From positions 120,864 through 184,863 of the forward strand of contig RCAB01000084.1 in NCBI GenBank assembly GCA_003640385.1: a stretch of DNA of 64,000 nt, given 5' to 3'. Positions 1 through 64,000 of this stretch are shown in pieces. How positions within the stretch are numbered: position 1 is the stretch's first letter; each line of letters begins with the position of its first letter. A program made the position numbers and the translations under genes. Under the pieces are notes generated by a model that was given only the letters and a program-made list of their open reading frames with translations, was not told where the DNA came from and did not search any database. The stretch comes from Setaria digitata (taxonomy: Eukaryota > Nematoda > Chromadorea > Rhabditida > Setariidae).

Positions 1-15
1 TTAGTTTCATTATAG

Positions 16-3000
16 GAGGAACGTAGAAAAATTAAAGAACGAGAGAAAATGGAACGGCGAAAAGCTCGAGTGCAAGCGAAACGAACCGAAAAGAAATCGT
101 CAACAAAAAATGACCGCATTGGCTCAGCTGGTGCTGGTTTAGCTGGAGAAGTTGCTATAAAAACAAGCACAGTGAGTACGGGTAATCATGGGGCCAGAGA
201 TATCGGTAATGGTGTAAGTCGCCCGATTTTAACGAGTGCGCAAAATACCCTCAACACTACCGTATGGAATAGTTCGATTGTTCGTGATCAAGCAACACTT
301 CCATCGCCACCGGTTGAAAAGTATGGATTTCATACTTAGTTCCCAAAGAGCTAATTCCAGAAAGTTTAGCACTTCCTTATTTGCATTATTAAGTCCACCA
401 TAAATTTCGACTCGATGAAATGTAAATATAGCAAATATACTGAATAACTGCTGCATGAACTTCATTTTCAGTCGCCCAGTAATACCATCACCTATAGCTC
501 GCCCTACTCCAAAGGCGAACATGTCTTCTGCTTCAGTAGTAAATGCTGCAGTGAAAAAAGAAGTTGACTTATGGACCGGATCGGATGGAGAACAACGACT
601 TCATGTTACACGAAAGGTTTTCTTTTTTTCTTTTTCTTTTTCTTATAGTTCCTGTTGAAATCAAAGCTATAGTAAAGAAAAATTATGCGCAACAGTCAGT
701 AATTTATTATATCACAGTTTAATATTGCGGTTGGCGATTTTTTGACAATTATTTTTTTTTTCGTATGTATATTTTTAAGAACTAAAATATCCTAATAGAA
801 ATTTTAGCTCTCGGATGGTGCGGTTAAAAAAAACACTGCAGAATTTGCTGCAAATTTCAACACTGCTACTGCAGCTCGTGGAGAAAATGGACAGTACCAG
901 TTTCCATTTGACCCCTCGTTGCAAGATAATTCACAGGCCTTGGTAATTTTTTCTTTTTTTTTTTAAGAATTTGAACTCTTAAGAGGTGAGGCATCAAAAT
1001 GCAGTATGAACGAGTTTGAGATATTTTCAATTAGCGGGTGTTTACAAAAGTGTTCCGGTTTATCAAGGATAATCTACTATTTGGATCAGAACTGAACGGC
1101 AGCGATAGAGTGCCGCCACAAAGATCATTTGATTCGTGAATTTTGGTGCCTGGTTTTTTTACTTGGAAGGTCCTTTATATTCATTGCTGGATTTCCTATG
1201 TTTTGCAGAAAGGGTCATCAAAAGAAACTTTGACTGCTAAACGTGAAGGTGCTTCACCTTTGGCGAACGTCGCACTCGAGGCAAACGATGATGAGTGTCT
1301 CAAGCAGAGATTAGATAAAGTTCGCATTCATAAGTTGTACTCTTTTTTCATTTAGTTGTCTGGAGTCCGGGCTTTTCCTTACTTTTATTAGTCGCACTTC
1401 GTGTCACTCTTTGTTTAATCACTTCCTAACATAAATTATCGTTAATTTTATAAAATATACTTTACTTAGCTATGTACTGTTAAAAATTTTTTAGGTAAAG
1501 GATTTCTGGCCCGGCCAGCAGCAATTTGCAAATAATTTACTTGGAAATGGCAACGAAAGTGCAACAATTGCTCCGTTGGTTACTGACAAGAGTGGTTCTA
1601 ACAGTGTTGCAGTTTCCTCAGTACCACATGGTCCAAACGTTGCTAAGGTATAATTATTTGATTGAATTTTAGTTTTTTGCGTCCAGCGGCAGCGATGTTT
1701 TTCCAAATTTGGAAGTTCAAATAAATATATGTGACTGTGAAGAAGTGAAATCTTTCAGGTTAGACCGCAGCCTCAGGCTAGTGAACAGGTATCGAATAGT
1801 GCTGTAGCAAATTTGAAAGAAGCGGGTTCATCGACTCCGTTTGTTCCGCTGCTACCACCACCTTCGCCTATTGCCTGTTTGCCACCGGGTAAATCAGATA
1901 TTTCAAAAATTGCTTGTTTTAAATGAGTTTATGTTTAGAATCACAGTATACTGGATTCCTATAAAATACTTATGTTTTATGAGGAAGCGGGTACTACATG
2001 TATTACATATATCCATTTTTTGGGTGCTATCAGCATTTCAGTGATATTTTGCAGGAGCCTATCTGCAATCGCTTACGCAGGTGCCACCGCCGGCACCATT
2101 CCCACACTACTCAATGATGTTTGGCGAATCATATAATCCGAATTCCTCAACTACATCCCCTGCTCAAGTGAGAAATTCCATTCAGAGTTAAAAGAGAATG
2201 TGATTCAGTATTGGTCCAGTCTTTTCTATTTAAAACTAGGAATATTGTGGAGTCTCTATTTGTACGACAATTATGTTGTTACATTGTTTTCAATGTTATG
2301 TTGCAGACACTGATTGGTAATGCTGTGTCAGCAAGTCAGGCACAAACAACGCGTTCACGACCTGGTTCATTTGTCGAGCAATCACAGCTCTTTATTCATC
2401 CACCTCCTCCTAATGGTGCAGCGGGAAGTAGTATGACTTGGTCGAATGCCAGTCCACAGATCGAATTACTGGCTGGAATTAGCGGCACACCTCCACTTGC
2501 ATCGCAGCCTGTTAATTCTGTGCAACGTTTCCAAGTTAGCTCGGTAAATGTTTCTGTTTTATTCTTCTTCATTTCTTTTAATTCTATTAGTTTTCGAATC
2601 CTATTATTTTTGTCGATTTTGTGATCCCTTTCAAATTTTATATTTAGCAATTTTATATATTACCTATGGATTCTGCTCGATTGCGAGGCTTAAAAATTCC
2701 TGACATCTTGTAAACTTTTTCCTCAGTCCAATAACATTTCGACTATAATACAGAACAGAATGCTTCCAGCCTCGGTCAGCCTCTGGATTTGGCCCAATGC
2801 CCTCTGTTTTAAGCAGCAATGCTAAAATCCCGCATATGGGACCACCTCCGTCTCATCCACATCAAATTCCCCCACCGTTGCATCCGCCGCACAATTTTAT
2901 GGCTCCCCCTCCCGACTTTGTATCTTTGCAAGGCACTAGTTTGGGTGCTGTCGGTAGTCAACGTAGTGGCGAAACGCAAAGTGTAACGAATAATCCTTTA

Positions 3001-4154
3001 TCACGAAATACAAATGGTACTGTAGGACAAATTCCGCACTTACAGCAGGTAAAGTGTCGTGCATGATTTTTCTAAAATCATACTCAGGAGCCGTTCAAAT
3101 AGCAGAACAATTCCTTGTAGCTTACATTATTTGTTTCAGTTATGGGATATTGCACTTATGCAAAAATGAGAAAGAATTGTTGAACTGAAGCAAGGATTTA
3201 CCGGTGTGTCAAAAACGAAGTTTCAGATTTACCGCTTTTCTGTGGGTAATCAGTCTTCTGTGCTTTAACCGATGATTCCTTATATTTCAGCCACTGAATT
3301 TTTCGCAACCTTCGCAAACTGGATATTCCATGTCAGCAGCTGCAACGTTCAATCAGCCACCACAGCTTCATCCATTTACAGCTCCACCACCGCCGATACG
3401 TTATCCAGCAGTTCCACAACTTGCAAGTAATGATGCAAATGGCGTTGTGACGGCTGGTTGGACGAGAGCTCCCACACTTTCTTTCAAATATACAAACAGT
3501 ATGTTTTTATAAGATTCATCAGCTCCCCAAATTTAAAAAAAAAAAAAAAATTTTCTTTTTTTCTGCTGTTTTTGGAGAGCAGTGTATAAATAGTCACCAT
3601 CGCAGAGAAATTTTGTTTAGGTAATGTACTCCCGGTAAGTCGTCCTCCCCTCTCACGTTTCCAAACATCGGACCGCTGGGCAATACCAGCTAACCTTCCA
3701 GTGCAATATCATGGCGGACAAAATTACCAGGTTCCTTTCTTTCTTTATCACATACAGCAGTCTTTTTTGAATGTTGGTAGAGTATTCTAACTAGAGCTGC
3801 ATTTTAATGGGATATAAGTAAACGGTTTTATGGAAGTGATTTCTCAATTTTGACATTTATCGCTTTCAAAATTCATGGTATTTGATGTTAAGTAATGATT
3901 GAAATAAGTTTTGTTTTTTGATGTTTGATTTGATTACATTTTCATTTCAGCATCAGAATGCTAATAAAGACAATAGTGATGGAGTGATTCACGGTAATAT
4001 TGATCGCTTCCAAGGGACACATGTAAACAGTACTCGTGGTCCAACACCGGAAGAAAATAGTGTTCGTGCTAGCTCCGTGTCTAGTATTTCTGCTTCCGGC
4101 ACGACTGAACCGCTGGATAACTCAAATCGACAAAAAAAAGCAGCTAAAGTTTAA
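16..4154 (+). CDS. Proline/Gln-rich low-complexity protein, C-terminal part (5' end outside window)
   Basis: I do not recognise this protein. Twelve exons join in one frame: 16-320, 472-616, 808-942, 1209-1319, 1495-1647, 1759-1888, 2055-2167, 2307-2543, 2770-3048, 3291-3498, 3621-3730, 3951-4154, giving 709 residues in the window. The first exon opens after an acceptor (TATAG), so the start lies upstream. It encodes a short highly charged helix-like stretch (ERRKIKEREKMERRKARVQ) and the rest is Ser/Pro/Gln/Asn-rich, with HPPPP, GPPPSHPHQIPPP and APPPPIRYP tracts; the end is basic (RQKKAAKV). No folded domain, membrane segment or signal is visible. Composition is like large RNA-binding or scaffold proteins such as the PRRC2/BAT2 group, but I see no diagnostic motif, so that is only a guess. 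Splice phases are consistent throughout, which supports a real gene. Confidence 0.72.
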
Positions 4155-6244
4155 GCGTTTTCTTAGTTGAGGCTGAAAATAGTGGATTTTGAATCATCTA
4201 TTAGGTAACAGTTTCCAGTTCATTTATTGTTGTTAATGCCTTATTTCTTCCAAAAGTACTTTGCTTTATAGCCATTTCCCTTCTTTCCAACATTGCAAAA
4301 AGAGCTGGAAACTGAGTTATATTTTTTTCGCGGCGTTTATGAAAATTCAAACAATAATTCTTTTATTTAGTAATTTGCCTCTCACTCATGTTTGTTCAGT
4401 TATATATCCTCTTTGCCTCCTTCTCTTCAAGAATTTTGTCAGCTTATTCGAAAAAAAAAAAAATGTATTCTGTTCTATTTTTCCCTTCATAACGTGTTTG
4501 TGTAGATCTACTTGATCCGCTGGGAAAGACGTTTTCTTTACCTTTTTTCCTCAAAATTTTTGCATTAGATAAAATAATGTTGCTGTGAAATTTTATTTCA
4601 AATACTTCATGCTTGAATTTTTTAAATATGCGAAGTTTTTGGTGCTGGCATGAAGAAATTAAATGGAAATTGGTCAGTGAAATTATCGATTGATGAGTTT
4701 TAAATAACTTTCTCAGTTTGCCACATTATAGCATTTTTTCACTCTTCCTTTTTTCATTTAGTATCAGTTGTGTATCGTTAAACTATGCTGATGCGTAGTT
4801 TAGTTGTAATATGTTAATCTTCATAACTCTGAGATATGTTTTCAAATCCTTCACAAACATTTATTTGTTTATAATGCTTATCAGACTTTATTTCTTTCGC
4901 TGATACATTTGGCAATATTGTCATAAGTAGCGACACCAACGGCGATAGTAGGAAGCAGTTGTGTGATTTTCTACTTTGTTTTTTAATTTATTTTTCCACA
5001 GTATATTGATTTTTTTTATTTGGTATTCACACAGACAAATACATCTAGATATGTTGATGAGGAAGTAGGCCAAGATAATAAATCATTATACATTAGGGAC
5101 ATACCTTCATATGCAATAGTTTCATAAAATTGATGTGCTGCCGAATACTTAAAATCGTTGATACTCCGAAGTATCGCTGGAGTGTTGCCTAATCTTTTAG
5201 AGATTAGTTTACTGATTCATCTTTTGGAAAGATTTGTTATAAGCCTTGTTGCGTGTATTACCATAAATAACTGCACAACCGACTTTGTACTTTGTTTGCG
5301 TATTTACTAATCATTTGATGACCTTGAAATAGTACCTACAGCTAAAGGTCACACAGCTAAACATGCCTGATTTTTGCAGCTAGTTTGCAGTCGTTTTTTA
5401 TAAACATACAGGAGATGAGGTCTCGTCGTTGAAGTCCTGGAAATTAGTTATAGTTCTAAATGCTGTTTTCCCGACAGGATGTATTTATTTGATTTGTGGG
5501 TTTTCATTTTCCTAATTGTATTTCGAATGGTCCCATCTTCCTGTTTGAAAATTTCCCTATCAAATGTTTGCATGAGTTTTCTTTTCATTATTTTCCTCTT
5601 TCCAGTTTATCCTTATTTGCGGAGTTGTATTCCTTTTGATAATTTACAGAAGAAATTGTTTTTTTTATTTCTCTTTTTTTTTTGTCGACAAGATGTTGCA
5701 CGCTGCTGTCGTTGCCATCCTGATGTTTTTAAAGCGGTTCAACCCGTCGACACATTTCTAGAATTTAATTGGATTAAAATATTCTTGTCGTCTTTGAATT
5801 CGGATGATTCAATGAATATGAAGAACAGAAAATTGACATCTCTCTATGCAGTGCTATTGGCGCTTGGCTTGCTTGTTTTCCCTCCAAATGAAATCCTCTC
5901 CCCCTACAAGATTTTTTTTGCGATTCTTTTCTGCTAGGTTGCACTGTCGTCGTTGGATTTTATCTGGGGAAAAGACTGTTCCATTTGACACTCAGGAGTT
6001 TCTTCCTTTTGTTTGGGATTCCTCCTCCATGTTATTTTTGAGCCCAGGAATACTATTTGTTACGAATCATTTTCGTTTTTGAAGTGGAATGCTTTTTTCG
6101 GCACACGTGGGTTGGGTGGGTCCTCCTTGTTCATGAGAGAGGCCAAAGCAATTGTTTTAGAGATGCGTTGTGCAGATATTTGCCCTTATCCATTTGAGCT
6201 TCCCTTCTGAATTCTGCGGCTCGAACATTTCTGAAATATTTTAG
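4155..6244. other. Intergenic / 3' UTR, no gene seen
   Basis: AT-rich sequence with T and A runs between the stop of the proline-rich gene and ORC5. The open frames at 5479-5937 and 5846-6210 lack plausible starts, splice context or protein similarity. A TTTTAG at about 6239-6244, 41 bases before the ORC5 start codon, may be the trans-splice acceptor for ORC5. Confidence 0.5.
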
Positions 6245-6285
6245 GCTAGGTATCGAAGAAGTGTTTTCTTCCTGTAAACACGGTG

Positions 6286-9200
6286 ATGTCGGCCATGGAA
6301 GCAACATGTTCAAAGAAGCTTTGGCAGATTGTTTCTGTTTTGAGATGTCGCAATTCGAGTATCACCCATTTGCACGTGTATGGTACAACTGCTGGTCCAA
6401 AAGATGAAGTGATGCAAAAAGTTGTTGAAGAAGTAAAGGAGAATGATGAAGTTTGTTTTACACTTAAAATTGCAGAGCTTTTGGAAGAGCTTCGAAGGGG
6501 GAAGGCAGAAAAACTTTGACTTTATAGTGGATCTCTTGGCTGAACGTGCGTGTCTGTCTTAACCCGTGACAAAATTGAAAATAACTGAATTCGGTTGCCC
6601 GCTGATTCTTTTGGCAAGCAGTATTAAATAACAGAGTGATTTAAGGGAACTATTGTTTAGAGATGAAGGAAGTATTGTTATCCGAATGGAATATATCACG
6701 ACTAAAATTTATGTAATTGCAGAGTACTGAATAGAATGCTCAAATATAAACCTCATCAAGTGCCTGCTGTCATAGAGTTCAGTTTATCTAGAACTTCCAC
6801 ATTGTGTTAACTCTTCATTTTTACTTTACTAAATTATTTAGGTTATGGTGCTGCGCGTGAACTGTTATGTGAATCATAGATCTCACAAATTGTTTTGTCA
6901 AGGCCTGTATAATTTGTTGCCTCATTCAAAAGCTGGCAAAAAAGTCGAGAACTTAGAAAGCGTATTTGAAGAATGTAAAGCGGAATTGCAGTATGTGAAG
7001 TCGGTGGTAATGGTTGTCATTCTGAACAACGCGGAAATGTTGCTCAATTTCCCACCTAGCTTTTTGCAAGCATTCTTTTCCATTCCGAAGAAGGTAATAT
7101 TTATTTATAGCTTTAATTCGTCAGGCAAACAGACAATATTTTTGTTTGATTATATGAACTAAAGTTTGGAAAGAACACAGTTAGTTCGTAAGTTCTGAGA
7201 CTTGTTATGCGGAAAATTTTTGGTTCTTCTGATATTCATCTGCAATCTGGGCAAATGAGTTTTTCTTTTTCCATATTTTTTCCAAATAGATATTGTAGTT
7301 GTAAAATTTTCTTATATTTGTGGTTCTTCACTACAAATGCTTCCTGATGCACTTTTTATCTAGTATGGCGGCACCATAAAATTAGTGTCAGTTGCTCGAC
7401 TACCGTGGACACGGTTTGAAATCACCGAACATATATCTTCACCTGTGCAGTTCGCCTTTGAAGCTTTATCGAAAGGTATGCTTGACTTGTCGAATTCCTA
7501 AGTTATTTACAGATATTTTAGTTTGATTTATATTGTAGTGCAGAAGCTGCTCTTCTTTCCAGAAAGACTCCTGTTGCATTACTTATTCTGTTTTTGCATC
7601 GAATTTGTTGGGAACTTTTAAAAATCTTATTTTTGTATCGAATATGTCGGGAACTTTTGGAAAGAAAGCAATAAAATCTATTGATGAAGTAAAGGAGTTA
7701 TATAAAATGCGATTGAGAATTGTGTTGAAACAGAAGAGGTGAACAAATACTGACAGCTTTTATACGGTTTCATATAAAGTATTTTAGCTTGTTTATTCAG
7801 CTGGTTAAATTTTTTAGCTGGTGTACATTTGTTGTCAAATTCTTCCATTAAAGGTGAGGTTCAGGAGGCGCTGTCCACAAGGCTCAATTTTGACAACAAT
7901 TTTGTTCGGTGTATGCTCGATATGGTTTATTCTGTGTGTCGTGACCTAAACCAATTATCTTATATCGTATGTTTTGATTTTTCAAATAGAGTTTATTGAA
8001 AGGAAGTTTTCCTTTCTTTCATGCCATTATGGAAATCTGACATAATTCATTAAGCCCTCTGAGCCGACATGATATATATGTTAATTTTCGTAAGCTGTAG
8101 TAGATTCTAATTGATTTCGCATCTTCAGATTGAAAAATTATGGGATACTGGAACTGGTGATGGGAATTGGGCAAACAGTGCTACATCAAACAAGTTGAAG
8201 GCGTGCTATACAGCTAGGGGACAAAGTAGAACTGACGAATTGTTCTATCGCAATGAGAAAAGACCTGTGGTATTTTCATGACTTTACTGTTTTTGCAAAA
8301 GTAGATTTTGTACTGTATATTCTTTGACAAGATCTAGCGTAATTTCCAGCATCAAAATATATAAAATCTGAGCTGCCGCTGCTATAATGAGAAGACAAAT
8401 AAATGTTTAGTCTTGGTTTAAATTCCCGTTGCAGGAAGATGGACAGACATTTTGCTTGTCGACAAGTGCAAAGTATTTACTTATTGCAGCTTACTGTGCG
8501 AGTTACAATCCACCTAGTAGTGATCGGCGTTTTTTCACTAAGGTAGTTGTGTATTTATTCCTTGCAAAACTCCTTATTTTTTTTTTTTAAAAAGTTTGGA
8601 AGAAATGCTTGGCTCATCAGACGTGTGTCGAATCTCATTCATCATTCTCCTTCTTATAAAGGCCATTAATCACAATTTCAAGAAAGCTACTGACTGTGTT
8701 TCGTTCGATTCATCCATCTTTTCCATAATCATTCTTTTTACTGAAAAAAAAATAGTGATTAAGTAAACTTATTAAGAAATTAAGTACTTCTAGTATATGT
8801 TTACTGCCAGTATTTTTTTCCGTTCCAGTAACCCACATTATTTATTTGATCTTAGTCTTCGGGCTATATTGTTCTCAATTCTGTACTCTTGAGACGTATC
8901 TTCTACAAGCCTGGATCAAAGTTGGATTTCATGGATGAATATCAATAATTAATACATAATTGAAATTACATTCAGTGTTTTCCTTCAAATACTTCATATT
9001 TTTCTCCTAAGATGTTTCTTTCTCGTTTCGATCTCAATCGAAGAATTTCTAGTCTAGATGATGTTGATATGTGCGAAAAACAAATGGTTTCAATTTTTAT
9101 TGGGCGGATTTAAAAAGATAATTGCAGAACCACGGAAAACAACGCCGTCGTGCACCAACCACAAAGGGATCAAGAAACAACTTAGAATTAGCTCATGAGA

Positions 9201-9806
9201 CTGGTCCGAAACCGTTTCCTGTGCAGAGACTGCTTTTCATTTATCTTGCAATGCTCGAAAAGCATGATATGAGAAGCCATTGCGCTGCAGATATTCATGC
9301 GCAGGTTGCCAAATTTGTTGTTAACACCTTGCATATAATGCTTGTTTAATGCAAAAATTGCTGTTCTTCAAAATGGGTTATTTATTTTTTTATCTTTTTT
9401 ATATATATTTATTTTTATATTACTGCAATATAACATTATTTAAGGTTGCGGAACTGTGTGCAATGGGCTTTTTGAACCGGGTTTCTGCTGACGGAAATCT
9501 TGATACTCCGAAATATCGCTGCATCGCAACTTTCGAGTTTTCGGAGCAGTTGGCTAAGTTAGTTTTTATTTTCTTTTTTTTTTTGGTATAGTACAAATTC
9601 TTAATGAAGATTTGTTTTTTTTTTTTTTATTCATCAAAAGACAATTAGTTAAGGAAGAGAAGGAAGATGGCTTTATATATACATATTTACTTTTTAAGCC
9701 GGAGTAACTATTTTTTTTTTTTTTTTTTTACATAGGCATTACTGGTTCTATTTTCAGGACGATGGGTATCGAAATTCGTGATTTCCTTATTGACTTCTCG
9801 TCATAA
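6286..9806 (+). CDS. ORC5: Origin recognition complex subunit 5
   Basis: Subunit of the nuclear origin recognition complex that loads the MCM helicase. Nine exons: 6286-6450, 6842-7093, 7364-7475, 7818-7966, 8129-8269, 8435-8542, 9128-9304, 9445-9557, 9758-9806; 421 residues, close to the usual ~435. Family landmarks in order are the AAA+ core with VNC after the first strand, the SVCRDLNQLSYI helix, AAYCASYNPPSSDRRFFTK, the GPKPFPVQRLL segment, and the C-terminal DTPKYRCIATFEF winged-helix strand. The start at 6286 puts the P-loop region at residue 33, as expected. Both nucleotide-binding motifs are degenerate: residues 33-40 read GTTAGPKD instead of GxxxxGK[ST], and 113-120 read VVILNNAE, with Asn117 where the Walker B Asp belongs. 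Identity as ORC5 is firm; ATP binding is doubtful. Confidence 0.95.
7592..7657 (+). repeat. Imperfect tandem duplication inside ORC5 intron 3
   Basis: Two ~28-base copies (7592-7619 and about 7630-7657) share ttttG[C/T]ATCGAAT[T/A]TGT[T/C]GGGAACTTTT with three differences, spaced about 39 bases. Intronic, no coding role seen. Confidence 0.6.
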
Positions 9807-12800
9807 AATTCGCGTTGTGAGTTTTTTGTTTTTTTTTTTCTCCTCGTATGCATGCACAGGTGAAATTGTGATTCGTCTTAGAGATAATGTTTTGACTGAT
9901 GTCCCGAAATTTCTGAAATCCATTCGAAATCCCCTGCTTTTCTGATTCAGAGATTTAATCTTTTTAATTCTCAACTTTTTGCACCTTTTTATCCTTATCA
10001 ATTCTTCTGGCTCTCCTTTCCTCTGTCTCGAATTCGAATTTACAGGTAAAAATTCTTTAGAAATGCAATAATAGGTTTCATTCTCAAGTCAGGGAGTTCT
10101 TTTTAAATGTATATTGCTAGAAAGATTTTGTCGAAGTAAACATCATAAAACTTTGTAAATATATTCCCTCGGCACTCTGAAATTCTGGTGAGCTTTTTGC
10201 CACATAAACAAAGGAATCTATTTCAGATCCATTTTCAAGTCATTCTGTTGTTTCTATATCGAGATCGTACGACGATTCCACCAATCAGCTCATTGTGATA
10301 TTACTTCATATAGAAACAAGATTTCATTTGTGGTGTAGAATAACAAAGTAGCAAAAACAGCTTTTCATGAACAGTAATCGCTTCTATTCATTGATTATTG
10401 TCTTTCACTTTGTATGCTCTACGGTCATATGCATTTTTTGTGATATGATATGGAATCAAGGTAACAACTAACAGCAATTTAAATGTTTAAATTACGTTGG
10501 ATTTAAGAAAAGTACTGCAGTCGATCCGTGGGTAAACTGTGTTATATAATGTGCCACTGGCGATTTGACTGATTCTTTTCCTTGCTTCATACAACAAAAG
10601 TTTTTGCAACAGTTTAACTCTTGGTGCTCTCTTACCTTTTCTTTCCCTTATGATTTCCTTTTTTTTTTCTTTTTTTTTATTTCCTCGATGGATGGCAAAA
10701 CCGATGAAGAAGTCTTTGATTTTTTTTTTTTTGAGCCTTGAATAAGCAGTTAATTTGAGTGGGCTAATACAGTTGGAATTTGGTTCAATAAGATTTTCGT
10801 AACTTAAGGCGTCTTAGTTCTCTTGTTCTCCATTGCCGACGTGATATTGGCCAGAGGAGGTATTCGGATAAATAACTAAGGGAACGAAGCATAATTGGAG
10901 GGTGATTATGAAGCTTGTAAACGATCTTCAACATTTGGGTAATCTATATATACATGAGGAAGAATGAAATGTGGAATCTGATCGAGGGTGTGGCAGTAAG
11001 GGGACAGTTTATTCCTTTTTTTAGTTGGGACTAAGACTTAGCCATTCAGTTCGTTTTACCGTTTGTTCAAGTTCGACAGTATCCAGCCATTGTTGTTTTT
11101 GCGGTCATATGATGCAGAGGTATTATTTCGAAATACAATAAGAAGCTTATTTAGCAGGTTAGGTAACGAAATACTTTTTCTCGTACATCGCTAGTTAGGT
11201 TGATCAACTCACATATTGGACTGTTTGCTGCTTGTATAAAGTAGTAGTTTATTTCAGTCTTCTTCGTAGTCCCGTTAACTCAGTAGTTGTGACAGTTTTT
11301 AAGCTAATTTTGAAATGATCCTTTGCACATAGGCTTCTCATCCTTTGGGGAGCAAGTTTTGAGGATAAATTCCATTTTCAATACCATCAACAGCGCCACT
11401 TTCATGACTTGAATGATGAAAAAGTGCAAATTGCAATTTCTTTTTCGGCAAATTGAAATTGCCGATTAAATAAGCTAATTTTCACGCAAATGTTCGAATT
11501 TTACATTGATATCGAGATGTCGCCCACGGATAAAATGCAGCCCATAGAGTGAGCTCTCTACAACGTTAATAGTTCGCCAGTTTGGATTTCTAATGATAGA
11601 ATTGCTCGATCAGCAATGCCAAGAATTGGGTGGTTAGATCTTTGAAAGACATTGTTTGATAAGAGTTCAATTGGGCCAATATTTATAATTAAAAAAGTGT
11701 AGTAGAAATGTTGCGATCGTAATAATAGGAAAGAAAAACTGTTAGCAATCAGTAATAATGATTAAGGTCATGGGTTAACTGTTTTAATGTATAGTTTTAT
11801 CAGTTCTTAGTTGTATAATTTTATGCTTGGCTTCCTATGATTATAATTTTTTCAAACTCTAAAGAAGTTGGCATTTTTAAAAACAGCTAGTAAGAGCCAA
11901 TTTTGCGAAAAACAGAAGCAGTGATTACGAAAAGGAATGAATATTTTATTATATCGGTGTCAAAAAGGCACACTTTTCTTGTTCTCAGTGCGAGTATTTT
12001 TTAATTTTTGTGAAGTGCCAGTTAAAAAACTTAAAGTAGCACAGAAAAGATAAAAATTTATAGGAAGATTTTCTTTATACTTTTCTTAAAAACAAGTAAA
12101 CTTCAAAAGGAAAAAACTAGCACAATGCGAGCTGTATAAACTCATCTGAAAACGTAACTCAATTTAAATGGTAGATGAGACTAGTCCTTTGCTGATTAAC
12201 CGGTAAGTAAATTCATTTTTCAAATTCACTTTGAAATTTTACGGTGAAGTTAATGAAGCGTATGAAATTATTTAACAGTTCTATTTCATTTTTCTCTTTA
12301 TTTGAATGAGATAATTCTGATTTATCCAGTTTACTATGCATAGCAGACTTTTCCTATCCTTGCATTATCTTAAAAATTATCGTAAATTATCCTTTTCCCT
12401 CTTTCCTATAGCATCGAATGAAGTTCTTCAGGTGTTAAGAATAGATTGGTATATAATCCAAATTTTTTATAAAATATGATTAATTTAGTTGATGGTTCTC
12501 TCTCTATAGTCATTTGAGATCCTTTATGTGAATTTTATAATATTCAAATAACACGGAATTGCAGCTTACTGAACAAAACTCTACTCTAAAATAATCCAAC
12601 GCAATTAAATTTTATTCTTTAAAGAAGTTACAAATACTCATTTTCACTGTTCAATTGTTTCGGAGCAGAAATAGGTGTTCGGCATCTTAGATCACAAATT
12701 ATGGTGATCCTAGAATTGGAAATAAGCCATTGGACGACTAATCTCCTATTTTTTTGCTAAACTTCTTTAAAGGGAAATTGAATCACTGCTTTAATTCAGT

Positions 12801-15800
12801 TCTGTAGCAGAAATGGAGAAAGCTGTCAAGAGCAGAACAGTCTTATCTTTTCTCGATTTTTTTGCTGGAAAAAATTGTCACCAGCAGATATTCATTTTCA
12901 CCGTTAGGAAATTTATTCTAGACAAGAAAACTCTAATAACCGTAAAAGATGAAAGCCATCAAATACAGCTGTTCTAAATCTCTAAGATTCCATTCCCGTG
13001 GAATACTGAAAATCTTTGCGACATTGAATCATCGTATCAGTTTCTGTCTAGCACCAAAAAATTTATCTTTAAAAGAAATTTTTGTTAGTCTGCTTAGAAT
13101 ATCAGGACAGAACAGAAATCTTAAAGTAACAGGGAAGTAAATAACAATTAGAATAGTAGTTCGGTAATATCGTGTTAGAAAGGTCACCGTGATCTGTTTA
13201 TTAAATTAAATTTATTTTCATTCTAGATTTGATCAGCCTGAATCATGCAAATGTTTTTAACGTGGGTGTTCAACTTTTCTGTCGCAGACGAGACAATTCA
13301 CCAATTTAAATTAGTCTTAGCTTAACGAATTCAATTCAATTAGGTCTGGGTAAATTGAGCTTGTTCCATCAACCAGAATGGAATTTAATGTCTAAAGAGT
13401 AGCAGTAATCATGCAAAACAATTGAAGAACTAGAATTTAAATATAAATAGTAACAAGATACCGTACCATATTATGTGATACCTACTTAAGTTGAATGCCA
13501 TTGAAGTGGTTATTTGTGCTGACACAGTATGGCTTGCTTTTAGGTCGCTCATTATCCAAGAGATTAGCAAGCTGAGTCTTGAAGACACTTTCCTTTCATT
13601 AAATAAAAAAGCTTCTACTTATAGTTACTAGTAGTTATTAGCGTCTCTTGGCTGATTTAATGATTCTTGCTATAAAGATACGACATACTATTCACTGTAT
13701 TATCTATTTAACTGATTCATCCAGCTTCGAATTGAATGAATTCAAAAGTAAAGAGATACTTCTTTGGCTCTTTTAAGTCATTAAAGAGCCAATCAATAAC
13801 ATTCGTGACACTTTTAGCAGCAATCATTTATTGTTCAATTCACATCGAGCAAAAATGGATGTTTGTTTATTTATGTCCTATTAATAATGATTACTATAGA
13901 GCCTGAAGAATCTGTGACATGAATTCTAGGTCTTTGTGCTTTCTGCCACCAATCTCTTGTTTAAAATTAATAACTTGATGATCGTGTTCTCAACAACTCA
14001 TAAATGCTGATATGTGAGATTAGTACACGGTTAGATAGCTAGGCTACCAAGTATTACCCCCCCAAAACTTTGAAACATTTGTTCTATTCACTCTCACTAG
14101 TGGTAGTTTTGCTACCGTAATGGTCTTCTTATTCCAATGAGAGCTTGGCATTGTTGAACGTCGTGCTTCTGCGTCACGATTCATTCATTCAACACAAAGC
14201 TAATTTGCTGTAGTGGAATCTATAGATACGTGGCGCATGGTGCTAACACACGTCCGTTACAACGATTCAGTGATTTCTCATTGAGTGAAAAGCTCGTTCG
14301 TTCTCGCTTTTTGATGTTGCTAATCCCAAACATGATAAGCTTTTTTTGGGGGGATTAACTTATGCTTCAGTTGATCAGTTATGTGAAACTAAAGTGTTAT
14401 AGATATGGGAAGAAGGATTACTTTGGAACCGAATAGTTGTTGTGTCGAGTACAGTGTGAGTTGAGCTTTGCGCTGCTTTGGCATCAGTTCCGGACGCTTT
14501 TCCGAAGATCGTTTTTTCCGATTACTTTATCCTATTAAATCTCGTATTTTTAATAATTTACTGAAGTTTAAAATTCTCTTCTTTAATATGCCGATTTTTA
14601 GAAAAAGAAGTTCCATCACCTGCTGATAAATGATCTTTGTAGAAGGTATGCTATCACTTGACAGGCTTTCTTTTTTTCGTCTGCCTTTGCATTTTTCTTA
14701 TTGATATATCGCTGATATGGAAATCCTCTTTGTAGTTATTTTAGAGCAATCAGAATGAAAGGATTCGCAGGAAGAGCGGACCAAATTAGAATAAGATATT
14801 ATCTAAAAGCTCGTCACTTTATTATTTGTTTGCGCTGATACAATGATTGATTTAAATAAACTCACTGCACATTCGTATGTCGACTAGGGATACAAAAACT
14901 TTTGCTGACACTTTCTGAGATTCATTTTCATAAGTCAAATCTCTTTTGGAAAAAGATTTTAAGAGTAGGACAAAATCCGATGAGCCAAATCGTGAATAAT
15001 AGTGAGAAACCAGTGATCCGGTGATAATAAGAAGCCTCCTTAATGTGCTGCAAATATTTCTCGTTCCAAGCATTCTATAAGCTTTATTATAGTGCACAAG
15101 TGTACCTCTACTACCTACCTTATGCAAATTTTCAAAAAAGTATACTGCGTTTTATCTTATCAGTAATGCGGATCAGATGAGCAAACTTGACTGCGGTGAA
15201 GTATTCTCAACCTAATATTGTTGGCTGAAGTATGGCGAGAGAAAAACAGAATTTAGTTACCATATCAGGAATGCAAGAGTGCTTTTGGTTACATTTTGAT
15301 TTCGCAGTAATTGATTGACTATTGAGAAGTTAACATAGTAGGAAATTTACAATGCCTATTTCAAAATTCATCAATTCTAATATTTCTACTGTTTAATCAC
15401 TGTGGTGCATTAATTATCTGCTAACTCAACATTTTCTGTTGCTTTATTCTTCATGCAACTACTAGAAGCTGTCTCAGTGGAACTTTATTTAATGTCAAGT
15501 TTTTTTGATAAGTGCTGGTTTCCCACTTTGACCTTACTGAGGTCACAAGTACTTTAGTGTACAAAATCAAATAACGTACTTATGCATAAATGGCATCAAT
15601 TAGTTTTCTAAAATCGTTTCTGTCTTGCTAAGGAAAAGTAGGATGAATAGTCAGTCCGACGTATACCTACTCAAATTTTTCCTCCATACTCACGAAAAAA
15701 AAAAAAAAAAACACAGAGAGGCGAGCTTTGTGAATTCCTTCTATCCTCATATCTGTGTCTTTCGATTATTTTGAACCTTTTCTAAAGCGAATATTTGAAA

Positions 15801-16828
15801 ATACTTCATGATCAAACTGGAATTTAAGTCAGAGGAAGAGTCAGGTAGTGTAATATTTTTTGAGGTGAAATAATGATATCAGCAGCTGTGAATTTGGATT
15901 TATTACTTTTAATGTCTATATGAATTCGTTATCCATATTTGCAGATAAGTCAACGACTTTAGTGCTTTGCAAATCTTTCTCACACAATTTTTCTGGCGGT
16001 GATATATAGGCCTTGCATCTTTTTTAGCCGTTACTTACAATTTAATATTGTCACTCGGACAGAATAAAACAGCAGCAGCAGTAGCACTAACAAATATAAT
16101 TGGAACTTTCCTACGACAAATAGAACTTTGGACGACTAATAGTATCCGGAGTTCTTTCGATTACTTTCTGCTTAACTTTATCCATTATGCAACTTCACCT
16201 TTTCTGTCTATTCTGAATCAATTATTATTCGCTAGTTATTTTAAATACATCTAAAAAAAAAAAAAAAAATTAGAAACTCAAACGGCTACTGTTTCCGAGA
16301 AGACTGCTGTCTTGTAAGATTGAGGAAGATATCTCTAATCTCGGTGTCACAATAATGTCAACATTTCCTCTTCTCCTGTTATTTTATTTACTCCAGCAAT
16401 TAGTGATGGTACTTGCTTGAATAATCGATTTAATTACCAAGAGGGGTTATCCTTCAAATAGTATATACTTTATATCAATTTTGCGAAAATGGTTGGCCAT
16501 TTTCTACAGATTTTCTTGAAATTTGCTTCGCTTCTCTTCCTATCTTAAATGATTTGAATCCTTTACTATTTATTGCTTAATTGACACGAAATCTCTGAAC
16601 CATTTATTAAGCAGATAGTGCTTTCTTGTCCATATTTTCAAAACCAGCCAAGAGTCAGTCAGATTCTTGATGCATTCAAGATATCATTGAATGTCATGAA
16701 CATGATAGGTCCTTCTGACTGATTCTCTAAAAGTGGAAGTGAACTGTTCGATAAATATTCATTTGTCATGCATGCTTTCAGCTTCTGCAAAATGAACCCT
16801 AAAGAATCACTTATTTTAGGTTACAAAT
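9807..16828. other. 7-kb gene-poor stretch
   Basis: AT-rich DNA with homopolymer runs after ORC5. Open frames (9801-10001 minus, 12949-13140 plus, 14852-15127 minus, 16048-16254 plus) are short, AT-driven, lack splice partners and show no recognisable protein. A TTTTAG at 16814-16819 nine bases before the next start codon is a likely trans-splice acceptor. I see no RNA gene or transposon signature. Confidence 0.5.
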
Positions 16829-17785
16829 ATGTCGAGAGGAGCAGCATGTGCATCGTATGATTTTACAATATGCTTCGTTTTGCTGATCCTTCTGCAGTCT
16901 ACCATTGCCATTCCAACTTTCTATTCCAGGAAATTGACACTCCGTCGTAAGCTTTAAGATTTCCTCACGATACCTTAGTCGAACGGCGTAGATCTTTAAC
17001 AGCAGTGGTATTTGATTCAGTAGTGCTTAGCTTATCAGGCTAACCTTTTATTTTGTCATATTTAAAATGAATATGATATTTTAAAACAAGAGTTGAATCA
17101 AAATTATTTTACTCATATTAAACCTGGTTTTCCTACTTCTTTCCTCATTATTTTCGTACCATTGTTGCTATGACCAATATTTCAATAAATATTTCACTTT
17201 TCAAAAGCAAAAATGTCTCAATTTTTTCAGCGGAAGACTTTTTGTTAACTTATGTACCTTCAGGTGGTTTACCCCGCGACATATACGGTAATTAATTTTA
17301 AAATCTTTTTTGTGAAGTAATTTCTTGATAGTAATTTTCAGTATCAAAAAACTGGACCTCTTTTCTAAGTAAGAAATTCATGTGTAGCATAATGAACTAT
17401 GAATAATAAAAGAAATCAAGCTGAGAAGAGATTTGATAAATGATGCATCAAAATCAAAGTGCTGGAAAATATTCAAACGTGAAATTGAACTGATCTGATC
17501 ACTAAGTTCAAGGAAAAATATCCAAGATACAAAAGGAGATGATTCGAGATAGAATATAGTCATTCTACATTCTTATTAGTAAAACTTTTGAAATCAATTA
17601 AATTTGCATAGTTGGGCTAATCCGGAATAAAATTTGCAGATGGCTGGTCTGGCGCATTGGAAAGCCGTAACGATCACATGGAATATGTACCATTTCAACG
17701 ACTTACACGTAATACCGGTGCAGGAGATGAAGTACGCTATCAGATTCGTCACGTGGGTGACTTGCCTATGTTCCGATTCGGATAG
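16829..17785 (+). CDS. Candidate FMRFamide-like neuropeptide precursor
   Basis: Three exons, 16829-16946, 17231-17287 and 17640-17785, join in phase (C|CG, G|AT) to a 106-residue secreted precursor. Residues ~11-28 (TICFVLLILLQSTIAI) form a hydrophobic signal peptide. There are no cysteines after it and no transmembrane segment. The protein ends DLPMFRFG-stop: an RF-Gly terminus is the substrate for peptidyl-glycine amidation, giving an RFamide, as in nematode FLP peptides. A single Arg (YQIR|HVG) precedes the last eleven residues and could be the processing site; there is no KR/RR pair, so processing would be monobasic. An acceptor-like TTTTAG ends nine bases upstream of the ATG. I cannot assign it to a numbered flp gene. 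The exon join and the signal peptide/RFG combination are seen; amidation is inferred. Confidence 0.7.
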
Positions 17786-20700
17786 TTCGAACTTGTCTCT
17801 TGCTTCTTAATCCTATGTCGTACATGTGGCTGATGGTACATTAAATCTGTTTGTATTGCAACTTGTTCAGTTTTCTATGCTTTAATCTCGGCTACTGCTT
17901 TACACCTCTTTATAGAATTAATTTCAAAGTTTTATTCAATACCATTCTTACTAGTCACCCATTAGTCTCATTTTATTTTCAAAACTCACAATCTTGCTTC
18001 AAAATTATCTTTACTTTTGTCGAAAATTGATCTCAATTGCACTGGTAATGTTTAGAACTGGATAAAATACGTCCTTCGTGAAAAGAGTGCTCTAGGAAAT
18101 TTGAACCTTCTGACCTCCTCTGCCTGCTGTAAATTCGGAAATAACTTTCGTTTCTGAAGACCAAAGTAACATCATGAAAGCATACTGTGAAGCAATTCTG
18201 CGTGCATCATACTCCATTGCAAACTTCGACCTTCAAATGAGTATATAGAAGTGCTAAGTCCCTTTCGTCGAAACATTTCTCAATTTCCACCGGCTCTAAA
18301 TTGGTACCACCATCGGTTGTTGTGGTAAAGCAACTGAAAACAGTACTAGTTAAGACGATTTGAACCGTCAATTATTGCAGTGAATAAGTATGCGTGTCGT
18401 TTGGATAAATGGAACGTTTACTTTGTCGGAAGTTTTCCTGCATACCTTCAAATAAGCAGAGTAATGAAAAAGTACGGTTGATTTTATCTTGCTAACCATA
18501 AAATCCTGCTAAAACAATTCATTTTTCCATAGTGGAGCTTCTGACAAATGACGAATAGACAATGTGGCTATTGTCTAAAAATTGGCAATTAACCATGATT
18601 GATAATGACAGTTTGAAACTTTACTTCCAGTGCCTAATATCGGTTATTTTGAGCTTGTTGAGTCATTTTTCTATCCTGCCTTAAAATAATTCACTAGAAG
18701 TTGCATTGACAGACTAAACTAAAAGGATGCTATACGAGCGATGTTAAGTTTAGTAAGCTGGTGCTACGTAGTAGATGATTCTTGATGAAAAAGAAACTAG
18801 CCTAAATTAGGGAAATAGATCGAGGTTAACATACATTTTTCATTGGCATGAATCTTCACAAATATATATCATGACAGTTGCGATTCTCAACTGTCTACTT
18901 TCAATATAATAGTTGAGGTCTTTTCAGCAACTTTAAAATTAGAATTCAATGAACAATTAATCATATGCACAATAGCTAGGTTGCATGTGGATGTCCGGCT
19001 GTTTCTATCTTTTTGTGAGTGCGAAAACGAAAAAGTGCCATCAATTTAATTCTTTTAAATTCAATATGATTGATTGGAAGTTCCACTGGGGACAACTGTC
19101 ACTACTTTAACCATTGGGTTGTCACACGTCGTCGATTCCAATTCATCCATTGTCTCTTTTCACTTTAGACTGTTCAGTTCTCAAATGCCGATAAATTAAT
19201 GAGCAAAATTTCAAATTAATTCATTCTATTCTTCAACTCTATTCATTCAAAAACCATTTTTACATGCACTGTGGTTTGCAGCAATTGGATCGAATTTGAA
19301 TTGTGTTCCTCAACATTAATAACTTTTGTTTATGACAAATATTCACTTGCTCTAAATTACTGTCTGCAAACTTTTCTTTAACTTTAATTAAATTCTAGTG
19401 GCTAACTTTGCTGCAACCAGAAATAACCCTTTTCATATACCACACTGCTCTATGTGGAATACATTGTTTCAAGACGCAGATAAATTTGTATCATTAGTTG
19501 CAACAAATACATGAAATTTTCATCAAATTTTAATTAAGCAAACTTGAAGTATTTCTTATGCTATTTACTTATGTCGAGCTTAGCTTGATCTGTATATAAA
19601 GTACATGAGCCAAGTAGAGTTAGCTGAATGTTCCATTCTCTTATCGATGACGCAATTACTGTATCATCTAGTACTACTATTTTGTGCGGCAGTTGCTATG
19701 AAAATAAGAATAAAAGATTTAAGTTGCTTTCTAGAAATCAACTTATCTAACGGTAGGTAAGCAGCTAATTACACTAATCAAGACTAAAAAAAGATGCAGT
19801 AGTTGGGCTATTAGCCGTTCATCATTCTCTCAGTGAAGCAGTGCACTTGTTTTTAAATGTACGATCTGAAATTAATGTGCCTTCAAAATATACAACAAAT
19901 TTTCACTAAAGTTAACGTTAACCTAAATATTGGAAATTTTAGCTCCAAAAAATGACTCACTTTAATTTACCATAATTTAAGCTACTAAGATAATTAAATG
20001 ATTGGGTATTGCTAGCAAACATCTAAATGGCTTCCATTTATTCATTAGAAAGTCTATTGCTATTATATTTTTCTTGTAATATTGAATATCTTACAGCAAA
20101 ATACTCAATTTCATTCTTCATCAACTTAAATACATTCTAAAATGCTAACTCTCAATTGAGCAAAGTAATTAAAGCCTTTCTAAATAAGAGGAAAAAACTT
20201 CGGGAGTGAACTAAGTGGAAATTTGCCTAGTGAAGGGAAAGAAAATGGTTTCCATTTACTTTAAAAAGAAGTTTTCTCGAATTTGAATAACTTAATCAAA
20301 ATACAAAATACAACCGCCATATAAGTCGTTAGAAATCATTTTGAGATGGTTTGCTTATTCTTGGCAACTTATTTATTAATCCAATTTTTCTACAATTTTT
20401 GGAAGCAAAGTTTTTTTTTTAACCACTATACAAAGCTAATTGCATTTATACCTAAGAAATTAATTTTCAAAACTTCTCCTTTGGACTTTAAAATTTTCCG
20501 CTCATTTCGATTACTTTCCATGATTTCATTAATGTTTAAGCCATAATTTTTTGTTTAGCATCCCTTTCTTTTTTTTTTTTTTTTGCATTTTTCTCAAATT
20601 TTCTGCCATATGTAAACATTTTCTTTACTTAATCAACTGAGAGATTGAAAGCAAGACGCATTTCTGAATGCAAATAACACAATAAACATTTGAGAACTAA

Positions 20701-22698
20701 ATAATGCATTGATAATTGCCGTATAGTTATGCCACCGTTGAAAAAAAAAAGATCTCGGTCGCATAGCAGCAGCATCATTTTCACTTGATCAGTTGCTGAG
20801 TGATATATTTTAATGAATTAATCCGTTTTTAATCCAGTGAAGCGCTATTACTGAAATTACCAAAAAGCAATAATTTACTAAAATTTCAAAAAAATTCGCC
20901 GATTTTAATGAAAATTTCTGGAGCTTTATAAATAAATTGACAGATAGAGTTTTATTTTCTCTTAAAATTGAAGACAAAGTAGCAGACACACAATAACTTT
21001 CAAACAAAAGGCCGCCTTTAAACTCATTTTTCTACGATTTTGATCGTTTCCCAGCCCTTACGGTTATCTTGCAACACATCCTTTGCAAATAATGATCGTT
21101 GTTAAATTGACAATTCATTATCTAATCAGTTTCTATTTCCATCACCTAAGGGTACCTCTCCATTTATTGCTCATTTGATCACTTCCGACTTTTTTTTTAA
21201 TTACTATTCATTTCAACTTAATTCCTATCAAAACTTTTCTAATTTGACTTTTGAACAATTTTTTGAAAATTTGTTCCTACCTCCTATCCTTAATGATAGT
21301 AATAAAGAGTTCTCCCAGCACATTTTCTAATGCATCGTTTCTTTTAAAGTTCTTTGCAATTTTCCCATTTTTCATTAAGTGTAATAGTTGGCAACTTTAC
21401 CTGGAAATGATTCATTACGCCGATTAATTACCAAATTGTCAAATGATGAAGGCCATTCTTAATAAACATTTCAGTTTAGAACAGCAAAATATTAAAAAAA
21501 AAAAAAAGTGAAAATGCTACTGTTGCAGAAAATTCTGAATATGCTATTTTAGAAAGTGGACAGACAGTTCGGTGTCACACAATGCAAAATACTCACTTCA
21601 CTAAGACTGCATATTAACTTTTTGATGTCACACTCGTCTTCACAGTATTTCATGTCCTGCCTTCACTCTTCAGTATTTTCTTCCAGTTTGAATGAAACAA
21701 ACAGCCCCTTCTGCATCCGGATTACGATATTGTCTTGCTTTCCCCAGTCAATAAGCTGCAGATTGCGGATAATTGAACAATTGGCAACTTACAAGGGGTT
21801 GGGCAATGGCTAAATGGACGAGATGTCGGAAGTCTGCGTCATAAAATCAGTCCTTCTATTCTGCTAATCGGTTTGATTCTCCGTGCAGAAGTTCTAGGGC
21901 AGAAGGAAGACTGCTTCTGCTGTCTAATGGAAGGATTGTTTTCCGCCTAGATGGCTGCGAAAATTGTTGTTTATTGCCTTTAACTTTTTGAAAGTGTCGT
22001 TACGTTTTGCCACCGCTCTTATTTCAAAAATTATTTTTTCCTGTCGTTTCTTTAGTCTTTCCTTCCTGTTTTCTTCCTGAAATAAACTGTATAAGTCTCC
22101 AGTTAAATGATTTAATTAATATTATTAAGACACGGATGAATGTAAGTGTAGCTAAGAAATAATCAACGTTGATAAAATGAGAAAACCATCGCACATTTAT
22201 TCACTCACCTCTGATGAAGCTGAATATCATCAGAAAAATAAATAAATAAAAACATTCAAAATACTTTGCACCTTCTTCAAACTCCTTTAATCTAAATTTG
22301 TAAATTTATTTTTGGTAACTAATAATGAAATATGCTAAATCGGGAAATGAAACATTTAGATGAAAATGACGACATTGAAATATTTGTATGAGAGAGTTCC
22401 TTACAAATAAAGATCTCTCTATATTATAACATGTTTGAATGAATGGATGACCAAACAGTTAATTATGCTACCAAATGAATAAATGTGTATGTCACTTGCC
22501 ACACATATTTTAGACTTCTGGAATTGCAGAGAATATGAAATCATCACATCATAATAAGCAGTACTTCTTGGAGACCAGTCTGAGTAATCCATAACTAAGC
22601 TATTATTTCCTAGTTCAAAACTGCTTGATAGAATGAAAACTACATAATTTCAAATCACTTTCAGGATCATCTGAATGAGGATAGTCTGAAGGACAAAT
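17786..22698. other. Gene-poor stretch, nothing recognisable
   Basis: AT-rich DNA, low complexity in places (A/T runs at 20571-20584 and 21494-21506). Open frames at 20346-20546, 20810-21007 and 21556-21813 have no family similarity and no convincing splice context. Confidence 0.45.
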
Positions 22699-25249
22699 AT
22701 GGAAAATACAATTATTAACTCCTCCAACGATAATTTTGTATTTTCCGTCGAAAAGACTGAACCTTACTCTATTCGTTGTGAAATTTGTTTTGAACCATTT
22801 CATATTAAAAAGCGACCACCAAAGTTATTACCTTGTGAGCATAATTTTTGCGAGCAGTGCATTTTCTCGCTTTGTTGCCATCAGCAGGTAACATTGGTGA
22901 TTTGTTTTTAATTTAGCAAACTATCAGTCTATTCAAGTCATTTCTTTTAAACTAATGTTAAACGTATTACAATGAAAATTAATTATTAACTCGACGTTCA
23001 TGATGTAAAATTTTAGTACTACTTGTTGGACTCGATTAACTGTCCCACATGTCGCACTGAATTAAACACTTCAGCAGCTCTTACTGCTAGCACCAATTAT
23101 GGTTTATGCCGTAAGTAGCCAATCATTAATTATTTAACAGTTTATACGGAAACTTTATTTCAGCAATTATGAACAAGCACAATTTCCATTTCAATTAATT
23201 ATGAGTAACTAGGAAGAAATTTTAACTATGTAATTATCACTGTAAGCAATTAAAGTATCATCTGTCTATCATTTTAAAAATTCTGGCCATTGTTTATCAA
23301 ATTATACTGATCACGCCATTAAAAACTTCGAACTTGTCACCACCAGAATTGTTGGAAGCAATGCAACATCAACAGATGAGAGCAACCAGTGATGCAAATG
23401 TCACTGTTATCCACGTCTCCGGCAGTAACTGTTCATCAAGAACCAGGTTAATTCGATTGCATTCCTGGCATCGGAATTCGAAAAAACCATCTTCCGGTTT
23501 GAAAAGGCGTCGACTGATGCAATGTGTTGACTGTTCTCGGAAACTGAACGAGAAGAAGTGTCAGAAGGAAGCTCGCTTCTGCGAAAAGTGTTTTAAATCC
23601 AAAAAATATGCCGATGACTGCTTGGTAATATTATTAATTCCGTAAGAAACAAAACTGGAATTTTCGCTACTGATAAATTCCCTTCAACTTTCCATTGCAT
23701 GCTGTAATGAAATTCCTGACCCACCTGCCTCTTTTACTTCACAGGTCATCATCACTTTCGCCACCCATTCTGATAAGATTGATTCGGTTTCTGCTCAAAC
23801 CGTAGCTCTCCCTTCTCTATTCACCCTCCAGGATTGCTATCCTAGCTTCCAAACCGACCTGGCCATCCTTAGTTAATTCCAGAATTAATTTAATTACTTT
23901 TTGTGAGATATTGTAGCGTGTCGTGTGTCTGGAGTGCTGCGTGAACCGGCATAACGGGCACAAATTAATAACTTTGAACGAGTTGGAATGTGAACATCAT
24001 AATCTTGTCAGAGATTTGCGCACGTTACAACAAAGCATTCAGGTTACCTCCAATTAAATTATTTAGATAATGTTAATAGATTGCAATAAAATTGATTTGA
24101 ATCATTTAGCATGAATATTATATTGTTCTAATGATTCGGAAATTTTGGATTGCAGAAGACATGTAGATGGATGGAAAGTAGTTTAAAGGTACTCAGTGAG
24201 AGGTCAACAATGCCATCAACTGATTATGATGTGTTGTGTAAGGCAAAACAGGTATATTTTGAGGAGTGTATTGCAAATGATAGACAGCAGCATTTGAGGA
24301 TGGGTGACTATTGCTATGAGTGTCCATTTTAGCTTTGAATTGCAGTATCGCATTTAATTGAAATTTGAAAATCTCTAAGAAGAAGCCTGATGGTGAAAGG
24401 TTTAAGTCTGAGCACAGGTTGTTTGCAGGATCTTCAGAATGAGTGCGAAGCCGACATGAGGTTTGCCTTCTCAGTTTTAGAAAACCACGGGACAACTCCT
24501 TTGCCACCTACAGCCCTGCGACGGATGAGACAACACCAGTATCATAACAATGCCAGGATGCACAAATTACTACATTTCATCGAGGTACTTCACCGAAATT
24601 CTCCAGAAGCAGCAGAAGTGCAAGTTATATCCAAGAGTGATTATTCATTCAGATATTTTTAGCTATTTATTCACTGTCGGAAATCATGAGAGACTTTTTA
24701 GAAGTGTAACCAGTCAGAGAGCGAATGCTACAATCGAAGCATTAAACTGAATACCTCAAGTTAGTTCACTTTAAAAGGTGGTATTCTTCATTTTCTGGCT
24801 CTTCAGACTTTAAGTGTGTGATGCTTAATTGTTCGGTAATGGCGTTTATTGGTTTGAAATCCGAGAGGAAAAGAAAAAAAGTAGTAAGAGTTGAAGCATT
24901 TCATTCATCTTTTGTGTGCGAAAACTAATCGACAACTGTTTATTCATATTTCTTTGTGCTCAGATAATACAAAATTAATTGTCTAGTCTAAAATGAGAAA
25001 TGCCTCGTGGAATTTGTCGAAGTTAATAAACGGAAATTTGCTGTCGGATAGAAAATTGATTACATTTCTACTCATGCTAACCGTTCCGAAGAATTAAGAC
25101 AGTTGCGGGACATTTGGTCCAAACAAGTCACTCTATCGTTTCCCAAAATCAAAATGAACCAGGCTAGGAAAGTGAATTTTTGTACGATGCCGAATTTCAG
25201 TGTCACTGTTTTCACTGGATCGCCAAATGCGCATCGCTGTTTGCAGTAG
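22699..25249 (+). CDS. RING-finger / B-box (TRIM-like) protein, probable E3 ubiquitin ligase
   Basis: Exons 22699-22887, 23017-23110, about 23347-23624, 23917-24042, 24156-24251, 24429-24584 and tentatively 25052-25249; 378 residues if all are right. Residues 27-75 form a complete C3HC4 RING: C27-x2-C30, C46-x-H48, C51-x2-C54, C72-x2-C75. A second Cys/His cluster follows (CVDC, C, CEKC, CLECC, HNGH), spaced like a B-box, then a helical region (LVRDLRTLQQSIQ onward) like a TRIM coiled coil. The family role is ubiquitin transfer through an E2; the substrate is unknown. The acceptor of exon 3 (ACCACCAG) is weak but is the one that keeps phase. The last exon overlaps, in another frame, the first exon of the next model, so the C-terminal end is uncertain: the two may be one gene. 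Confidence 0.78.
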
Positions 25250-26830
25250 CGCTTCGGATAGTCGTTCAGTTGCAGAGACAGTTAGAGCAGTGCTAACAAT
25301 AGCATTCGATAGTGCGTCATCACATCATGAAGACGGAAACAGAAACGGAAATGGAAAAGCAATAGTCGAGGAAGCGATAAAAGTTCTAAATAGGAAAACC
25401 TCGACAAAAGCCGTACGGCGCGCGGCTTTGTTGTGTTGCGCTAAACATTTACGGGAATCAATCGACGAGTATTTTACATTTTATTCGTTATTTAGAAATG
25501 TTCGGGGTCAGCTATTTGAAAAAAGAAGCCTAGATCAGTCATCAAAATCAAAGAATATTTGGCTTCAGCCATTTGAAAAATCCTTTTGTGACACCAATTA
25601 ATCTTCCAGAACCACCAGTAAGCAATCAGTGCTTCTTTACATCGATGCTTATTTACACATATTTTACCAACTGAATTTTCTGGTGACACGATTTCCATCT
25701 CATGAGGATATCCAAGACACAACCGTAGTAACACGATGGGACATTTGGAAACTTGTGCAAGTAGTATATAGCGATCTAATGAAATGTGCAGCTAAGGTTT
25801 ATTTTTGTCATAAATATCTTTAACTAAATAAATGATTGAGGCTATTAACAATTCTGGAAAAGAAAATAAAAGGCAAAAAGAGGTTGAGAGGAAAGTAAAT
25901 TTCGAAGAACTCATTCATTCCGACAACGAAATTAAACAATTTCACTGAAAATTCTTGCCAATATTACATAATTATGCCCGATGCAAAGTTAAGTTCCTTT
26001 GGTAACTAAAAAGTTTTTTTGGCAAGTAAGCGAAAGGGAAGCTAGGCAATAAAGACAAGCTAAAATAAGCTAACAAAAAGATAAATAAGCAGGTTGAAAT
26101 TGGTACAGCAATATTTTAATATATTTAAAGCTCAATTGAAGGTATTACGATTAGAGTTTTAATTTTAATTGTCTTCATTACGAGAAAAATAAGGTGAGAT
26201 TACAGCATTGGCATAGCGAAGAAAGTGAACGAGTAGACCTGGTAGATGATTTGGCTTTCTTGTGCCTTTTGTATTCGGATATTTGTGATGAAGCAACGAT
26301 CACCATTTGCATGATTGAAGCTGCTCGAGCCAGAGCTGCAGCAACAGCAGCAGCAGCAGCAACAGGAGCTATCTGCTTTTCTACAGCTAACGATACATCC
26401 AAGAAATTAGGCCAAGTTGAGGATTACGGAAGACTCATGATGAATATTAGACTTGACGTAGGTTGCTCGTTTTCCTTTCCATAATCAGTTTGTGCTAATT
26501 TGAATTTTGTATTTTTCGGCACGTAACAAACTTTAGTGCTTTTAATACCATCCAGTATTCAAGGTATTCAGTGATCTCTGTTCTTCTTATCCCATTTTAC
26601 TATATTCTTTTTGAATTTGCAACATGCAGTCATTTCATTTCACTTTTAACTACTTTAAAAATCTTCAGCTAATCGATGAGCATCTACTAGAATGTCGTCG
26701 AGTGCAGAAACTTCAGCAGTTACGTACATCCACTGTCAAAAGACCTCAGAAACGAATTCGTCAATCATCAGTGAAATGTCTATGCAGACTTCTTCTCACC
26801 TGTTTTGGCAGATGTTCACGGCATTCCTGA
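25201..26830 (+). CDS. Uncharacterised helical protein, separate gene or 3' half of the RING gene
   Basis: Not recognised. Exons 25201(ATG 25227)-25468, 25610-25796, 26206-26457 (or from 26194) and 26669-26830 join in phase to 280 residues. The opening exon follows a strong GAATTTCAG. The protein looks helical (SVAETVRAVLTIAF, VTRWDIWKLVQVVYSDLM, VDDLAFLCLLYSDICDEATI), then has an alanine-rich run ARARAAATAAAAATGA made by a GCA repeat at about 26333-26365, and ends basic and Cys-containing. No domain is evident. It overlaps the tentative last RING exon by 49 bases in a different frame. One explanation is that these exons are the true C-terminus of the RING protein and that a junction was misplaced; the other is a closely packed downstream gene. 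An AATAAA at 27096-27101 may be its poly(A) signal. Confidence 0.5.
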
Positions 26831-27471
26831 AGAAATGCACTTTCCCGTTCCTGCTTTCATCATTCTATAAATATTTAATTCGATTTGAAGTAGACGCTGT
26901 ATTTTACTTTTTTAACATTCTAGCTTTCAAAATTTACAACTAAATGATGAAAATTAAAAATGTGAAGCAACTACAAACATTGTCATCTATGTCTTGCAGA
27001 AGTTGTAACCCATATTACCGATACATCAGGAATGCCAATGACTAAGCAATGAATCTTTGAGGGGTTTATGAACTGACGTAGTTAAATGAAGAAACAATAA
27101 AATGCTTTAAATTACGATAACATTGCTCATTCCTCCATTGCGAATGGTTATCGATTGGCGTACTGTTGATCCAGATCAATCATTTGCTTGATTGTAAGAT
27201 TGACGAAAGGTCAATTTAGCTCTAGCAGTTTGAGAACTTGAAATAATGACTTTAGTTTGTGCGTATGTTTTTCTAACATCTGGAATCATTTGAAATGAGA
27301 GTAAATTATCATAAGTAGATTGCTCACAGTTAAGATAAGCGTTATTTTTCCACGCTTAAATCTACTTTTCTAGCATAGTACTCTTCACTACTGTCTGTCT
27401 TCTCAGTCCTTTGCTTTGGAACTGAATCTACACTAAATCTTATTTCAAAACATCTGAAATATAAATTGCAG
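26831..27471. other. Intergenic: 3' end of upstream gene and trans-splice site of Maelstrom
   Basis: Holds AATAAA at 27096-27101 about 270 bases after the stop, and ATAAATTGCAG ending at 27471, 41 bases before the Maelstrom start codon, a probable spliced-leader acceptor. No open frame of note. Confidence 0.45.
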
Positions 27472-27512
27472 AAAGTTCTTTTTTCGGCAACTGAAAAGGC
27501 TAACGAGAGAAA

Positions 27513-30500
27513 ATGCCAGTTGTTGCCCCCAATGGCTTCTGTTTGTTTGCACAGGAACTACGAAACAAAATAACAGGGCATAGACATTATTGTCGAGACG
27601 ATTTAATTTCACCTTATTTGGTCCGTATAGTGACACCACTGTGGGAACGCCTTACAAGTGATGAGAAGAAAGTTGGAACCTGAACTATTCGGCGGATTAA
27701 ATAACTTTTCGACTCTTCAGCGTGTCTCCGTCAGACACCAGACACATAAAAAGGATTATTTATGAAATGAATTTTTTTAAAACCCGAGTAATGAGTTGAA
27801 ATTGATAGTAAAGTTAAAAGAGAGTGCTAAAATCAAAGATGGCCCTTTTTGTCTGAGATTACGGATTTTTGGAAACCATAGCCACCACCTATTTGTGTTT
27901 AGGGGATCCCACAATAAGCAATTCTTAGATTTCATAACCTTTATTAGCATATGTTAAATGAGCTCACTCAATAGCTCCTAGCCAGGTCTGGAAGGATCGG
28001 GCAAAAATGAAGCGTCACATTGAAGAATATTTCGCCTTAATGCACCAACCGAGAATGATAGCAAAACGGAAGAAACGGGAGCATGCATTAGTGAAGCAAG
28101 TTCTGCAATTTTCTTTCTAGCCCCTTTTTCCTTAAAACTGTTTGGAATAGAAGATAACTGTTTGTTATTATTTTACAGTGCAACAGTCGCAGCAAGTAGT
28201 AACAGGGGAAAAAGTGAGAAACTTGATGAATTTGATGAGAATGATTATCCAGAAGACTTAATGATTGGTATACCGCTGAATCAAAAAGATTACGATTCGG
28301 AAGGCGAGTTATATTGAAAGAAACAAATAGAGTGCTGGAAAGAGGATCTTCTTTTATCTTACCTTCTACTAAATCAATTTGCTTGAAGTTAGCAACAGTA
28401 GAGATGTGGATTCATCCAACTACTGTTGTAACTATAATTGAAAATTTAAAATCCGAAACACTACAGAAAATGGTATCAGTCAGTTGAGTTACAAGGAAAA
28501 ATACGAAAAAGACAAACAACGAGTACTCGCATTCCTTCGAACACTTAAAGGACTGGATGAGATCCGAGCAAGTTTTGAATCTTCAAACTGCTCTGTTAGA
28601 TGAGTACATCAGAAAGGCTGGACTACTGAGAGTGACAGTCAATCGCATCGATATTTGAAGAGAATTTCAGAGAGCTCGATTTTTGTTTATTTCGATACAA
28701 ACATATGGTAATGTTGACGGTATATGCATTCCTGCCGAGATCGCTATTTGTGAATTTAATCTAAAGCATGGCATTATCGATAAGGTATTATTTCCTAAGC
28801 ATCAACAATATACACTAAGAAATAATTAAGCGTCACTGATTATAGTACTTGGTGATGCTAAAACCTGAACAGTAGTAATGGAACGGTGACGAAAGAGTGG
28901 CACCATGGTCATGATTAAGATTGAAAAAAAAAAGTAGTGAAATTCCGATTCAACGATCCATTTTGCTCTTTTTACGTCGACGTCAAACTCAAATGGAGAT
29001 CAAGAATTGAAACTCACTACATGTCGTTAGACGAGTTTACATAACAATACCAATAATAATTCATTGGCTAAAGCAAATATAGATATACAAAAATACTGAC
29101 AACAAATTACTGTCAAGGGGCATTTGTAGTACACGTCGCTTATTGGACCGTGGCGTTTGAATAATGAAATACAAAGGCGAAGAGCGGAATTTCACGCTAA
29201 CGAGACTCATCAGATCCACTTAGACACGTTTGGTGGAAGAATATCTAAAATTCCGACGCAAAATTCGGTCATTTTACTTGGGTTTCGTAGAAGTACTCAA
29301 AGCATGAAATGTGTTAATGCTCAGATGTTTCGTAATTGAACTAAAAAATAAAATTCAGTTATAGAGTAACAAACTTATCTTTATCAAGAACGCTTTGGAG
29401 ATGGAAAAGTTATGTACATCGTTCAATTCGATTTTTTTATTCTTTTGTTTGGGAATATTTCACTAGTTGATGTGCAAATCTTGAATGTGATAATTACACT
29501 GAAATTGTCTAGTCTACAGAACTAAGCTATGTTTGGTCTATAGACTCTAGTTGAATCTTATTTTGAAGCATTACAGTGTTTGAGGGAAATTTTGGGTCGC
29601 TGCGAGCCAGCCATCGCGCAGCACCAAGGCGTATCCGTCGGTTTGTACCGTGATGGAATTGCTGAATTCGATAATGATGTGGTGAGTCGTAAGTTTGAAA
29701 TGCACATATCAGTCGAATAGTCAGCATCTCTGGAAACAATAAAATTTCTTCCTAGGAGCAACCAGCTTCGACATTTGCATGTAGCAGCGATGCTCACGAC
29801 CGAAGGCGACATCAAGTCGCTAATGATGGAAATGGTGCCGGATCCGTTGGTAGAATATGTAAGTTGCTTCAGTAGCATTATGCGATTGCATTAATTTAGA
29901 ACATTAAACTGAAGTGTTAATTTATTGGACTGAAATTTCAAAATGTTTAAAATGAATTAAAACTCGCGATTAAACGAGGTCTATCTCATAGCAGAGATGC
30001 CTTGAGTTCAGTATCTTGAAAAGCAAAAAAAAAATCATTCACCTCCTTTCAGACACAACATATCACAACAAAGATAAACGAGGGAAATTCATCAGAGGTG
30101 TGTTGCTTAAAAGTTATTTAATTACTTAATTTCTGAAACAGAAGAATACTCTCGAGATTCGTTTCTGACTGCTACCGTTAAAAGTAAAGTAGTACAATAT
30201 TCTAGCTGTATGCTCAATTCACTGGAGCTTTTTTTGAGGCAAGAATGGAGAACTTTGATAGAAATGAAAATGGAGGCTAGGAAGATTATTCGAAAATAAG
30301 GGCAAGAGATTAGAGTTCATCAGCCGTAAAGTCTTCGTATGAGAAATAGATGTGCTCTATTGGAGATGTTAATAACTTCAGTATAACTTCAGTGCTTTCT
30401 ACCTTGTGCCTAACCTAGCTAAGATCAATTTAAAAAGAGACATGATCTGTGAAGCTTACGTGTAACTATTGCAAGCAACTGCTAATGGAATCTTACCTTT

Positions 30501-31806
30501 GAAGGTTACACAAATAGTTATTACATATCCAAACGTCCACAGCCAACACAACCAATTTTTGTGGGTGACAAAGAAGGACGCCGTTGGTTAGTATGTCTAA
30601 ATCACGAGTACGACAAAATACGAGCATCTTTGGAGTACCTCAAACAAGCGCAGGGCCTCTGCTATGACGGTAATTAATTAGCACCTTAGAGCAGGCTGGT
30701 AAGTTCTCACAATTCTTGCTTATTTGGGCAGATTATTTCATTTTTTTCTCTCATAAATAGTTTGAAAATAAGTTCAGGAAATGTATGCAAAAGTTTGCAC
30801 TTGACTGAGGCATTGGCCTTTCCAGCAATTTCATCTAGTTCAAAAAATATGGTACTCAGAAAAGAATTAGTTCAGCTTTTCAAATTTTTAAACTTCTTCA
30901 ACTTTATAAAAATTTTGTCATTCGCGCCCAATAGGATATTGAGAGGCTTTAGTTTTAATTATGGGAAAAGACCAAACTCGAATTATATAAAACGAAGCTT
31001 ATAATTGAAATATGAAGCAAGTTTCGCATTGCATGAAATAAAAAAGTTTATGACCAAAAAAACTCTTCCAGTTGTTTTGAAAACTTCAATTTTTGTACAT
31101 TATTCCACAAAATTTCATTACCGTTTGCTTGAAAAATAAGGGGGACGATGAAGACATGTATGTATGTATAAAGATTTTGAGATTCTTTAAGTCACTTTCA
31201 AAAAAACTTTGGTAACTTTCAGTAAATTAAAAAAAAAAGCAAATAGATTGTTTCCATGTAATAAATTCTTTATTGAACAAAATAATGGAATCATTAAACT
31301 TTGAGTACTGATATTTAATCCGAATATGATACATGCTTCACCGCATCCTTTTCAGGCTTTCCAACAACGGAGGATCGCTTTTGGTACGCTGATGCGGTGG
31401 TTGACGCATTGGCGGAGTATGTCAACGGTACGCCTAATTTGGAATACAAGTTATGGATGGATATTTTTGGGAAAAGGCAACCATTTGAGGTGCTGTAGAA
31501 CTCTAGGGGCACGAATGACACAGCAGATCAAATAACAATTTAATTTAAATCTCAAGCTGAAACTCAAGCTTGAATCTGTTCTAAGAACAAAAAAGGTATC
31601 ACCTGCAAAGTTATCTGTCTGAAAGTTACTACCTGAAGGTAAATGCTTTGCAGTTCAACACTCCCTGGGAACGTCGAGCCAACGTATTTTGTCGAATGCA
31701 TGGAGTGACGCGAAACTGTTGCTGCGCTTCGGCAACTGCAATTCGAAGCTGTTTTGCGATATTCTTTGCACTTCGTGAACTTCTAGGCTTAACCTTGGAT
31801 GATTAA
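27513..31806 (+). CDS. MAEL: Maelstrom homologue (HMG box + MAEL domain)
   Basis: Maelstrom acts in piRNA-guided transposon silencing in animal germ cells, downstream of nuclear Piwi in flies. Eleven exons fit phase: 27513-27671, 27986-28095, 28179-28267, 28467-28594, 28671-28784, 29130-29267, 29544-29681, 29756-29858, 30505-30669, 31356-31489, 31654-31806; 476 residues (human 434, fly 462). Residues 1-75 form an HMG box (PNGFCLFAQELRNKI, then PLWERLTSDEKK and VWKDRAKMKRH). An acidic linker follows. From residue ~163 the MAEL domain shows its hallmark PAEIAICEFNLKHGIIDKY, then HANETHQIHL, PIFVGDKEGRRW, and a final Cys/His exon FCRMHGVTRNCCC, matching the conserved E/H/C/H pattern of the MAEL RNase H-like fold. 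Intron 2 starts GCAAGT rather than GT. Exon 4 is the least certain, since another frame is also open there. MAEL identity is secure from the exon 5-6 motif. Confidence 0.87.
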
Positions 31807-33436
31807 TTTAGACTAGAGAAATTTAATCCTTTTCATTAAATTGAACCAAATCGCCTTTTCTTTGGTTAATATTCTCCCACAGAAGTGAAGTGAAGTTCGG
31901 AAATTCATGAAGTATTACGGATTGATACTATCAGACATTCAATTTACTGGTGAACAACAGCCTTACCTTATGCAGTTAGATATAAATATACCACAGGACA
32001 GACCATCTTGCTAAGGCCAAGTAATAACCGTTACGAGAAGGAACACGCCGCCAACCCGGTCTCGTCACTTATTCTACCCACAACGTATTTGTTCCTGTTT
32101 AAAAGGACAGATGTTTAGCAGATTTTTTGAAGCTCCACCAAATCTCTGGCTAAAGTGACGAAATGTGCTTTATATAATTAGTAGAAACACAGGTATCGAA
32201 GAAATCTCAATTTTTCTCGAAAACAAAGTAAACAAACAGGTGTATTGTAAAATCCAGAATGCTTTTTGCAACTATTGAAAGACTAAAGACTAAAGGTTGT
32301 TTAAAAAAAAATTTAAAAAGAGAGCGGTGTAGTTTGAAGTGAGAGGAGGAAATAATTCTGCAATTTAGAATCCTGTATTTGTGAATTTTTTTAAAAGATT
32401 CCACTTTTATCAAATCACTAAAGAAGTCTTTGCGATTGTTGAATGGCCAATAGAAACATTTGAAAGTGAATGTGAGGAAAGTAACAGACCAATGGAAATT
32501 TTTGATGATTCTGAGAGTTGATCTTCAGTGATAACCTCGTCCTTCCCCTGATCACTGTTATTTCATCCGCAAATGATATCATTTTCGTCGAAGCAAAGAA
32601 CTGGTCTTGATTCGCTTCTATCAGAAAGAATGTAAAAATTAGAAACAAAGTCACAATGGTGCCGTGTAATATCTACAATGTATTAGATTTATTGAACATA
32701 ATTTAGTCTGCAAAATATATTAATTATCATATTTGTAGAGAAAGAATCTATCTTAGTGAGGCCAAGTGCTTTAGCTTCTATAGTATGATTCTATAGTATG
32801 AAAGATGATGATAGTAAAATTGTAACTGTTGAGAAAGCGATAACTGGTTTCTCCGATTGCCAGAGAAGAGAGCAAATAAATTACTTTTTAGTCTTTCTTT
32901 TTTTTTCATTCCTGCAGACCAGACTTTACTTTGGTCATGGATTACCACTACTATTCTTCCTTGATTCTGAAATAGGAGCTATGATAATATGTGCCACTAA
33001 TTTATAACTGTTTAATCTCTATCTTATTATATTTTCCTTTTTTCAACATTTAAAAGAGATCCATCAAATATGTATTTAGACTTCTATTTAGTATTATGGA
33101 GCGAATTTATTTTATAGGGAGAAATTCCAAAACTTTGCAGTATTATATTAAGATGAGCTAATGAGACGTTAGCGTCATTTCAAAGTGCACTGAATTAATT
33201 AGTTGACAGAAATTTAGACAAAACTTTCACCCCTTATGCAGCAATCTTTTTTTACTCAAAACTTGCAATTTTTTTGAATTAGAAAATTCATCAATCATCT
33301 TGCACTATCAATGCCATTGCTTATTATTTCAATTATTCCTTTACCCTTCTTTGATTCATGATTATGTGACATCGTGATATGATGGTGATAATCATTAACT
33401 CACTCATGATGAGATGATGATATGATAAACTTTAGG
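31807..33436. other. Intergenic, nothing recognisable
   Basis: AT-rich spacer. Around 33360-33430 there is a purine-pyrimidine simple stretch built of GATGAT/ATGATG units. ACTTTAG at 33429-33435, seven bases before ATG 33443, may be the trans-splice acceptor of the phosphatase gene. Confidence 0.4.
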
Positions 33437-33442
33437 CATTCT

Positions 33443-36400
33443 ATGCTGGCTGTGCTTCATTTGTTTGTTCCGCTGCTCCCCTGCATAGTGAATGATGTAT
33501 TTGTACTGGGGTCAACGGATCTGAAGGCAGATCTCATTTATGTGCAGGCTGTTTGGAGACATGGTGACAGGGCACCACATCAACTGCCTTATCCGAATGA
33601 CAGAAACAATGCAAGTACCTGGCCAAGAGGATGGTCTCAGCTAACAAATGTTTGCTTCAAGTCTTAGCACTCCTGAAATTAGCAAAAAGATTTATAGCGA
33701 AATCGATATCAACTTAAGTGTGAAGAAATTAAAAAGAAACAAAGTTTAGTTCAGCAGGTCAATATGTCATTTTCATTTCAAACAGCAAATGAGTTGCTTC
33801 TGAAATGATGATTGCGAATCTTTTCTTATTCAGCTAGAAGAAGTAAATTCGGAGTTTTCTGAGCTGATTCGGCTGTTTAGAAGTTTGAACCATTTTACTA
33901 ACAGATAAACTGTTTTCTCAATCTACGATTTTTGCTGAAGTCATTCAGTAATACACAGAATATACCATCTTGTTGAACGTTTCTGTGAAGCAATTAATAA
34001 TTTCATATCTTTTCGACTACTAGCTTCTAAAATGCGGTAAAAATCTGCTTTTTTTTTTATTCCAAAAATAATAGATCTTTGGGATTCTCTTCTAAGCTGA
34101 CAATGAGTTTGTCATTATTTTAAGATTTTAAACATAATTACTTGAATTACTTGTAGCTTTGCTAACTGATTCCTTGTTGTAGGTAGGAATGAAGCAGCTT
34201 TATGAATTGGGTCGTTTCTTCCGGAAACGGTACGATGGCTATATTGCTGAGTTCAATCCAGCTGAAGTGATTTTTTACCATTGTTTTGCTTCATTCCGTT
34301 AATTGTTAATACATTTATTTTCACAGAGTTTATTTAAACAGTTAATCAACAAAGAAAAGATGATTATAAATTACGATTCAGAAAAATCAGCTTGTCATCG
34401 AGATTTATTACTTTCGTTCATTTCAATCAAATGAAATAATTATTTCAGGTACGAATTATTGCATCGAGATCGGACAGAGCAATTGTCAGTGCTCAAGCAA
34501 TGTTACGTGGATTCTTTCCGGCTAAGAATACTCTAATGCAATGGTTGAAGGACGAGCAATGGCAACCGATTCCGTTTCACATTGAGACCATCGAAAGGAA
34601 CAAAGCTGTCAGTGGTTTTCATTCCGGTTTTCATTCCATTTACCTGGCTGGACTTTCAGCGTAATTACTCTCTCGACTATTGCTGAAGTCACTTCACTTC
34701 ATTTACCATTGTCCTTTCCAGCTCCTTCATCCCACCTTACACCGTTGCCTGCGATATGACCAACTTGTGGAGAATGGAGCAACAACAATTGACGATGCCA
34801 TGATGCACAGGTATGCCAATGTAGTCCATTTCCTAGCCAATGCTACTGGGATCGGTGAAGCATTGACATTCGACCGGATCGCAGCGCTGATTGATATCCA
34901 GCGTGAGGTGTGTGTTACCTTTTCTGGGATTAGGACTAATGTACATAGTTAAGCAAAAACTTCATTTTGGAAAGATCCAAATTTTAAAAGTTATTCAATT
35001 TTAAATCTTTTGCTTCTTTCGAAGCAACCTGAACCAAATTTTTCATTTCCGGTCATCCAATTCTTGTCTTTCAAGAAAGAGCTAATATTTTGGTCGAAAT
35101 TTCAGATTTTTCATCAGTTTCCACAGCCGGCGTGGGTTTACCGAAAGTGGCCACAATATCAGAATAGAAGTACAATAGATATTATTATAGAATTCAAACG
35201 TCTTATCCAAATTTCAAAGTATAATACGCCCGAAAAAGCCCGGCTTAAGGGTGGCTTGCTGCTTAGTGAGATACTACATCGGTTTCAAAATGTTTCTGAA
35301 GGAATTGGAGCAGAAGCGAGTAAAATGCTTCTTTATTCTGCAGTAAATTTCTTCGATATTTTCAGAGTTTTCTTATTCAATTACTTTAAACAAAATTAGA
35401 AGAAAACTTTTACTTTTAAAAGAAAAAAAAACCAATGCTTGTCTGGCTTAATTAATATTCATCGGTGAATGAAACGTTTGTGGAAGAATTTCTCGAAAAT
35501 GCATTTTTCCCTCATCATAATTCTTATCACTAATTACATATAATAAAAATCAAAAAGTTTTGAGCTTAATTCTAGTGTTGTATCTTTTTGTAGCATGATG
35601 CGACTATATTAGCACTGCAAAATGCACTGAATGTAAGCAATGGCTTGCTAGTGCCATATTCAGCTTGTCTAATTATGGAGTTGTATCGAACAGAAGAGAA
35701 TGAAACGATTGTGAAAGTTAGTTATACACTATTATTTCAGTCATTTAAATTTGGAATTCAGAAGATTTTCCGACCAACAAATCTTTCAAGTCGAGTGTCT
35801 CCGTTATTCTTATCAAATTTCTGTCTATCAGTTGCAAATTTACTTTTTTTATTTTTCTCTTTGGTTATTTATGTATTGTATTTGTCAGACTTTCAATTGC
35901 CTCACTCATTTTAAGCAAAATACTTCCTAGAAAACTTTTATGATTTTGAACAGACAAAAAATGTTGAGGATATGTTCAATTAAATCTAATTGATTTAGTT
36001 GTTGCTAAGGTGAGGAAAGTTCAAGAATCAATGATTCAAAAAAAAGGAAAAGTCCTATTAACAGTCGTATGTATTTATATAAAGCGGGAATCACTAGTAG
36101 AAGTATAAAGATTGGTATTAGACAAAGTAATTTCTTGAACTGATAAGTCCAAAGCATACAGGTGAGGATCCTCGTGCAGTAAATAAAAGTCAGGGCTTGT
36201 CTACTTTGCCGCGCATATATTAACCGTATTTAGTTTTGTTTTGTTTTATGAGAAAGCAAATATCTTGGATCTAGCTTGGTTATCCAAAAGAGATGAACAA
36301 TATGAAAGTAAGATTGTTAAATTCAGTCTGCTTTTTTAGCTGTTGAGACAGAATCGTTTAATTCATTCAGAGAGATTGGTAATTTGATAAGCTTTGAACT

Positions 36401-37027
36401 GTTGAGTTATGCAATTAAATGTTCGAAGGAGCTCTTTTACGACGATAATAATTACACTACAGATTTTATACAAAAATGAGACAGAAAATGCAAATGCCTA
36501 CGAACTGTTCGTGCCGGGATGTTCAACACCATGCACACTGGATCATCTGGTCAGGTTATGTGCTGCTACTACGTTGGATACGCTGGATGATCTACGTAAG
36601 GTAATTCGACTTCCGGTTAAGATTGGCAAACTAAGAACCAAATATCATGGACCTCAGATTATGGCTTCGGTTCATCGCCAACCGACATAATCAAACTCAT
36701 GGAAAAGAACTGAGCTGACGAGAAAACTTTTCAAAACCTTTAAGACTCAATAGCATTTTTAACTATGTCCCTTTAAATATCAGAACCCAAATAAAAGTAG
36801 AATATTCTCAAGCTGATAAGTGGGCCATAATTATTCTGTCAAAAATTTGGCGTATCCATTTTTTTTTTCAGGCTTGTGACGAAAAAGAGTTTCCAGAACA
36901 TAATCACATTAGTAACAGCGTCAACAACAACACTGTCAGTAGTAATGCCATTGAACACAGTATGAGAGTGACGTTTCCGATTTTGTTTGGTCTCGTGTTG
37001 ATGTATGTATTATCGATAAACTACTGA
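33443..37027 (+). CDS. Histidine acid phosphatase, membrane anchored
   Basis: Branch-2 histidine phosphatase hydrolysing phosphomonoesters at acid pH, probably at the cell surface or in a secretory or lysosomal compartment. Exons 33443-33649, 34183-34266, 34449-34607, 34722-34907, 35106-35342, 35594-35716, 36463-36600, 36872-37027; 429 residues. A signal peptide covers residues 1-~22. The catalytic RHGDRAP lies at 39-45 with nucleophile His40; the proton-donor HD pair is His292-Asp293 (HDATI). Family landmarks WPRGWSQLTNVGMKQLYELGR, SRSDRAIVSAQAML, RLKGGLLLSEIL and ELFVPGCSTPCTLDHL are present, the last with the usual disulfide Cys pair. A hydrophobic segment at ~411-427 ends the chain, predicting a type I membrane protein rather than a soluble one. 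ATG 33422 is in frame 21 bases upstream; I prefer 33443 because an acceptor-like TTTAG lies between them. It is like the C. elegans PHO/ACP family. Confidence 0.95.
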
Positions 37028-39982
37028 TTACTTATTACCTGTTCAACTGTTTTTTACAACTGAGTTTGATATTGGTTTTATACATTTGCCCAAAAATCTC
37101 AACCCTTTTGGGATACTTGAAATTATTTGTTTTGCAACTTTTTTCCTTTAGCTTCTAAAAAACTCCAAGTTATCAAGAATAATTTCTTCGAGATTGTCGA
37201 GAATACAAGGGCGAGCTCTTTGCAAAAATCATATCTGTTAAGGTTATTAAAATCATCATCTGCTTCTGCTATCAGATATTTCCTAAATAAATGGTGGAAA
37301 AGCGAAGGAGAGAAACATAACTGAATTCAGTCATGAAGTCGAAAATTTTAGAGCTTCACCTATTGAAAGTCGTATTCCTTCTATTTTCGACAGAGGTAAA
37401 ATTATCAGCAGGAGATCTCGATCATGTACGATGTTAAAGTAATCCTACAATTATGTCGCACAATTACTCATCTGGTTAATAAATAATGAATGAGGATGAA
37501 AGTTACTGCGAATTACAAGTAATTCATTTATCATTCATAATTAAGAAAAAAATAAGATTTATTTTTCAGATGAATAAAGAGTTCGTGGTGTCCGGATGGG
37601 AATGCTACAATCCTTTTTAGATTATTTTGAAAACAAGAGAAAAAAGTGACAAAAGAATCATCCACACTGAAATATTCTTTGTGTTTGGAAAGAACGAACT
37701 TCGCAATCATTTTTTAGATTTGAATATTACGGTAGTAAACTTGTTAATTTTGCTCATCAGATAAGCTGAATTTTTTCATTGTGCGACGTATTAAAAACAA
37801 ACGTTTTTTCAGCTATAATTTTTCATTTGAAATTTTGTGAATTAGTCAAGCGAAAAGAAAAAAAAACTGTTACCTTTTTCGCGCATCTTGCATTCACTTT
37901 ATACTAAATCATCACTTGTTGAGCATCTACAGCTATTCAGCTTATTACATTACCCTCTTTCAAACTTTTTCGGATAACTTCATTTAAATAACTTCACTGA
38001 TGTTTTTAATGGTTGGGATTTTGCAAGCAAAAGGTTGGCCCAATTAATTGGTGGGATATTTACGTATCCGTCGTCATAGCTTAGTTAAAGATGCTATATG
38101 TCACGAGTTTTCGTCTCTCCATAATTCTAATTCATTTATCTCACTATATTGCCCTGCGGCACATCATTTTCGATGCAACTTTCTGCTGAATTGCATTGTA
38201 GTGCGGAAGTCTTCGCTCACATTTGAAGTTTAAGCTTACACTACTCAAAATGAATAATGAAAACATTGGAGAAAAGTGGTCAATCTGATGCTTGATACTA
38301 TCAGTATGATAAAAGAGCAGTTAGTCTTTAAAAAGTGTCCGGATAATAAGTGATATAAAACTTTATAGGCGACAGTGAGATTTTAAGAATCCATTACACT
38401 AACATTAATGCGCTTAGCAGAGAGAGACGGAAGAGACATGCGACATAAGAAGCAATTTGGAATGGCACCAGAGAGTTGAACTGATAGCAAAAGTGAGTAG
38501 GAGCAAGAACTGGTTAGGTGTCGTCTCGAGCAGACACTCCGTAGAAACAGAAATGGAAGCGCAACACTTTCACAAAATATAAATTGTTTAATTCAGTATG
38601 TCATCCATTTTATATCATCTCATTGATAATTTCTTTATCCGTTGACAATTTCAGTTACTGTTAAGAGTAATTAGAGGCATCTGTGTCACTAAAAGAGCAA
38701 TTAGTCCTTAAGAAGTATTTAGTCATCTCCGAATATATTCAAGCTATTCTTGAGATATATCTAAGTAACTTGGTGGAGATGAGTAGAATGCATATGCAAT
38801 AACAGCACCTAGAGACTGGTTGTTCATCTCGAGCGTTACCAGTTGTCTGCTTACCAACTAAATAGACTAGAATGAATTGATGCAACTGAACCGATCTATC
38901 AAACTGTTTGCACAGAAGGTTGCGAGATTTCACTCCTTATTTACTTCACAGTGGTGATGACAGCTTGTGCTACTGTGTTTTTAGTCAGCAGGAAGTGTGA
39001 TAAGGCGACATTAGCAAGCAGAAATCTTTTCGAAAGTGGCACATTGGTGGAGTTGCGGAAAAAAAGGACAATTCTAAGAGTGGTGTCACGACAAGAAAGG
39101 AAACAGGTTAGATATTCATTAACCTGCTTCCACTTACACTTTCATTGCTTTCCTTTCACTCGACCTTTCAAAAAAACTTTGTTTTTTGAGAATTTAATAC
39201 TTTTATTCAGCTTAGCATTTTAGATCAAATAAGTATGGCAATCGTGAATAGTATGTTATTAATAAATGACATCTTTAAACATTGTTTTATATCAGTCCTT
39301 TCATCTAGAGTCAGTTCTTGCAAAAAATTGATGTATTTTAAGGATCCAACAAATTTCTTACCTGCTGTCTATCTCTCTATGTATAGAAGTACGTTACTGT
39401 CCAAGGTGTGTAATTCGGTCGCCCCCAATATTAATGAGTGAGCAACATGAGTTAAGTATAAACAGCCACCACTGTAAGTCTGATTCATAAAGAAATTCTG
39501 CCACTTCGTTATCTTCCTCTTTTAACTGTTCAAGTAATTATGACTAGTAGAAAAACGATAGCATCGAGCCTTTTTTAAATAATTTACTTCAATCTCTACA
39601 GTTTGTCTGTCTTTCACTTTTTACTTGATTCGACCACTACCTTTCGATCCAATTTTTCAGCCGAATAGCACTTGGAGAAATTTCTGTGCTCATAAATCAC
39701 ACTTTAAATCACTTCATTCAAATTTAAACTTAAATTTAAATCACTTCGCACTTTAAATTCTAGGATCACTAAGAGAACGTACCTTCAGAGAAATGCAAAG
39801 TTGACACCGGTAATGTCATATGTTATCTTCCATTACTCTCTCTTATAGGTGAATTTTGATTCTGGACACATTAATGTTTAACATCTCTCTATTCCTCATG
39901 AATATGAATGGGAAGATAATTTGCTGTGCTGTAGATAGATCATTTACAATTCCATACATTTCAATAAATAAATATATTCCAG
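37028..39982. other. Intergenic, 3 kb
   Basis: No gene I can support. Open frames 38951-39223 (plus) and 38739-38933 (minus) lack a partner exon. There are two similar ~30-base stretches (about 38318-38345 and 38691-38718, AAAAGAGCARTTAGTCYTTAARAAGT) and a short imperfect repeat of TTTAAATCACTTC at 39704-39755. ATATTCCAG ending at 39982 precedes the next start codon by eight bases and is a likely trans-splice site. Confidence 0.4.
39704..39755 (+). repeat. Short imperfect TTTAAATCACTTC repeat
   Basis: CTTTAAATCACTTC occurs near 39703 and again as ATTTAAATCACTTC near 39740, separated by AAATTTAAACTTAAATTTAAA, which is itself palindromic. No function evident. Confidence 0.4.
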
Positions 39983-39990
39983 TTAAAACA

Positions 39991-41256
39991 ATGGACAAGA
40001 AAATCCACGGTGTGCCGATCAGAGAATATTTCACAGATCTGGTATCCAAGAGGGTCGATGTCGAGCCAAACAATCCAGCATTCCGATGCTTCAATGATAA
40101 ATTTCACATCTATGTTCGTTTTTTTTATCAGTTCTAGATCTCCAACTTGGTATTAGGTTTATATATCGACAAGAGATATTCAAGTCGTAGATGTGGAATC
40201 AAAAGCTAAGTTATCGTACTTAATTTGCGTTGTTAGAAATACTCGAAATAATATTCCATCGGGGATGTCTACTAGAGAAGGGATGAGATTGCAGAGTTTT
40301 ATTAATCAGGCAGATATCGTATTATTTGTATGCGACACGATACAAATCTCTTGTTTACAGCCTCTAGCAAAAGTCATGTTCATGCTTAGTATGAGTTGTT
40401 GGGTTATAACGCTTGGAGTTCTATTTCCATGGAGCATACTGATTGTTTGGATAGCAGTATTGTATTTTCTATTAACAGCTTACGCTCTCCGACAAAAACA
40501 AGCAGCATGCCTTTGGCCCGCTATTATCCATTCGGTAATTTGAAATCAAATAATTTTAGCACTTCATTATAGTACTAGAGTAAAATGAAATATGCCTTCA
40601 AGAATCTAATTAAGTTTTGCTTTTTTCTTTCTAATATGGATGGCAGAATACTCCCACCACTTTCTAGGCCTTAGTAATATTAATGTGGTTATCTGGAACA
40701 ATTGTCATATTCACGACAGCGTTATTCAGCACCCAGACATTTCTGGATACTTTTGGACAAGGTATATTTCAACAAATTTCGTACAACCTTGCCTATCCAG
40801 TAAAAGGGAAAAAACTTCACCTTCACTGTTTTCATACTTTTAGTAATAAGAGAACTGTTTTGTTGTTACAGCATTCTTCCATCTCGTGGATCCATCAGCA
40901 CGTTTATCCGTCTTTTCTGGTTTTGTAATATTCCACTGCGATCCCATTAAAATCAATAGCTGACATTTCCAGAAAAAAAGATAGAACAATTGAAGTACTT
41001 AACTACCTTAATACCTCAATTTTGCTATCTCAAATTTTCAGGTCATCAACAACAATTCATTGTACGATTTTTGATAGTTTTACTGATCAAGAGCGTAATA
41101 ATACTCATTGGTCTCTATCTCATCTATCAGTTTTTCGTATTTAACCAATGTCGTAAATATTTCGATCATATACGGAATGCAGACTTACCAAGAGCTTCCC
41201 AGGAAGAAGGAACTGAATTAGAAGTGATCCAGGACAAACCACGATTTAATGATTAA
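39991..41256 (+). CDS. Four-transmembrane (tetraspan) nematode membrane protein
   Basis: Exons 39991-40113, 40361-40534, 40668-40761, 40872-40919 and 41042-41256 join in phase to 217 residues. The N-terminal 41 residues are polar and end FRCFNDKFHIY. Four hydrophobic segments follow at about 45-65 (VMFMLSMSCWVITLGVLF), 66-84 (ILIVWIAVLYFLLTAYAL), 100-122 (ALVILMWLSGTIVIFTTALF) and ~150-175 (FIVRFLIVLLIKSVIILIGLYLI). The cytosolic tail is acidic (SQEEGTELEVIQDKP). The layout, a Cys-containing short N-terminus before four helices, is common among uncharacterised small nematode membrane proteins; I cannot name a family. An ATATTCCAG eight bases before the ATG fits trans-splicing. AATAAA at 41261-41266 follows the stop at once. 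Function unknown. Confidence 0.75.
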
Positions 41257-42323
41257 TAGAAATAAATAGCGAAATTCTATCTCAAATTTGCCACTTCATG
41301 TTTTTCTAACTCCATACAGTCTGTCCAACTTTAAAATTGAGAATCCAAAAAAAGCAACTCGGTTGACATAGACATAAAGAGGACATTTTTTCATAAGCGC
41401 ATCATGAGGTAAACTATATTTTAGATTGATTATAAACATTTAATAAGTTAGTGTAGCCATCTGAAATTCTATAAAACCGTCCGAGCAAATTAGTCCAACA
41501 GATATGACCATACACTTGTTCCAAAGCAGTTCTTTTTTTTCTTCAGAAGAGTATTAGTTTCAAAATTTTAAACTAATTTGGTACTTCAATTTCCGATAGT
41601 GAAATCAGTTACTTTATTTGTAACGCTCTATTATATCCACTGCAAATTTTTAATCAACTAATGAATTTTGTCCAAACGCATTCACATTTCTAAATAACTT
41701 CCTTCACTAGATATAGCGTTACAATTTGAATTTTCCAAGTAGCCTTCGTGCGATGAATGAATTATAACGCACTATCGATTCATAAAAATGTTCACACCTA
41801 AGCTGTCGGTCAGGTACAAATCGATAAATATGCGATCTATCTCGAATGTCATCTAGAAATCAGCCTTAATCTATTAAGCATCATTCAAATATGTTCTTCA
41901 CAGCAATACAGAAATAATAAAGAACAATCCAAAATTATGATACATGTGTCACGGTGTAGCCAAATGGAATCTCATTTGAATCAATGAAATGCACCTCATT
42001 TTTTATAGAAAATTATTAACTTGATTTTTTTAGAAATTGATGTCTTGTATCTTACAAATATCTAACCTGTGAGCTTTTCTTTGATAATCGAAAAATAATA
42101 CAGAAATTCAGCGCTGCTGCGAACGTTTCGCCACTACAAATTATTGTATATTCTTTTTTTGAATTGAATTAATCGTTCTTTTTTTTTTTTTTTTTGTAAA
42201 TGCTTAAATATATCGAATGCGACTGATGACTTGCTGACATAATGTAATGATGAAATATGATATAGTGAGGGCAGCACGACAAAAGAGTATATTTAGTAAC
42301 TAAGCAAAAAAAAAAAGAAAAAA
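41257..42323. other. 3'-3' spacer between convergent genes
   Basis: Between the stop of the tetraspan gene (+) and the stop of CMTR2 (-). AT-rich, with T-runs near 42180-42196 and an A-run at 42306-42320. No open frame of interest. Confidence 0.5.
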
Positions 42324-45300
42324 TCATACTGGATTGGAACATATTAGCTGATTATACCGCATTTGCGAATTCTCTTCAGGACACAGTAACATAATGTTTT
42401 CATAGCGCAAACTGCAGAATGCTATAAATGAGACAGTGAAACGAGTCAGCATCAATGTAGATGAAGGAATTATTATTCGCAACTTTGAATCCTGCAAAAT
42501 AACAATTATTTCTTTAACTAAATTCCTTAGTTACATAGAGCTACAACTGAATCAGTCTTCAAACAACCAAAAGTGTATGCTAAAGAAACCAACTCAAGAG
42601 AGACTGCCTCAAACTTTTCTAAATAACTAGTAGAAGTAACGTGACCTGGTGATTTAATGTATGACGGAATATATCCTCAAGGACTGATATCCAGTCCAAC
42701 TGAGATCTGAGTACACATGAATTATTGTCAAGTGTTAATTTGTCCCGAGATTTCTCTTCCAATCCTTCAAGATTCAGATTAACATCACATGAGACAACAC
42801 TGGAACACATGTCTCGGATTTCCTAAAAACCAATTGACTTTTTTTAAATAAGAAAGACAAATTACATTTCTTTGCAACAGTAGCTTAAGAAGGAGATATA
42901 GGGGACAAGGAAAGCGAGGCATTAAAATATCGAAAATGAATCTTGCCCAAAATAAAAACAGTTCAGAATCACCAAAGAGGCATATTTCAATAACGCCAAA
43001 GTCTTTGGTTCCAAGAACAAGGTGTGCTTTATATCCGCTACTGCTGGTGGCGCATCACCTATTTTCAAGATGTCTTCCATGTCCCAATTATTAACGCAGA
43101 AATCATTAGTCCACTGACAGCAGTTACAAGACCAGCAAGTAGATATCCTGAATTCTTGTTCTGACGCAACATTAATTCCTTTCACAATATCAGAAATCAC
43201 CTTAAAAACATTTCTGGAAGGGAAAAAGAAAAAAGGGAACTTCATAATTACAGGTTATATGTTTGAAGATTTAGAACAACTCAAAAATTCTGTTTTTTTT
43301 TTTTTTTCAATCATTACCACTAGCTCACCATGTTTTCAATCAAAATTTGTGCCTCTTGCGCAGTGATGTTTCGCAGTCCTTCAATAAAACCACCAAGGTT
43401 TCCAAACTTCCATGGATTAGGTCTGCGGAAAATATATGATAAACAAATTGGGAAGGCTCCGAGATTTGGAACAAACTTTTAAATGAGTAACTATGCGAAA
43501 AAAAAATATTGGAAAAAAAAAAGATTCTCTCATAACATTTATAGGCAGGAAATACCGTTTCAATAGAGTGAAAGAAGCCGAAAAAAGTTCAGCAGCAAAT
43601 TTTTCGAAATTTGAGATAGTTATTATCTTTTCATAAATTTCTGCTGCATTCATCTTTTTTTGCTCAATAAAATCTTTTAAATCATCCTGAAAGCAGTCAA
43701 TAAGAACAAATAAGACATTTTCAGGTTTGTTTAAAATTGAGAGAAAATAAATGAGAGGGAAAACACGTGAGAAGATACCTCGACTGTACCGAAAGTACTG
43801 ATGTTGAACCAAATCATTTGCATCTGATGGGACACGAAAAACTTTGAACATTCCAGCAAAACCTGGAAGTTAAAATGTTGAACAGTACGACCAACAGAAA
43901 ACGAGCTACTTTCACAGCATGCAAGAAACCTTTCGATAAGAGTTTGGCAGTTCCGACTCTTCTTCACAGCGTTCGGAAGGTGTGTAATTTGAACATAATA
44001 AATATACCTGGAATAAATAGTTACCACAACTTCATAAAATGACAATAATAGCTGAAAGTTTTTACAGTTTGCAAGAAATAGAAAAAACTGCAACATTAAG
44101 CGAACCTCTTATTACCTCAGAATTGCCGGGTTTACTGCAGGAAGGTTTCACGGCATAAACCTCTTTGAAGCACGCAAGTAAGTGACTTAACAGTGTTACA
44201 GTATCATTAAGAAATGATGTGTAGATTTTCACAATGAAAGTACCATTAGTTTGGAGTAGTGACAATGATATATCAATCTCCCTTTGCAGTAATGGGAAGA
44301 TAAGACGTTCTTGTTCTGCTGGGTTGTCCTGGAAAAATATCTATCACAATTTGACAAAAGTTTTTAAGAATTCACTCAACAATATCTCAATTTAAGAACA
44401 TTTCTAAATAAAAAAAAAAAAATTTTATCTAAAGGAAATGGTTTTAAAACAATGTTCTCACAGGTTCAGCAACAGGACGAAATAAGGTAGCAAATCTTAT
44501 GTTTGTAAAATTTTACAACAACTTCGACAAAAAATGTAGGTCACCTGGCAATATACGCTTCCATCTGCAGTTATCAAAGAAAATTTTCCAACTTTTGCTG
44601 CAATACTACTGACATATTCATTGGTCCACTTTAATATATCTCCACTATCATCAGGACCAAAAAGCCAGTTGGAACATGTACTTGTAACCAGTTCATCATC
44701 CAAGAACATGTCGAATGGTGAAGTCCATTCATAATGAGGATTTAAACTTAAAAACTAGATTTCGTTTGGATTACTATGAAAGTCATACTTTTCTCTGGTG
44801 TTCAATCACAGCGACTTCCTAAACTTTTATTCTCAACTTGCCATCAGCCTCTCCACCACTTCATTTCTCACTGATTTTTTCTCCTTCCACAGTTTGAAAA
44901 TATATTGTTCAGGGTAAGGTTTAAAATAAAAAGTTTACCTGTTGGCATACCACTGCCAAGGCAGTTTATTTTCCTGTATTTTCAAATAAACGTTCAAAGC
45001 GGAAATAAAAGCACCAGGTGATTCGCATAAGTGAAAACTTCTAAAGAATAACCATAACCTTGTTATTATCTTTAAAATGATAGAAAACCAGAACTTGAAA
45101 CTTGATATTTCAGTTTTTTCATGTTCATCTTTCATAACAACTTGTAAAAAAATTTTAAATATTCAACTTGCTGTAAAGCAATATACCTGACAGAGCTCCT
45201 TATATAATCGGGGGGAAAACAAAGATGAGAGAAGCGAACCAGCATTTCATAAAATTTGAAGAAAGCTTGAGTGCTATATTCCAAATTACTGGCACTTTTT

Positions 45301-45709
45301 GAAAATCCACGAATGAAAGAACGTAATGGATGAGTGAAGGAAGTGTGTCTTCGCCAATCTTCTAAATAATTACTCGGGATAGCCTCCTAAACAGTAAAAT
45401 AAGGTGTTTAAAACAGTGAGACCTTTACTAAAAATTTTTCTCTTTCAAAAAAATTAGAGAAAACTAAAAAAATTTGAACGAATATTTGAAGAAATATGAA
45501 CACCAAAAACTATATTAACTCCCGCAAAGGAACCTTACCCTTAATCCATCTAAAATGTTGGAAAGATTCCATGACTGAGATATTAGTTCTTCATCCGAAA
45601 CAATGTCAGAGGATTCACCGGCGGACGAAGGCTTCAACCTTATAAACTTGGAAAATAATGAATCCACCACTTGTGCATATGTAGACTTCAGCAATTCTAT
45701 TTCTGCCAT
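42324..45709 (-). CDS. CMTR2: Cap-specific mRNA (nucleoside-2'-O-)methyltransferase 2
   Basis: Methylates the 2'-O of the second transcribed nucleotide of capped mRNA (cap2). Twelve exons on the minus strand, 5' to 3': 45709-45539, 45386-45187, 45040-44939, 44746-44545, 44328-44116, 44007-43930, 43862-43779, 43686-43556, 43422-43329, 43200-42973, 42822-42646, 42491-42324; 615 residues (human ~770). SAM-binding LCESPGAF lies at about 128-135, followed by FGPDDSGDI (187-195), ITADGS with Asp219 and FIVKIYT with Lys259, the expected D and K of the K-D-K catalytic set, then KPSCSKPGNSEVYLLC. The last two exons carry the second, non-catalytic Rossmann-like half (IIIPSSTLMLTRFTV). The acceptor of exon 10 is chosen as TTTTTAAG because the nearer AG leads to a stop. 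Identity is firm; exon 10 and 11 boundaries are less certain. Confidence 0.93.
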
Positions 45710-46371
45710 TGTATTGCGTTATATTATAATTCTTTATGTAGTCCAAAACATTTCAGCTGATCCTTACCGTAACCTTTGGACCGAAAAGGAAGCAACTTTT
45801 GACAGAAATTTGTGAAAGAATTCGAAACAGATTTGCAATTCTAGAATCTCTTTAGAGTTCTCAACTGCACTTTTAAGAATCACTGAAACCTTGCATGTTT
45901 TAAAACTTCTAAACTCATTTCATGTTTCTGAAAATTATTGTTTTCCTTACACTGACCTCGTTAAGAATGGATTTACTACGAAATTTGAGTTTTGATTGCC
46001 AAACTGCAAAATAATATTGTGATGGATTACCTTTAATGATTGTAAATGCGAAAATACTTTTTTTTTTTTTACCAAAACCATATAACATGTAACAAAAATA
46101 CCATATTTTTTCACCAATATCATATAGCAAAAAAACGTCCAACAATACGACTGCGAAATGCAAGCAGTGGGATAACATAGATGTTGTGTCTTTGCAAAAC
46201 TGCAGAATCATTTTTTTGAGCACCTGGGGGAAATCTTTTAGATTAACAAAATAGAAAAGGGAAGAAAGAGAATTCACAGGCAATTTAGAAAAGCGCACCA
46301 TCAACAAGTAATGATAACTTTTCCAAAAAAGTTCACAAGACAATATTTAGCAGACAAAGGTATTTCTCAAG
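45710..46371. other. Spacer between VARS and CMTR2
   Basis: 662 bases between two genes read in the same direction. AT-rich, no supported gene; the frame 45915-46343 (minus) is AT-driven. Short enough that a shared pre-mRNA is conceivable. Confidence 0.45.
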
Positions 46372-49300
46372 CTATCGAGTTTTTCAGCGCTGTTATGGCT
46401 TCATTAAGATGGTTCGATTCTGACAACAACGAAGCAACCTGAAAATTCCATTTCAAGAACAGATTTCAGTACTTTGTAATTCTTGGAAATCTTTTTCTTA
46501 TTCTTATGTGCTTATCTATCCCAAATAAAAATAAGGAAAGAAAAAAAAAAAAGCAAAAACGGAATAAAATTCCCATTAATAATGGATAACATCGAGTTGC
46601 GGATAAGTAAAGAGCTGAAACAAACTATATTACAATGCTTGATAACCTCATCGATTGTTTTATAACCTAAAATAAAAAGGCTACTTTACCTTTTCTGTGT
46701 TATTATTACGTATTCCAAGGGGTACTTTGTTGTAAGCTGGACTAGAGATTGTTTCCTCTAATTTTTGCAATTGAACCATTAGTTTTTCACGCTTGTCCAT
46801 TAATTTCGTAATTTCCTTTGAAACATTGATCATACCCTAAAACATTACACTAGCCAATAAGTTGGTATAACCGTAAATGTGAAGTTAACTCTGACGGATG
46901 CATTAGTAATAAGGCAATCGGAGAAAGAAAAGAAAAAACATTTCCTCTGAACATCCTAAAAAAAAACCAAACCTCGAGCAAAAGGAAAATCTTGCACGTC
47001 GCCGAAACAGTAATTTGTGCACAGCCCGATGGCACCTGATGCATTTTATAATTTGTTAGTAGGAAAACCTGAAAAATATATACTGTAGGTGTAAATAAGT
47101 TCATATAATGTCTTATTCATTTAAAGATTTTTTTAAATATTAAACAACTGATCGGATCTTTTAACAGAGATGAAAATGAAATGAATAAAATTATAAAAAG
47201 TGAATAAGATGTGAAAAAAGCTAGCCTTGGATGAGGAAGTTAAAGTAGTTATTAACGGTATAAGATCTTCTACTTCTTTTATTTCTGAGATGTTCTCGAA
47301 GATAACATAAACTGAAACAAATAACAAATCAGTTTCAAATTTGCCATAAAACCATAAATTAAACGCAAAAGCGCCCATTTAACTTACTGAGATAAAACTC
47401 ACGCTCAGTCTTAACTTTAGCTGTTAGTCCATAATCAGAACGAAGAGAACGAACTGTTTTCACGATACACATCGCCTGCATCATCCGATTTTCCAAAATT
47501 TCATCTCGAAATGGATACTAGAAAAGCAAGTTCAAATGTGAAAAATTATTGTTTACTCAAGATCAGTTTCGAATTTAGAAAAGGAACTAAATCAGAAACC
47601 TGTTCTGATTCTGGATAAGACACAACGCAGATGCTTTCTGGCTGCTCTATCGATACTTTCCGTGGTAATCGCTGCCAAAGTTCTTCAGATATGAAAGGCA
47701 TGAATGGTGACAGCAACCGGAGACCCGTTTCTACACATTCAAAGAGCACTTTTCGTGTAGCCTCGACACTTTTGGAATCTGCTGAATATTTAAGTAAACT
47801 TAGTTTCACGAAGAAATTGAATGATAAAAACAAGTGATCCTATTGATGAACTGACAAAAAAAGAAATTTTCCATAGAGCTCATTTTAAATATTATAAATT
47901 ATTTAAAGAAAACGCTAAAAAAAAAAAACTGACCGTCAACAAATACTTTTTTGCATCCTTCAATATATATGTCACAAAAATCATACTGCCAAAAATTATA
48001 TAAAGCGGTTGTAACATGACTAAAGCGATAATTAGACATTCCACTATTGGCTGCTTCAACAACATACGAAAGTCGAGATAAAATCCAACGATCCAATGCA
48101 CCACTTCTTTCCGGTAACTGAAAAGAACAATATTTTCTGTTGTCATGCAAGTCAAAAATGACTGCAAATACAAAAAAGCTGCATACAACCTATGAGGACT
48201 CAGTATTTAATATAATAGTTCTCATAGTATAAAATCTTTCTTTAGAAGAAACCAACAGTGAATTTATCTGAAGGTGTAAAACTATTGCCAAGCTGCATCA
48301 TTGTGAACCTCGATGCTTGCCATATTTTATTGCAGAAGAATCTGTATCCTTGGACACGAAGCACATCAAGATTGATATCCCGGCTCTGACTGGTATAACT
48401 AATCAATGCAAATCGCAATGCATCAGTGCCACATTCTGGAATACCATTCGGAAAATCACGTGCTTGACCTTCTTTCGCTATTTTCAGTTCTCTGTAACAA
48501 TGTTTAGATTCTACTTTCAAAACAATACGATGGCATAAATTATGCATGTGTATACACAGATTTTTTAGGAAAGACACATTCTACGATTGCTCTTAACTTA
48601 CTTTCAACCAATGCTTACTTTGCATCAAGATTTCCAGATTCTAACATTTTGTTAAGTCGCACCAATGATACACCATGTATGACGTCTAACGGATCGATTA
48701 CATTACCTAACGACTTACTCATTTTACGTCCATGAGCATCCCGGATCATAGCATGCAAATAAACCTAAAAAGAAAAAATAGAAAGATTTGTATCATAAAA
48801 GGAATTCCCCTAGTCATTATGAAATCTCACTATTTTTTTATGTCAAAAATGAAAAAGATTCATCTACAACCATGTTACCATAATACTTATTTTTTCTTTT
48901 TGGATAATCAAAATTGATAGACTAACTTCCCGAAATGGCAATCTTCCTGTAAGCTCTTGTGACATGAACACCATCCGTGCAACCCAGAAAAAAAGTATGT
49001 CATGTCCAGTTTCTAAAAGTGTAGTAGGGAAAAAATTATCCAAATCAGCACTTTTTTCGGGCCATCCGAAAATCTCAAATGGCCACATTGCGGAAGAAAA
49101 CCAGGTGTCCAAAACGTCTTCATCTGCAAAAATTATTTATAATTTATAATACAACTGTCAATTTATTCGACAACAACAGTGGCAATTAATACTGAAAAAA
49201 GATAACAGTAAATCTATCAGGAAGTGACTAAAGAAAATACGAATTCATTAACATATTTGGCAAATATTCAAATGTATGAACAACTAAGGTAAAATTACCT

Positions 49301-52300
49301 CTTTTCACTGAGATTTTCTCTTCCGATATGCCAAACTTTCGAGCAGCTTTTCTCAGTGCTTCGGCTTCATCCTGTGCACACACCCAGTAATCGTTGTCAT
49401 CTGAACTATCAAGAGGAACTTCGGCATCAAGGATAGTGACAAAATAAGCAGGTATTCGATGACCCCACCACAGCTGTCGTGAAATACACCAGTCTCTGAA
49501 AATTGCCAAACATATTTCGTAGTTTAGAGCCAAAATTAAAGATGAAAGAATGCATGAAAATTCAAAGTAAATTTCTTATTTTTTTTGGTACCACGCATTG
49601 TGACAAAAAGATTGCCGTACCTAATATTTTCTAGCCACTTTCTCCATGTTGCAACGTGAAAATCTGGTATGATTTTCAGATGACCTTTCTCTACAGCCTC
49701 AATTGCTCTCTGCGCCATTTGATCACATTTTACATACCATTGTGATTTTAGCATTGGTTCAATAACATCTTTAGAACGACTGAAAACTTTTCGGAAATGA
49801 GAGAAATGAAATTTGATACAGCTCATAATTTCGTCACTGCTGGTTACCTGCTAAAAATTTACCTGCATAAAGGAACAACCATTGGATTATCAGTTTTTCC
49901 TCTGAAAAGACCCTTCTTTTTCAAGGCCTCTAAAACAGCATCTCTTGCTTCGAATCGCTTCATATTCTAAAACAGTAAAAACTAGGGAGGAATATCAGGC
50001 ATGAAAATTTCGCAAACATAATAGCAAAACGAATTTGCTTTCTTTATTTAAATCATAATGTTTCTTGATTTAATTAAATAATATTCCTATTCTGAAATTC
50101 CAATTTCCATCCAATCTAACAAGTAAAAATAAGATGAAGGAACACCTTGAATTCACCACACCGTTCGCTCATTTTACCATCATCAGTAAGACAGTTGATG
50201 AATTCTAGATTATGACGGATTCCTACTTCATAGTCGTTATGATCATGAGCAGGAGTTATCTTCACCACCCCTGAACAAAATATTTCCATTTCAATTTCTA
50301 TTTCGGTCATTGATATACGAAATCAATAAAGTGAATCCATGTAAAATATTTCGCATTAAAGCAATTTCTGACTTGATTTCTTGCTTATTACGCTTTCATG
50401 TAGACATCTAAATAACAAACATTCCGTGAAAAAGATCTGAAAAATAAGGAAACGGAGGGTGAAAAGTGGAATCTTAAATCAAAAAAGATATATTTAGAAT
50501 ATGATATTTATTGATATCCAATAATTTCATAATATCACCTTTCTAAAGTGTAACTTCAATGACTCAGTGTTTCACTTTTTATTTTTACTCGATTAGACGA
50601 GCTTTATTATAGTGACTTAGTTCTTACTTCTATAACAAATTATTATTTAATACTTATTTAAATACAGGAAAGTTAATAAATAGTATACCAAACCAGAAAT
50701 TCGAAAATTACCTGTTCCAAATTCCATATCAACGAACGAATCTGCTATTATGGGAAGTTTTCTATTAAGAAACGGATGTATACAATTCTTAAAAAAAAAA
50801 AAAAAATTTTTTTTCGCAGTATTACTGAGTAATTAGAATTATTTTCAATTATTTCTTTAGATTCTTAAAACCCTTTAAATTTCAGTATGCGAAACACAGG
50901 AGAGAAACTTTAAGCAGAGGGCTTTTAACACATTAAGATCTGTACATTTAATCACAGTAAAAAAATAAAAGAACCTTGCCAATAAGATGCTTGTATCGTT
51001 CATCTTCTGGATGCACTGCAACAGCAGTGTCACCTAGCATTGTTTCAATTCGTGTCGTTGCTACTACGACTTCTTCATCTAAAGCAAATAATTTGGAAAA
51101 AAGTCCACTACCTTGCTATGTACAAAAAAAAAAAAAAATAAAATAAAAAAAAAAAAGAAAAATCCTATTCTTAAATGACAAATGCCGGCCAAGATTTTAA
51201 AAAAATATTGGCACTATGCTTGCGTGGTAGTACCTGAATTTTCGACTAGATAAGCAAAAGATATCAGCACACCAAATTCAACTTTTTTCATGTATCCGGG
51301 GATCGACAACAATGTACTTCCACTTAACTCTACCTTATCAACCTAAACAGGTGAGTGATATCATACAATGATGCGAAAAAAAAAAAGAATTGGAAGAAAT
51401 CATATATTTAGCTGTTGGGAAAGCTTGCCCCCTTTTATGATGTTATGAAATAGCAAGAGAAAAAATATTTGTAAATGGAGTTTCGACAGAAAAGTACGTT
51501 ACAATCGTAACATAATATGAAATGTGAACTGTTAGCAATACTTATGCACAGAGCAACAAAACTCCGCTAAGACGATGATTCGAAGAGCTCTGAAAAATAC
51601 CTCTATATCCGAAATAGCAGATCTCAAAACGCAGCACCAATTTACCAGTCGATTGCTTCGGTATATAATACCCTTTTCATGCATTACAATAAATGCATGT
51701 ACTACAGCGCGCGTAATTTTTGGATCCATCATAAAACAAGCTCGATCCCAATCAACTCCTGCGCCCATTTTTCGTAACTGGTCATAAATTATTTCACCTT
51801 TTCTGTAATGTTACATAATGATAGAGTAAAGAAATACGAAATATGTCAAATTTCAATAGAACTGTTAGATGAGCTTCAGCAAAAATTTAAAATGCATGTG
51901 GAACATTTTAAATAATATTAAGAATTGTTGTGGAACATTTACTACACATTATTAAAATTGAAATGTCAAGTAACAAAAAAGACAATTTAAAATTTTGCTT
52001 CCATTTTTCCATTTCTTTCTAGATAACGATTTCACATCCAATTCTTGATTTCAAATTTTTTTAATTGCATTGAAAAGGGAAAACAACTTACTCATCCTTC
52101 CATTTCCACACTTCTTCAACAAACTTCTCCCGACCCAGATCATGTCTTGTTAAATTTAGTTCGCGTTTCAAGCGTTTTTCAACTACAACCTGAGTAGCAA
52201 TTCCAGCATGATCACATCCTGGATTGAACAAAACCGTTTTGCCTTTCATTCGGTGCCTGAAAAGAAACGAATAGCGTGAAGAAGAAAACTGTTCAAAAAA

Positions 52301-53415
52301 CTAATTATGGAACTGCTTGTATATTTAAAAATTATTGCTTCCATCAAATTAGCGAAGATTGAAGGCATTAATCAAAAAAAAAAAAAAAAAGAGAAATACG
52401 GTGGTAACGCAGAAAGCCCAAGGCGACAGAGTGCGTATAGAAACGATATAAATATTAAGAAATTTGAAATCTCGAATACTACACAAAAATTACAAACTTA
52501 TACAAAAAAATAAAGGAATAAATTCCTGAAAATCACCATCTACAGATAGCATCTTGTACGGAAGTAGCCAAAGCATGTCCCAAATGTAACGTTCCGGTGA
52601 CATTCGGTGGCGGAATAACCACTGTGAAAATACCTTTCGGATTCGGCTTTCTGCAGGTAAATCTTTTTCAAAATGAAATTTGTGATTGCAAAGAGAAAGA
52701 AATCTCCAACGAAAAGAGCTCGAGAAATAAATAAAATTTCAAACAAAACTTAACATTGGTAGTATTCTAGTCCATTAAAAGCTTCACTAAAAAAGGGCAA
52801 AAAGAATTTCCCGTGCAGCTAAATTAAGGAGATGATCTGTTACATGATGGTTATTGGATGTTTTTTGTTTTAATTGAAAATATATAACGCATCTGATTCA
52901 CATCGTTAGTTTCCTTCAATTGAAATTAAATCAACTACAGACTTCAGTAGATGGTGACAGGCTAACCTTAAATCGCGCTTATATTCAGGTCGAAAAAACC
53001 CAACTTGCTGCCACCATTCATACCAAGCTGCTTCTACGTATTTTGGACTGTAAGCATTTGGCAAATCGACAACGGTGTTCTTCTTCTCTCCTGGTTTTGT
53101 ATTGGCACTGTATTCGAAAATTTCTTTCTTCATTTCTGTCGTCTGCAAACAATATGAAGAATAGACAGTAAGTTCAAAATTTTAACTAGAAAAGACTCAG
53201 AACCTTACTAACCCTGTTAGATATAAAAGTGCTATAATAATATCAAACTATACCAGTTGCTTAGCTTGATGTGTTCTCATCCCTGCCATCTTCTTCTCCT
53301 TTTCACGGAATTTCGCTAACTTTGCTGCTTTCGCTGCCTCCTTTTTCAGCTCTTTCGCTGATTTTGGCTTTTCCGACCCCAAATGAGCACTGACTTCAGC
53401 AGTCTCAGTTCCCAT
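46372..53415 (-). CDS. VARS1: Valyl-tRNA synthetase, cytosolic
   Basis: Class Ia synthetase charging tRNA-Val. Twenty-two exons, 5' to 3': 53415-53254, 53142-52967, 52650-52537, 52256-52092, 51802-51601, 51342-51234, 51078-50975, 50787-50712, 50270-50146, 49966-49863, 49779-49621, 49495-49299, 49123-48927, 48764-48619, 48491-48257, 48117-47934, 47781-47600, 47517-47388, 47311-47226, 47068-46973, 46837-46690, 46437-46372; about 1053 residues. A Lys/Glu-rich N-terminal extension precedes the catalytic core; there is no GST-like domain as in vertebrates. HLGH (HIGH) at 135-138, [17 protein letters not shown], editing-domain [18 protein letters not shown] and [44 protein letters not shown] at 644-648, and a C-terminal coiled coil. 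Exon 21 is one base too long and runs into a stop (see findings). Intron 19 begins GCTAGC. A TTTACAG ends 17 bases before the ATG. Confidence 0.98.
46690..46837 (-). other. VARS exon 21 with apparent +1 frameshift
   Basis: Flanking exons end and begin in phase 0, so this exon should be a multiple of three, but it is 148 bases. Read from its 5' side the frame gives [12 protein letters not shown] then AAT GGA CAA GCG TGA. One base further on, from about 46798 down, the expected coiled-coil sequence [20 protein letters not shown] resumes to the donor. The extra base lies in the AATTAAATGG run near 46799-46803. Confidence 0.7.
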
Positions 53416-53431
53416 TTCAACACACTTCCAC

Positions 53432-54248
53432 CTGTAAATGAACTACTTTTCATCGTGATAAGTTCGAATTAACTCTACAAATTATGATTTCCACAAAATA
53501 CCAAAGCTTTATGAGCCGACCTACCACTGTTTTGACAAAAACCTCAAATTAGCAAACTCCCTAGCGTACATGAGAAAAAACTAAAACCTAATTATATGAA
53601 TCATGTTCCCGTGGTGTAAAAGAAACAAGAGCAGAAACTGCGAAAGCTAGAACATAAAAATCCAATTCCCCAAATGAACTTCCATTAACTGTTTTCTTAC
53701 TGCTTTTAATCCAGACATTTTCGCATTTTCTTTCCTTTTCTTTTTTTCATGAAATTCTCTAATTTCGCTATTACAATACTAATGAAACAAATGCTTAAAT
53801 GATGAAGATACTCGCTGAATACTCGAATCAACAGATAAAAACAGCAACAGAATACACCAAATTTTACTACATAGAGTAGGCATAATACATGGAACAAAAC
53901 AAACATATTTATATTAAACGAGAATAAAACAAGTTCATTTCTTTTTGCATTTGTAAAACAAATAATCGAGTGAGATAACCAAAAATCTGAATCAACCGAG
54001 AACTACTACATCACATCGCTGTGAGACAAGTATCTGAATGAGTCCTTTTTTAATCTAAGACATAAAACTTGGAGAGATCATTCTCTTACCAACAGCATTC
54101 ACAATATAGGACAAATTATCCTCTCGTCCTCAATATTCCATTTCAGGCAAAGTTAACTAAGTATGTGCAAAGCTTCATTCAGAAACAGTGCGAAAACAAG
54201 CATACTAAGAACTAGTTCTCAGGGGGAAAAAAAAACGCTTCAAAGTGT
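53432..54248. other. Spacer between HP1 gene and VARS
   Basis: About 0.8 kb of AT-rich DNA upstream of the VARS acceptor (minus-strand TTTACAG, 53432-53438). No open frame that I can support. Confidence 0.45.
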
Positions 54249-57010
54249 TCAAGATGAAACGAACTTTAACGACCTTTCATAATAATTCACCAATTTCTGA
54301 AATTTATTGTATTAATATGGGACCACTTACATAATTATTAATAATTAAAGTTACATAATTAAAGACCGACCGTAAAAACAATTAGCATATTAAGCTTGTA
54401 TTTCAATATTCAATTCTCTTCACAATAACTTGCAAACAACCGATTTCTTACATTTTTCTTTCATTCAACAAATTATTTCATATTATGAAGTAACGCTTAA
54501 TGATTTATGTGACAATAATGAAGCTTGTATCTAACCGTCCGAAGTGTTGCAACAAAAACTATTGATATCAGTGTTAAAAAACTACATCGAAAATACCTTT
54601 GGACATTTCTTTACCAACACTCGAGTTGATAAAAGATCATGATGTCCGTCCTCAAAGCGCACCACTGCCATAATCTCATTATCTTCCTTTTTGACACCAA
54701 GAATGCAATCAATTTTTGCACGTTTCAACCTAACCTCTTCATTGCCATCATCGCCACTCTCTGAAGCTTAAGATAAACAAAAAGTTGAAATCTAGTATTT
54801 AATAACCATCCCCAGGAGAAATTAAAGACAAAAATTTGCTGTATCAACCTCCAGAATGTAATCGCTCTCTGACTTCATTTGTTTTTCTTTTTAAAAGTTT
54901 GGATGGAAATAGTTCTTCATTGTTATCACTTGAATCAATTTCCTGAAAATCCGCTGTTAGTCGACAATATCAAGGAAGTGGAAGAAGTGTGAAAACAAAT
55001 ACAGCAAGAAATATAAAAGAGAAATCTTTTTGCGAGAGAAATAGTAAAAAAAAGAAAGAAAAACACAACTTTTTGGAAATAAATGTACCTCCTTTATTGG
55101 TCTATTTCGTAGAAGATATTTCTTCTCATTTTTCTTCAAACTATTTTCAAATTCACGAATTGCATCAGGAGCAGACTTCTTAAATACATTTAAGAAATAA
55201 AGTTTTATATCTTATAAAAGTTTGTCATAACTTGCATAGCTGCTTCTTTTTGAGTCCCGCTTCTCAACTGGCAGCGACTCAACCAAAAGCCTTAATTAGC
55301 ATGCGGGCATTACAGAATCTTTCTAGCACTTTGAAAATTTATTAATAATGCAATTGAACATCAATTAGTAAAATGAAATGTGAATAATGAGTAGAATAGA
55401 AATTACCTTAAATTATGTTTATAAATTAGGAAAAAATCAGATAGACAAAAAGTTGAACTTACACAATTTTCTGCAGATTCCCATGTATTTTCACTCTCAT
55501 TATCATATCCAGCCCATTTGATCAAATATTCGATTCTTTTCTTTCGCCTATTATATCGTCTATCGAGAATTCTTTCCACCACATATTCTTCATCTTCACC
55601 CTCATCATCCTTCTCATCTTCTTTCTCAGTGTCATTATCTTCACCAACAGTACCACTAGCATCACTACTACTCTCAGAATTATTATCCTGCAACTGCTTC
55701 GGTAAATTAAACTGAAAAAGAAAAACAGCAATGCTGCAGTGTAAAGCAAACAGTACGATCACAGCAGAATAACATACTTTAATTTTCGGATATAACTGAA
55801 GACTCCATGTTGTATAACTAGTTGGAAAACAAGAAAAATTTGCTATTCAAACCTTAATTACCCATATTAACCACTAAATTCTTCCCTCAACGGTCTTTTA
55901 GGGTATTACAAAATTTTTCGGAACAAATTCAACATAACAAACTTACTTTATTCTTCTTATTTATTTTTTGTGAAATAGATTTCGAATCTTCCAAAACATC
56001 GGGAACTTTTAGTTCAGGCTGTTTCGTCTCATCAACATCATTTCCTGCATTCTAAAATGTGATAATGCAATAGCTTTTTACTGATATTCCGAATTTCTGA
56101 ATGAAGAATCACGAATTCAGTATGCGTTCAAATTACCAAAAAGTACAAAATTTTCCAGAAAAGAGCTGAAAATACACTGAACCTACTGGAACAAGATGCT
56201 TGAGAGGTTTTCAATGAAAAGCTTAAGTTTCGACAAAGTTATATTGCAGTACAAAGAGAGCATTTTTTTTTTTTTTTTTTTAAATATATAGAAATTGATC
56301 CCCAAAGGACAAGATCTTGAAGTAACAAATGTTCATAGTCCAATTAAATGGCAGAAAGAAGAACCTTCTTGTTGTTGTCGACCGAATTTCGATTATCAAC
56401 AACAGCGATGTTTGTACTGTTGGCAATCTCGCCTTCTAAAGTTCAGTTATTTAATGGCATTCCAGCGGATAAATGATGCCTCATCCAAAAAACATGCGTA
56501 ATTTGATGCTACATCTCAAGCATAGATGGAATACGATGGCCATGAAACAAATGCTACTTCTGGACATATTCAACTTTGAGGTTCCAAAAATAAATGAACT
56601 TAAACAACCTAAGTCAGACAACAAAGACATTAGTGATACTGAGTCGTGCTTGAAGATATTTAATAGTTTCCGAGAAATAAGGCATATTTTACAACAAGCT
56701 ATTGTATACCTACTTTATACCTAATGCTAAGATCTTATAAAAAGGCAAAAGCATGTCATGAACTGCCAGGAGCGAGGAGAATAGAGATAAATTAATGAAG
56801 TAATGAGGAAAATGAACAAAGACATATATATAAATGTGTCCTACATAAAGAGATTCAATCTTCACCTGAACAAGCTTCAAGAAAATATTCTGCTTGCACA
56901 ACACGATCAGGCTCAAGCAAATCGTCCAACATAGTGTTAGAAGCATCGATAAGTTGATCTGTTAGTCGTATATCACCAACACCGTCATCATTATCTCGCT
57001 CTTTTGTCAT
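54249..57010 (-). CDS. HP1-type chromodomain / chromoshadow protein
   Basis: Heterochromatin protein 1 family: the chromodomain reads H3K9 methylation and the chromoshadow domain dimerises and recruits partners. Exons, 5' to 3': 57010-~56866 (tentative), 56051-55947, 55711-55463, 55178-55089, 54942-54849, 54766-54597, 54296-54249. The chromodomain begins EEYVVERILDRR in exon 3, after a long acidic Glu/Asp stretch; the aromatic cage is intact (Tyr of EEY, Trp and Tyr of IKWAGY), and exon 4 supplies the closing helix (DAIREFENSLKK). The shadow domain is in exons 6-7 (IDCILGVKKEDNEIMAVVRF, KKCPK, then KLVNYYERSLKF). Exons 2-7 agree in phase. The first exon ends in phase 1 at its best donor while exon 2 needs phase 0, so the extreme N-terminus is wrong or an exon is missing. 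Similar to C. elegans HPL-1/HPL-2 but with a longer acidic N-terminal region. Confidence 0.9.
56295..56724 (+). pseudogene. Possible decayed ORF, antisense inside HP1 intron 1
   Basis: Two overlapping plus-strand frames without introns, 56295-56501 (no ATG; WQKEEPSCCCRPNFDYQQQ, later RCLYCWQSRLL) and 56473-56724 (NFEVPKINELKQPKSDN), look protein-like in composition but are in different frames and resemble no family I know. Could be a frameshifted insertion remnant, or chance. Confidence 0.25.
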
Positions 57011-57953
57011 CTTCTCAGCAAATATAAGAATTTATCATGTATGATGACTGACCGGTGACAATTTTCGAAACTAAGAGGGACACTTTCTTAAGTGTGAGGA
57101 AGAAGTGGTATTTAATGATCAAAAGAGGAGATTAATGCCTCAAATTCGCGTCCTCTTAGTCAATTCGAAGATATAGATAGCTTGAATATCATTCATTCCA
57201 AATTCATTCTAGATGCAAGTGCAGAAGTCTACAGAAAAGAAATTCCAATATGGAATAAAAGTACCAGCTGATGGGTGTCATAAGCACCTGCGCTACCTAG
57301 AAACGCAATGCAACTCAAGCCTTTTTTCCGCGAATATAAGTCGCCAATGACAAGTTCTGACCCAACATCTGTCCAAAAACAACGTACAGAGGTATGGCAC
57401 CGACACACTTACTTTCTGATACACAGTTCATCAAATATGAAGGTGAAACCTGCTGAAGTGCTCATGCGACAACGTTCAGTGCTCTCTGGGTCCTTCAACC
57501 TCACTCACTACAGTCGAAGCATTAGTCCTGTCCTCGTAACCTTCATTACTTTGTCTCTTCTGGCCAGCTTCATCCGTCAGACGTCAGACTCTAACACACG
57601 TCAACGCGGAAATGACCCTCACCTAACCTAACATTGACAACATAAACTAGTTGGTGGGACAAAAGTTGCATTAATTGTGTCATGCTACTGCATTGATGTA
57701 TAGTAGGATGAAGTTGAGGGCTTTCGTAGCTGGTAGAGGTAAGGGTTGGGGTGATTTTGGTCCAAAGTTGTCGCTCGGAGTTACCGGGAGCAGGGTGGTG
57801 CACTGTTGTGACGTAGCAGTGGAAAAGACGGGTGACTGGAATTCCTGGGCAATTATCCACCAGTAAATTGGCTTTTTCCCGGTAGCTTTGGTGCATCAAA
57901 TTTCCTTATATAATTTAATTTCGAATTTAAAAGTGTGAGGCATTTATTTTTCA
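57011..57953. promoter_or_regulatory. Divergent promoter region HP1 / RPL35
   Basis: The start codons of HP1 (minus) and RPL35 (plus) are 957 bases apart, so this spacer should hold both promoters. The part at about 57290-57860 is clearly richer in G+C than the surroundings, including long frames on both strands (57308-57631 plus, 57591-57899 minus) that are open because of base composition; neither resembles a known protein. TTTTTCAG ends at 57954, twelve bases before the RPL35 start, and is the likely trans-splice acceptor. Confidence 0.4.
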
Positions 57954-57966
57954 GTAGGCAAGAAAG

Positions 57967-58982
57967 ATGACCAAAGTTAAAGCTCGCGATCTGAGAGGGA
58001 AAAAGAAGGAAGAGCTAAATAAGCAGCTTGACGAACAGAAAACGGAGCTCGCTTCCCTTCAAGTTTGTTTCCTGCAGTTTGTTTCTGGGAATATGAGTTA
58101 CATTTTCTTTTAAAAACATTCGTCTGAATCATTCCCTGACTGTTATTTAACTGTTTTAGAATCTTTTTTAAACGATTTTTTCCTTGCAATTAGAACAGAG
58201 TCGATTATTTTTTTACACTTTAGTTGGATTTCCCAGCATTCATTCCACTCTTCTGTTTGCTGATTTTGCTGATTAGGGTTCCGAAGTTATCTTAGCATTT
58301 CGTGCAGGTATCAAAAGTTGTTGGAGGGGGCGCATCGAAACTTTCGAAGATTCGTACTGTTCGAAAAAACATTGCTCGTATTTTGACGGTTATCAACCAA
58401 ACACAGAAGCAAGAATTGAGGAAATTCTACAAGGTTTTTTTTTCTTTACTAGTTCACACCTTTTTTTTGTGAACGATTTAAGATGTGCAGTGATTGTACG
58501 AATCGTCATTCTACTTTCTTGACTTTTAGTTTATACGAATAAAATAGGAGAAAGCCTGCTAGATCTGATCCTTTAAGCATCTTTCTTTTATCCTTTGGGA
58601 TAACTCTGATTTACTATTTTTTCCTAAATTATCTTATCTGTATTTTTTTATTATTGCATTTTTTTTATTTTTTATCGAGCCAGTTATGCGAAAAAGTTGT
58701 AGATGCTTGATCGAATATTACTATGGCATGCAGCAGAGCTACGTATACTGCCTAGCAAGACCGGGATTTCCAGATTGAATTAAAACTATGAATGATTTTG
58801 TGTGTATTCAAGATGACTGATTAAAATTTAAGGGGAAGCATTTCAAACCACTGGATTTGCGGCCGAAAAAAACGCGAGCAATGCGTCGAGCATTAACGAA
58901 GCACGAATCGAGTTTGAAAACAAAGAAGCAGCTTGCCAAACTTCGCAAGTACCCAATGAGAAAATACGCTGTAAAGGCTTGA
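57967..58982 (+). CDS. RPL35: 60S ribosomal protein L35 (uL29)
   Basis: Cytosolic large-subunit protein near the polypeptide exit tunnel. Three exons, 57967-58062, 58308-58433 and 58833-58982, all phase 0, give 123 residues, the standard length. The N-terminus [19 protein letters not shown], the central [19 protein letters not shown] and the C-terminus [14 protein letters not shown] followed by [12 protein letters not shown] are characteristic. The 5' leader left after the TTTTTCAG at 57947-57954 would be only 12 bases, as usual for trans-spliced nematode ribosomal protein mRNAs. It is transcribed away from the HP1 gene. Confidence 0.98.
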
Positions 58983-60654
58983 CTTTGTTCAGCTTGTTTT
59001 CAAATTGTTTGTTAACTGAACGGAGTAAATATATTCCTATGCCATTTCATGCGAATTCAGTAAACTAATTAATGCATGAGTTTAGTCATATCCAAAATGG
59101 AAATATTTCATGAGTTTCCACATATTTAAATGAGTAGTTAATTGTATCGTGAGCTTTCTACATATTATGAGTGAATAGTTTGCTTATGCTGACATCGGAG
59201 TAGTTTCCGACGTATAAGGCCAACTTCCGTTGTTTTTTGCTAGCTGTTAACCATTTCATGGAAGTTGTGGAATTTTTTTTGGTTAGAGGAAGCAGAAGAC
59301 AGCTTTCAAGGGTTTGGTAGGACGGTTGGTTGCGTTGATTAATGTGTGAGTATGTACGACTGCAGCAAAACTGTTAAATTTTTATTGATGCAGGTTTGTT
59401 TTTGATAGTAAAACCCACTTGGTCATCGAACTTCTTTGGGTTTGTGGTGAGTTACAGTGCAGGACGGTTACAACAAAACTGTAGAAAAAAGCATAAAGAA
59501 CTGGTTTCAAAGCAGCAGTATTAGTTCACGTAAAATTCTTTCTTTAATTCGTGGGATCGAATTTTTATCTCCGTATCTGGTCTTTCGTTTGTGAATGTTA
59601 GGACACGGAAAGGGATTTACAGTACTGATGAATTTTGCGCGATAGTGCTAGACTGCAGTTATCGTTCTTCACGTTTGCTTTCTGGATTGGACTGGATAAA
59701 CCAGTGGATATAAATCTGCGTCGCTAGTCTTCCATTGTGGATCTTACAGCTAATTGGTGAATCTGTTTGAGAACATTTTGGGATTAGCTCATGTAAATAA
59801 CGGCGTTTATCAGTGTGGGGTTGTTGGATCTTAAAACGGAATATCCGAGCAAGATACTCCATAGTTTTTTTAACAACTATTCTGTGGAGCATGCACTCGA
59901 TAATCGCTCTAATCAAATGATGGTGCATCGAATCATCTCTGGACTAAAATATTAGATTATCTGTGATTCAGCAAAATAGTTTCTGGTTGAAGGGAATGAA
60001 ATTTAGCCGTTGGGAAATTTTATACTGATTGGATATTTTGATTTGAATTCATCTGGGAACAGTTCTTGCAATAAAGTAGAGCTACTGGGAAAAGATGGAA
60101 AGGAATTGTGAAGCTGGTATTTAGAATATTAGAAGATATTTTTAGTAGCTTGAACTTCAAGAAATGATATTGATAAGTTTGGTTGTTGCGTGAAACTTTA
60201 TGTCATTCAAATAATCACTGCAGCTGTGATAATAATGATTTTAAATTTTTCAACATTCAGTAAAATTTTAAATATTGTAGGAGCCTTTTCCAAGCAATTG
60301 TAATAATTTTTGGTCTTATCGAGGTTCGGGGACATATGAGTAGTTGCCCATTTTTTGGGTCAGACGTTCAGGTATATCGTTAATCTTCACTTTTAACACT
60401 TAAGACCTATGACAACTCAAACTGTGCAGTCTTTAGCACTTTAGCCTGAAATTATTTTAGGGAAGTGAATGAGGACAAAAATCAATCAACCACTTATTTG
60501 TGTCTAGACTCAAATCCGGAAGTAAAGGAAAGAAGAGTCTTCCTACTTCCTACTTGACGACAATTGATGCCAGTCTCTTCTACTTTTATTATAGGTCGTC
60601 TCAATTAGCACAAAGTATGATGATAAATGACGTATGAATGAGACTCAACATTGG
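58983..60654. other. 3'-3' spacer between RPL35 and the calponin-repeat gene
   Basis: About 1.7 kb between convergent genes, slightly less AT-rich than the deserts further left. The minus frame 59659-59928 has no similarity or splice partner. I see no RNA gene. Confidence 0.45.
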
Positions 60655-63609
60655 TCATTCTTCCTCATCCTCTTCCTGTTCTTCCTCTTCCTCTTCCTCT
60701 TCCTCTTCCTCTTCCTCTTCCTCTTCCTCTTCCTCTTCTTCTTCCTCTTCTTCTTCCCCTTCTTCCTCTTCTTCTTCGTTTCCTTCTGTCAGCTTTCCCA
60801 TCTGGAAACAAATTGTTCCTGTTAAATTACCTTATTGGTCTTAATTTGAACAAAAAGGTAACCTTTTCTCCTTCCATATCTTCCTTCTCTTCGACCTCAT
60901 TAGTTTCGGCTCTTTCTGTCTGAAACTTTATATCTTACTGTCAAGCATTCAACATTTTCTATGATATCATTACCATAAGATGACTGGGCCTTGCTTTAAT
61001 ATTTTTCTTTGTGCTGGCTTTTCTTACAGCTTTTAGATTTGTTGCCCTTTTAACTCTCCTTCTTATCATCGCCATTGATGTTTTAATATCTTCTCATCCC
61101 CCTGACCATCATATCATTTTATCACATCACTTGTTTCAGAAGTTTCACCGATTTCTCATGCCTTCCGGAAATGAACTGTGTAATTATCCCAATCCCTTAT
61201 GCATCCGACTTTCTTTTCCCTTGAAGATGAAATTCTTCTGTTTTCATAAACATTTTTCCTTAATTGTGATGTTAATATTGCTAGCAAAAAAGTTTCCAAA
61301 TATTTAATATCTTTTTTTATACAACGTAAAGTTAAGATTATCAATACGCTGTGGAAGTGAGGCAAAAAATTTGTTTTGCAAAAATCATTGAAAGTTGGTA
61401 GGGTTCTAAACACAACCTTGGCTTCCTTGTTGTTAATAACAGTGACATTATTTTTGTCCCTCTTTTCCGCCTCTGCATTTTCCTTCTGAATTCATTTTGT
61501 TAAGTAATAAATTGGAATGATTTTTTGAAATGAATGAATTTTTTAATATCAAAAAGGATCTCAAAATTCAGGATCTCAAATCTACACATGGTATAGGATT
61601 TCTTAACTTGAGACTAGTCTTACTAATAATTGCCTTAAATTCCAATAGATTTAGATGACTGCTAACTTTTTCGAATTTTGGTTTGTGATGGCCAAATGAG
61701 TCAACAGCAGATGCTGAGCCAGGAGGTCGAGATTCTTCAAATTCGTGTAACGCATCCTCATACTCTTCAATCCTGATATACGGGTAAAACACTAGGAAGT
61801 TTATTTGAAATCAGTTCTAATCAATTCCAACTAATATAAAAGTTTGACTTCATGAGTATTGACAAAAAATGGGCTATCCTACCAGTTCCATAAGAAATCA
61901 CAAACCACTCCTTCTTCCATCCTTGTTTTAATAAAACATTTCTTGGTGTTCCAAAGCTAGTCATGCCTTTCTGAGATGCAAGCTTATTGGTACCTGCTTG
62001 AAGCGGTACAATACCTTCCGATTTCATTTTCAACGCTTCATCAATTTCTTTACCTCCCTAAAATATGAGCATTATGAAGCAAATCAACTATTTGATACCA
62101 CTACTTTATTGAATAAAACTGTAAATCTATGGCAAATTCTGTAGAAAATCCGCAAACTATAAGAGCGCTTAGTTCCACTTCACAGCAATTCAGGATTTTT
62201 TCCAATGTACATTCCCAAAACTTAGCTACATAGATAGTATGAGACAGTGAAATACCTTTGAATTCGGTAGTACATCCCGAATTTTTAGAAAACCGCCAGT
62301 ACCAGATTGACTGGCAAATTTGTTTTGTCCGGAGTACCATGGTGTGAATACAGTGCTCTTTCGTAAATTGTCCTCTCTGCAAAGAAAAAAGAATAGTAAA
62401 TTTAACTTTTCGTAAGAGAATCTCCCGTAATTACGATTCTGAAATGATCTAATATGAAACTGACGTCAAGCCAAGTCCCTCAATCTCCATGGTAGCTTGA
62501 CGAACAGCACCGATACCAGGTGGTGAATTCATGCCTTGCTGAGAAGCGAATATGTTTGTTCCGTACTGATAACATAACACGCCATGCGTACGTCTATCCC
62601 GTGGTAAACGTCCTCTAATATTCGGTACCTGATTACGATGAGAACCCATCGAACGCTAAAAATTGTTGGTGGTTTAGTTTAGAAACGCGGGGTTAATTCT
62701 TGCAAGCAATAGAAATATTGCAAAAGGACTTCTCCGGATTGCGTGGCCATTCCGTAATCGCCAGATTGCTTAGGTATAAGCTTTTCACCCCGTTTATCAA
62801 CTGTCGTCTCCCAGTCTTTTTTGTATTCAACTTTTGGCACTTGACTTCGAGTTGCACCAATAGGTGTTAGACCTGAGATGATTGGAACCCAAAATTACTT
62901 ACGAGTAACGATATTTTTACTGTACACATTTAGCAGTTAGAATTAAAAAAAAAAGAGAAACTTAATTCTTTTGAAACGAAGTCATTCACTTGAAGCTGTA
63001 TATGTAAAGTTTTTATAAACAAAATTTTAAGCGATACCTTTTTGAGATGCATACTGGTTGCTTCCATACTGCATTCTGAGCAATTCTTCACTTTTTCGAT
63101 CAGGATTAATGAACCTGAGACACTCGGTTACTTTTCTTTGCCCAGAAAATACTTCCCGAATCTCAAGTCGTCCTCAGAACTTTTTTATGGCTGCTACATT
63201 CTTTTGTTCAAACCACAAAAAATTAAAAATTTCCGAAGGAAAAATTCAAAAATCTACCCGAGATGTTTATCCTTCGTTATGTTCCATCGAGGCATGCCAA
63301 GTGCAGTCATACCTTTTTGGGAATCATACTTATTGGTAGCAGCTTGCACTGACAGAAAGGTTTCACCTGCTCGAAGTTGCTCCAAGTTCCATCGTCGCTT
63401 CGTCACTTTCTGCTCGTTAGTTGCATCGTCCTACAAACTGGAGTTTCACTAATTAATAATTAGTATGCACAGTAAATGTGCTCTCTCCTCACTTCAGCTT
63501 GCAAGTTCATTCAGCCTTCCTTTTTGCTTATGTTTCCACTAAACTTCGTGATTGATTTCACCTCATTCCATGGTTGGCAAAAAATCCAGAACTCTCGATA
63601 TCCGGAATC
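60655..63609 (-). CDS. Calponin-repeat (UNC-87/CLIK-like) actin-binding protein with polyglutamate tail; 5' end not found
   Basis: Muscle thin-filament protein: tandem calponin-like repeats bundle actin. Exons, 5' to 3': 63609-63562 (tentative), 63430-63258, 63114-63038, 62872-62730, 62655-62465, 62376-62256, 62057-61906, 61772-61667, 61485-61417, 60919-60863, 60801-60655; 427 residues in the window, all in phase. Six repeats are visible: [100 protein letters not shown]. No calponin-homology domain is seen, as in UNC-87. After the repeats come two Lys/Glu-rich exons and a last exon reading MGKLTEGN followed by ~40 residues almost all glutamate, then stop. That exon is 147 bases, in frame and has a TTTGTTTCCAG acceptor, so the microsatellite is coding. 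The first exon(s) probably lie beyond the right edge. Confidence 0.9.
60676..60778 (+). repeat. (TTCCTC)n microsatellite, coding on the minus strand
   Basis: About 100 bases of TTCCTC units interrupted by TTCTTC and CCCC. On the minus strand it reads GAGGAA, giving the glutamate tail of the calponin-repeat protein. The plus-strand open frames here are only the complement. Confidence 0.95.
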
Positions 63610-64000
63610 CTGATCATGGAATTATTTATTAGACAGAGCATCATCTTGGAAACTGATTCCAGTCTCTGTTGAGTCAAATAAATTGCTAACAAGGCGTATT
63701 CTCCCGCTGAGTGGATGTCTTCTTTGAGAGACAGCACTTAAAATTGAACTTTTCTTAAATGTTTTGTTAAGTAAAATTGGAGATGTGCAATTTTGCAAAG
63801 ACAATATGAATAAGTAAAAGCTACAAGGAGAATCACTAAACCGGAATCCTGAACAATGATCTGAAGCTGACTGGAAAAAAGAACAGAAAGATATATAACA
63901 ATAACAGGAAAAAAGCAGTCTAATCATAGTGAGCTTAGCAACATATATTGATTCTCGAGTATTAAATATCAGATAGATTACATGACCCAACTTTTACTGA

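Follow-up and report, generated by a model that had tools for sequence, protein, structure and literature searches.

A Maelstrom gene in Setaria digitata, a filarial nematode in which no PIWI-clade Argonaute was found

Introduction

Maelstrom, a germline protein of RNA silencing, is mostly presented as a component of the piRNA pathway. Partnership with PIWI proteins is its mode of action in other animals and not a sequence feature by which the family is defined. An EHHCHC motif has been described for Maelstrom, of which the ECHC part binds zinc (PMC2628886 among other sources). Bombyx MAEL was reported to bind single-stranded RNA and to be inactive as a nuclease, whereas single-stranded RNA endonuclease activity of insect MAEL was reported in vitro (Matsumoto 2015, cited by PMC11335349); with these contradictory insect reports, it is disputed whether the domain cuts RNA in addition to binding it.

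In nematodes, one of the closest described systems is RDE-10 of Caenorhabditis elegans, a Maelstrom-domain protein (PF13017) with an ECHC zinc motif (PMC11335349). Production of secondary siRNAs requires RDE-10 (PMC11335349; PMC7255803), and a change in its Maelstrom domain stops silencing of bli-1 and not of unc-22, these being the two genes tested (PMC11335349). These reports give no data that would put RDE-10 downstream of PRG-1. PRG-1 itself was reported absent outside clade V, including from assembled clade III nematodes, and in Brugia malayi 22G RNAs are directed against transposons (PMC4323106). The main text of that paper mentions neither Maelstrom nor RDE-10. Brugia malayi already appears in the Maelstrom tree legend of a 2008 paper (PMC2628886), beyond which we found no discussion of Maelstrom in nematodes that lack PIWI, in a search that covered few subscription journals.

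A preliminary description of the locus studied here had started from the premise that C. elegans has no clear Maelstrom orthologue, a premise which does not survive the Maelstrom domain of RDE-10 (PMC11335349, PMC7255803). The Setaria digitata protein resembles RDE-10 in its PF13017 domain, its ECHC zinc motif and its origin in a nematode.

Results

Structure of the Setaria Maelstrom gene

The Maelstrom gene of Setaria digitata occupies positions 27513-31806 (+) of the window, by which we mean the whole 64-kb stretch of DNA analyzed, and consists of 11 phase-consistent exons, with splice sites called from phase and protein alignment. The corrected coding sequence of 1407 bases runs from the ATG at 27513 to a TAA ending at 31806 and encodes 468 residues, with zero internal stops in the reading frame. 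The eleven-exon gene proposed in the preliminary description was rebuilt, corrected against orthologues, and retained. Its product is 73-84% identical to six spirurid sequences, and a search of the whole assembly with the corrected protein returned 11 matches, every one within this gene.

Exon borders were set by orthologue alignment, replacing a hand-built draft of 460 amino acids that had served as query for one homology search and for the first Pfam and PDB searches. The draft borders of exons 3, 4, 7, 8 and 9 were dropped as the orthologues disagreed with them. All exons lie on the forward strand. Exon 1 (27513-27671), placed by orthologue alignment, carries the start codon and the first part of an HMG-like region, which ends in exon 2 (27986-28095). 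Exon 2 is followed by a GC donor (gcaagt), since the adjacent GT donors break phase. The acidic linker is encoded by exon 3 (28179-28303), also followed by a GC donor (gcgagt); here DYDSEE spans the junction in four orthologues. Exon 4 (28467-28567), set by orthologue alignment, encodes a linker helix, and gcaagt after it is the third GC donor. Splicing at the GT of 28595 would keep the phase but was rejected for this exon, as it would add nine residues that are missing in the orthologues.

The MAEL domain, delimited by alignment and Pfam, starts in exon 5 (28671-28784), which holds the codon of the zinc-motif residue Glu188 (28737-28739), and continues in exon 6 (29130-29267) with His225 and His230 of EHHCHC. 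The join between these two exons, on which the preliminary description depended, gives continuous protein in 16 of 17 aligned relatives, the 17th (P0008) having a gap there. On the evidence of orthologues, exon 7 (29577-29681; MAEL domain, CLREILGRCEP..) supersedes the draft exon 29544-29681, exon 8 (29756-29858; a variable loop) supersedes 29766-29858, and exon 9 (30505-30669; MAEL domain) supersedes 30543-30669. Orthologue alignment likewise placed exon 10 (31356-31489; MAEL domain) and exon 11 (31654-31806), which contains the zinc-motif residues Cys431, His434 and Cys442 and the TAA stop.

Judged by phase and protein alignment, 7 of the 10 introns are GT-AG and the other three, starting at 28096, 28304 and 28568, are GC-AG. 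Upstream of the start codon, inspection of the sequence suggests a putative 5′ leader (27472-27512, +), and the TTGCAG at 27466-27471 before it could be a trans-splice acceptor.

The same gene is represented in the database by the S. digitata entry A0A915Q5V8, as it is by Brugia malayi Bm1785 and by the Dirofilaria immitis 'Protein maelstrom'. All 303 of 303 aligned residues of A0A915Q5V8 are identical to our model. This entry (343 amino acids), however, lacks the first 165 residues of the model and contains an extra stretch of 17 residues that is missing in most orthologues. Loss of the 5′ half from the deposited protein may be due to the GC donors in three introns. The gene model presented here mends the truncated entry.

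Domains and fold of the protein

The MAEL domain proposed earlier is borne out by the spliced protein, in which Pfam PF13017 scores 79.6 bits (E 3.5e-22) against a cut-off of 22; the same family matched all 21 relatives scanned out of the 31 found in databases (see below). The EHHCHC motif is complete in the Setaria product (E188, H225, H230, C431, H434, C442).

The HMG box that was claimed alongside it scores 13.2 bits, below the cut-off of 25.4, and none of the 21 relatives matched it at E 0.001. With a profile built from 13 nematode sequences, HMG-box proteins made up 18 of 21 PDB rows, but at no better than E 0.05-1; these alignments begin at position 5 or 6 and finish at 59-116. Three helices are predicted in the region (pLDDT 34-63). 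We accept the N-terminal region as a diverged, correctly placed HMG box, without regarding it as proven.

As structure prediction for the S. digitata entry gave a poor model (pLDDT 44.5), the structure search was performed with the model of the Acanthocheilonema viteae orthologue, for which a DnaQ/RNase-H-like fold was found. Drosophila and Bombyx Maelstrom (4ybg, 5af0, 9nhc) differ strongly in sequence, with 13-17% identity over the structural match. Of the four DEDD catalytic positions, the two that were read from the alignment are occupied by Ser173 and Gln175. The Setaria MAEL domain thus most likely lacks the DEDD nuclease site, as do those of metazoans.

Distribution of Maelstrom in nematodes

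Setaria digitata is placed in the Filarioidea by taxonomy lookup, in line with the earlier description of a filarial-type worm. Three homology searches yielded 31 distinct proteins, 30 of them with a precomputed MAEL domain. An organism name is given for 30 of the 31, and all 30 are nematodes. They comprise filariae, Thelazia, Gongylonema, ascarids, Necator, Ancylostoma, Haemonchus and Trichostrongylus, and further Angiostrongylus, Dictyocaulus, Parelaphostrongylus, Pristionchus, Diploscapter, Aphelenchoides and Steinernema, which together we take to span clades III, IV and V. As a relative had to have short words in common with the query to be picked up, the list is silent on absence elsewhere. 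Caenorhabditis, RDE-10 included, is not among the 31. Since RDE-10 is known to carry a MAEL domain, this reflects how far a word-based search can reach and does not mean that the gene is absent, and a loss of Maelstrom in Caenorhabditis was dropped as an explanation. The Maelstrom family is known and widespread in nematodes, and the Setaria gene is not an isolated relic. Nor is it unusual, with relatives in many nematodes and a Brugia malayi sequence in the 2008 tree (PMC2628886).

In Steinernema hermaphroditum, near-identical Maelstrom parts occur in two predicted proteins, of which the first also has a NAP domain and the second a SET domain; they represent either a duplication or gene-model fusions.

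Argonautes and RdRPs in the Setaria assembly

A search of the 75.6-Mb assembly for the Piwi domain gave 32 matches on seven contigs, which we took as seven Argonaute loci; as the search scores exon by exon, such locus counts are lower bounds. The same property explains a false negative of the PF13017 family search, which gave no match in the assembly where the protein search found all 11 Maelstrom exons. For each Argonaute locus, exon pieces were joined and compared with the sequences of solved structures. The best AGO-type scores exceeded the best PIWI-type scores at C71 (513 vs 130 bits), C597 (318 vs 92), C334 (218 vs 94), C146 (132 vs 64), C13 (89 vs 54), C433 (71 vs 54) and C169 (29 vs 23), the last being short and weak, with a top row of 29.7 bits to a chain titled merely 'Uncharacterized protein'. 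None of the seven loci was nearer to PIWI than to AGO (C169 weakly so), and no PIWI-clade Argonaute was found among them, as the preliminary description had expected of a worm without a canonical piRNA pathway. This agrees with the reported absence of PRG-1 outside clade V (PMC4323106). RdRP matches fell on three contigs of the assembly, corresponding to three loci. The Maelstroms of Drosophila and Bombyx partner PIWI proteins; for Setaria Maelstrom, with no PIWI found in its genome, a role other than one in the PIWI pathway is needed.

A GTSF1-like locus

A GTSF1-like locus at C76:39487-39722 encodes two tandem CHHC fingers scoring 18.3 and 16.7 bits against a cut-off of 21.1, and 25.1 bits when joined. 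Its best PDB matches, both of them GTSF1 proteins, belong to 9nhb (E 3e-4) and to 6x46 (Gametocyte-specific factor 1, E 0.003); U11-48K (E 0.08) comes next. A second CHHC finger, on C70, scores above the cut-off (30 bits) and was rejected as GTSF1, as matches to the TRM13 methyltransferase adjoin it; it most likely belongs to a tRNA methyltransferase (TRM13) gene. Among the bacterial or archaeal control genomes, two also gave PF05253 matches, one of them above the cut-off, and the finger model is therefore not specific.

Discussion

Setaria Maelstrom probably serves as an RNA-binding cofactor of RdRP-made secondary siRNAs, kept in the absence of PIWI, a reading built on analogy with RDE-10. 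The protein would bind single-stranded RNA through a zinc-stabilized, RNase-H-like MAEL domain without a DEDD site, as suggested by Bombyx MAEL, and would aid RdRP-dependent production of secondary siRNAs, as RDE-10 does downstream of RDE-1 and ERGO-1, presumably in a germline setting. Maelstrom would have been kept on PIWI loss because the proposed siRNA job needs no PIWI, and the RdRP siRNA pathway itself persists in clade III worms. Three points stand against the cofactor reading. RDE-10 did not turn up in any of the three homology searches; the endonuclease activity cited for insect MAEL conflicts with a purely RNA-binding role; and insect Maelstrom has been solved in complex with Siwi, a PIWI protein (titles of 9nhc, 9nhd and 9nhs), which makes PIWI the best-known partner of the family. 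The preliminary description had offered 'another role or relic small-RNA route'; a non-PIWI role is upheld, while the RdRP siRNA pathway reads better than a relic route.

Other accounts of the gene have to be weighed against this one. Filarial Maelstrom might be nuclear and restrain transposon transcription, with worm-specific Argonautes of the nucleus providing the guidance that Piwi gives elsewhere. In flies, co-transcriptional silencing involves recruitment of Maelstrom to the targets of Piwi (review PMC9539491), the HMG-like region is retained in Setaria, and C13, C433 and C169, with the lowest best AGO-type scores (88.9, 71.4 and 29.7 bits), would fit worm-specific Argonautes. RDE-10, however, is linked to the amplification of siRNAs (PMC11335349, PMC7255803), and a role is known for no other nematode MAEL protein; we consider a nuclear role unlikely. 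A role outside small RNAs, such as germline mRNA storage, appears more improbable still: it would be permitted by the single-stranded RNA binding of Bombyx MAEL without nuclease activity, and no PIWI was found, but the published functions of Maelstrom in the sources consulted concern RNA silencing, and Argonautes and RdRPs are present in Setaria.

That a PIWI pathway is present in S. digitata and was missed seems very improbable. The assembly may be incomplete, and the exon-wise search, which gives lower bounds, did miss Maelstrom itself by family; nevertheless, it recovered seven Argonaute loci, none of them PIWI-like, and PRG-1 is reported absent from assembled clade III nematodes (PMC4323106). 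It is hardly credible that the locus is a decaying relic or a set of mis-joined exons instead of a working gene. The truncated deposited protein and the three apparent GC-donor introns could be read this way, but the frame is open, identity to six spirurid sequences is 73-84% and the zinc motif is fully kept.

The cofactor reading invites a broader, tentative proposal. Maelstrom and GTSF1 both occur with Siwi in solved insect complexes, and C. elegans GTSF-1 serves an RdRP complex, not piRNAs (review PMC9539491). Setaria, with no PIWI found, retains both Maelstrom and the GTSF1-like locus on C76 alongside three RdRP loci. A PIWI cofactor module (Maelstrom, GTSF1) may conceivably, though we hold this with some doubt, have passed to the RdRP pathway in a nematode ancestor, with PIWI lost from several lineages only afterwards. 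If true, such a takeover would help to explain repeated PIWI loss, and we regard it as worth testing.

The Setaria gene is a member of a known family, and its puzzle is largely explained, the role of RDE-10 already answering most of it. A Maelstrom without a detected PIWI, together with RDE-10, suggests a basic activity that is separable from PIWI and testable in PIWI-less worms.

Other features of the window

Rfam and tRNA scans of the whole window gave no matches, and Pfam at E 0.01 found none in the frames 6250-6516 (+), 24369-24659 (+), 25176-25598 (+), 40157-40540 (+) and 59662-59943 (-). A candidate histidine acid phosphatase lies at about 33700-36690 (+), where His_Phos_2 scores 18 bits against a cut-off of 23.6 in one of two frames; an RHGDRAP stretch occurs as well. 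A class I tRNA synthetase, presumably of the valyl type, is encoded by exons at about 47546-53181 (-), with PF00133 in both of the two frames tested. The open frame 55406-55846 (-) encodes a chromodomain (Pfam Chromo, 54 bits) that appears HP1-like by eye.
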